From Acidobacteriota bacterium (GTDB taxonomy: Bacteria; Acidobacteriota; UBA6911; RPQK01; JAJDTT01), in NCBI GenBank assembly GCA_022827025.1, contig JAJDTT010000212.1, positions 1-35,010 of the forward strand: a stretch of DNA of 35,010 nt, given 5' to 3'. The notes under the pieces are model-generated. The model did not search any database. It was given only the letters and a program-made list of their open reading frames with translations, and was not told the origin of the DNA. This document shows, in pieces, positions 1 through 35,010 of the stretch. The position numbers and the translations under genes are program-made. Numbering within the stretch: the stretch's first letter is position 1; the number at the start of each line of letters is the position of its first letter.

Positions 1-460
1 ACTAAGAAGTCCCCCACCGCCGGCCCCCCGGCATGATCCGACCAGAAACTGGGCGGTGATGGTGTCGGCGACGCTGCCTGTCCGCGTTGCGGTCTGACGA
101 ACGACCCGGTCCCGACCGGACCGGGTGCCGGGGAACGATGCGACCCCGGAGGGCACCCACAAGGGGCGCCCCTACGGTCATCGGGAATTGAAGTTACTAA
201 GAAGGGGGCGCGCGCGAGCGCGCAGTCTGTCCCGGAAAATCCTTGGAAAAATCCGCGGAACTGCTCAGAAACAGATAGTTTTTCATCATATGCATAGCGA
301 CCTGATGAGAAATGCGGGACAGGATACCCACCGGTCCGGGACCGATCTCAGGGTTTCTGCGGCAAGATCGTAAGCGCCGGGACCGGAACCCGATCCGGAA
401 ACCGGAACGTTGCTGGAACCGGGGGATTTAGTCGCCCAAAGCTGGTAGTTTCGTAAATCC
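1..460. other. Non-coding region upstream of the MetE-like gene
   Basis: No convincing gene is visible here: the open frames are short and without recognisable motifs. The stretch holds a GC-rich inverted repeat (CCCGGTC, 7-nt spacer, GACCGGG, at about 105-125), the first 27-bp hairpin repeat (149-175), and a perfect GCGCGC/GCGCGC inverted repeat around a GCGA loop (208-223), which as RNA would be a GNRA-capped stem. I see no promoter I would defend. A gene lying mostly outside the left edge cannot be excluded. Confidence 0.6.
149..175 (-). repeat. 27-bp hairpin repeat, copy 1
   Basis: Reads in the minus orientation relative to the copies at 3439 and 8558. On that strand it is GTAG, then stem GGGCGCCC, loop CTTGT, stem GGGTGCCC. 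Stem and loop match the other copies except for one A-to-G change in the left stem, which turns an A-U pair into a G-U wobble in RNA. Intergenic. Confidence 0.85.
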
Positions 461-1591
461 ATGACGCGGCCGCCATCGCTGTTTCCCACCTCTGTCGTCG
501 GCAGCCTTCCCCGACCCCAATGGGTCATGGACCTCTTCGCCCGGGAAGTCGCGGGACAGGTCGATCCGGAGACCTTCCAGTCCCGCTTGGACAGCGCGGT
601 CCTCTACGCCATCCAACTCCAGGAAATGGCCGGGGTCGACATCATCACCGACGGCGAGTATCGGCGCGAAAGCTACGTCAAGATCTTTGCCCAGCGGGTG
701 GGAGGATTCGAGAGGGACCTGCTGGACGGCTTTGCGATTCTGGACGACGGCCGGTTCTACGACAGCCGGGCCCGGCGCGTGGTGGCCCCCTCCCAGGCCG
801 AGTCTCCTCTTCGCTATCCGGCGGTGGTCCGGCCCATCGAGGCCGGTCGACCGGTGGTCCTGGAAGAGGCCAGGTTTCTGATGGCCCACACGTCGCTGCC
901 GGTCAAGGTGACCCTGCCCTCGCCCTACATTCTGGCCCGGCGCCTCTGGCACCCCGACTTTTCTCGGGAGGCCTATCCGACACGCCAGGATTTCCTGGAC
1001 GACATCATTCCGGTCCTGCGCCGGGAAGCCCGGGAGCTGGAGGCCTTGGGCGTCTACTTCATCCAACTGGACGATCCCTGGCTCTCGCTCTTCGTGGACG
1101 AAGGCTACCGGAGCCATTTCGAAGCGGTGGAGCGGGAGATCCACACCAGCATCGACTGCATCAACCGGGTCGTTTCGGGGATTCGCCAGGCCAGGACCGG
1201 AGTCCATTTCTGCCGGGCCCACTACAACCGTCAGACCGGGTTTCGCGGAGACTATTCCTATTTGCTGCCTTACCTGAAGGACCTTCGGGTCGACCAGTTG
1301 GTCATGGAATTCGCCCTGCCCAACGCCGGATCGCTGGAGGTTCTGGAGGCGTTTCCGGAACACCTGGAATTGGGACTGGGTTGTGTCGACGTCCGGTCCG
1401 AGGAGATTCCTCCATCCGGCCGGATCGTGGAAATGGTTCGCCGGGCGGCCCGTTACGTGGGACGCGATCGGATCACTTTGAATCCCGACTGTGGCTTCGC
1501 GCCCTCGAACACCAACCCGATTCCACTGGACGAAGCGTACCGCAAGCTCAAGGCCATGGCCGAGGCGGCCCGCCGGCTGAGAGAAGAGTGA
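461..1591 (+). CDS. Cobalamin-independent methionine synthase (MetE C-terminal domain)-like methyltransferase
   Basis: 376 aa, corresponding to the C-terminal catalytic barrel of MetE and lacking the N-terminal half of full-length MetE (about 750 aa). The zinc/thiol site looks intact: His249 and Cys251 in GVHFCRAHYN, Glu283 in VMEF, Cys344 in NPDCGFA. The N-terminus (TSVVGSLPRP) and ITDGEYRRE near residue 62 are also typical. Known relatives of this single-domain type include corrinoid-dependent methionine synthases and enzymes transferring methyl groups to other thiols. Here no partner corrinoid protein is adjacent, so the methyl donor and acceptor are unknown. The ATG at 461 is the first start before the conserved N-terminus; no strong ribosome binding site is seen. 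The stop lies two bases before the 162-bp element, which may serve as its terminator (inference). Confidence 0.85.
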   Translation: MTRPPSLFPTSVVGSLPRPQWVMDLFAREVAGQVDPETFQSRLDSAVLYAIQLQEMAGVDIITDGEYRRESYVKIFAQRVGGFERDLLDGFAILDDGRFYDSRARRVVAPSQAESPLRYPAVVRPIEAGRPVVLEEARFLMAHTSLPVKVTLPSPYILARRLWHPDFSREAYPTRQDFLDDIIPVLRREARELEALGVYFIQLDDPWLSLFVDEGYRSHFEAVEREIHTSIDCINRVVSGIRQARTGVHFCRAHYNRQTGFRGDYSYLLPYLKDLRVDQLVMEFALPNAGSLEVLEAFPEHLELGLGCVDVRSEEIPPSGRIVEMVRRAARYVGRDRITLNPDCGFAPSNTNPIPLDEAYRKLKAMAEAARRLREE

Positions 1592-1593
1592 CT

Positions 1594-1755
1594 AGGAGTC
1601 TGCGCGGTAGAAATGATCGTAGCGAGAAAGTGGAGAATCGAGGCCAGATTTTCACGATTTTGAGGTGCATAGTTGTTCTATTCGCCGAGGAATCGGGGAA
1701 ATATGGACCGATTCTACGCTTTCGCAGTAGATTGATTTCTGCCGCGCAGGCTCCT
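1594..1755 (+). mobile_element. 162-bp MITE-like element, copy A
   Basis: Begins AGGAGTCTGCGCGGTAGAA and ends with the imperfect reverse complement, so the arms are terminal inverted repeats of about 47 bp (about 36 of 47 positions match by eye; the outer 20 bp match at 18). It has no open frame of useful size and is visibly more AT-rich than its surroundings. A copy of exactly the same length lies inverted at 14792-14953. TA dinucleotides sit at both borders (1593-1594 and 1755-1756), compatible with insertion at TA as in IS630/Tc1-mariner-type elements; this family assignment is inference, because the outermost bases could also belong to the arm. Confidence 0.85.
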
Positions 1756-1790
1756 AAGTGAGAGCGGCGGGAAGAGGAGGCATTTAGCAG

Positions 1791-3119
1791 GTGATGGACA
1801 AACGACCCCTTCAATCCCGGTCCACCGCCGGTCGAGGACAATCGGCTTCCGGCGTCGTCATCCGGAGTCGTCTCCTGGCGGACGGAGTGTCCGGCAGCTC
1901 GCGGCCGGGCCAGGCGTTGTGGGTCCGGGAGGGCCGTATCCACGCCGTGGGCGCCAGGGAAGAAATCCTGAAGGCGGCGCCGCCGGAGACCTCCGTCATC
2001 GACCTGGGACGCGCGTGCTTGGCCCCTGGGCTGATCGACAGCCACACCCACCTGAGCCTGTCGGGAGACGGGCGCGACTACGCCGAGATGTTCTCCGACT
2101 CCGACGAGATGATGGTGCTCACGGGCGCCATGAACATGAAAAAGCACCTGGACGCGGGCATCACCACCATCCGGGAGCACGGCGCCCGAAACCGGGTGGG
2201 GTTCACCCTCAAATCCGGTCTCGCCCGCGGCTACATCCCGGGTCCCAGGATGCTGGTGAGCGGGCGCCCCGTCACCTGCACCGGCGGGCATTTCCACATG
2301 TGCAACGAGGTGGCCGACGGAGAGGCGGAGATCCGCAGGTCGGTCCGCCGGCTGGTCCACGAGGGCGCGGACTACATCAAGATCATGGCCTCCGGCGGCG
2401 GGACGGCGGGGACCATTCCGGGAGTGGCCACGTACACCGTCGAGGAACTTCACGCCGCCGCCCATGAAGCCCACCATTTCCATCGCTTGACGGCGGCTCA
2501 CTGCCGGGCCAAGGAGTCCATGCGCCGGGCCGTGGAGGCGGGCATCGACCTGATGGAGCACGCCGAGTTCCTGGACCCCGACGACAGGATGCGCTTCGAT
2601 CCCAGGATCGCCGAGATGATGGCGGAATCGGGCATCTGGGTCAGCCCGACCCTGCAGACCTGGTGCAACTATCCCCAGGTTCTGGAGCTGAGGCGGAAGC
2701 GGGATTCGGGTGAGGCCGCGCCCGCGGAGGAGAGTGAACTGGATCACCTCGAGGAGCGAATGGAGCGGCGCCTGGAGATCATGCGCCGCATGTTGGACTA
2801 CTGCCTGCGCGAGCGTATCGTTCCCGGAACCGATTCGGGAGTCTTCAACATCGCCTTCGGGCACCTGGATTACGATCTGCAGATTCTCCACAAGGTCGGA
2901 TTCACTCCTTCCGAGTGCCTGGCTTCCGCCACCCGCATCTCGGCCGAGGCCATCGGACTTCAGGACGAGATCGGAACCATCGAACCGGGAAAGCGGGCCG
3001 ACCTGGTGGCCTTGGACGGAGATCCGAACCAGGACGTGACCGCTTGCAGCCGGGTTCTGGCCGTCTTCCAGGCCGGAAGGCGGGTCTGGATCGAACCGGA
3101 GGACGCCTCCTCTCCATGA
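1791..3119 (+). CDS. Amidohydrolase, probable Xaa-Pro/Xaa-Arg dipeptidase-like (carboxylated-lysine subtype)
   Basis: 442 aa metal-dependent hydrolase of the amidohydrolase superfamily (imidazolonepropionase-like group). Metal ligands are readable: His85 and His87 in LIDSHTHLS, Lys197 in DYIKIMASGGG (the carboxylated lysine), His237 in TAAHCRAKE, His257 in LMEHAEF and Asp348 in PGTDSG. The KIMASGG signature is typical of the binuclear L-Xaa-L-Pro/Arg/Lys dipeptidases and related enzymes. No signal peptide is seen, so it is probably cytoplasmic. GAGGAGG at 1774-1780 is 10 nt from GTG 1791 and 13 nt from ATG 1794; either could be used. Its stop overlaps the start of the alkyltransferase-like gene (ATGA), so the two are cotranscribed. 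The exact substrate is not determined by the sequence. Confidence 0.85.
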   Translation: MMDKRPLQSRSTAGRGQSASGVVIRSRLLADGVSGSSRPGQALWVREGRIHAVGAREEILKAAPPETSVIDLGRACLAPGLIDSHTHLSLSGDGRDYAEMFSDSDEMMVLTGAMNMKKHLDAGITTIREHGARNRVGFTLKSGLARGYIPGPRMLVSGRPVTCTGGHFHMCNEVADGEAEIRRSVRRLVHEGADYIKIMASGGGTAGTIPGVATYTVEELHAAAHEAHHFHRLTAAHCRAKESMRRAVEAGIDLMEHAEFLDPDDRMRFDPRIAEMMAESGIWVSPTLQTWCNYPQVLELRRKRDSGEAAPAEESELDHLEERMERRLEIMRRMLDYCLRERIVPGTDSGVFNIAFGHLDYDLQILHKVGFTPSECLASATRISAEAIGLQDEIGTIEPGKRADLVALDGDPNQDVTACSRVLAVFQAGRRVWIEPEDASSP

Positions 3120-3442
3120 CGGCGGAAAAAGCATCCGGCGCCTGGCAGGGAGTCTACGCGCTGGTCCGGAGGATTCCGGAGGGCAAGGTCATGAATTACG
3201 GGCAGATCGCCCGCCTCCTGGACCGGCCCCTGTCGGCGCGCGCGGTGGGTTGGGCCATGCATTCCTGCCCTCCCGGCACCCCCTGGCATCGGGTGGTCAG
3301 CGCCACGGGCGAGTGTTCCACCGATCGGCTCGCCTCCCATCCCCGGGGCCTGCAAAGGGCGTTACTGGAAGCCGAGGGCGTCCGCTTCGGGTCCTCGGGC
3401 CGGGTGGACATGAACCGCTTCCGGTGGAACCCGCAGACGTAG
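3116..3442 (+). CDS. Alkyltransferase-like protein (ATL), MGMT-family DNA-damage sensor
   Basis: 108 aa, matching the C-terminal DNA-binding domain of O6-alkylguanine-DNA alkyltransferases. The recognition helix region (GQIARLLDRPLSARAVGWAM) and PWHRVV at residues 56-61 are clear. Trp57 replaces the alkyl-accepting Cys of the PCHRV motif, as in known ATL proteins (E. coli YbaZ, S. pombe Atl1). These bind alkylated guanine without repairing it and hand the lesion to nucleotide excision repair. The ATG at 3116 overlaps the upstream TGA, indicating translational coupling to a peptidase-like amidohydrolase, an unexpected partner. The stop codon TAG (3440-3442) lies within the first bases of a 27-bp hairpin repeat. 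Confidence 0.9.
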   Translation: MTAEKASGAWQGVYALVRRIPEGKVMNYGQIARLLDRPLSARAVGWAMHSCPPGTPWHRVVSATGECSTDRLASHPRGLQRALLEAEGVRFGSSGRVDMNRFRWNPQT

Positions 3443-3465
3443 GGGCACCCCTTGTGGGTGCCCTT
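3439..3465 (+). repeat. 27-bp hairpin repeat, copy 2
   Basis: GTAG, stem GGGCACCC, loop CTTGT, stem GGGTGCCC, with a perfect 8-bp stem. It overlaps the stop of the ATL gene and lies between convergent genes (ATL on plus, sialidase-like on minus), where it could terminate transcription from both sides (inference). Confidence 0.9.
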
Positions 3466-3525
3466 CCTTGAAACTCCGCTTGGATAAGCTGACCGGCGGC
3501 ACGTTCTCTGTCGTGCGGCGTCGTT

Positions 3526-4647
3526 TCACACGCGGACCCGGGCCCAGTGGACGCTGAGGCGGCGTTCGTTCTCGCCGGCGTAGTAGGCAAGCAGAAGCAG
3601 ATCGTCTTTCAGCAGGACCGCTGCAGGGTGCCCGAAGGTCCACTTCACCATGTCGTCCCAGAACTCGCTCAGGTCCTCCCGAGCGCCCATACCCCGCTCT
3701 TTGGCACCCCCTGAGTCGTAGACGATCAACTCCCCCGACAGATCCCAGGTCCTGCCCCCATCCCGCGACAGCACCAGCCGCAGGCTGCCCGGGGGGTGGC
3801 GGTGCACGTAGAAAAGCCCCAGACGGCCGTCGGGCAACGGCACCGGGACAGCGATCTGTCCCCGGACCCCCGTGGTGAAGGGTGGTTCCCAGGTCAGAGT
3901 CTCCGGGTCCCCCCAGGACAAGTGGATTGCCAGGTCCTTCCGCGACAAGCGGTCGTAGGTCCAGAACGCGGCCACCGGACGTCCCGTTCGCGGGCAGACC
4001 GCCTGGCGCTGGTCGTAGAAGAAGACGCGGTCCGCCGGATCCCTGGCCACGTCGATGACCTGATTGAAGATCCCCTCCTCCTCCGCCAGCAGGGCGTGGG
4101 CCGAATGGAGGCTCGGTCCCCCCTCCCGTTCCGGTTCCTGCCGTTCGAACGGCACCACCCAACCGCGGCCCGGAATGGGGATCGGACTTCCGCCAAGCAC
4201 CGGAAAGTCCCACGGCGACGTGTCCAGGACTTCGTAGCCGGACCAGGTCGCGCCTCCATCCGTGGAGCGCGCCTGGATGATGCGGCACGGCGCCACGTGA
4301 TCGCCCCCGCTGTCATACAGGGGCCGGCCGCCGGACCGGTGAAGCCAGGTGAGAAAAGCAAGCAGACTGCCGTCGGACAGAGGAATGATCTCGGCCGACC
4401 GCACCTCGCCCGGCACGCCGGTGAAGCCGGGCCGGAAGCTGTCGGACACGATCCGCCAATGGCGGCCGCCATCGTCACTCGAGACGACCAGGCAGTTGCC
4501 GTCCGCCGATTCCTTGTCGCTTCCCCGGCGGAAGGTGGCCAGCACTCGTCCTTCGGGTAGCCGGCACAGGGAAGTGAAGCAATGGGACCTCTTGCCCCCG
4601 CGCAGATTCCCGGCGTCGATGATATGGCCCCGCTCCAATAACTCCAT
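3526..4647 (-). CDS. Sialidase-like BNR-repeat protein (predicted six-bladed propeller)
   Basis: 373 aa from ATG 4647; an in-frame start at 4710 would add 21 residues containing part of the hairpin repeat and is not preferred. Asp-box motifs are visible: SSDDGGRHW (56-64), STDGGATW (128-135) and SRDGGRTW (294-301). The C-terminus (HPAAVLLKDDLLLLAYYAGE) resembles the last blade of exo-alpha-sialidase-family proteins common in Planctomycetota and Acidobacteriota. No signal peptide is seen, unusual for a secreted glycosidase. Many such proteins have no proven sialidase activity and I could not confirm an arginine triad, so the function is best left as sialidase-like carbohydrate-active or binding protein. 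It follows the Tat-exported amidohydrolase in the same direction, 91 bp downstream, with a hairpin repeat between. Confidence 0.75.
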   Translation of the reverse strand: MELLERGHIIDAGNLRGGKRSHCFTSLCRLPEGRVLATFRRGSDKESADGNCLVVSSDDGGRHWRIVSDSFRPGFTGVPGEVRSAEIIPLSDGSLLAFLTWLHRSGGRPLYDSGGDHVAPCRIIQARSTDGGATWSGYEVLDTSPWDFPVLGGSPIPIPGRGWVVPFERQEPEREGGPSLHSAHALLAEEEGIFNQVIDVARDPADRVFFYDQRQAVCPRTGRPVAAFWTYDRLSRKDLAIHLSWGDPETLTWEPPFTTGVRGQIAVPVPLPDGRLGLFYVHRHPPGSLRLVLSRDGGRTWDLSGELIVYDSGGAKERGMGAREDLSEFWDDMVKWTFGHPAAVLLKDDLLLLAYYAGENERRLSVHWARVRV

Positions 4648-4696
4648 TTCGGTCCCCGTTCGCCAATCGCTTCTTTCTCCGAGACGACGAGTCGAC

Positions 4697-4723
4697 GAGG
4701 GCACCCACAAGGAGCGCCCCTAC
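4697..4723 (-). repeat. 27-bp hairpin repeat, copy 3
   Basis: On the minus strand: GTAG, stem GGGCGCTC, loop CTTGT, stem GGGTGCCC. Two changes in the left stem relative to copy 2 both leave G-U type pairs, so the RNA stem is preserved. It lies between the amidohydrolase stop and the sialidase-like start. Confidence 0.85.
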
Positions 4724-4738
4724 ACTGCCATACATCAT

Positions 4739-5932
4739 TTACCCGGCGACCCCGTAGATTCGCGCCGCGTTCCCTCCCAGGACCAGACTGCGGTCCTCGT
4801 CCGTCATGAACTCGGTGTGGTGGCGGATGGTGTCGATGCACTGCTTGTAGGTGCAGGCCCGCCCCGCCCACGGCATGTCGGCTCCCCAGAGCATGATCCG
4901 GGCCCCGAAGCACTCGTAGATTCTGCGGATCATATCCTTGTGCCGCGGGTAGGGAAACTCGGAATCTCTCGCTCCCCAGACTGCCTCGTTCTCCCAGGCC
5001 AGGACGTAGCCGAACTCCAGGTGGAAGTTGCCCAGCTTGAAGAGCTCGAAGAACTCCGTCGGGTTGTCCACATGGTTGGGATCGGAGGGCGGCAGCACGT
5101 TGCTGCCCTGGTGAGCGTTCACCGCCTGCAGCTCCGGGAACCGGCGGCAGACGTTTTCGATCTCTCCGATCTCCCGGAGGTAGTCCCCCTTGGAGTTGAA
5201 ACCGGTGTCCAGAAACACCGGGATTTTCAACCGGATGCAGGCCTTCCAGAGGGCGTCGGCGCGGGGGTCGTCCCGGGGTTGCCCCTTGGGCATGTGGGAG
5301 CAGAGTCCCCGGTACCCCAGCTCTTCGACGGCTCTTTCCAAGGTTTCCAGCTCGCTCGCCAGATGCGAGTCGTCCTTGGTCAGGTCGTAGTCGATGTCGG
5401 TGGTTCCGATGAAACGGTCGGGCCAGCGGCGAATGCAATCGGCGTAGTAGACTTCCCGGCCCCAGACCTTGGCCATGTATCCGGTCTGGATCACTCCCAT
5501 GTCCACGCCCACGATGTCCATGTGGGCCAACATCTGCTCGGGTTCATGGATGGGGTCGGACATGGTCTGGGGTCCACGGCGGATCCAGCAGTCCTCACCA
5601 TGTTTTCGCCATCTCCAGATGCCGTATTTTCCCTGGGTGAACCCGACCTCCTCGTCCGGTTCCGGGATGTACCTGGGGTCGGTGTGGCTGGCGACGAACC
5701 TCCCCCAGAGGCTCCGGACGGCGCCCTGCATGATGCGATTGTGAGTATCCGGATCGTCGTAACCGAGAGCGCCGGTCTGGTCGGGGAAGACATGCAGGTG
5801 GTGGTCGATGACCAGGGAGCGTTCGGGAGTTTCGGAGGAACAACCCGAGGCGGTCCAGGTTCCGGCGAATCCGGGGACGGCCAGGGCGGCCGAGCCGGTC
5901 AGAAAACGGCGTCGATCCAGGTTCGGGTTCAT
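4739..5932 (-). CDS. Tat-exported metal-dependent hydrolase (Amidohydro_2 family)
   Basis: 397 aa. The N-terminus carries a twin-arginine signal (DRRRFLTGSAALAVPGFAG) followed by ASGCSS with Cys31, a possible lipobox, so a Tat-exported lipoprotein is likely. The mature protein starts with the metal-binding HxH at residues 45-47 (IDHHLHVF). NAHQGSN and LWGADMPW later in the chain supply further His and Asp candidates of the barrel. Amidohydro_2 proteins include decarboxylases and lactonases; the exact substrate is not recognisable. The start at 5932 is well supported by AAAGGAG eight bases upstream; an upstream in-frame start at 6103 would bury the Tat signal 57 residues inside. Divergent from the LLM monooxygenase across a 169-bp region. 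Confidence 0.85.
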   Translation of the reverse strand: MNPNLDRRRFLTGSAALAVPGFAGTWTASGCSSETPERSLVIDHHLHVFPDQTGALGYDDPDTHNRIMQGAVRSLWGRFVASHTDPRYIPEPDEEVGFTQGKYGIWRWRKHGEDCWIRRGPQTMSDPIHEPEQMLAHMDIVGVDMGVIQTGYMAKVWGREVYYADCIRRWPDRFIGTTDIDYDLTKDDSHLASELETLERAVEELGYRGLCSHMPKGQPRDDPRADALWKACIRLKIPVFLDTGFNSKGDYLREIGEIENVCRRFPELQAVNAHQGSNVLPPSDPNHVDNPTEFFELFKLGNFHLEFGYVLAWENEAVWGARDSEFPYPRHKDMIRRIYECFGARIMLWGADMPWAGRACTYKQCIDTIRHHTEFMTDEDRSLVLGGNAARIYGVAG

Positions 5933-6011
5933 GGCGGCAGCTCCTTTCGGTTCATGGAATTCAGACAACATCCGGGGCCACCCGGTGTCGCCGTACCGGC
6001 AAGGCCCGATC

Positions 6012-6040
6012 TTGTGCCCTTGCAAAACGTGACCTATCAT
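6012..6040 (+). promoter_or_regulatory. Possible sigma70-like promoter for the LLM monooxygenase
   Basis: TTGTGC, 17-bp spacer, TATCAT (5 of 6 to TATAAT; the -35 box matches only 3 of 6). It lies about 60 bp upstream of the preferred start at 6102. Tentative. Confidence 0.25.
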
Positions 6041-6101
6041 GATGGACGTTCGCCCGAAAGTGAACGTGCCGGGCATTGGAAACGCCAAGGGGAGCCATTC
6101 C

Positions 6102-7205
6102 ATGGACGCTATCGACTACGGCATTTTCATCATGCCCTTCCACCCTCTGGAGAAGCCTCGCGCGCAGTGCCATGACGAGGACCTGGAACTGATCGTCCGG
6201 GCCGACGAACTCGGGTTCAGCGAGTTCTGGATCGGTGAGCATCACACCATGAAATACGAGAACATCGTGATGCCCGAGATCTTCATCGCAAGGGCCTTGG
6301 GGGAGACCAGCCGGATTCGGCTGGGTCCGGCTCCGGTCTGTCTCAATCAGCACCATCCGGCCCACGTGGCCTGCCGGCTGGCCTTTCTGGACCACCTCTC
6401 CAAGGGCCGGCTCAATCTCTGCTTCGGCCCGGGCAGCGTGCCGGCGGATCAGCTTCTGTACGGCGCGTCCCCCAGGAACGCCGCGGCGATGGCGGCCGAG
6501 GCCACCGACATCATCTTGCATCTCTGGGAGTCGGATCCTCCCTATGAGTACGACGGAGAGTTCTGGTCCATCCGGCTCGACGATCAGGTGGACGAGGAGA
6601 CGGGAGTCGGCTTCATCCCCAAGCCGTTCCAGCATCCTCATCCTCCCATCGCCGCTCCGGGCACGAGCCGCAATTCCGGGACCATGAAGGCGGCCGGACG
6701 GAGGGGATTCCAGCCCTTCGGACATTGCCTGGTGACGTCCAACGTGCTGCGGAACTTGTGGCAGACCTACGAAGAGGCCGCTCTGGAGGCAGGGCGCACG
6801 CCGGATCGCAAGGACTTCAAGATCGCGCGGTCCATTTTTCTGGCCGACACCACCGGGGAGGCCCGCGCCCGCGCCCGGACCAATTCGGTGGCCGGCAACT
6901 ACGAATACATCGGCGGAATCCTGGACAAGGGACCGGGACGCGCCATGTACAAGCGCGACCTGAACATGAGCGACGCCGATTGCAATCTGGATTTCCTCAT
7001 GACGGAGCAGATCATCGCGGGAGACGTGGACGAAGTGTTGCGGCGGCTGTTGCTCATGGTGGAGGAAGTCGGCTCCTTCGGCACCCTGATTCTCATGTGT
7101 TACGACTGGGACGACAAGGCGAGCTGGCTCCGCAACCTGGAGCTGTTCTCCAAGGAGCTCATGCCCCGGCTGAACCGGGCAGTCGGTGCGCCGGCGGTTG
7201 CCTGA
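6102..7205 (+). CDS. LLM-class flavin-dependent oxidoreductase (bacterial luciferase-like)
   Basis: 367 aa. A luciferase-like monooxygenase that would use reduced FMN and oxygen to oxidise a small organic substrate. Features: the YGIFIMPFHP start strand, ADELGFSEFWIGEHH (a hallmark of the family), GETSRIRLGPAPVCLNQHHP, and KGRLNLCFGPG followed by the long insertion before the C-terminal barrel strands. ATG 6102 is preferred because AAGGGGAG lies about 9 bases upstream and the protein then begins just before the first barrel strand; an in-frame start at 6039 overlaps the possible -10 box. A reductase gene is not adjacent, so flavin must come from elsewhere. It is 46 bp upstream of the M20 gene on the same strand, probably one transcript. 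Confidence 0.88.
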   Translation: MDAIDYGIFIMPFHPLEKPRAQCHDEDLELIVRADELGFSEFWIGEHHTMKYENIVMPEIFIARALGETSRIRLGPAPVCLNQHHPAHVACRLAFLDHLSKGRLNLCFGPGSVPADQLLYGASPRNAAAMAAEATDIILHLWESDPPYEYDGEFWSIRLDDQVDEETGVGFIPKPFQHPHPPIAAPGTSRNSGTMKAAGRRGFQPFGHCLVTSNVLRNLWQTYEEAALEAGRTPDRKDFKIARSIFLADTTGEARARARTNSVAGNYEYIGGILDKGPGRAMYKRDLNMSDADCNLDFLMTEQIIAGDVDEVLRRLLLMVEEVGSFGTLILMCYDWDDKASWLRNLELFSKELMPRLNRAVGAPAVA

Positions 7206-7251
7206 GTTCCCCGATGAGCCCGCCGGGCCTGACCCAACTACCCTGAAAGCA

Positions 7252-8430
7252 ATGATACTGAGCCAGGACCTGGTCGAACGTGTCAACCGGGCCGTCCGTC
7301 CGGACCGGTTGACGGAATTGGCCGTCGAGTTGATCCGGATCCCCAGCCCGACGCAGAACGCCGCCGAGGTAGCGGACCGTCTGGCGGAATTTCTGGCGGA
7401 CGAGGGTTTCGATGTCGGCCGGCCGGAGGCCGCGTGGCCCCGGTCCCCGGCCGTGGTCACCCGGTACGAGACTGGAGTTGCAGGTCGAACCCTCCAGTTC
7501 AACGGCCACCTGGACACGGTCCATCTCCCCTTCGTTGCACCCCACATCGAGGATGGATTCCTCTACGGAAGCGGGGCCTCGGACATGAAGGCCGGCGTGG
7601 CCGCCATGTGCGAGGCCTTGCTGGCGGTGCGGGATGCGGGCGTCCTGGAAGCCGGCGGGATCTTGTTGACTGCTCATGACCTTCACGAAGCTCCGTGGGG
7701 CCAGGGCCAGCAACTGTCGGCGTTGATCGAAGAGGGGTACGTGGGAGACGCGGCGCTGTTGCCGGAGTATCTCTCCAGCATATTGCCCGTCGTGGGCCGG
7801 GGCATGGCCAACGTGGAAGTGACCCTCAGCCGGCAGGGAAGCCCGGTCCATGAGGTTTTGGGAGGTTTGGAGCAGCCGCGAGTGATTGCCGCCGGCGCCG
7901 ACCTGGTGACCCGGCTCGATGCCGCTGACCGGAGCTTGACCGGCGACACGCATCCCCTGGCCGGCCGGGAGAGCATCTTCATCGGCAAGGTCGCCGGGGG
8001 GGAGATCTACAACCAGTCCCCGACCGAGTTTCGTCTCGCCGGCACCTGCAGGTGGTTGCCGGGGACGCCCGTAGACATGGTGAGGAAACGGTTTCGCGAT
8101 GCCGTCGACGGGATGCGGCAGCGGCCCGGTATCCAGGTCGACGCCCAGTTTCACTACCGCCGGGGCGCCTTCGAGATGGACCTGGAGCATCCCCTGGTGG
8201 GCGCGTTTGACGATTCCTGCCAGGCGGTCATGGGCCGAACGCTGGCTCATGGCGCCAAACCCTTTATCGATGACGGAAATACCCTGATGGAGCTGGCCGG
8301 CATCGAGGCCATCACTCACGGTCCGAACGCCACGGGGGCTCACACCACCAGCGAGCGGGTGCCGCTCGATGATCTGGTCCGGGTGGCCCGTGTCTACGCC
8401 TGCACTGCGGTCGCTTTCTGCGGCGGATAG
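7252..8430 (+). CDS. M20-family metallopeptidase/deacylase (ArgE/DapE-like)
   Basis: 392 aa from ATG 7252; an in-frame start at 7186 would overlap the LLM gene and add an unconserved leader. Metal-site residues: His86 and Asp88 in NGHLDTV, Asp111 in GSGASDMKAG, Glu146, Glu172 in LLPEYLS and His364 in GAHTTSERV. The usual catalytic Glu-Glu pair reads His145-Glu146 (AHDLHEAPWG), so the general-base position is His rather than Glu; this could mark a divergent subfamily with altered chemistry or a changed substrate. M20 enzymes hydrolyse N-acyl amino acids or dipeptides in the cytoplasm. Gene order (LLM oxygenase, M20, aminotransferase, deacetylase) suggests processing of an N-acylated or peptide-like compound. 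Confidence 0.85.
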   Translation: MILSQDLVERVNRAVRPDRLTELAVELIRIPSPTQNAAEVADRLAEFLADEGFDVGRPEAAWPRSPAVVTRYETGVAGRTLQFNGHLDTVHLPFVAPHIEDGFLYGSGASDMKAGVAAMCEALLAVRDAGVLEAGGILLTAHDLHEAPWGQGQQLSALIEEGYVGDAALLPEYLSSILPVVGRGMANVEVTLSRQGSPVHEVLGGLEQPRVIAAGADLVTRLDAADRSLTGDTHPLAGRESIFIGKVAGGEIYNQSPTEFRLAGTCRWLPGTPVDMVRKRFRDAVDGMRQRPGIQVDAQFHYRRGAFEMDLEHPLVGAFDDSCQAVMGRTLAHGAKPFIDDGNTLMELAGIEAITHGPNATGAHTTSERVPLDDLVRVARVYACTAVAFCGG

Positions 8431-8483
8431 GAAAGAGAAACGAGGAAAGAGTAACGAGTGAAGGAACAAGAATCGGCCGCACA

Positions 8484-8540
8484 GTCCGGCCCGGAGCGAC
8501 GTAGTGGCGCCCCAGGCCGGGACAAGGACCGCCGCCACTC
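8484..8540 (+). repeat. Degenerate tandem partner of hairpin repeat copy 4
   Basis: GTCCGGCCCGGAGCGACGTAG at 8484-8504 is repeated almost exactly at 8542-8561, where it runs into the 27-bp hairpin repeat. The first unit carries its own inverted repeat, AGTGGCG (8503-8509) and CGCCACT (8533-8539). The unit spacing is 58 bp, so the segment looks like a diverged duplication of flank plus hairpin. Confidence 0.5.
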
Positions 8541-8557
8541 TGTCCGGTCGGAGCAAC

Positions 8558-8584
8558 GTAGGGGCACCCCTTGTGGGTGCCCTC
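8558..8584 (+). repeat. 27-bp hairpin repeat, copy 4
   Basis: GTAG, stem GGGCACCC, loop CTTGT, stem GGGTGCCC, identical in its first 26 bases to copy 2. It lies between the M20 gene and the aminotransferase gene and may end the upstream transcript. Confidence 0.9.
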
Positions 8585-8631
8585 TTTGATTCTCCGCTCG
8601 CCAGGCTGGTGGTAACCAAGGATTCTGAATT

Positions 8632-10062
8632 ATGACGGAACGAGAAACGCAAAATCAGAATGGGCCGGAACAGTCCGGAGCGCCCGCCGGGCACGCTTCC
8701 TTTCCTCCCGAAAGGATGGGCGAGGAACAGTTCCTGCGCCAGATCCTGGTACGGGCCCAGATGAGCGAGTTTGCCCAGGATCCGTTCATCATGTCCCGGG
8801 CCAAAGGAGTCCACTACTGGGACGTCCACGGGAAGAAATACCTGGACGGGATCTCGGGGATCTACGTGGTCTCCGTGGGGCACTCCAATCGGCGGGTCAT
8901 GGACGCCATCCGCAAGCAGATGGAGGTTTTGCATTTCTCTCCCACCATGCATGGCAGCAATCCTCTGGCCCTCGAACTGGCCAACCGGCTGGTGGCCGTG
9001 GCTCCGGGAGACCTGGACGCGGTGAAGTTTCTGAGCGGAGGATCGGAGGCGACCGAAGCGGCCATCACCATGGCACGCCAGTACCACCGGCTGTCCGGGA
9101 ACCCCACCAAGTACAAGATCATCTCCCGCTACCAGTCCTGGCACGGCTCGACCATGGGGTCCCTCTCCGCATCGGGTCTGACCAGCCGGCGGAGCATGCG
9201 GGAACCGTTGGCTCCGGGTTTCATCCACGTCTTTCCCCCCACCTGCTACCGCTGCCCCTTCGGCATGGAATACCGGGATTGCGGGATCCTCTGCGCCAAA
9301 CTGGTCGGCGACGTGATCGAGAATGAAGGTCCCGACACCGTCGCCGCCGTCATCGTGGAGCCCATCGGCCACACCGGGGGCATCATCGAGCCGACCGAGG
9401 AATACCTGCCCCTGTTGCGGGAGATCTGCGACCGGCATAACGTGCTCCTCATCTTCGACGAGATCATCACCGGCATGGGGCGCACCGGGCAGATGTTCGC
9501 CGCCGATACCTTCGGCGTCCTGCCCGACCTCCTCTGTGTGGGGAAGGGGCTGTCGGGCGGGTACGCGCCACTGTCGGCGCTGCTCTGCCGCAGGCATATC
9601 GCCGATACCTTTTGGGGAGATCCGGCCACCAATCCCGGCTTCGTCGCCGGTCACACCTTCGAGGGAAACCCCATTTCCTGTGTGGCCGGCCTGGCGACTC
9701 TGTCGGAGATCCTGGAACGGGATCTCTGTGGCAACGCCAGGAGTGTGGGAGCTCACCTCCGGCGCGGACTGGAGGGGCTCCGCCGCCACGGCATCATCGG
9801 CGACATTCGAGGACGGGGACTCTTTCTCGGTATGGAGTTCGTCCGGAATCCGGAGACCAAGGAACCCTTCTCCGACCGGATCTCCATCGGCAAGCGCATC
9901 GGCAAGCGGGCGCTGGAACATGGCTTGCTGACGCGGTTCGATCCCAACTGGATCGCACTGGGACCGCCACTCATTCTGACCGCCGAGGAGGCCGACCAGA
10001 TCGTGGAGATCCTGGATCGCAGCATCGGTGAAGTCCTCGAGGAACTGGAGGAATCGGAATGA
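8632..10062 (+). CDS. Class III (omega-type) aminotransferase, PLP-dependent
   Basis: 476 aa. PLP-binding elements are clear: FLSGGSEATEAAITMARQ (133-150), Asp276 in LLIFDEIITG contacting the pyridine nitrogen, and Schiff-base Lys305 in CVGKGLSGGYAPL. A conserved YQSWHGST precedes them. Class III members include 4-aminobutyrate, acetylornithine, taurine/beta-alanine and diaminopelargonate transaminases; the sequence alone does not choose between them. The insertion with cysteines at 205-221 (CYRCPFGMEYRDCGILC) is seen in a subset of the family. No signal peptide, so cytoplasmic. The 3' end overlaps the deacetylase start (ATGA), implying a coupled step in one pathway. Confidence 0.9.
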   Translation: MTERETQNQNGPEQSGAPAGHASFPPERMGEEQFLRQILVRAQMSEFAQDPFIMSRAKGVHYWDVHGKKYLDGISGIYVVSVGHSNRRVMDAIRKQMEVLHFSPTMHGSNPLALELANRLVAVAPGDLDAVKFLSGGSEATEAAITMARQYHRLSGNPTKYKIISRYQSWHGSTMGSLSASGLTSRRSMREPLAPGFIHVFPPTCYRCPFGMEYRDCGILCAKLVGDVIENEGPDTVAAVIVEPIGHTGGIIEPTEEYLPLLREICDRHNVLLIFDEIITGMGRTGQMFAADTFGVLPDLLCVGKGLSGGYAPLSALLCRRHIADTFWGDPATNPGFVAGHTFEGNPISCVAGLATLSEILERDLCGNARSVGAHLRRGLEGLRRHGIIGDIRGRGLFLGMEFVRNPETKEPFSDRISIGKRIGKRALEHGLLTRFDPNWIALGPPLILTAEEADQIVEILDRSIGEVLEELEESE

Positions 10063-11234
10063 CGGATGTCTCCGAACGCTACGACCTGCTTCTCAAAGGG
10101 GGGACGGTGGTCGATCCGGCCAACGGGCGGCGAGGTCTCCTAGACGTGGCCGTCAAGGGGGGCCGGGTGGCTGCCGTCGGGCGGGACCTGCCGGTCGAGG
10201 GTTCGGCCCGGGTGTTGGATGCCTCCGGCCGCTTCGTGGTTCCCGGCCTCATCGATCTGCACGCCCATGTCTACATCGGGGTCTCGTTTTTCGGTATCGA
10301 GGCGGACGATCTCGGTCCCCGCACCGGGGTCACCACCATGGTCGACACCGGCTCCGCCGGCTGGACCAACTATGAAGGATTGGAACGTTTCGTCATCGGG
10401 CCCTCCGAAACTCGCATTTTCGGGTACGTGAACCTGTCCGGTGTCGGTCTTCCGACGCGTCGCGGAGAACTGGTCCATCATGACTATCTGGATGCCCGCG
10501 AGTGTGCCGAGTGCGTCCTGCGCCATCCGGAGACCACCTTGGGCGTCAAGGTCCGTCTCTACGAGGGTGTGGCCGGTTCCATGGACTTGCGCGATGTCCT
10601 GAAAGCCGCCCTGGAGGCGGCCGAGCTGTGCGGAAAACCCCTCATGGTTCATATCAGCGGGGGAAATGTCCCTCTGGAGGACCTGCTGCCACCCCTTCGG
10701 ACCGGAGATGTGGTGACCCATTGTTACCACGGGTTCCCGGTGGGCTCGATCCTGGACCGGGAGGGAAGGATCCTTCCCGTGGTCCGGGACGCCCGGGAAC
10801 GCGGGGTCCTGTTCGATGTGGGCCACGGTTCGGGGAGCTTCGCGTTTCGCGTCGCGCGCTGTGCATTGGAGGAGGACTTCCTCCCCGACGCCATCAGCAC
10901 CGACGTTCACACCTTGTCCATCAAGTACCCCGTCTACGACATGCCCACCACCCTCTCCAAGTTTCTGGGCCTGGGCCTCTCTCTGGATAAAGTCATCGAG
11001 CGGGGCACCATCGAACCGGCCCGGATCATCGGCATTGACTCCGACCTGGGACACCTGGGCGTGGGCGCCACGGCCGATGTCGCGGTGTTTGAGTTGGAGG
11101 AGGGCCGGTTCTCCTTCTTCGACGTGGAGGACGAAGAATTGATCGGACCTCAAAGGCTGGTCTGCAAAGCGACCATCAAGGACGGCAGGGTCTGGTGGCG
11201 CGCCGGCGAGACCGGACAGTCGGCCGAGGACTGA
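10059..11234 (+). CDS. Amidohydrolase/deacetylase-family metallohydrolase (Atu3266/EF0837-like)
   Basis: 391 aa cytoplasmic amidohydrolase of the dihydroorotase-like branch. Ligands: His68 and His70 in LIDLHAHVY, carboxylated Lys164 in GVKVRLYEG, His198 in MVHISGG, His221 in THCYHG and Asp282 in STDVHT. A characterised member (Atu3266) deacetylates acetyl-(R)-mandelate and N-acetyl-D-amino acids have been discussed as substrates of relatives; the true substrate here is unknown. It is translationally coupled to the aminotransferase, whose stop is inside its ATG. It ends only 9 bp from the stop of the convergent DHDPS-like gene, with no hairpin between. Confidence 0.87.
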   Translation: MTDVSERYDLLLKGGTVVDPANGRRGLLDVAVKGGRVAAVGRDLPVEGSARVLDASGRFVVPGLIDLHAHVYIGVSFFGIEADDLGPRTGVTTMVDTGSAGWTNYEGLERFVIGPSETRIFGYVNLSGVGLPTRRGELVHHDYLDARECAECVLRHPETTLGVKVRLYEGVAGSMDLRDVLKAALEAAELCGKPLMVHISGGNVPLEDLLPPLRTGDVVTHCYHGFPVGSILDREGRILPVVRDARERGVLFDVGHGSGSFAFRVARCALEEDFLPDAISTDVHTLSIKYPVYDMPTTLSKFLGLGLSLDKVIERGTIEPARIIGIDSDLGHLGVGATADVAVFELEEGRFSFFDVEDEELIGPQRLVCKATIKDGRVWWRAGETGQSAED

Positions 11235-11243
11235 CTTCCCGCA

Positions 11244-12167
11244 TCAGAGAACCCCCAGCCCTTCCAGGTGATCCCGCAGGACCTCCATTTCCCCGTCGGA
11301 CAGGGAGTAATGGGGTTTGCGTCTCCACCGCCCGGCGACGCCGTAGATCTCCAGCATGCCGTGCAGGCCCGCGTCGAACCCTCCCTGCAGTTTCGCCAGG
11401 AAGTCGAACAGCGGCATGTCACAGGTCTGGATCACCTCTCTGGCCTGATCCAGGTCCCCCTCCTGAATGGCGGACCAGTATCGGCGGGCGATCCGGGGAC
11501 GGAAGCCGATATAGGTCGACATGTATCCGTCGCAGCCGTACGGATGCAGGTCCAGGTGATTCTGCTTGTGACCGCCGGAGAAGACCGCCCATTGCTCGTG
11601 CACCAGCAGGCACATGCGCCGTGCAAACTGGCCGAGGAAGTCGTTCTTGATGGCCACGATCCCCTCGACCTGCTCCACCAGGACCTTCAGGGTCTCCAGT
11701 CCGAAGTCGCTCCCCCGGGGGATGAAGAGATTGGTCACCAGCATCACCGGGATCTCCCGGGCCACGGCGCCGTAGTGTTCCACCAGGGTCCGGGTCGTGC
11801 ATGAAGCGGCCCAGTCGGGCGGGAGCACCATCATGACGTCGGCGCCCATATCGCGGACATGCCGGGCGAAGTCCACCGCACGGCTCGTGGAGTGACGGCG
11901 GTCCGCGGCCACCACCAGGGCGCGTCCGGCGGTCTGCTCGGCGGTGACGCGGGTGACCTCGGCAATCTCGGAATCGCTCAGGATGTGGAAGTGACTGTCC
12001 CCTGCCGTGAGGAGCACGGTGCCGGCCCCGTTTTGGATGTTGCGCTCGATGTGGTTTCTGAGACCGTCGGTGTCCACACTTCCATCTCGGTGAAACGGGG
12101 TCCGGATCGATCCGAAGGGGCCGGTCAGCGCCGAGCGGATCTCCTGTCGAGTCCACTGTCGATTCAT
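11244..12167 (-). CDS. Dihydrodipicolinate synthase/N-acetylneuraminate lyase-family aldolase, divergent
   Basis: 307 aa from ATG 12167, whose ATGA overlaps the symporter stop. The Schiff-base lysine is present: Lys174 in GIVAIKNDF. Two family signatures are altered: the YNxP tyrosine is replaced (VMLVTNLFIP, Thr145), and the GTTGE loop reads LLTAGDSHF. The active site therefore differs from DapA and NanA, as in other DHDPS-like subfamilies acting on keto-acid sugars, hydroxyproline intermediates and similar compounds. A role in lysine synthesis is unlikely. It is the last gene of a dehydrogenase-symporter-aldolase operon, consistent with uptake and cleavage of a small acid or sugar acid (inference). 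Confidence 0.82.
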   Translation of the reverse strand: MNRQWTRQEIRSALTGPFGSIRTPFHRDGSVDTDGLRNHIERNIQNGAGTVLLTAGDSHFHILSDSEIAEVTRVTAEQTAGRALVVAADRRHSTSRAVDFARHVRDMGADVMMVLPPDWAASCTTRTLVEHYGAVAREIPVMLVTNLFIPRGSDFGLETLKVLVEQVEGIVAIKNDFLGQFARRMCLLVHEQWAVFSGGHKQNHLDLHPYGCDGYMSTYIGFRPRIARRYWSAIQEGDLDQAREVIQTCDMPLFDFLAKLQGGFDAGLHGMLEIYGVAGRWRRKPHYSLSDGEMEVLRDHLEGLGVL

Positions 12168-13702
12168 GGAGTGAGCTCCCTCTTCCGAAAGTCCCTGGCC
12201 CCCACCCACGGGGCGCCGACGCGCCGGAAGAAGGACACGCGGCGGCGAATCTCCTCTGCAGAGGGCCGGTCCAGGTGGCTGATCAGAATCCCCACGAGGC
12301 AGATGCCCGGCATCAGGTAGACGTAGATCCAGCGGGCCCAGACGGGGTACGGAACGACCGGATCGGCCAGCACGTTGGCGTAGATGGCCACGGCCAGACC
12401 CAGAGTCCAACCCAGCAGCAGACAGGCGGTGGCGGCCCGCCGGCTCGCCTTCCACCAGAGGAATCCGAAGACGCAGGGGAAGAACATGGCCGCGAAGAGG
12501 GTGTTCCCGAACAGGTTGATGACGACCAGCAACTTGCCCAGCAGAGTCGTGCAGAGCAGGAGAGTGATGAGGCCCATGACCAGCGTCAGCTTGCGCCCGA
12601 CCCGCAACTGGTCCGCGTCGGTGGCGTCGGGCCGGAGCCATCCCTTGTAGAAGTCACGGACCATCATGGCCGAGGTCGTGTTCCAGATGCTGGACATGGT
12701 GGTCTGGCAGACGGCGAAGAGCATGGCCAGCATCAGTCCGCGGACGCCGGGTCCCAAAAAGAGGTTGATGGCTCCACCCACGGCCTGATCCGGATCCTCC
12801 AGGCCCGAATGTTGTCCGTGATAGACGAGCGTGGCCACCTGGCCGCAGGCATAGAGCAGGGTCGTGGCCAGGGCGGCGATGCCCACCGCGGCGAAGGCGG
12901 TCTTTTCGCTTCGGGCCGCGAACATCCGCTGCCCGTACCAGGGCGCCAGGGGATAGCACAGGAGAATGACCACGTTCAGAGTGACGATGAAATGGAGGGG
13001 TAGAACGGGGTCGGGATCCACGGATCCGTAGGAGTGGAACAGCGGTTCCGGCGCAGCGTACTGGAGAGCGCTGATGGCCAGGATCGGCAGCACCACTACG
13101 GTGACCACCAGAGACGCGGTGTCGGTGAAGGCCACCGAGATCAGGCCGCCGGCCCAGGTGAAGATGAGGACGGTGGTGCTGATGACGAGGGCGGTCCAGA
13201 CCAGGGTCCGGTCCGCCGTGATCCAACCCGGCACCAGCGCCCCCGACGGTGCAAGGCCCAGGGCCGAGGAGAAGGTCTTGCTGGTGGCGATGAGGTAGCC
13301 CGAGGAGAAGAGGGTCAGGATCACCGTGGTGACCAGGCTGACGGCCCGGCGCAATCCGAGGGAGTACCGGGCCTCGAACATTTCGGCGATGCTCACCGCC
13401 TGCAGCCGCTGCCAGCGGCGCGCCACCAGCAGTCCGTAGCTGCCGAGTCCGGTGATGAAAATCAGGCAGAGCCAGGCGGCGCGGGGCCCGGCGGTGTAGC
13501 TGATGCTCCCGAACCAGATCATGGTGGAGGGGTTGAACTCGGTCATCACCAGCGTCCCCACCAGGGCGAACATCCCCAATTGCCTGCCGGCGACGGTGTA
13601 GTCCAGCGAGGTGCGGACACGGCGCGACACCCAGAGTCCGTAGCCGAGGGCGCCGAGGGCGTAGAACGCCACGATGCCCAGGTCGATCCAGTTCCCGCTC
13701 AT
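12164..13702 (-). CDS. Sodium:solute symporter (SSS family)
   Basis: 512 aa integral membrane protein with about 13 predicted hydrophobic segments. The SSS signature occurs near the N-terminus: SLDYTVAGRQLGMFALVGT followed by FNPSTMIWFGSISYTAG. It should carry a small solute into the cell with sodium. Substrates of SSS proteins include sugars, amino acids, proline, pantothenate and sialic acid. The neighbouring aldolase of the DHDPS/NanA superfamily makes a sugar acid or keto acid plausible (inference). The start at 13702 is 9 bases from the end of the dehydrogenase gene (6-bp gap) and the stop overlaps the aldolase start. The cytosolic C-terminal tail (RRVGAPWVGARDFRK) is encoded by DNA resembling the local hairpin repeat. 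Confidence 0.9.
   Translation of the reverse strand: MSGNWIDLGIVAFYALGALGYGLWVSRRVRTSLDYTVAGRQLGMFALVGTLVMTEFNPSTMIWFGSISYTAGPRAAWLCLIFITGLGSYGLLVARRWQRLQAVSIAEMFEARYSLGLRRAVSLVTTVILTLFSSGYLIATSKTFSSALGLAPSGALVPGWITADRTLVWTALVISTTVLIFTWAGGLISVAFTDTASLVVTVVVLPILAISALQYAAPEPLFHSYGSVDPDPVLPLHFIVTLNVVILLCYPLAPWYGQRMFAARSEKTAFAAVGIAALATTLLYACGQVATLVYHGQHSGLEDPDQAVGGAINLFLGPGVRGLMLAMLFAVCQTTMSSIWNTTSAMMVRDFYKGWLRPDATDADQLRVGRKLTLVMGLITLLLCTTLLGKLLVVINLFGNTLFAAMFFPCVFGFLWWKASRRAATACLLLGWTLGLAVAIYANVLADPVVPYPVWARWIYVYLMPGICLVGILISHLDRPSAEEIRRRVSFFRRVGAPWVGARDFRKRELTP
12195..12225 (-). repeat. Possible degenerate hairpin repeat inside the symporter gene
   Basis: On the minus strand this reads GTCGGCGCCCC then GTGGGTG, resembling the 27-bp repeat with the loop shortened and the right stem altered. 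It encodes VGAPWVGA, close to VGAPLVGA given by an intact copy in the same frame. Weak: GC-rich coding sequence could produce this by chance. Confidence 0.35.
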
Positions 13703-13708
13703 GACAGG

Positions 13709-14728
13709 CTAGTCTTCCTGAGCCCAGTCGAACACGGCGGCGATGAGATCCTTGGAGTGCTCCCGGGCCAGTTCGTACGCTTCCTTCATGCGCTCGGGCG
13801 GGTAGCGGTGGGTGATCAGGGAATCGAATCGCATGTCCCTGGTGGCCAGGAGGCTCATGATGTACTGGAGGTTCCTCCGGATGTTGAAGCGGAGGTCCGA
13901 GGCCGGGGCATCGGTGGAAGGAGCAGATCCGGAGCCCAGGAGCGTGAGCTGCTTGGCGTAGAACCACCTGGGGTCCAGCGGATTGAAGTCGGGAGGCTCG
14001 TCAAACCTTCCGGGAAATCCCAGAATGCTGATCCGGCCTCCGGTGCGGGCGATGTCCACCGAGAGCCGGTAGGCCGGCCAGGGATTCGCGGTGAGGATGA
14101 CCAGGTCCGTCCCCTCCTCGCCGAAGGTCTCGGCGAGACAGTCGCCGAGACCCGGGTCCCGGTACTCGATGGCGGCGTGGGCGCCCATCTTCAGGGCGGC
14201 CGCCGACCTTTTGGGGGAGTTGGAGATGGCCACCACCTTGGCCCCCATGGCCCGGGCGAGTCCCACGGTGCACAGTCCGATGATGCCCAGACCCACCACG
14301 GCGACGTTTTCTCCCGTCTCGTACTTCGCCTGCCGGATTCCGGCCAGGCCCAGGTGGGTGAGATACGCCAGCGACGCCTCGTCGGAGGGGACCCCGTCCG
14401 GAATCGGAGTCAGCACCTCGTCGTCGCCGGCGATGAAGGCGGACTGGTGATAGTGGCGCGAGAAGATTCTCTGGCCCGGACGGAATTGGGTGACCGCCGA
14501 CCCCACCCTGCGAATCACTCCCACGTTGGAGTAACCCACCTGACGCGGGTAGTCGGGCGCGTCGGGAACATAGGTGGAGTCGCCCAGGTAGTTGCCCAGA
14601 TCGGTTCCCGTGGAGAGCGCCGAAACCAGGGTCTCCACGTAGAGCTGGTTCGGTTCCAGAGCGTCGCTGTCGAGCTCCCGCTCCTCCACTCGAAGGTCCC
14701 TGGCTCCGTACAGAAAGGCCGCTTTCAT
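13709..14728 (-). CDS. MDR-superfamily zinc-independent-looking dehydrogenase (alcohol/threonine dehydrogenase-like)
   Basis: 339 aa. The NAD(P)-binding Rossmann fold is marked by VAVVGLGIIGLCTVG near residues 142-156. In the catalytic domain the usual zinc-binding Cys position reads ALSTGTD, resembling the ISTGTE motif of BchC-like and related MDR dehydrogenases; a GHE motif is not seen, and the region with structural zinc cysteines is also absent. It probably oxidises a polyol or hydroxyacid, substrate unknown. First gene of the minus-strand operon; GGGAG about 9 bases before ATG 14728 supports this start. The 162-bp element copy B sits about 60 bp upstream, so its promoter may lie in or next to that element (inference). 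Confidence 0.82.
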   Translation of the reverse strand: MKAAFLYGARDLRVEERELDSDALEPNQLYVETLVSALSTGTDLGNYLGDSTYVPDAPDYPRQVGYSNVGVIRRVGSAVTQFRPGQRIFSRHYHQSAFIAGDDEVLTPIPDGVPSDEASLAYLTHLGLAGIRQAKYETGENVAVVGLGIIGLCTVGLARAMGAKVVAISNSPKRSAAALKMGAHAAIEYRDPGLGDCLAETFGEEGTDLVILTANPWPAYRLSVDIARTGGRISILGFPGRFDEPPDFNPLDPRWFYAKQLTLLGSGSAPSTDAPASDLRFNIRRNLQYIMSLLATRDMRFDSLITHRYPPERMKEAYELAREHSKDLIAAVFDWAQED

Positions 14729-15097
14729 GCTGCTGTCTCCCTTGTCGTATCGACGTGATCAGTGACGTTGCCGGACCGCGCGCGCCGTACTAGGAGCCTG
14801 TGCGGCAGAAATTAATCTACTGCGAAAGCGTAGAATCGGTCCATATTCGTGCGATTTCTCGGCGAATAGACCAACTATGCACCTCAAAATCGTGAAAATC
14901 TGGCCTCGATTCTCCACTTTCTCGCTACGATCATTTCTACCGCGCAGACTCCTGGCCCCGCATCCGACAAGGGCGCAGGATATAGCAACCCCGGGGAACG
15001 GACAACCGGTCCGGTCGCAGGATTATCCCCGGCTGACAGGGGGGCTATTTGGTCGGCCGGTCCATTGTTAGCGTATTAGGATTTTAGGGTTCGGCGC
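14729..15097. other. Non-coding region carrying the second 162-bp element
   Basis: Between the start of the MDR-SSS-aldolase operon and the end of the helicase gene. It consists of about 60 bp upstream of the dehydrogenase, the 162-bp element (14792-14953), and about 140 bp with a hairpin at the helicase 3' end. No other gene is visible. Confidence 0.7.
14792..14953 (-). mobile_element. 162-bp MITE-like element, copy B (inverted)
   Basis: Reverse complement of copy A at 1594-1755: same length, about 8 differences by eye (about 95% identity). Most of the differences cluster in a short patch about one third of the way in (around 14848-14858). TA precedes the left end (14791-14792), while the right end is followed by TG, so the duplicated TA is not intact here. 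No transposase is in the window, so any movement would need one in trans. Confidence 0.85.
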
Positions 15098-15108
15098 CTA
15101 AAATACGC
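15071..15108 (-). terminator. Hairpin at the end of the helicase gene
   Basis: ATTTTAGG (15081-15088) and CCTAAAAT (15097-15104) form a perfect 8-bp inverted repeat with an 8-nt loop; GCGT (15071-15074) and ACGC (15105-15108) could extend it past a bulge. The helicase stop codon lies in the stem. No U-tract follows, so a rho-independent role is uncertain. Confidence 0.35.
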
Positions 15109-17002
15109 CGCTCCAAGACGCCGCTCCAGTTCGGTGCCTCCACTCGAAGAAGTCTCTGGCCTTGTCCAATTCGGGGCACGGTTCCTCGTCGGCGACGAGA
15201 TACAGAGTCTCCTTGGCGCGCGTCATACCCACGTACAGGCGGTCCAAGTCGAGCTGTCGAACCTCCCGCTCCTCGTCCGTGGTTTCTCGAACCGCAGCCG
15301 CCAGACCTGGGATGGGCCTTTGGAGGTACCGTCCTTCCTCCTTTTGAGGGAAAACGGAAGCTCCTATGCGCGGGATGAAGACGGCGCGAAATTCCAGACC
15401 CTTGCTGCGGTCGAAGGTTCCGACACGCACGCCGTCGCCGAGGCGCCCTTCGCGCATGTCCCTCAACAGGGTGCATGGGATGCGCTTTCGGGAAAGCGCC
15501 TTTCGGGCGCGGTCGGCATCGGCATTGCTGCGCATCAGCACGCCGATGGACCCGTAGGTCAGGCCGTTCTCGCGGACCAGATTCTGGATCTCGGCGGCGA
15601 TGGCGGGAACTTCGCCCTTCCGGCCGACTCGAATGAAGACCGGGCTGGGACCCGTTTCCTGCTCGAACTCTGCATGCAGAGCGGCGCCGTCGTCGTTGTC
15701 TTCCTGAACTGGCAAGGTGTCTCCGCGAACGGCTTTCGCTGCTTCGATGATGGGTCGTGTGTTGCGGTAGTTGGTCTTCAGGATCTCGGAACGTCCCTTC
15801 ACTTGAATGCCGGCCCAGCGCAGGCGGAACCCTCCCGCGTAGATGCGTTGGGCGGCATCGTCCAGGATCAGGATGCCGTCCCGGGGCACTCGATTCTCCG
15901 GTTTGCCCGCGACCAGAGCCCGGACGAGCTGCATGCCAACCAGAGTCATGTCCTGGGCCTCGTCGACGATGGCGGCCCGATACTCTCTCGACTCCTGTGC
16001 CCGGGCCCGATCTCGCGCCTGGATCAGGACATCTGCGAAACTCGTCGTCCCGGCCTTGCACATTTTCTCATCCCAGGTTTCCCGAAGCTTCCAGCAGAGT
16101 TCGCGGTCGGCGCGACCGAGTTTATGTTTTCGCCCGAGGCGCTCGAACCGGCCCGTGTCGAGATATTTCGCGCGGGTCGCCGCCCGGCCCTTGATGATCT
16201 TGTCGATCTCTTCCTTCAGGTAATCACTGCTGCATCGCTCCAATGCGGTGCCCGGAACGATTTCCCGGTAGGCGGCGTCGAACGCCGCTTCCACCTTCTG
16301 CGGGTCGATCCACTGCTTTGACGGGTTCGGAATCAAGCGATATGCGACTCGGTCGATGTTGAAAAATACGACGTTCTTTGGAGCATGAGGCAATCTCCCG
16401 TACAACTGGTGGAGGTGCTCTGTGAGTGATCGGCTGAACGTCGTAAACAGTATTTTCCCGTCTGCATACCGCCGCCCGAGTTCCGCCGCCCGATGCAGGG
16501 CGACAACGGTCTTGCCGGTGCCGGCTGCCCCCCGAATGCGAGCCTCTCCTCCGTAATAGTGGCGCTTCACCAACGGCTCCTGGTCCGGGTGGAGGAACAG
16601 TTGCCACTCTTCAAAGTCGAGCAGCGAGGCTAAAGCCTGCGCAGGTTCCTCATCGGGCGGCGCCACATCCCGCAGATTCACTGTGCGTTGGGCGTCGGCG
16701 GAATAGTTGCGCCGCCTGGCCCACTGGTAAGCTGCATCGTGATGGCCGGCGTGCAGCAGCACGACCCTCTCGGGATTCTGGAATTCGGGCTCCACCGCCA
16801 GGATCACCCGCAGCTCCCTCGACGCGCGTATCGAGCATTGGGTCTGTCGGGTGGTGCTGACCAAGGACTCGTAGTTCAGGCTCGGGTGAAACGGGTTGGC
16901 AAAAAACCTGTCAATGGCGTTGGTGCACCGCATCTTCTCGTCATCTGAGAGCGATGTGCGGCTAAAAGCGCGATAAAAGGAGCGAGCGGAGGTTATTTCC
17001 AT
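15098..17002 (-). CDS. UvrD/Rep-like superfamily 1 helicase with N-terminal RelE/ParE-like domain
   Basis: 634 aa. Residues 1-97 look like a RelE/ParE-type fold: FYRAFSRTSL, FANPFHPSLNYESL, SIRASRELRVIL and LLHAGHHDAAYQWA, a pattern found in a known group of helicase fusions. Helicase motifs follow: HPDQEPLV (Q-like), Walker A GAAGTGKT (158-165), Walker B AIVDEAQD (344-351), LILDDAAQRIY (378-388), LKTNYRNTRPI (408-418), VGTFDRSKGLEF (527-538) and RLYVGMTRAKETLYLV (588-603). It is shorter than UvrD and lacks the large 1B/2B insertions. It stands alone, with no antitoxin or partner gene beside it. Function could be DNA repair, RNA/translation-linked surveillance or defence; not resolved. The start at 17002 precedes the conserved N-terminus; divergent from cpdA-like gene across 104 bp. 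Confidence 0.88.
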   Translation of the reverse strand: MEITSARSFYRAFSRTSLSDDEKMRCTNAIDRFFANPFHPSLNYESLVSTTRQTQCSIRASRELRVILAVEPEFQNPERVVLLHAGHHDAAYQWARRRNYSADAQRTVNLRDVAPPDEEPAQALASLLDFEEWQLFLHPDQEPLVKRHYYGGEARIRGAAGTGKTVVALHRAAELGRRYADGKILFTTFSRSLTEHLHQLYGRLPHAPKNVVFFNIDRVAYRLIPNPSKQWIDPQKVEAAFDAAYREIVPGTALERCSSDYLKEEIDKIIKGRAATRAKYLDTGRFERLGRKHKLGRADRELCWKLRETWDEKMCKAGTTSFADVLIQARDRARAQESREYRAAIVDEAQDMTLVGMQLVRALVAGKPENRVPRDGILILDDAAQRIYAGGFRLRWAGIQVKGRSEILKTNYRNTRPIIEAAKAVRGDTLPVQEDNDDGAALHAEFEQETGPSPVFIRVGRKGEVPAIAAEIQNLVRENGLTYGSIGVLMRSNADADRARKALSRKRIPCTLLRDMREGRLGDGVRVGTFDRSKGLEFRAVFIPRIGASVFPQKEEGRYLQRPIPGLAAAVRETTDEEREVRQLDLDRLYVGMTRAKETLYLVADEEPCPELDKARDFFEWRHRTGAASWSGVF

Positions 17003-17106
17003 CCGAACTCGAAGGAATTCAAGAGGCGTATATGTTCGATGCCGTCTTTCCTTTGAAACGAAAAACTATACACTGACCCGTGGCGACTGCCCACTAACCA
17101 ATTCCC

Positions 17107-17895
17107 ATGACTTTTCGCATTCTGCAACTAAGCGATCCCCATCTTCTGTCCGAGCCGGACGCGCTGCACCGGGCCGTCCCCGTCTATCGATCGTTTCGTC
17201 ATGTTATCCGCCATCTTGAGGAGCAAGGTCCGGGCTTCGATCGGGTGATCTTGACTGGAGATCTGGCCCATGACGAGAAGCGGGAAACTTACGAGCTATT
17301 GAGACGGACGCTGGTGGAGAAGTTCCTGAATTTCCGGATCATCCCGGGGAACCATGACAGTCGGGATTTCATGCGGCAGGTCTTCCCCGAGATATGCGGA
17401 ACCGGCCGGGACCGGGTCAACTTCTCAGTGGAAGCAGCGGGGTGGAAGCTTGTAGGGCTGGATTCCCATCTTCCCGGGTCCGTGAGCGGCCGGGTGGGCC
17501 GCCGCCAGTTGGAATGGCTCAGACAGGAATTGGATGCCAGTCCGGGAGCGCCGACGGTGCTCTTCATTCATCACCCTCCGGTTCCGGTCGGGTGTCCCTG
17601 GTTGGACCGGATCGGCCTGGAGGATGCCGAGCATCTCCGATTGGTAGTGGCTGAGGCGCCTCAGGTGCAACTGGTGCTTTGCGGGCATGTCCACCACGAA
17701 TTCCGGGGTCGACTGGGTGAGGCGGAGGTTCTGGCCGCCCCCTCCACGGCCATCCAGTTCCTGCCCAGGGGAGAGAGCCCGGTCTTCGATCCAATTCCGC
17801 CCGGCGCCCGGATCCTGGAACTGGACGGATCTCGTTGGAGAACTCGTGTCGTCCGCCTTCCCGAATTGATCTGGGTGCCGGATCGCGACGCCTGA
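17107..17895 (+). CDS. CpdA-like metallophosphoesterase (cyclic-nucleotide phosphodiesterase family)
   Basis: 262 aa calcineurin-type phosphoesterase. The binuclear metal motifs are all present: Asp10 and His12 in LSDPHLL, Asp52 in LTGDLAHD, Asn82 and His83 in GNHDSRDF, His155 in FIHHPPVP, and His194/His196 in CGHVHHEF. Closest to CpdA/Icc, which hydrolyses 3',5'-cAMP; other members act on cAMP analogues or phospholipid-like substrates, so cAMP is probable rather than proven. No signal peptide, so cytoplasmic. Convergent with the giant PVC-type gene, 24 bp between stops. Confidence 0.87.
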   Translation: MTFRILQLSDPHLLSEPDALHRAVPVYRSFRHVIRHLEEQGPGFDRVILTGDLAHDEKRETYELLRRTLVEKFLNFRIIPGNHDSRDFMRQVFPEICGTGRDRVNFSVEAAGWKLVGLDSHLPGSVSGRVGRRQLEWLRQELDASPGAPTVLFIHHPPVPVGCPWLDRIGLEDAEHLRLVVAEAPQVQLVLCGHVHHEFRGRLGEAEVLAAPSTAIQFLPRGESPVFDPIPPGARILELDGSRWRTRVVRLPELIWVPDRDA

Positions 17896-17919
17896 ACGGA
17901 GCCGCGCTTCAAATCCCGG

Positions 17920-20900
17920 TCAAAATCCCGAACCCCGCTCCAGAAACAGGAACAGGTCCACCAGGTTCTGCGTGGTCATGGCCTCCAGCAGGTCTTCGGG
18001 CATGATGGAGATCTGGGAGGTCCGCCGGTCGGTGACGAGGTTTTGGGGAATCTCGATTCTCTCTCCGGAGGCGTCGATGAGGGTCAACGTTTCGTCGTTT
18101 TCATCCGCCAGCATTCCGGTCAACGTCTCGTGTCCCTTCGCCTCGACGATGAGCGCCGTGTACTGGTCGGAGATGACCTTGGAGGGGAACATGATGGCCT
18201 CCAGGATCTCGGAACGGCGGAAGCGCTTGACCGCCGTCGACAGGTCGGGTCCCCCGCCCCGGCCCTCGCTGCCGAACACGTGGCAGTTGGAACACTTGGC
18301 CCGGTGGAAGACGGCCCGGCCCCGCTCCGCGCTCCCCCTCTCGTAGGCCCCGGGATCGAACTCCAGGTAGAGGCTCAATTCCTCGAAACTCATCTGCGTG
18401 ATCCGTGATCGCTCGGGAGGAGGCTCTCCGCTGATGAGCTCCAGGATCCGCTCCGCCCGTTTCCGCGCCTGCTCCGCCTCCCGCTCTTCGGCCCGGGACC
18501 GCTCGTCCGGCGGAAGCAGGTCCAGGACGTCTTCCCAGAGCCGGGTGATGTAGCCGTGCATGCTGGCCGCTCCCGGCATCTGCCATCCCCGGTCGAACCA
18601 CTCGACCACGGCGTTCCGCTGATCCCCGCTCCACCCCTGCTTGATGGATCGAAGCGCGTAGACCGTGTGGATCTGGTCGGCCTGGGACTTTTCCGGCTTC
18701 AGTTCCCGGAGCAGCGCTTCGATGGCGCCCGGCGTCTGCAGGAACCCCAGGAGCGTTTCCAGCTCCCGGTTCACCAGAGGGCTTTCCGTGGGATAGAGAT
18801 CCAGCAGCCGGGCGCCGAGACGGGAGGCGATTGCTCCGCGTCCCGGGGCCTCGGGCGCCGGGTCGCGGAGGAAGGCCAACTGGCAGATTCGGAGGTAGGC
18901 GAGTCGAATCTCTCCGGTCATGGGTTGGCGGCCGTACTCCAGGATCTTCTCCAGGACGGCGTTCCAGTCCGGACCCGGGTTCCGGACCCGGATCAGGGCC
19001 AGAAGGCCCTCCAGGGCGGCTCGCGGCCGATCCTGCAAGTTGCCGCTCAGGACCCACGAGGTCCAGAGTCCCGCGTCCATCCGCTCCAGCGCCAGCCTTG
19101 CGGCGTGGCGGACGAACCGGTCGGAATGGTCCATGAGGCGGTACACGCTCCGCGCCAGCGCCTGCGGATCCGGCACGGATGAATCGGAACTCAATCCGGC
19201 CCGGAGCAGGGATTCTGCGGCCCGCCTCGCCACCAGGGGATCGGAGTCGCCCAGCCGCTCCTGCAGGCTCGACGAGACCTGGTGCCGCGGATGGGTCCCC
19301 AGCAGCAGGACGGCGGCCGCTCGGACCTTCGGGTCGTCATCTCCGGACAGCTCGTCCAGTAGCTCCGGGCCAGGCGCCGGCCCGAGAGTCTGAAGCAATT
19401 CCAGGGCGCGGACGCGTTGCCGGGACGGGGACGCCCGGTCGCGGGCAACTCGGATCAGATCCGGTTCCCAACGGGTTCCCAGTTCGGACTTGACCCGGGT
19501 CGTGGCCAGCTTGCCCCAGGCGGACCGGTGCATGGGCTGGGTCAGGGCCTTGCGGACGCCGGAGCCGGTTCCCGCGGAGGACTCGGCCGCCGCGCCGGTG
19601 TAGCGGACCCGGTAGAGCCCGCCGCTGGTGGAGCGTCCCCCCGTGGAGAAATAGAGGAACCCGTCGGGACCGACGTCCAGGTCGGTCACGTTCAAGGGCT
19701 CCCCCGAGACGAAGTCCTCGCCGGATGAGATGTAGGTGGCTCCGGTCGGCTCCGGAAAGCTGACCCGGATGCGCCCGCGGGACCAGTCCCCCAGAAAGAG
19801 GGCGCCGTGATATTTCCGGGGGTAGGTATGGTGCAGGTAGAAGGCGATTCCCACCGGCGAGCCGCGTCCCAGGCTCTCGACGGCGGGGAGCGAATCGGGG
19901 TAGTGGCCGGGGAACTTGCCGGATCCCGTTCGCCACCCGTAGTCTCCTCCGGGGACCGCGTGAAGGACCCGGATGGGCCGGTACCAGGGGAGTCCGAAGT
20001 CCCACTCCATGTCCGAATCGAAGGTGAAGAGTTCCCCCTGCGGGTCCAGGGCGAAATCGAAGGCGTTCCGGAATCCGGCGCTGAATTGGGTCCACCGGTT
20101 GCCGGACAGATCCAGCCGGTGGATGGTGCCCGCCGGCACCCGGATGGAATTGGCGTGGCCCCGCGGATCCAGGTAACGCTCCAGGAGATGGTCCTCCTGG
20201 AGACCCCGGGATGGGGAGCCGGGGTCGACGGTCACGTCGGGGTAGGCGTAGTTGCCGTAGAGCAGGTACAGGTCGCCGTCCATTCCGGTCAGGATGGCGT
20301 GCGGTCCATGCTCTCCGATGCGTCCCCGGCTGGCGGCGATCAGGGTGGTGGAGTCGGCCTGGTCGTCGCCATCTTCGTCGACCAACCGGTAGAGTCCGGC
20401 TCCTTCGGGGCCGTTGGATTGCACCAGCAGGTCTCCGGAGCCCAGGTAGTGCATCCCGTGCGCTCGCTGGACCCGGTTCGAGAAGTCCCGGACTCCTTCG
20501 AACCGGCCGTCTCCATCCTCATCCGCCAGAATGTGGATGCCCCCGTGCTCGCGGGCCACGACCGGCCTGCCCCGGTGGTCGAAGGTCAGGTTGACCAGTG
20601 AGCCCAGCAGTTCGTCGGTGGCCACCTGCTCCACCTGGAAGCCCGGAGCGGCCCGAAACCGCTCCTTGCCGCGCCGGGTCCGGCCGGTGGTCCTGGCGGA
20701 CTTGATCTCGATGTCCTTGAACAGGACCCGCATGGGCGGCCCGGTGTGCAGTTGGAGGGCGATGATTCCCGATCTCGACCCCTCCGGATCGGTCAGGTCG
20801 CACACCAGGTGACCGTTGAGGATGAGGCGGACCCGGCGCCCTTCGCAGATGATCTCGTACCGGTTCCATCCCGTCAGGTCGGCGCGGGCGTTGATGGCCG

Positions 20901-21363
20901 CCTTCTCCTCGGCACTCAGTTTCTTCCAGTAGTCCATCATGCCGCGCTTGCCCTCGTCGTAGAGCATGCCGAAGTAATTCGCCTCGGCGATGTCGGCCTG
21001 ATAGCCCTTGACCACGTGGTTGGGATGCTGCTCGCTGCGGAACTGGATTCCGCTGTTCCCCCGGATCAGCTTCACCGAGACCCGCAGGGTGAAGTCGCTG
21101 AAGCTCCGGGTGGTGGAGAGAAAACTGTTGCGCTCGATCTGCACCTCCTCCGTGGAGCCGACGATCACTCCGTCCTCCACTTTCCAGAGTTTCGAGTCGC
21201 CGATCCAACCGGTCAGATCCCGGCCGTTGAAGAGCGGCACGAATCCCTGCCTGTCCTGCGACGCGCGGGCCGGAACGGAGAAAAGGAGAAGCGAGAACAA
21301 GGATGCGGCGGCGAGCCTGGGGAAAGCCTGCCACATGCCGGAACTGAGGCTCATTGACTTCAT
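17920..21363 (-). CDS. DUF1080 / PVC-type membrane-bound dehydrogenase / HEAT repeats / cytochrome c fusion
   Basis: 1147 aa exported protein. A signal peptide (cleavage after PARA, about residue 34) leads into DUF1080 (about 38-220; VPLFNGRDLTGW, IQFRSEQHPN, FKDIEIK), a concanavalin-like fold of putative 3-keto-disaccharide hydrolases. Next is a beta-propeller dehydrogenase-like module (about 230-590; LTFDHRGRPVVAREHG, DEDGDGRFEG, FLGDWSRGRI), then HEAT-like helical repeats (about 610-960). A C-terminal cytochrome c domain carries the heme motif CSNCH at 1024-1028, with a candidate axial Met in SISIMPEDLLEAM. It would oxidise sugars or polyols in the periplasm and pass electrons to heme c (inference). 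The start has a strong AAGGAGG eight bases upstream. Promoter-like boxes lie just upstream. Confidence 0.88.
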   Translation of the reverse strand: MKSMSLSSGMWQAFPRLAAASLFSLLLFSVPARASQDRQGFVPLFNGRDLTGWIGDSKLWKVEDGVIVGSTEEVQIERNSFLSTTRSFSDFTLRVSVKLIRGNSGIQFRSEQHPNHVVKGYQADIAEANYFGMLYDEGKRGMMDYWKKLSAEEKAAINARADLTGWNRYEIICEGRRVRLILNGHLVCDLTDPEGSRSGIIALQLHTGPPMRVLFKDIEIKSARTTGRTRRGKERFRAAPGFQVEQVATDELLGSLVNLTFDHRGRPVVAREHGGIHILADEDGDGRFEGVRDFSNRVQRAHGMHYLGSGDLLVQSNGPEGAGLYRLVDEDGDDQADSTTLIAASRGRIGEHGPHAILTGMDGDLYLLYGNYAYPDVTVDPGSPSRGLQEDHLLERYLDPRGHANSIRVPAGTIHRLDLSGNRWTQFSAGFRNAFDFALDPQGELFTFDSDMEWDFGLPWYRPIRVLHAVPGGDYGWRTGSGKFPGHYPDSLPAVESLGRGSPVGIAFYLHHTYPRKYHGALFLGDWSRGRIRVSFPEPTGATYISSGEDFVSGEPLNVTDLDVGPDGFLYFSTGGRSTSGGLYRVRYTGAAAESSAGTGSGVRKALTQPMHRSAWGKLATTRVKSELGTRWEPDLIRVARDRASPSRQRVRALELLQTLGPAPGPELLDELSGDDDPKVRAAAVLLLGTHPRHQVSSSLQERLGDSDPLVARRAAESLLRAGLSSDSSVPDPQALARSVYRLMDHSDRFVRHAARLALERMDAGLWTSWVLSGNLQDRPRAALEGLLALIRVRNPGPDWNAVLEKILEYGRQPMTGEIRLAYLRICQLAFLRDPAPEAPGRGAIASRLGARLLDLYPTESPLVNRELETLLGFLQTPGAIEALLRELKPEKSQADQIHTVYALRSIKQGWSGDQRNAVVEWFDRGWQMPGAASMHGYITRLWEDVLDLLPPDERSRAEEREAEQARKRAERILELISGEPPPERSRITQMSFEELSLYLEFDPGAYERGSAERGRAVFHRAKCSNCHVFGSEGRGGGPDLSTAVKRFRRSEILEAIMFPSKVISDQYTALIVEAKGHETLTGMLADENDETLTLIDASGERIEIPQNLVTDRRTSQISIMPEDLLEAMTTQNLVDLFLFLERGSGF

Positions 21364-21414
21364 TAAGTGGCCTCCTTGGAGTGGGCCGGTGGTGTCATCC
21401 TGACGTCGGTGAGA

Positions 21415-21443
21415 ACTATCGTTCCACCCGATTCACCTGTCAA
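21415..21443 (-). promoter_or_regulatory. Sigma70-like promoter for the PVC-type dehydrogenase
   Basis: On the minus strand TTGACA, 17-bp spacer, GATAGT (4 of 6). About 50-80 bp upstream of the ATG at 21363. Predicted from consensus only. Confidence 0.5.
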
Positions 21444-21495
21444 CCGGTGTCGCCCCTGCGCCGAAAACGGGGAATGTTCAGAGGTCCCCCTTCGA

Positions 21496-21524
21496 TTGAC
21501 ACCGGCTCGGGCGGTCACTACTTT
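21496..21524 (+). promoter_or_regulatory. Sigma70-like promoter for the NIPSNAP-penicillin acylase pair
   Basis: TTGACA (perfect -35), 17-bp spacer, TACTTT (3 of 6 at -10). About 65 bp upstream of the NIPSNAP start. The -35 boxes of the two divergent promoters are 52 bp apart, which would allow a shared regulator. Confidence 0.4.
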
Positions 21525-21590
21525 GGTCCGCGTGGCCGGGGTCGAGGAGAGCGGGTATTCGAGAGACGGGACGGCCGGAGGGGAGCCAAG

Positions 21591-22424
21591 ATGATGATTT
21601 CCAAATGTATCCAGTCGCGGAGCTTCCTTTGCCTGGGCCTGGCGATGGTTCTGGCGATGAGCTGCAGCCCGGCGGTAGAGAATGAAACCTCCGAGGAGCC
21701 GGTAAGCCAAACGGCGGGGGAGAACATGCTGGAGTACTACGAGCTTCGCGTCTACCGTATCGACAGCCTCGAAAAGCAGGAAGTGGTCAGCCGCTACCTG
21801 GAGACGGCCCTGGTTCCCGCGCTGAACCGCTTGGGGATCGACCGGGTCGGAGTCTTCACCCTCCAGGAACCGGGAGACGACTTCTCCATATTCGCCCTCA
21901 TCCCCTATCCGACCCTGGATCACTTGACCCGGCTGAGCGACGTCCTGGATCAGGATGCGGACTATCAGCAGGCGGCGTCCGAATATTTTGCCGCCTCCAT
22001 CGACGACCCGGCCTACGGCCGCATCGAGAACAAGCTGATGAAGGCTTTCGACAGCATCCCCGTCATGGAACTGCCGGCGCAGACGGCCGGCCGGGAACCG
22101 CGGATCTTCGAGCTTCGGACCTATGAGAGCCATCACGAGAATGCGGCCTACCGGAAAGTGCAGATGTTCGACGAGGGGGAGACGCAGATCATGCGGGAAA
22201 CGGGTCTGGGCCCCGTCTTCTTTGGGGAGGTCCTGGTCGGCCACGACGTGCCGAACCTGACCTACATGCTGTCGAGCACCGACCGGGAGACGCACAAGAA
22301 GAGCTGGGAGGCCTTCCTGGTGCATCCCGACTGGGTCCGGATGAAGGCCATGGACCGTTACAAGGACACGGTCTCCAAAATCGCCAACTGGTTTCTGGTC
22401 CCCACCCCCTATTCGCAGATCTGA
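21591..22424 (+). CDS. NIPSNAP-family lipoprotein
   Basis: 277 aa. The N-terminus is a lipoprotein signal: a hydrophobic stretch then lipobox LAMSC with Cys25, so the protein is anchored in a membrane facing the periplasm. Two NIPSNAP ferredoxin-like domains are readable: YYELRVYRIDSLEKQEVVSR (about 45-64) and FELRTYESHHENAAYRKVQMF (about 173-193). NIPSNAP domains have no established enzyme activity; bacterial members sit near oxidoreductases and hydrolases. ATG 21591 is preferred because GGAGGGGAG precedes it and the signal peptide then starts normally; an upstream in-frame start would prepend 79 non-conserved residues. The penicillin-acylase gene follows after 17 bp. Confidence 0.85.
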   Translation: MMISKCIQSRSFLCLGLAMVLAMSCSPAVENETSEEPVSQTAGENMLEYYELRVYRIDSLEKQEVVSRYLETALVPALNRLGIDRVGVFTLQEPGDDFSIFALIPYPTLDHLTRLSDVLDQDADYQQAASEYFAASIDDPAYGRIENKLMKAFDSIPVMELPAQTAGREPRIFELRTYESHHENAAYRKVQMFDEGETQIMRETGLGPVFFGEVLVGHDVPNLTYMLSSTDRETHKKSWEAFLVHPDWVRMKAMDRYKDTVSKIANWFLVPTPYSQI

Positions 22425-22441
22425 CCACAGATCCACCGGCA

Positions 22442-24919
22442 GTGGCGGCCTCGGGGCAGGGTTTGAGAAAAGGACTCCGGTACGCGCTATGGGCCTTGCT
22501 GGTCCTGGCGATCGGGTCCTTCCTGGCCTTCCGCCATCTGGCGCGGCGGGCGCTGCCCCAGCTCGACGGGACCCGCACCGTCGCGGGACTCCAACACCCG
22601 GTTGAAATCGTGCGCGACCGGTGGGGCGTTCCCCACATATACGCCTCCAGTGACGAGGACGCCTATTTCGCATTGGGCTACGTCCACGCCCAGGACCGCC
22701 TCTTTCAACTGGACCTCAGCCGCCACGCCGGCCAGGGACGCCTGGCGGAGCTGGTGGGAGAACCGGGCCTGAGTCTGGATCTCCTCTTTCGGACCATCGA
22801 CCTCCACGGTCCCACCCGGCGCATGTTGGAGCGGGCCGGTGCGCCGGTCCGCTCGGCGGCACGGGCGTACGCCCTCGGCATCAACACCGCCGTCGCCGAC
22901 CTGGACGGCGCCCTGCCTCCGGAGTTCACCCTGTTGAACCATGAGTTCAAGCCGGCCGAACCGGACGACTTCGTGGGGTTGATCGGGCTCATGACGTGGC
23001 AGTTGAACCTGTCATGGGAGATGGACCGCTACTTCGAGCAATTGGCGGCGCGCATGGGAGAGGAGCGGGCGCTGGAGCTCTTCCCATTTCGCCAGGGAGG
23101 GTCGCCGGCGGTGCATCCGCCGGGCGGGGCGGCGTCACCGGCATCGCCGCCATCCGCAATGGAATCGGCTGTGATTTTCGATCGCCTGGGAACACTGATC
23201 CCGGCCCCCGCAAGTCATCCCTTTCCAGGGCGGTCTTTTGCGTTTCTCACCGGAACGGGAGGCAGCAACAGTTGGGTCGTTTCTCCCCGGCGCAGCGTCA
23301 CGGGGCACGCCATCCTGGCCAACGATCCTCACCTGGGCTTTCCCCTGCCGCCCATCTGGTATCAAGCGCGTCTCCGCGCCCCCGGGTTTGACGTGGCCGG
23401 AGTCACCCTTCCCGGCCTTCCCTTCGTGGTGATCGGACGAAACCGGCACATCGCTTGGGGGCTGACCAACGTGATGCAGGACGCGGCCGATTTTTTCGTG
23501 GAAAGGCTGGACGACGAGCGTCCCGGCCAGGTCATGTTCCGCGGCAAGTGGGTGGACCTGGAAAAAAGAGTGGAGACGATCCGGGTGAAGGGTGGAGAAG
23601 CCCGGTCACTGGAGGTGCTGTCCACACCTCACGGGCCTCTGGTCAACCACCTGCTCCCCGAGATCCAGAAGCCGGTCTCCTTCCGTTGGACCCTGCATGC
23701 GGCCGAACACGCCAACGAGATAGAGGGTTTGTGGCTCCTGAACCGGGCGCGGAACTGGGAGGAGTTTCGCCGGTCCATGTCCCGGTTCGGCACCGCGGCC
23801 CAGAACGTCGTCTACGCCGACCGGGAGGGACACATCGGCATGCAGACCGTCGGCGCCTTTCCCCGCCGGGATGGCCGAAACGAGGGGACCCGGTTCCGCG
23901 TGGGATGGGACGGCAGCGAGGAGTGGAACGGGTTCCATCCCTTCGAGGAGAATCCGGTCAGTTTCGACCCGCCCCGGGGATGGTTGGCCTCGGCAAACAA
24001 CCCCACGGTGGAGCCGCCCAGCCCCTTCTACATCTCCGCCTGGTGGGAGCCGGTAGACCGGATCAGCCGAATCGGAGAGGTTCTGACGTCTCGGGACAGG
24101 CTCTCGGTGGAAGACATGGAACGCCTGCAGAGCGATACTCTACTGCTGGCGGCCCGCGAGTTGACTCCCCTGGTGTTGGAGGCTTTCGATCCGCCTCCTC
24201 CCGCCGGCGACCCGGTAGGAGAAGCGCTCGAAATATTGCGCGGCTGGGACTACGTGATGGACGCGGGCCAGGCCGCGCCTACGTTGTTCGCCGTCTTCCA
24301 CCGGCAATTGTTCGAGGAGATCTTCCAGGACGAGCTGGGGGAAGACCTGATCCGGGCGTACCGTTCCCGCGGAAATCTCCCCGACACCATGGTTCGAACG
24401 GCCTTGACGCGGGGAGCCGGACACTGGATCGACCGGATCGACACGCCGCGCGTCGAGAAGCTGCCCGAAATCATTCAAGCCGCCTTTCGGAAGGCCGTAA
24501 CACGCGTCTCTACCCGGTGGGGTCCCGATCCCAAGAAATGGGTCTGGGGAGACGTCCACACCCTGACCCTGGTCCATCCCCTGGGCCTGGCCTCCCGGAT
24601 CCTGGGATGGTACTTCAGCCTGGGGCCATTCCCAGTTTCCGGCTCCAGCGGCACCGTGAAAAAGATGGGCTACCGGTCGGACGATTTTCGGGTCTTGTCC
24701 GGAGCCTCCGTTCGTCAGATCACCGACTTCTCGGAACCGGACCGCTTGCTGACGGTGATTCCCGGCGGGCAGTCGGGAATTCCGGCCTCGCCCCACTACG
24801 GCGACCTGGCGGACCTTTGGCTGACGGGACGCTACCATCCGCTCCCGTTGAACCGCGAGGCGATCCGGGAAGCCCACCACCTGGTCCTTCGACCCGGGGC
24901 GGCCGCTCCCGGCGAGTAG
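22442..24919 (+). CDS. Penicillin acylase-family N-terminal-nucleophile hydrolase
   Basis: 825 aa, the usual length of an Ntn acylase precursor that self-cleaves into two chains. An N-terminal hydrophobic segment (13-31) exports or anchors it. The alpha-chain pattern includes IVRDRWGVPHIYA and ALGYVHAQDRLFQLDLSR. The predicted nucleophile is Ser275 in TGTGGSNSWVV, after which the beta chain starts; NDPHLGFPLPPIWY and NRHIAWGLTN supply further conserved residues. The family cleaves amides such as beta-lactam side chains, acyl-homoserine lactones and N-acylated amino compounds; no substrate can be assigned here. Start is GTG 22442 without a clear ribosome binding site; a start a few codons downstream is possible. 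Short gap to the NIPSNAP gene suggests one transcript. Confidence 0.88.
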   Translation: MAASGQGLRKGLRYALWALLVLAIGSFLAFRHLARRALPQLDGTRTVAGLQHPVEIVRDRWGVPHIYASSDEDAYFALGYVHAQDRLFQLDLSRHAGQGRLAELVGEPGLSLDLLFRTIDLHGPTRRMLERAGAPVRSAARAYALGINTAVADLDGALPPEFTLLNHEFKPAEPDDFVGLIGLMTWQLNLSWEMDRYFEQLAARMGEERALELFPFRQGGSPAVHPPGGAASPASPPSAMESAVIFDRLGTLIPAPASHPFPGRSFAFLTGTGGSNSWVVSPRRSVTGHAILANDPHLGFPLPPIWYQARLRAPGFDVAGVTLPGLPFVVIGRNRHIAWGLTNVMQDAADFFVERLDDERPGQVMFRGKWVDLEKRVETIRVKGGEARSLEVLSTPHGPLVNHLLPEIQKPVSFRWTLHAAEHANEIEGLWLLNRARNWEEFRRSMSRFGTAAQNVVYADREGHIGMQTVGAFPRRDGRNEGTRFRVGWDGSEEWNGFHPFEENPVSFDPPRGWLASANNPTVEPPSPFYISAWWEPVDRISRIGEVLTSRDRLSVEDMERLQSDTLLLAARELTPLVLEAFDPPPPAGDPVGEALEILRGWDYVMDAGQAAPTLFAVFHRQLFEEIFQDELGEDLIRAYRSRGNLPDTMVRTALTRGAGHWIDRIDTPRVEKLPEIIQAAFRKAVTRVSTRWGPDPKKWVWGDVHTLTLVHPLGLASRILGWYFSLGPFPVSGSSGTVKKMGYRSDDFRVLSGASVRQITDFSEPDRLLTVIPGGQSGIPASPHYGDLADLWLTGRYHPLPLNREAIREAHHLVLRPGAAAPGE

Positions 24920-25346
24920 CGGAGCCGAATTCTTCTCGCGACCTGAAGCGGCTCTGCGCAACAAATAAAATTCTTCCGTTGCTTGCCATTAGGGAAATGC
25001 CCGGTGTAGCCTGTCCTCAACACGTCCCATCGGGTCGCCTGCCATTCGAATAGTCCGAAAGATGACGACGGGCACCCGGGGAGCACGCCACCCTAAACCG
25101 TTCGTAGGGGGTCCATCTTGCCGCCATTGGCTCGGTTGTTGGTCAATGCTCATCCCAGTCCAATTCGCATCCTGATCATCCCTCGGCAAGCCTCTCGCAG
25201 AAACGGAACACCTGGAACCGGAGAACCCTCCGGAAGTCGTGCAACTCTCATCCGCCGTCATCTCGGTCCGGCAACTATGAGGCAGGTCCAGGTCATTTCA
25301 TCCTCGTGGGTGATTCCGTAAAACTGCGAACTGCAGGGGGGTTGAC
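24920..25346. other. Long leader/intergenic region before the TonB receptor
   Basis: 427 bp without a plausible gene. A weak promoter-like arrangement near its left end (CTGAAG, 17 bp, TAAAAT at about 24945-24973) would imply a leader of about 370 nt. A small stem CCGGAG/CTCCGG (25218-25233) is the only clear inverted repeat I found. No riboswitch is recognised. Confidence 0.4.
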
Positions 25347-28300
25347 ATGCGAATTCGGAAACAGGTTTCAGGCATCGGTCCGATCCCGCCAATCGTCGTA
25401 GCGGCGGTCCTGTTCGGTCTGCTGCTGCCGTCGACGGTAGCGGCCCAGACCATGAACAGCGACCTCACCGGGGTGGTGCGCGACGCCACGGGAGGCGTGC
25501 TTCCCGGGGTGACCGCCACCGCCACCAACGAAAACAACCGGGCCCAGCGATCGGCCGTCACCGACGACGTGGGCGTCTACCGCCTCGCCGGCATACAGCC
25601 CGGTACCTACACCGTGGAGGCGGAGCTGACGGGATTCAAGCGCTTCGTGCAGACGGGAATCGTCGTGTCCCCGGGACTGCTCAGACGCGTGGACATCGTT
25701 CTGGATGTCGGGGACGTCACTGACTCGGTGATCGTCACCGATGAGGTTCCGGTCCTCCAGACCAGCAACGCCACGATCTCCACGGCTCTTCCCTCCCAGG
25801 TCCGGGACAAGCCCATCGCCAGCATGACGCGAGGCGCGCTACTGGGAGAACAGATGATCTGGGCGGCAGGTTCGGCAGCGGGCGGCGTCTACGGGTTCGT
25901 CGGCAACCGCGCGGACATGAACCAGTACAACGTCGAGGGCATGCAGTACAACTTCATCAGCTCGTCGGTCTCCAACAACATCATCGAGGAAGTCAGCGTG
26001 GTGCTGAGCAATGCGCCCGCGGAGTACGCCCGTCCGGTGACGCTCAACGCCACCTTGAAGAGCGGGACCAACGAATACCATGCCGAATATTGGATGGCGG
26101 GCGTCAATCCCTGCCTGAACGCGTTGAGGAGCCCGTTCTCCCCGGCCCGAGCCAGCCGGGCGCCCTGTGTCACCGCCAAGCGGCAGTTCTTCAATGTCGG
26201 CGGTCCGATTCTCAAGGACCGGGTGTTCTTCTTCTACTCCTGGGCTCGGCCGAATTCATTCTCCAACCTGTCCAACTCCCGGCCTCAGTCCTTCCCCAGC
26301 CTGCGCATGCAGGGTGGAGACTTCTCCCTGTATCCGTCCAAGATCATCGATCCCACCACCGGGGAACAGTTTCCCGGAAACGTCATTCCCGCCGGCCGCA
26401 TCAGCCCCGTGGCCCAGGCGATCATGAGCGACTTCATGGGGAGTTCGGTCAACTACCTCGGCGCTCCGGAGAGCTACACCAACAACGTCCAGCAACTTGC
26501 CGGCCGGTACCGTCAGGACAACGACCACAACATCAAGACCGATTTCAACGTCGGCGGCAAAGACAGCTTCTCCTTTCATGCGGTGCGTCACAAAGTCCTC
26601 AGCAACACGGATCGTCACCACCCGAGCACCGGGACCAGCAACGCCCTGCACACCACCTTGCAGGACAACGTCTTCAACTGGCAGTCGGGCGTGACCCACA
26701 GCCATGTCTTCGCACCGGGCGTGATCAACCAGATGCGACTGGGCGTGACCCGTTTCGTCTACATCCACCGGCAGTTGAAGGACTGGGAAGGTGATGCCGA
26801 GAGCGCGCAGGGTCCGGAGTTCGTCAACCGCTGGGGCCTCCAGGGGGTTGCGGTTCCCGACCTTTCGGGAATGCCCCATATCAATATCGGCGGCTGGCTT
26901 CGAACCTATTTCGACAACGAGAGCGCCACCTACGATTCGCGTTATTCGTTCTTCAACGACCTCTCGGTGACCGAAGGCCGCCACAACATCAAGATCGGCA
27001 TGTCGGCGGTCAAACTGCTGGAAGACGGGCCGGCGCGGGGGAACTACTTCGGCGCCTTCAGTTTCAGCAACATCTTCACCGGAGCCCAGGTGGCCGGCGA
27101 CCCCATGACCTGTGCGGCCCCGGCCGTGTGCGGGGACGCTTTCGCGGACTTCCTGCTGGGATTGCCGAGTTCCTCGACCCGCTATCAGCCCCGTTCCGTC
27201 ATCGCCCGGCGGAAATGGGAGTGGGGCGCGTTCATCCAGGACGATTGGAACGTCACCGACAAGTTGAACCTTTCCTATGGGCTGCGCTGGAGCCGCTACA
27301 CGGTCCCTTACGACAAGAACGGAATGTTCTACAACTTCGATCCGGACTCGCTCTCCATCGTGGTGCGGGACGAGTTCGCCCGGGAGCGGATCCATCCCTC
27401 CTGGCCGACGCACACTTTCCCGGTCATTCTGGCCAGCGAGGCCGGGTTCCCGAGCAAGCTGATCCAAGGCTCCAACAACTGGCAGCCTCGCGTCGGATTC
27501 GCCTATCGAATCACTCCGAGTTCGGTGCTTCGCGGAGGTTGGGGGATCTACAACGGTGCTTCCCGCTTCCTGCCGCTCCAGGCGTTCGGTCCCTTCGTAG
27601 TCTCCGAAAGCTTCACCAATGAAGTCCGTCCCGGCAGCGGCACGGGCGCCTTGTACTCCTGGCCGCACGCATTCCCCACGGCCTCGGACGTCATCACCGT
27701 CAGCAGCGCCTTCGGGTTCGCCAAGGACTATCACGAAGCGTGGACTCACAACTGGAACGTGACCTATGAACGGGAAATCGCCACCAACTGGGGGGTGCAG
27801 CTCACGTATCGGGGAGTGAAGAGCAACGATCTGCTCTGGGGCCGGAATCTGAACGCCATTCAGGCCAGCGGCACGCCGTGGAGCCGGGACCGGTTGCCTT
27901 GGCCCAACCTCTCCAGCGTGAACTTCGTCGAGAACGGAGGAGACAGCATCTACAACGGGATCGAGTTCCGTTTGACTCATCCCTGGGTCAACGGCCTGCA
28001 CTCGCAGCTCTCGCTGACCAAGCAGTGGTCCGGGGGCCTGAACGCGCCCATCTGGGCCACCGATCAGGGGATCACCTGGCCCGAGTATCCCTTCGACCTG
28101 GACCGCGACCGGGTGGCGATGGCGACACCCTGGCCCAGCCACGACATCCTCTGGAACTTCATCGCGGAGATGCCGTTCGGCCGCGGGAAGCGTTTCTTCG
28201 CCGACCTGAACCCGGTGATGAATGCGATCGCCGGAAACTGGACCTTCACGGGGGCCTTCTCCTGGAGGTCGGGAATCGGGCTGACGCCCTACTGGAGCGG

Positions 28301-28715
28301 AGTCGACTTTGCCAACTACGGAAGGTTCGGCGGCCGTCCCAACCAAACCTGCAATGACCCGAACGGGGGGCCCAAGGCCGTCCGTGGTCAATGGTTCAAT
28401 ACGCGGTGCTATGAGGTGCCCAGCGCCGGATCCCTCGGCAATGCGCAGGTCAACTCCATCGTCGGGCCCGGAGCCTGGATCTTCAATCTGAACCCGTACA
28501 AGGAGTTCGAGCTCAACTTCCTGCGCGAAGGCGCCCGGATCCAGCTCGGAGCCAACATCGTCAACGTCCTCAATCATCCCGTTTACGGCAACCCCAACAC
28601 CACCGTGAACAGCGCCACCGCCGGCCAGATCCGCGGATCGGGGAACGCCCGGGGGATGTGGCACGATTCGCTGGGTCAGCGCAAGGTCGTGATGGACATG
28701 AGGTTCATCTTCTGA
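25347..28715 (+). CDS. Oar-like TonB-dependent outer-membrane receptor
   Basis: 1122 aa. Signal peptide with cleavage after VAA (about residue 33), then a carboxypeptidase-regulatory-like beta-sandwich (37-120; DLTGVVRDATGGVLPGVTAT, GVYRLAGIQPGTYTVEAELT), a plug region and a large beta-barrel. The C-terminus ends with Phe (MDMRFIF), the usual outer-membrane barrel signal. Proteins of this Oar/Cna-B-like type are numerous in Acidobacteriota and are thought to import large substrates such as oligosaccharides using TonB energy. No SusD partner follows; the next gene is a lipoprotein glycosidase-like protein. No strong ribosome binding site is seen, but this ATG begins the signal peptide. Confidence 0.93.
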   Translation: MRIRKQVSGIGPIPPIVVAAVLFGLLLPSTVAAQTMNSDLTGVVRDATGGVLPGVTATATNENNRAQRSAVTDDVGVYRLAGIQPGTYTVEAELTGFKRFVQTGIVVSPGLLRRVDIVLDVGDVTDSVIVTDEVPVLQTSNATISTALPSQVRDKPIASMTRGALLGEQMIWAAGSAAGGVYGFVGNRADMNQYNVEGMQYNFISSSVSNNIIEEVSVVLSNAPAEYARPVTLNATLKSGTNEYHAEYWMAGVNPCLNALRSPFSPARASRAPCVTAKRQFFNVGGPILKDRVFFFYSWARPNSFSNLSNSRPQSFPSLRMQGGDFSLYPSKIIDPTTGEQFPGNVIPAGRISPVAQAIMSDFMGSSVNYLGAPESYTNNVQQLAGRYRQDNDHNIKTDFNVGGKDSFSFHAVRHKVLSNTDRHHPSTGTSNALHTTLQDNVFNWQSGVTHSHVFAPGVINQMRLGVTRFVYIHRQLKDWEGDAESAQGPEFVNRWGLQGVAVPDLSGMPHINIGGWLRTYFDNESATYDSRYSFFNDLSVTEGRHNIKIGMSAVKLLEDGPARGNYFGAFSFSNIFTGAQVAGDPMTCAAPAVCGDAFADFLLGLPSSSTRYQPRSVIARRKWEWGAFIQDDWNVTDKLNLSYGLRWSRYTVPYDKNGMFYNFDPDSLSIVVRDEFARERIHPSWPTHTFPVILASEAGFPSKLIQGSNNWQPRVGFAYRITPSSVLRGGWGIYNGASRFLPLQAFGPFVVSESFTNEVRPGSGTGALYSWPHAFPTASDVITVSSAFGFAKDYHEAWTHNWNVTYEREIATNWGVQLTYRGVKSNDLLWGRNLNAIQASGTPWSRDRLPWPNLSSVNFVENGGDSIYNGIEFRLTHPWVNGLHSQLSLTKQWSGGLNAPIWATDQGITWPEYPFDLDRDRVAMATPWPSHDILWNFIAEMPFGRGKRFFADLNPVMNAIAGNWTFTGAFSWRSGIGLTPYWSGVDFANYGRFGGRPNQTCNDPNGGPKAVRGQWFNTRCYEVPSAGSLGNAQVNSIVGPGAWIFNLNPYKEFELNFLREGARIQLGANIVNVLNHPVYGNPNTTVNSATAGQIRGSGNARGMWHDSLGQRKVVMDMRFIF

Positions 28716-28764
28716 GGCCTGCGCCCGGTGACTGATGACCGGTGAATTGGCGTGTCTTCCAAAC

Positions 28765-28800
28765 GGCGGGCCGTGTCTGTTTCAGACGGCTTGGCCCGCC
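28765..28800 (+). terminator. Hairpin after the TonB receptor
   Basis: GGCGGGCC (28765-28772) and GGCCCGCC (28793-28800) form a perfect 8-bp stem around a nested GTCTG-TTT-CAGAC stem. No U-tract follows. It could stop or attenuate transcription between the receptor and the glycosidase-like gene. Confidence 0.5.
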
Positions 28801-28850
28801 AGCCTGTCCCAAATTCCCAGTCCGAGGTTCCCGACTTGAAACGTAGTCCG

Positions 28851-31109
28851 ATGCAAGGGAGTCGAACGCGGGCCTGTTCGTGGGCCGGGGTCCTTCTGCT
28901 TCTAGTCCCCTTGGCGGGGTTCCTTCCAGGCTGTACTCAGGCTCCAACCTCGCCCGTGAGTGTCGTGGTCGGCCCTTCGGCTCCCGAGCTGGAGCGGTTC
29001 GCGGCCAGCGAGCTTTGCGGCTACCTGGACAAGCTCTTCGGCCTTCAGGTCCGCCCGGTCACCGAAGCGCCCGCCTCCGGCGAGGCAGTTCTGCTGGTGG
29101 GCTCGCCTGACACCAACCCCCTTCTCGCCAAGGCGCTCTCCGGGGACGCCTTTCCCGAGCTGACCGATCAAGGCCTGGTGCTGCGCACCATCGATCTCGA
29201 AGGCCGGACCGCGCTTGTGGCCGGCGGCGGAAGTCCTCGCGCCACCCTGTGGGCCGTCTACGAACTGGCCGAGCGCTGGGGTGTCCGTTACCTGATCGAC
29301 CGCGACGTCATCCCTCCCAAGAGGCCGTTCCAGCTTCCCCAACTGGATGTGGTGATGGAACCGGTCTTCCTGGTGCGGGCCCATCCCACCATCCAGGACC
29401 TGGTGGCCAGCATGGAGGGCTGGGGCATCTCGGACTTTAGGCCGCTGATCGACCAGTTGGCCAAGATGAAGTTCACCCGGATCAACGTCTACGCCTTCGG
29501 GTGGCAGCCTTACCTGCACTGGGAGCACAAGGGGATCGAGCGAAGCTCCGCCCATCTCTGGTACGGCTACCACTATCCCATCACTCCGGACACCATCGGC
29601 CGGTCCCTCTTCGGAGACGTGTCTCAGTACTGGAATCGCGATCTGCCCCTCACCTCCTCCTATCCCCAGTTGATCGAGGCGGGACAGCAACTGGTCCGGA
29701 ACCTGATGGACCATATCCACAAACGGGGCATGGAGACCGCCTATGCCGCTCCGGTGATCGACTTCCCGCCGGAGTTCGCGCCGCTGCTCGACGGCGCCGA
29801 GCAGAGCGCGCAACTGAGCGGAATGTCGGTGGTTCCGGGGCAGGATACGCCTCTGGAGGACCCCGAGCTCTTCGGCCTCTCCTCCGCTGTCCTGCGAGCG
29901 ACCCTCAACAGTTATCCCAAGACCGACGTGGTCACCGTGTTCATGCCGGAGTTCCGGCAATGGATCGGAGAATACGAACGGGCGTGGGAGGCCCTCGACG
30001 AGAAGTACGGAGTCGGGGAGGTGCTCTCCCTGGACCGGATCACCTCCGCCGTGCAGCATCGAAAGGGATCGGAAGGCAGTCCCGAGCGGGCGCTCAACGA
30101 GCTCAAGGGGGACATCGCCAATCTCTCCTTCTTCGACCGCCTCCTCCGCGATCCTGAAGTATTGAAAGGGACCACGAGGTCCCGGATTCGCGTGAACTGT
30201 TTCGGCGTCTCGGAAGAGCTCTATCCGATTCTGGACCGGATCTGGCCGGCGGACTGGACTCTGGAGAGCATGCCCTCCAATCAGCCGGTCCACCTGCTGC
30301 GGCGGATCGAAATCCTCAAGGACCTGCCGTCCCAGGTCCTGGGCATCATGAACCTGACCCTGGACGACGACAACATCGGCGTCATGCCCCAGCTCACCAC
30401 CAACTCTCTGTACGAGATCATCCAGGTCATGCACCGTCACGGTTGGAAGGGAGTCATCGCGCGGGAGCGGTTCCCCGGAGACCATGACTGGCCCCTGGCC
30501 TACCTGGCGCGCGCGTCCTGGAATCCGGAGATCACTCCGGACGCGGTGGCGCGGGATCAATTGAAGGCGGTCTGCGGCGAGGGGTGCGTCGAGGACATGC
30601 TGGCGGCCTACCATGAAGTGGAGGCGGTGACCATCGCTCTGGCCAGGTCGGCCTTCGCGTTCCCGGCAGATTGGCCTCCGTCGACGTCCTTTTCGCCGGG
30701 CGGCATGTTGATGAAATACTGGTACCTGAAGGACCGCGCCATGCCGCCCTACGTGGACGAGGCCCATGAGGGCTATTCGAGGGCTCTGGAGTCGGCCAGG
30801 AAGGCCCGCGACAAGTCGACTCCCGAGGGCCGATGGTACGTGGACTACTGGGTCGGCCGCCTGGAGTTCGCCCAGCAGTACGTGGCGGCAGTGCGGGCGG
30901 TCCAACGGTCCGCCGCCGCGTTCCGTTCCGGCGACCGCGCCGGCGCCGTCCGGGAAGCGGACCAGGCCATGGCCGTTCTGCGCAAGGGCCTGGAAGCCTA
31001 TGTTCCGGTGGTGCGCAACCGGACCGACCTGGCGGCCATCGCCTTGGTCAACCAGTCGTACCGGCAACTGTTCCAGAGGCGCTGGTCGGTGAAGACTTGG
31101 GGCTACTGA
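28851..31109 (+). CDS. Lipoprotein with alpha-glucuronidase-type N-terminal domain, glycosidase-like
   Basis: 752 aa from ATG 28851. TTG 28836 is an alternative with GAGG a short distance upstream; the GTG at 28752 would place the terminator-like hairpin in coding sequence. Lipobox in LAGFLPGC with Cys28. Residues about 38-160 resemble the GH67N/GH20b domain (ELERFAASELCGYLDKL, GSPRATLWAVYELAERWGVRYL). The rest looks like a TIM-barrel region plus a helical C-terminus (IQDLVASMEGWGISDF, NVYAFGWQPYLHWEHKG), but the glycoside hydrolase family and catalytic acids are not recognised. It is probably anchored to a membrane surface and processes an oligosaccharide taken up by the neighbouring receptor (inference). 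Confidence 0.75.
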   Translation: MQGSRTRACSWAGVLLLLVPLAGFLPGCTQAPTSPVSVVVGPSAPELERFAASELCGYLDKLFGLQVRPVTEAPASGEAVLLVGSPDTNPLLAKALSGDAFPELTDQGLVLRTIDLEGRTALVAGGGSPRATLWAVYELAERWGVRYLIDRDVIPPKRPFQLPQLDVVMEPVFLVRAHPTIQDLVASMEGWGISDFRPLIDQLAKMKFTRINVYAFGWQPYLHWEHKGIERSSAHLWYGYHYPITPDTIGRSLFGDVSQYWNRDLPLTSSYPQLIEAGQQLVRNLMDHIHKRGMETAYAAPVIDFPPEFAPLLDGAEQSAQLSGMSVVPGQDTPLEDPELFGLSSAVLRATLNSYPKTDVVTVFMPEFRQWIGEYERAWEALDEKYGVGEVLSLDRITSAVQHRKGSEGSPERALNELKGDIANLSFFDRLLRDPEVLKGTTRSRIRVNCFGVSEELYPILDRIWPADWTLESMPSNQPVHLLRRIEILKDLPSQVLGIMNLTLDDDNIGVMPQLTTNSLYEIIQVMHRHGWKGVIARERFPGDHDWPLAYLARASWNPEITPDAVARDQLKAVCGEGCVEDMLAAYHEVEAVTIALARSAFAFPADWPPSTSFSPGGMLMKYWYLKDRAMPPYVDEAHEGYSRALESARKARDKSTPEGRWYVDYWVGRLEFAQQYVAAVRAVQRSAAAFRSGDRAGAVREADQAMAVLRKGLEAYVPVVRNRTDLAAIALVNQSYRQLFQRRWSVKTWGY

Positions 31110-31156
31110 CCGATATCCTTCCTTCGGCGCCGGCTCATTTCAAGAGCGGGGGATCC

Positions 31157-32095
31157 ATGGTCAAACGACGAGATTTCATGCGATATGTTGCCAGTGGAGC
31201 TCTGGTGAACTTCCTGGATCCCGGCGCCGCCCTCGGACATGGCGCGGCGGCGGAGCCGAGACTGACCCTCCGGCCCTATGCGTGGGAAGGCCCCTATGCC
31301 GAATTCCGCAACCAAGGGGCGCGGCATGACTGGCGCCTGTGTGCGGCGTTGCGGGCTCCCTGGATGAGCCCGGAGGAGCGCCTGATCCTCAGAACCTCCG
31401 AGATCGTGGGCTACGAACAGGCGTACCTTTACGACGATCATTTCCCGCCCTACCAGCCGGAGGGCAGGGGAAAAGGGTATCGCCACATTCCTTTCGAGTG
31501 GCGTCAAACGAGTGGTGACAAGGAACTTTCGGCGGACTGTCCGGTTCCCGGACACGGCCGTTTCTGGCTCGATCTGTCGGCCCGGAGCGACTACCTGGAA
31601 ATCCGCCTGGGGATCCGGAACGGCCTCGACCGTCCCATGGGGAAGGTGGACTGGCATTTCTGCGTGGTAGGGCTGGAGAGCCGTTTCGCGGACTCGGATC
31701 GGAAGCGAACCTACCTTTTCGACGAAGGCCGGCTGCGCACCTTCAACGAGTTGAGCGGCGGCCCCAAGATAGAACTGTTCCATGTTCAGGGAGCCGGCGG
31801 GTTCGTGCCCGTTGGACACGAAATGCTCCCTGTGAGTCCCGCCGTCGCCGAAGCGCCCCTCGTGATCGTCCAGTCCCCGGACCGGCGCCACGTCGCGGCC
31901 CTGGCCTTTGAGCGGGCCTACTCCATCTACGGCGACCCCGTCGGGAACAAGTGCTTCCACGCCGATCCCTATTTCGGTCCTCTCACCGAGGCGGGCGAGG
32001 AACGCCGCATCAAGGGCCGGCTCTACGTCATGCGAGGGACGCCGCAGGATGCTCTCGACCGTTACCGGAGCGACTTCCAATCCGGCGCGGCGTAG
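31157..32095 (+). CDS. Tat-exported protein of unknown function
   Basis: 312 aa. Residues 1-32 form a twin-arginine-like signal (VKRRDFMRYVASGALVNF...AAA), so the product is probably periplasmic. The mature part has alternating hydrophobic strands and conserved-looking aromatics (RPYAWEGPYAEF, HDWRLCAALRAPWMSPEE, GRFWLDLSARSDYLEIRLGI, KVDWHFCVVGLESRF), suggesting a beta-sandwich. I do not recognise the family and assign no activity. GGGGGATCC lies just upstream of ATG 31157 and the signal then begins at residue 1. It is 47 bp after the glycosidase-like gene and 87 bp before a Gfo/Idh/MocA oxidoreductase, so a role in the same carbohydrate pathway is likely. Confidence 0.7.
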   Translation: MVKRRDFMRYVASGALVNFLDPGAALGHGAAAEPRLTLRPYAWEGPYAEFRNQGARHDWRLCAALRAPWMSPEERLILRTSEIVGYEQAYLYDDHFPPYQPEGRGKGYRHIPFEWRQTSGDKELSADCPVPGHGRFWLDLSARSDYLEIRLGIRNGLDRPMGKVDWHFCVVGLESRFADSDRKRTYLFDEGRLRTFNELSGGPKIELFHVQGAGGFVPVGHEMLPVSPAVAEAPLVIVQSPDRRHVAALAFERAYSIYGDPVGNKCFHADPYFGPLTEAGEERRIKGRLYVMRGTPQDALDRYRSDFQSGAA

Positions 32096-32182
32096 GCGAC
32101 GATATCGCTGAAAAACGGTGGCGGGAACGCGTCGATCCTTCTTGACGACCCCTTCTGACTCTGAACGACGGGAGTGTCTCCA

Positions 32183-33235
32183 ATGAGCCAACGAGTTCGA
32201 TTCGGCATGCTCGGCACGGGCAACTTCTCGCCCTTTCTGGCCCAGTACATCAACGAGGTGGCGGACGTAACGGCCATCTGCGATCCGAATCCGGAAGCCA
32301 GGGCCCGGTTTCTGGAAATGACGGGCCGGGACGTTCTCCAGTACGAAGACTACCGGCGGCTGTTGGAGGAGGCGGAGATCGACGCCGTGGCCCTGACGGG
32401 GCCGAATCATCTCCACAGGCCCATGGCGGTGGCCGCCGCCGGATGCGGCAAGCACGTGTTCTGCGAAAAAGCCATGGCGCCCACGGTGCCGGACTGCTGG
32501 GAGATGGTGCGCGCCTGCCGAAGCGCCGGAGTACGCCTGATGGTGGGGCACAAGCGCCGGCTGCGTCCTCCCTGGGCCCGGATGATCCAGCTTCGGGAGC
32601 TCTTGGGGCCGGTCCACGCCATGTCCACCATCGGATACTTCGACGCGCGTCAAGATGGCTTTCAGGGCTGGTGGACCCGGCAGGCCGAAAGCGGAGGAGT
32701 CTTGGCCTGCTCGGGGGTCCACGAACTCGACTGGATGCGGGCCATGTGCGGCGACGTGGTGGCGGTGAGCGCCGTGTGCGGGCCTGGGATAGACTCCCGC
32801 TATGACTTCTCCGACTCGATCCACGTCCTGCTCCGCTTCGCGTCGGGAGCGACCGGCTTCCTGGGGGTGTCCCTGTCCTATCCCCTGACCCGGTACCGGC
32901 AGGTCTACGGCGCCGACGCCGTCTGCAGCCGGGGGGGAATGCGGCTGGTCACGTCGTTTCAGCACGTCGACCTCTACTGGAAGCTGCTGACGGAATCCGA
33001 CGAGCACCATGAGCGATTCGAGGAGCCGGGCGGCAACCCCGTCGGCGCCGAGGAGGCCCTGCGGAAGGAGACTCGGGAATTCGTCCGCTGGATCACCGAC
33101 GGGACCGACCCCTGTCTGACCTGGCGGGAAGGGCTCCGGTGCGTCGAAGTGATCGAAGCCGCAAACCGGTCCCAGGGCAGGGAAGGCGAGTGGATCCGGC
33201 TTCCACTCTACCCGGATTTGGAAACAGAGCATTAG
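32183..33235 (+). CDS. Gfo/Idh/MocA-family NAD(P)-dependent oxidoreductase
   Basis: 350 aa. Rossmann entry RFGMLGTGNFSPF (6-18) and the EKP-like motif HVFCEKAMAP (91-100, catalytic Lys96) are clear; His180 and Asp183 in GVHELDWMRAM match the family's C-terminal active-site segment. Family members oxidise sugars, inositols or related alcohols, and some act in glycoside cleavage by oxidation/elimination. No signal peptide, so cytoplasmic, unlike its two secreted upstream neighbours. ATG 32183 is preferred to GTG 32174 since GGGAG at 32169-32173 is nine bases from it. The 27-bp hairpin repeat follows 43 bp after the stop. Confidence 0.88.
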   Translation: MSQRVRFGMLGTGNFSPFLAQYINEVADVTAICDPNPEARARFLEMTGRDVLQYEDYRRLLEEAEIDAVALTGPNHLHRPMAVAAAGCGKHVFCEKAMAPTVPDCWEMVRACRSAGVRLMVGHKRRLRPPWARMIQLRELLGPVHAMSTIGYFDARQDGFQGWWTRQAESGGVLACSGVHELDWMRAMCGDVVAVSAVCGPGIDSRYDFSDSIHVLLRFASGATGFLGVSLSYPLTRYRQVYGADAVCSRGGMRLVTSFQHVDLYWKLLTESDEHHERFEEPGGNPVGAEEALRKETREFVRWITDGTDPCLTWREGLRCVEVIEAANRSQGREGEWIRLPLYPDLETEH

Positions 33236-33278
33236 ACCCTTGTTCCCAGTTTTTTCTGCAATTGGACGAAGAATTTCG

Positions 33279-33305
33279 GTAGGGGCGCCCCTTGTCGGCG
33301 CCCTC
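33279..33305 (+). repeat. 27-bp hairpin repeat, copy 5
   Basis: GTAG, stem GGGCGCC, loop CCTTGTC, stem GGCGCCC. Compared with copies 2 and 4, both sides of one stem pair changed together (A-T to G-C), keeping complementarity. It lies just after the Gfo/Idh gene and before the ASPIC-protein gene. Confidence 0.85.
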
Positions 33306-33341
33306 TTCGGTCCACTGCCTCGGATATGCCTTTCGCTGTTG

Positions 33342-35010
33342 ATGCCGGTGCTCGGGGGCACATTGTCACAGTCCCGGGCGGCCGGTGGCCAAGCTGCGGG
33401 ACAAGACGTTACGCCGGTAGTGTTCGAAGAACTGGGCCCCGCCTCGGGCGTCGACTTCGTTCTGCGGAACTCCGCCACCCCCCGCAAGTACCAGATCGAG
33501 CCCATGATCGCGGGCGTCGCTCTCTTCGACTACGACAACGACGGGTACCTGGACATCTACCTGGTCAACGGCGCCGAGATACCGGAACTCGAAAAGACGG
33601 GACCCAAGTACTTCAACCGCCTCTACCGAAACCAGGCGAACGGGACCTTCCGCGACGTGACGCTGGCGGCCGGCGTCCAGGGAAAGGGCTATACGATGGC
33701 CGCGGGGGCCGCCGACTACGACAACGACGGCTGGCAGGACCTCTACGTGGCGGGGGTCAACCGGAACCAGTTGTACCGGAACAACGGCGACGGCACCTTC
33801 TCCGACCTGACGGCCAGGGCGGGAGTGGCCGGAATCCATCCCCGGTTCGGCAAGACCTGGGCGGTCGCGGCCGGCTGGTTCGACTACGACAATGACGGCT
33901 GGCTGGACCTCTTCGTGGCCAACTACGTGGTCTGGGATTTCGACAAGGACCCCTTCTGCGGCTGGGAGCACACCAATGTGCGCATTTATTGCCATCCGTC
34001 CTACTTCGAACCGCTGCCGAACTTCCTTTACCGGAACAACGGTGACGGCACCTTCACCGACGTGTCGGCGGCGTCCGGAATCGGCCGGCACGTGGGGAAG
34101 GGCATGGGAGTGGCGTTCGCCGATTACGACGACGACGGAGACCTGGATGTCTTTGTGGCCAACGACAAGGCGCGGAGTCTGCTGTTTCAAAACGACGGGA
34201 AGGGCGTGTTTACCGAACGGGGCATTCCCGCGGGCGTCGCCTACAACGGCGACGGCAGGATGCTCTCCTGCATGGGTGTGGATTTCCGGGACATCGACAA
34301 CGACGGCCGGCCCGATCTCTTCATCACCGCGTTGACCAACGAGACCTTTCCCTACTACCACAACGAAGGAGGCGGGATATTCGACGACTTCACCCGCCGC
34401 AGCGAGCTCGCCCGGCTCAGCATCACCATGAGTGGATGGAGCAACGGGATCTACGACCTGAACAACGACGGCTGGAAGGACCTGTTTTCGGCGAATTCCT
34501 ACATCGAGGACATCGACCACATCATCACCAACTACCCCTACCGGCAGCGAAACGCCGTTTTCGCCAACCGGGGAGGCCGTTTCGTGGACCATTCCGGCGG
34601 CGCCGGCGCCGGCTTCCAGACGGCGGGCGCCCACCGCGGCTGCGCCTTCGGCGATCTGGACAACGACGGCCGGGTCGACATCGTGGCGACCCGCTTCGAC
34701 GAACCGGCGAGAGTCTTTCGCAATGTCTCCCCGGCCGGCCAGCACTGGCTGCTGGTGGAGTTGGTGGGCACCCAAAGCAATCGGGACGGGATCGGCGCCA
34801 AGCTGGTCCTGGAGTCGGCCGGCGGGGTCCAACACAACCACGTGACCACCAGCGTCGGCTATGGCGGTTCCAGCGACCGCCGGGTCCACTTCGGCCTGGG
34901 GCCGGACGACTCCGTCAAAAGGCTCGAAATCCGGTGGCCCAGTGGAATCCGTCAGGAATTGACCGGCATCCCGGCCGATCAGGTGCTCCGTGTCGAGGAG
35001 CTGGAATCTT
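33342..35010 (+). CDS. FG-GAP/VCBS repeat protein with C-terminal ASPIC/UnbV domain (3' cut by window)
   Basis: At least 556 codons; the frame is open to the right edge, so the stop is outside, probably close. Seven calcium-binding-type repeats of the pattern DxDxDGxxD are visible (DYDNDGYLDIYLVNG, DYDNDGWQDLYVAG, DYDNDGWLDLFVAN, DYDDDGDLDVFVAN, DIDNDGRPDLF, DLNNDGWKDLF, DLDNDGRVDIV), forming a propeller. The C-terminus (HWLLVELVGTQSNRDGIGAK through RLEIRWPSGIRQEL) is the ASPIC/UnbV domain. Such proteins (CRTAC1-like) are secreted and common in Acidobacteriota; their function is poorly known, perhaps binding. The N-terminus is uncertain: the frame is open upstream to at least 33240 and a hydrophobic stretch (ICLSLLMPVLGG) straddles ATG 33342, so the true start may be upstream at a non-ATG codon. 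Confidence 0.85.
   Translation, partial: MPVLGGTLSQSRAAGGQAAGQDVTPVVFEELGPASGVDFVLRNSATPRKYQIEPMIAGVALFDYDNDGYLDIYLVNGAEIPELEKTGPKYFNRLYRNQANGTFRDVTLAAGVQGKGYTMAAGAADYDNDGWQDLYVAGVNRNQLYRNNGDGTFSDLTARAGVAGIHPRFGKTWAVAAGWFDYDNDGWLDLFVANYVVWDFDKDPFCGWEHTNVRIYCHPSYFEPLPNFLYRNNGDGTFTDVSAASGIGRHVGKGMGVAFADYDDDGDLDVFVANDKARSLLFQNDGKGVFTERGIPAGVAYNGDGRMLSCMGVDFRDIDNDGRPDLFITALTNETFPYYHNEGGGIFDDFTRRSELARLSITMSGWSNGIYDLNNDGWKDLFSANSYIEDIDHIITNYPYRQRNAVFANRGGRFVDHSGGAGAGFQTAGAHRGCAFGDLDNDGRVDIVATRFDEPARVFRNVSPAGQHWLLVELVGTQSNRDGIGAKLVLESAGGVQHNHVTTSVGYGGSSDRRVHFGLGPDDSVKRLEIRWPSGIRQELTGIPADQVLRVEELES

Follow-up and report, generated by a model that had tools for sequence, protein, structure and literature searches.

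What are the two nearly identical sequences that lie in opposite orientation, 13 kb apart, in this Acidobacteriota DNA, and how did they come to be there? The window, that is, the whole stretch of 35,010 nucleotides analysed here, is one entire contig of a 5.3-Mb, 318-contig Acidobacteriota genome. An earlier note, made from the sequence alone, had described the pair as 162-bp inverted repeats of about 95% identity without coding capacity and had read them as members of a MITE family whose transposase is elsewhere. On the evidence presented below, it is almost certain that both, here called copies A and B, are copies of a 158-bp non-autonomous MITE of the IS1182 family, ISKpn6 group.

Borders and surroundings of copies A and B

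The inverted pair itself is real: a repeat search returned 1583-1756 and 14791-14964 as an inverted repeat (93% complementary), and in the similarity search of the genome B was 95% identical to A. Its length had to be corrected. Borders drawn from the alignment of many copies place the mobile core at 158 bp, running from GAG to CTC, beginning GAGTCTGCGCGGTAGAA and finishing TTCTGCCGCGCAGGCTC, and the 162 bp of the earlier note correspond to this core plus one copy of the target (Table 1). Copy A lies between a MetE-like gene (PF01717), which ends with a TGA stop at 1591, and an amidohydrolase gene about 35-40 bp downstream, while copy B is situated 61 bp upstream of the start, at 14728, of an MDR-type/zinc-dehydrogenase gene.

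Table 1 Positions of the MITE copies, their target-site copies and their terminal inverted repeats in the window.
Feature	Position	Strand	Sequence and remarks	Basis
MITE copy A	1596-1753	+	158-bp core, GAGTCTGCGCGG...CCGCGCAGGCTC	Sequence, repeat and similarity searches
Left target-site copy of A	1592-1595	.	CTAG; directly 3' of the MetE-like TGA stop	Statistics of target-site duplications
Right target-site copy of A	1754-1757	.	CTAA; one mismatch to CTAG	
Left terminal inverted repeat of A	1596-1614	+	GAGTCTGCGCGGTAGAAAT	Sequence and IS1182 end comparison
Right terminal inverted repeat of A	1735-1753	-	Minus strand reads GAGCCTGCGCGGCAGAAAT	
MITE copy B	14794-14951	-	158-bp core	Sequence, repeat and similarity searches
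Target-site copy of B, low-coordinate end	14790-14793	.	CTAG	
Target-site copy of B, high-coordinate end	14952-14955	.	CTGG	

The window holds other repeats as well. A palindromic motif, AGCGGCGTNTTTTAGGCGCCGA, occurs near copy B (15091-15112) and was also found inserted in another copy of the element, which is 212 bp long (L041, 1525-1546). A second interspersed palindromic repeat, GTAGGGGCRCCCCTTGTGGGYGCCCTC, is present five times and in both orientations (149-175, 3439-3465, 4697-4723, 8558-8584 and 33279-33305) and also exists in the congener G001 (L171). The last gene of the window contains repeated DYDNDGxLDL-like coding repeats (33525-34684) that by eye are of the FG-GAP/VCBS type.

Abundance, spread and insertion sites of the element

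We took a census of copies by pattern and similarity searches of the genome. At least 86 left-arm copies were found when up to 3 mismatches were allowed, so the repeat is not confined to A and B. With up to 2 mismatches, the end sequence had 103 + 101 = 204 matches, compared with 2 + 2 = 4 for the reversed control pattern, an abundance far beyond chance, and in total the genome carries about 90-100 dispersed copies. Many contigs of this genome begin or end within a copy, showing that the element has broken the assembly, too. It is also present in three congeners (73, 35 and 13 end matches) and in one genome from another family of the same order (G011, 28 end matches). Within the named genome collection it occurred in three MAGs only, titled uncultured Acidobacteriota, Acidobacteria and Candidatus Aminicenantes, and the plasmid, phage and viral collections gave no match. 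Copies within the genome are on average 94% identical to each other, the core measures 158 bp in 66 of the 85 analysed copies, and copies from one genome tend to cluster together (12 label changes versus 24 when shuffled).

Several length variants were noticed. At L210 and L240 (G000:C110 and C81), two different places, copies carry an identical additional hairpin of 40 bp close to the right end and total 198 bp, so the longer variant itself has spread; a further 198-bp copy, at L120, was rejected as a true variant because it holds a run of N. Recurrent short derivatives are 38 bp long, which fits a deletion between the TAGA at position 13 and the TAGA at position 133 of the core. In the right arm, blocks of the GGGGAA type or the GCACGA type (columns 100-105 of alignment A2) are combined variously with other variable sites, and these combinations look mosaic, as if copies recombined or underwent conversion.

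We compared the flanking 4-mers of the 82 copies for which both flanks were available with flanks shuffled among copies. They were identical in 47 of the 82 copies, compared with 22.2 in the shuffles (maximum 33 in 2000 shuffles). Most of the identical pairs are CTAG, but identical pairs other than CTAG, including CTGG, CCAG, CCGG, TTAG and TCTA, were also in excess (16 versus 2.7 expected, maximum 10), indicating that the 4-mer is a target-site duplication and lies outside the element. The unlike flanks of the remaining 35 copies must reflect decay, occasional 5-bp duplications or rearrangement. Furthermore, the orthologous sites of A and of B are both empty in the congeners G001 and G003, where the flanks are 85-91% identical, and none of the 85 analysed copies shares its insertion place, although copies of the relatives were only sampled. 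The element is thus short and dispersed, lacks a transposase gene, has 19-bp inverted ends and is accompanied by target-site duplications and empty sites, the features by which prokaryotic MITEs are defined. The copy number, the duplications and the empty sites, together with the IS1182 ends found in other bacteria (see below), bear out the MITE reading of the earlier note.

The same note had pointed out that recombination between A and B could invert the segment between them. The opposite orientation, the identity of about 95% and the distance of 13 kb would suit a unit, invertible or composite, able to flip or relocate the intervening DNA. However, neither insertion is present in G001 and G003, and there the flanks of each empty site run collinear with those in the window; the segment contains a single junction, at 12188/12189, where no copy is located. 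With about 90 copies spread over the genome, a facing pair at 13 kb is to be expected anyway. We found no sign of an A-B inversion in the relatives and regard such a unit as extremely improbable. In G001 as in G003, the sequences to the left and right of 12188/12189 belong to separate contigs; this lineage may have been rearranged there, or the break may stem from a misjoin.

Terminal sequences and the source transposase

Returning to the non-autonomous MITE, the question was which transposase had moved it. We traced IS1182 elements in relatives via their transposases; these elements have CTAG as target, and their ends begin with GAG. Two of them belong to the same order. In G017, CTAG is followed by GAGTCTGCGCGGCAGGAA and the IS1182 transposase starts 45 bp inside the end (NF033551, E=1.5e-57); in G004, CTAG followed by GAGCCTGCGCGCCAGAAAA adjoins, about 30 bp inside the end, a broken transposase with 68-85% protein identity to that of G017. 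Among plasmid-borne transposases, that of G017 is closest to those of the IS1182 elements of Halomonas sp. KO116 and Marinobacter sp. M3C and of ISKpn6. At both of their ends, these elements read CTAG followed by GAGTCTGCGCGGCAG (Halomonas, about 1.6 kb), by GAGTCTGCGCGGTAGAA (Marinobacter, about 1.5 kb) and by GAGYCTGCGCGGCAGA (ISKpn6), and all three share with our element CTAG followed by GAGYCTGCGCGGYAG; the first 17 bases of our element, that is, of its left terminal inverted repeat, are identical to the ends of the Marinobacter element. They differ from it in being about 1.5-1.6 kb long and in carrying a transposase. The 17-bp ends together with the CTAG target identify IS1182, ISKpn6 group, as the source family, which the earlier note could not name: full-length elements with the same ends and a transposase do exist, in other bacteria. 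From these end sequences, the element was presumably moved by an IS1182 transposase.

Targets of 4 bp resembling CTAG are not unique to IS1182, and IS5 and IS701 elements can have such duplications. Because of the CTAG target, we considered IS5/IS427 and IS701 as sources. That a transposase of such another family mobilized the element would also accord with the lack of a good IS1182 transposase in this genome. Against this stand the 17-bp ends, which, including the target, are identical to those of independent IS1182 elements and nearly identical to those of IS1182 elements in the same order. In addition, searches for DUF4096 (PF13340), without any hit, and for DDE_5 (PF13546), without a hit in this genome, yielded nothing usable, and the matches of this genome to PF01609 (DDE_Tnp_1) lack the element's ends. 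Hence, IS5/IS427 and IS701 were dismissed as sources, and we attach hardly any probability to mobilization by another transposase family.

Within IS1182, the partner was sought in this genome and its relatives. Only degraded IS1182/IS5-like fragments without the element's ends were found in this genome, and an intact IS1182 transposase with these ends was detected neither here nor in G003 or G011. In this respect, too, the expectation of a transposase elsewhere held, since the assembled genome yielded no matching one; the source transposase has presumably disappeared since, escaped assembly or come from outside. The IS1182 elements of the congeners G001 and G002 (L103, L160, L161 and L165) encode an IS1182 transposase (NF033551) and resemble the element in their CTAG target and in ends beginning with GAGNCTG. 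However, their end is a different one, GAGSCTGTCCGAGAA, continuing with TCCGAGAA, whereas the ends of our element continue with CGCGGYAGAA, so that they are probably not its partner. Another short IS1182-type element of about 114-118 bp was observed at L278, 1337-1450 (G000:C269); its ends, CTAG followed by GAGSCTGTCCGAGAA, are those of the G001 IS1182 elements.

Hairpin, neighbouring genes and comparison with known elements

The entire element is a quasi-palindrome for which a full-length hairpin is possible. The predicted RNA fold of the plus strand reaches -83.6 kcal/mol, compared with -56.0 kcal/mol for the minus strand, and this much better folding of one strand made selection at the RNA level look attractive at first. 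Modelled on proposals for some enterobacterial and neisserial repeats, the element might be a structured, conserved RNA or a hairpin with a regulatory role, such as a transcript stabilizer or processing site, maintained at these sites by selection. The alignment offers some points in this direction, as 96.2% of the pair cells are kept and the stem columns are less variable than the unpaired columns. Two further measures, the count of cells with both-sided changes and the covariation score, also exceed all shuffles, an excess that relatedness alone can produce. However, both-sided changes are found in only 4 of the 64 pairs, a value that was reached in 30 of 500 shuffles. Of these pairs, the one with the largest number of doubly changed sequences is columns 11/148, where a G-C to C-G exchange in ten sequences sits inside the transposase-binding ends and alters both ends in matching fashion. 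The G.U excess on one strand was 6 versus 2 (p=0.29), the orientation relative to co-directional neighbouring genes was 32 versus 21 (p=0.17), no Rfam family matched in the window, and two congeners have empty sites in place of A and B, as described above. The strand asymmetry, the orientation bias and the covariation were thus unconvincing, and we consider an RNA kept by selection very unlikely. The earlier note had named a structured RNA with covariation as the result that would overturn its proposal; neither Rfam nor the covariation supported one here. The hairpin is real as a potential structure predicted by folding, but an RNA function is not supported.

The placement of the MITE relative to genes was assessed for 79 copies with a codon-usage gene caller. 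No copy (0/79) lies inside a gene, and 22 of the 79 directly adjoin a TAG stop codon whose three letters belong to the CTAG target. The earlier observation that A and B each sit directly beside a gene end was confirmed for A, after the stop, and for B, upstream of the next gene; CTAG targeting accounts for at least part of this proximity to gene ends, as the target can contain the TAG stop. By contrast, the suggestion that the copies supply terminators or promoters found no backing: neither a sigma-70-like promoter nor a T-tailed terminator was present within copy A or copy B, and neither region has a promoter-like site. If transcribed, the long predicted RNA hairpin could nonetheless affect read-through or mRNA stability. 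In-frame insertion into genes was also considered, as the core plus target amounts to 162 bp and one frame is open, and was rejected because no copy was within a gene. In this, the element differs from the Rickettsia-type palindromic elements, which insert in frame inside protein genes, and the view that it has no coding capacity is right in practice.

Taken together, a likely course of events would begin with an IS1182 DDE transposase that, in trans, recognizes and binds the 17-19-bp ends GAGYCTGCGCGGYAGAA(AT) and mobilizes the element, which would insert into a CTAG-like 4-bp target that is duplicated. Copies would then persist only in intergenic DNA, in many cases right at the end of a gene, where CTAG can hold the TAG stop. 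The long hairpin is probably tied to the build of the element or its mobilization, and any effect on neighbouring transcripts is putative.

Our analysis names a high-copy IS1182-type MITE in an uncultured Acidobacteriota genus and identifies its autonomous family by the ends, which explains both the contig breaks inside copies and the copies placed exactly at gene ends. The element is a candidate substrate for ISKpn6-group transposases acting in trans. Not all members of the IS1182 family treat their targets alike: IS1272 of Staphylococcus takes the place of an inverted repeat at its target and generates no short duplication (PMC5678879), whereas the element described here, although linked to the same IS family, shows a 4-bp duplication. 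The closest precedent is MITEPye1 of Paracoccus yeei, which has 159 bp, IS1182-like terminal inverted repeats of about 18 bp and 4-bp direct repeats, is intergenic, can form a long RNA stem-loop, has no open reading frame and is present in 1-3 copies per chromosome (PMC11578231). Compared by description, the two agree in length, IS1182 ends, 4-bp duplication, intergenic location and hairpin, and differ in that MITEPye1 has 1-3 copies per chromosome in Alphaproteobacteria and our element about 90-100 in Acidobacteriota. It is thus an element of the same kind as MITEPye1, in another phylum and at a far higher copy number, and a second, far more abundant example beside the very few IS1182 MITEs found in the literature searched. 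In G006, from another family of the order, we observed a 160-bp element (L132, 1501-1660) with the same ends and a largely different interior that is weakly similar to ours in the same orientation (z=4.1). It is a rather doubtful, though conceivable, extension that IS1182-dependent MITEs measuring about 158-161 bp and quasi-palindromic over their full length constitute a class that recurs or is very old and whose length and hairpin are selected; if so, the element described here (158-161 bp), that of G006 (160 bp) and MITEPye1 (159 bp) would share a structural need for mobilization or host tolerance.

Follow-up and report, generated by a model that had tools for sequence, protein, structure and literature searches.

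The window, meaning the whole stretch of 35,010 nucleotides analysed here from an Acidobacteriota bacterium (contig JAJDTT010000212.1), carries a run of genes whose coordinates are collected in Table 1. The original prediction placed an Oar-type receptor, a GH67N-domain protein, a Tat-exported protein and a Gfo/Idh/MocA oxidoreductase on one strand, and all four open frames were recovered on the plus strand, three of them with Pfam domains. The FG-GAP/ASPIC-UnbV gene forms a fifth member of the run and occupies the same place in G012 and L058.

Table 1. Genes and features of the locus, in window coordinates.
Feature	Position	Strand	Evidence
Oar/TonB-dependent-type outer-membrane receptor, 1122 aa	25347..28715	+	PF25183 2.5e-158, 529.5 bits; orthologues L057 (partial), L058, G012
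Receptor N-terminal carboxypeptidase-regulatory-like domain	within 25347..28715	+	PF13620 2.8e-16
GH67N-domain exported protein, 752 aa, unclassified glycosidase candidate	28851..31109	+	PF03648 9.5e-06, residues 38-139
Possible alternative GTG start of the GH67N protein	28752	+	
GH67N domain of the 752-aa protein	28962..29267	+	
Codon of E367, past barrel strand 4, candidate catalytic acid	29949..29951	+	strand 360-364 in model
Codons of D506 and D507, past barrel strand 7, candidate base/nucleophile	30366..30371	+	strand 497-503 in model
Tat-exported protein (predicted), 312 aa, galactose-mutarotase-like super-beta-sandwich	31157..32095	+	model, homologues
Gfo/Idh/MocA oxidoreductase, 353 aa	32174..33235	+	PF01408 and C-terminal Gfo/Idh domains PF22725, PF02894
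FG-GAP/ASPIC-UnbV repeat protein, start codon uncertain, cut by contig end	33240..35009	+	PF13517, PF07593

The set of receptor, GH67N protein, Tat protein and Gfo/Idh enzyme is present in all four genus genomes examined. The order of the four genes is repeated in L057 and L058 with protein identities of 88-95% (in L057 the contig ends within the receptor gene), and a further locus, G012:C70, has the identical gene order. This recurrence argues that the four-gene set is more than chance, and it probably serves to cut and import a sugar polymer. The genus genomes carry five or six close copies of the GH67N protein each, and in one of them five copies lie inside 21.5 kb.

It had been proposed that the lack of SusD would make substrate capture at this locus special. 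SusD is indeed missing here, but this is the ordinary state of the genome as far as PF07980 tells: SusD_RagB (PF07980) has no match in the whole genome, with a Bacteroides control positive, and the receptor domain PF25183 has 46 matches, several of which are pieces of one frame. We therefore reject the absence of SusD as a special feature.

The 312-aa protein carries KRRDFM close to its start, which we take to be a Tat motif, and it has no match in Pfam, NCBIfam or the PDB sequences. Its model (pLDDT 70, pTM 0.74) suggests a galactose-mutarotase-like fold. The closest known structures include Slr1438 (Foldseek, 9e-7) and GalM-type mutarotases (3e-6 and weaker), and VIA gives Z scores of 11.7-14.4 in the best 50 rows, with GalM 4bze at 12.2 over 200 residues and 3.5 Å. 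By sequence the Tat protein has no such match: its family profile reaches a best E value of 0.34, and no Pfam mutarotase model is matched, the 14 rows at E<=0.5 giving a single chance-level family. The periplasmic domain of YidC and the sandwiches of several glycosidases and phosphorylases match the fold equally well or better. The Gfo/Idh protein shows no signal sequence by eye and falls under every NCBIfam cut-off (best 99 bits against 355). A 3-keto-glycoside route through a BT_2158-type dehydrogenase was considered and rejected, as the score of 34 bits falls far below the cut-off of 750.

The GH67N-domain protein and its candidate catalytic residues

By sequence, the 752-aa protein is recognised through its N-terminal domain, where PF03648, the GH67 N-domain, scores 26.3 bits and lies above its cut-off of 24.3. 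The other Pfam rows at E<=10 are two DUFs at chance level (0.16 and 0.27), and PF16126 (DUF4838) appears neither in these rows nor among the families listed for 62 members (25 of 26 listed). The catalytic part had been described as belonging to no recognised family, and this holds for Pfam and NCBIfam, none of whose GH models matches it in the window protein or in the 62 members scanned. The GH115 model PF15979 and the GH67 catalytic domain PF07488 match neither this protein nor anything else in the genome. When the PDB sequences were searched, the best row was the N-domain of GH115 6nps, both with the family profile (E 0.011) and with the single protein read from the GTG start (E 1.1).

The same protein had been labelled a lipoprotein, which is a weak call. 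Its Cys28 lies in LPGC and three orthologues read LPNC, LSIC and LPGC, so that the residue before the cysteine differs in two of the three; a lipobox pattern of our own making is fitted by one of 79 relatives. A lipid anchor is thus a possible feature of the protein.

The AlphaFold2 model of the protein, built with 73 sequences, has a pLDDT of 92 and a pTM of 0.92 and is made up of a GH67N-like domain, a (beta/alpha)8 barrel and a helical domain. The best solved folds by Foldseek and VIA are GH115, GH138, GH84 and GH20 at identities of 7-13%, and the top-ranked folds are glycosidases. GH115 4zmh leads the VIA list (Z 20.0, 5.4 Å, 558 residues, 12% identity), followed by GH138 at Z 18.7 and by GH84 and GH20 at Z of about 17, the GH84 rows mostly lying at 7-10 Å. 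With a glycosidase-type barrel predicted and no GH model that fits, the proposal of a new glycosidase group still stands within Pfam and NCBIfam, although some CAZy family that lacks a Pfam model may already include the protein.

In the model, E367 follows the end of strand 4 and D506/D507 that of strand 7, and these acids form a candidate catalytic pair; the strand numbers and the pairing are our own reading of the model. Conservation was judged in a 73-row alignment (A3), which leaves out the genus loci L057-L062, loci L077, L082, L085 and L101 with long extensions, and the partial rows L075, L079 and L128; A4 contains 62 of its rows. The E367 column holds E in 64 of the 73 rows and D in 2, with 5 gaps and 2 other residues. 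D506 is kept in 65 rows and D507 in 67 (5 gaps), and R176, Q202, K205 and N262 are found in all 73. The conservation of E367 and D507 extends to relatives at about 28% identity.

It is possible, if unlikely, that the protein is a non-catalytic glycan-binding or chaperone-like protein on a glycosidase scaffold. L126 has neither E367 nor D506/D507, L119 lacks E367 and D506, and the L131-L135 rows are gapped at E367 and D507; furthermore, no member of the family is known to be characterised and the neighbouring genes offer no universal enzymatic partner. Against this, a pure binder would have no need of an acid kept as E or D in 66 of 73 rows at E367 and of the aspartate at D507. L131-L135 also read D-L-E-F where strand 4 is expected, and the gap in these rows may be an alignment fault.

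Relation to known glycosidase families

A confident match to a known GH family was sought, and no membership was found in Pfam or NCBIfam, but hhalign points to a remote relation to DUF4838/GH163. A table of PMC9870897 equates PF16126 (DUF4838) with GH163. The sets compared all come from one phylum and hold 7 of 8 loci for GH115 (without L183), 14 of 15 for GH67 (without L203) and 11 of 15 for DUF4838 (without L211, L215, L218 and L219). DUF4838/GH163 is the nearest family by profile, at 98.8% for the whole protein and 98.7% for the N-domain alone. The barrel alone gives 11.6-22%, the barrel plus helices 45-67%, and residues 560-752 give 0.1%. Whole-protein values are high among all of these families (GH67-DUF4838 98.0%, GH115-DUF4838 97.3%, GH67-GH115 92.7%), so it is chiefly the N-domain that makes GH163 the closest family. 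A control comparison of the GH67 and DUF4838 barrels gave 57.5%, little under the 67% of the GH67N protein, and such controls, together with L119 and L126, weigh against the favoured reading set out below.

Like DUF4838 proteins, the GH67N protein joins a GH67N-type N-domain to a further domain, and E367 falls in the alignment on the D of the DUF4838 Q-N-D motif, a D that is near-invariant there and is replaced by E here. In 10 of 11 DUF4838 rows this motif is followed by a C-x-C-x-x-C cluster, which on our reading of the alignment may define DUF4838, whereas the window protein has no cysteine there. The likeness could mean a GH163-like, hexosaminidase-type enzyme aimed at glycoproteins, a special case of the glycosidase reading that we consider distinctly unlikely. 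The GH163 of B. thetaiotaomicron is reported (PMC10154615) to remove LacNAc antennae, and the best-scoring folds include GH20 and GH84. Such an assignment is opposed by the missing cysteine cluster, by the lack of a Pfam DUF4838 match and by the small lead of the profile over other families in the barrel.

With GH115 the family appears from the model to share the layout of N-domain, barrel and helical part, and the N-D motif past the GH115 N-domain aligns with Q182-D183 here, the D being found in 55 of 73 rows. GH115 differs in having a C-terminal beta-sandwich that the model lacks, and its barrel shows no sequence relation (0-0.5% by hhalign). With GH67 the protein has PF03648 in common, but the GH67 barrel gives 0-0.4%, or 12.1% once the helices are added. 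Membership in GH115 or GH67 is rejected since the barrel gives nothing by sequence. A GH115-/GH67-like alpha-glucuronidase acting on uronic-acid-bearing glycans would likewise be a special case of the glycosidase reading, with which its likelihood overlaps, and we rate it as improbable. Its case is the PF03648 score, the leading GH115 fold and the aligned N-D motif; the barrel comparisons and the missing PF15979 and PF07488 domains speak against it. The GH115 loop acid, given in PMC3879575 and PMC9063842 as D332/D303, with D332/R328 in BoAgu115A, could not be placed in the GH67N protein by sequence. The uronic-acid substrate suggested earlier came from the domain name, and the barrels lend it next to nothing.

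GH138 (BP0997) is the best Foldseek match (E 9.1e-15) at 10-12% identity. GH138, GH20 and GH84 were compared as folds, and they match at 7-12% identity. No title on the catalytic residues of GH138 was present among the literature matches listed.

Distribution and neighbourhoods of the family

At least 79 loci of the family were found, 76 of 79 with an open frame of more than 600 aa, spread over several phyla including Planctomycetota, Poribacteria and Acidobacteriota. The search used two short patterns and is biased to close relatives, and one of its scoring steps took two candidates per genome only. The family tree is a quick, bootstrap-free one with a long-branch warning, which applies among others to L063, placed within the genus clade.

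Linkage of the four genes was seen within the genus only. By tblastn and comparison of loci, the receptor-Tat-Gfo set is restricted to the genus; beyond it a receptor lies directly upstream in L076 only, L075 has receptor fragments, and tblastn of the family loci brought up homologues of the Tat protein in L057 and L058, both from the genus, and nowhere else. No neighbour common to all clades was seen among the adjacent genes scanned, and a single operon across the whole family is rejected because neighbours vary by clade. Outside the genus loci, 98 of 130 adjacent genes were counted as neighbours (same strand, at least 120 aa, gap below 1500 bases), the genes of the loci having been called by an in-house codon-score script. 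The commonest is a PQQ-type propeller (26 of 98), by name no glycan gene. DHDPS (7), HpcH/HpaI aldolase (5), SMP-30 lactonase (2) and Ldh_2 (2) also occur, and such neighbours partly fit sugar-acid catabolism. Close to the paralogues lie an enzyme resembling galactonate dehydratase (273 bits against 311 required) and a protein resembling ApnL (137 bits against 750). Two proteins adjoining the GH67N protein recur in a record labelled Verrucomicrobiota, namely a GDSL esterase at 47% identity and an unnamed protein of 530 aa at 65%.

Proposed role and comparison with polysaccharide utilization loci

We lean, if only slightly, towards the GH67N protein being an exported and active glycosidase that feeds a receptor-Tat-Gfo/Idh route. 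Its family would be one without a name in the libraries tested and a remote relative of DUF4838/GH163. The barrel would cleave a sugar off an external glycan, with E367 as the acid and D506/D507 as the base or nucleophile, and the Oar-type receptor would carry the glycan or its fragments through the outer membrane. The mutarotase-fold protein would handle the released sugar in the periplasm, either acting on it or binding it, and in the cytoplasm the Gfo/Idh enzyme would oxidise this sugar, leading into an oxidative route of lactone, sugar acid, dehydration and aldolase. A bolder proposal, which we regard as rather doubtful, is that the protein founds a glycosidase family of CAZy rank, present in many bacterial phyla and bridging GH163 and GH115, and that the five or six diverged genus copies jointly dismantle one branched glycan, each attacking its own type of linkage and all of them supplying an oxidative non-phosphorylating pathway.

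No activity report for any family member was found in the literature. The open literature matches listed on DUF4838, PF03648/GH67N, GH163 and glycoside hydrolases (subscription journals and bioRxiv lying outside this scope) show no description of the family, nor do those listed on Poribacteria and uronic acid, sponge Acidobacteriota (PMC8163846) and Planctomycetes GH families. Dozens of uncultured bacteria carry the family, of which the annotation libraries tested recognise no more than a short domain at the N-terminus. If its members are true glycosidases, enzyme counts overlook a part of the glycan breakdown carried out in Planctomycetota, Poribacteria and Acidobacteriota. The family may also supply an intermediate that links GH163 by sequence to the GH67/GH115 enzymes, and E367, D506 and D507 are named here as residues open to testing.

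As in a SusC/SusD polysaccharide utilization locus, a receptor gene adjoins that of an exported glycan-type enzyme. The locus differs from such systems in its Oar-type receptor domain and in the lack of SusD_RagB from the genome, and what it adds is plausibly a new enzyme family and not a new kind of system.

Gene run and its conservation

The run of four genes originally predicted in the window (receptor, GH67N protein, Tat protein, and Gfo/Idh oxidoreductase) is present, with all four on the forward strand, and the cassette is real, glycan-type, and conserved in the genus. The receptor is an Oar-type protein (PF25183, 529.5 bits), and the fourth protein contains three Gfo/Idh domains in Pfam. 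The GH67N domain of the second protein is barely above the Pfam cut-off, the lipoprotein label of that protein is doubtful, and the Tat protein has no Pfam matches. The gap between the receptor and GH67N genes is 36 or 135 bases, depending on the start codon chosen, and the later gaps are 47 and then 78 bases. A fifth gene downstream, encoding an FG-GAP/ASPIC-UnbV protein, is truncated by the contig end, which is also the window end. An apparent homologue of the penicillin amidase gene occupies the equivalent place in the genus mate G012.

Coordinates of features in the window and in related loci
Feature	Sequence	Position	Strand	Remark
Receptor	window	25347-28715	+	
GH67N protein, 752 aa	window	28851-31109	+	exported
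Tat protein, 312 aa	window	31157-32095	+	predicted Tat export
Gfo/Idh oxidoreductase	window	32174-33235	+	
Penicillin amidase family protein	window	22442-24919		directly before cassette; Pfam
Large protein: 3-keto-disaccharide hydrolase domain, DUF7133, HEAT repeats, cytochrome c match	window	17920-21354	-	Pfam
Class III aminotransferase, amidohydrolase, DHDPS-family protein, sodium symporter	window	8716-13702		separate catabolic group
DHDPS-family protein and sodium symporter	window	11.2-13.7 kb	opposite to run	outside the run; DHDPS best NCBIfam 97 bits vs cut-off 278
Window orthologue and four close paralogues	G012, one contig	18,411-39,891		
GDSL esterase (47%) and 530-aa unnamed protein (65%), beside the GH67N protein	L063	3697-8942		
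GDSL esterase and 530-aa unnamed protein, beside the GH67N protein	L041 (contig C215)	9106-11544		
GH67N relative	L082	9884-14614		1577-aa open frame
GH67N relative	L126	4386-6695		long-branched
GH67N relative	L119	9899-12151		long-branched

The window is one contig (C278) of a 5.33 Mb genome that is 98.8% complete. A sponge origin may be guessed at from the prefix of a bin name and from a study in which Coscinoderma and Rhopaloeides sponges were sampled (PMC8163846). The whole genome contains 46 matches to the PF25183 receptor barrel and none to SusD_RagB or to the GH115 and GH67 catalytic domains; the lack of SusD, put forward as a special trait of the locus, is thus ordinary.

GH67N orthologues in the three other genus genomes are 92-94% identical to the window protein. 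The Tat protein is present in all four genomes, and receptor and oxidoreductase stand beside the GH67N gene in L057 (the G011 locus, receptor cut by the contig end), L058 (the G013 locus), and contig C70 of G012. Among 14 further genomes of the order that were searched, 10 have no match, and in the remaining 4 the match does not extend past residue 216. Of 79 loci with relatives, tblastn finds the Tat protein in L057 and L058 and in no other; L076 has a receptor gene immediately before the GH67N gene (37%), and L075 carries fragments of a receptor gene upstream. The linkage is therefore conserved but confined to one genus.

Seven proteins of this genome, the window protein among them, carry a GH67N domain or match it; four of the others are on C215 (51-58%), one is on C107 (37%), and one, a DUF4838 protein, is on C52. 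The genus mate G013 has six close copies over two contigs. Judging by contig flanks and the arrangement in G012, C278 and C215 probably adjoin in the genome. The G012 stretch also encodes a GDSL esterase and an unnamed protein of some 530 aa that fits no family, together with a galactonate-dehydratase-like enzyme (273 bits vs cut-off 311; relatives at 43-57% in L067, L071, and L121) and an aldo-keto reductase. Beyond these lie genes for a creatininase-type hydrolase and an epimerase-type enzyme, along with a partial D-apionate lactonase match (137 bits vs cut-off 750). The close copies group in the tree as a single 16-row clade (support 100), the exception being L063, a long-branched, Verrucomicrobiota-labelled row nested inside. 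The pairing of esterase and 530-aa protein is common to Acidobacteriota and this Spartobacteria-titled record, a possible transfer between phyla.

Family, predicted fold, and candidate active site

A pattern search of one genome per species (84,980 species) gave 145 matching stretches, 90 of which encode a relative; the best 80 of these were retained, making up the 79 loci. An open frame of more than 600 aa is found in 76 loci. The record titles of the loci (labels that may be wrong) name Planctomycetota, Poribacteria, Hydrogenedentota, Chloroflexi, Verrucomicrobia, Acidobacteriota, Aminicenantes, Armatimonadetes, and Acidimicrobiia. GH67N is matched in 46 of 62 scanned members, including the window protein. 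As originally proposed, the catalytic part has no match among the GH models tested, those of Pfam and NCBIfam: across the 62 members, none of the 25 of 26 Pfam families listed is a prominent GH catalytic one, with one NAGLU row (E 0.031) and one GH20b row (E 0.063) near chance, and NCBIfam yields a single chance match. The L082 member is a fusion or has a long C-terminal extension. Two Acidobacteriota loci, L141 and L146, hold truncated open frames (1005 and 1077 aa) whose proteins pair a sub-cut-off GH67N match with a Malectin domain, while the stretch between the two matches no catalytic model; they make up a further unnamed GH67N group.

An AlphaFold2 model built from 73 sequences (pLDDT 92.0, pTM 0.92) predicts barrel strands that we read as residues 175-179, 210-213, 295-300, 360-364, 447-451, 470-473, 497-503, and 534-538, and helices spanning 563 to 749. 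The best Foldseek folds are GH138, GH20, GH115, GH67, and GH84 (E 1e-14 to 1e-10), and VIA-align gives Z 20.0 to GH115. As these families share a general layout, the fold points to a glycosidase-type protein and to no particular substrate; the idea of a uronic-acid substrate is unproved.

The tips of strands 4 and 7 are the catalytic acid positions in many barrel glycosidases, and the model places E367 after strand 4 and D506/D507 after strand 7. Among the 73 aligned rows, E367 is conserved in 64, replaced by D in 2, and gapped in 5. D506 is conserved in 65 rows, D507 in 67 (with 5 gaps), and R538 in 66, and R176, Q202, K205, and N262 are invariant. The gapped rows are L131-L135; they read D-L-E-F at the expected place of strand 4, and misalignment may therefore account for the gap. 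These five related rows (Kuenenia, Planctomyces, and Planctomycetota titles) each have a PQQ-type propeller upstream and a DHDPS-like gene downstream. None of the three acids is present in L126, and two of them, E367 and D506, are missing from L119. The N-D motif of GH115 has a D, which we take to be D206 of BoAgu115A, that lines up with D183 here (D in 55 of 73 rows). In GH115, D206 makes contact with the sugar, and the likely acid is D332/D303 (PMC3879575, PMC9063842).

Tat protein and neighbouring genes

Fourteen homologous Tat-protein sequences, one of them the window's and the others 18-92% identical to it, keep E82, H95, N155, C266, and H268; an earlier nine-row profile is matched by 10 of 396 phylum genomes. 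The model of this protein is weaker than that of the GH67N protein (pLDDT 70, pTM 0.74). It fits super-beta-sandwich folds (VIA Z 11.7-14.4 among the 50 rows listed), including GalM-type mutarotases, alpha-N-acetylgalactosaminidase domains, GH38 mannosidases, cellobiose phosphorylases, PL26 lyases, and the YidC periplasmic domain, and from this model a mutarotase-like or sugar-binding role may be guessed.

Outside the genus, 98 adjacent same-strand genes, with 25 of 50 families listed, include PQQ-type propellers (26), DHDPS (7), class IV aminotransferases (6), nitrilase-type proteins (5), HpcH/HpaI aldolases (5), and, more rarely, Oar-type receptors (2), Ldh_2 (2), SMP-30 (2), and GH123 (1). 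Judged from sequence starts, the DHDPS genes are neighbours of L131-L135 and of the C107-type copies L096 and L102, and those for HpcH/HpaI occur mainly with the Acidobacteriota rows of L094-L112. Because neighbour types cluster by clade, they represent few independent events. The neighbours support, without proving, a sugar-acid route, in which a sugar would pass through a lactone, a sugar acid, and a 2-keto-3-deoxy acid to an aldolase.

Nearest known family

By hhalign against sets from Acidobacteriota genomes, the whole protein matches DUF4838 with a probability of 98.8% (E 1.4e-16, 427 columns), GH115 with 95.6%, and GH67 with 95.4%. Restricted to the N-domain, the values are 98.7%, 96.3%, and 96.5%, respectively; for the barrel alone they are 11.6%, 0.3%, and 0.4%, and for the barrel together with the helices, compared with trimmed sets, 67.3%, 0.5%, and 12.1%. 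In control comparisons, GH67-DUF4838, GH115-DUF4838, and GH67-GH115 reach 98.0%, 97.3%, and 92.7% with whole sets and 57.5%, 0.8%, and 0.2% with barrels. Taken with these controls, DUF4838 is nearest by a modest margin, chiefly through the N-domain. The protein at the centre of the cassette probably represents an unclassified glycosidase with a GH115-like shape and a remote relationship to GH163. Unlike 10 of 11 DUF4838 rows, it lacks a Cys cluster. One published table equates DUF4838 with GH163 (PMC9870897), and the GH163 enzyme of B. thetaiotaomicron cleaves LacNAc antennae off N-glycans (PMC10154615).
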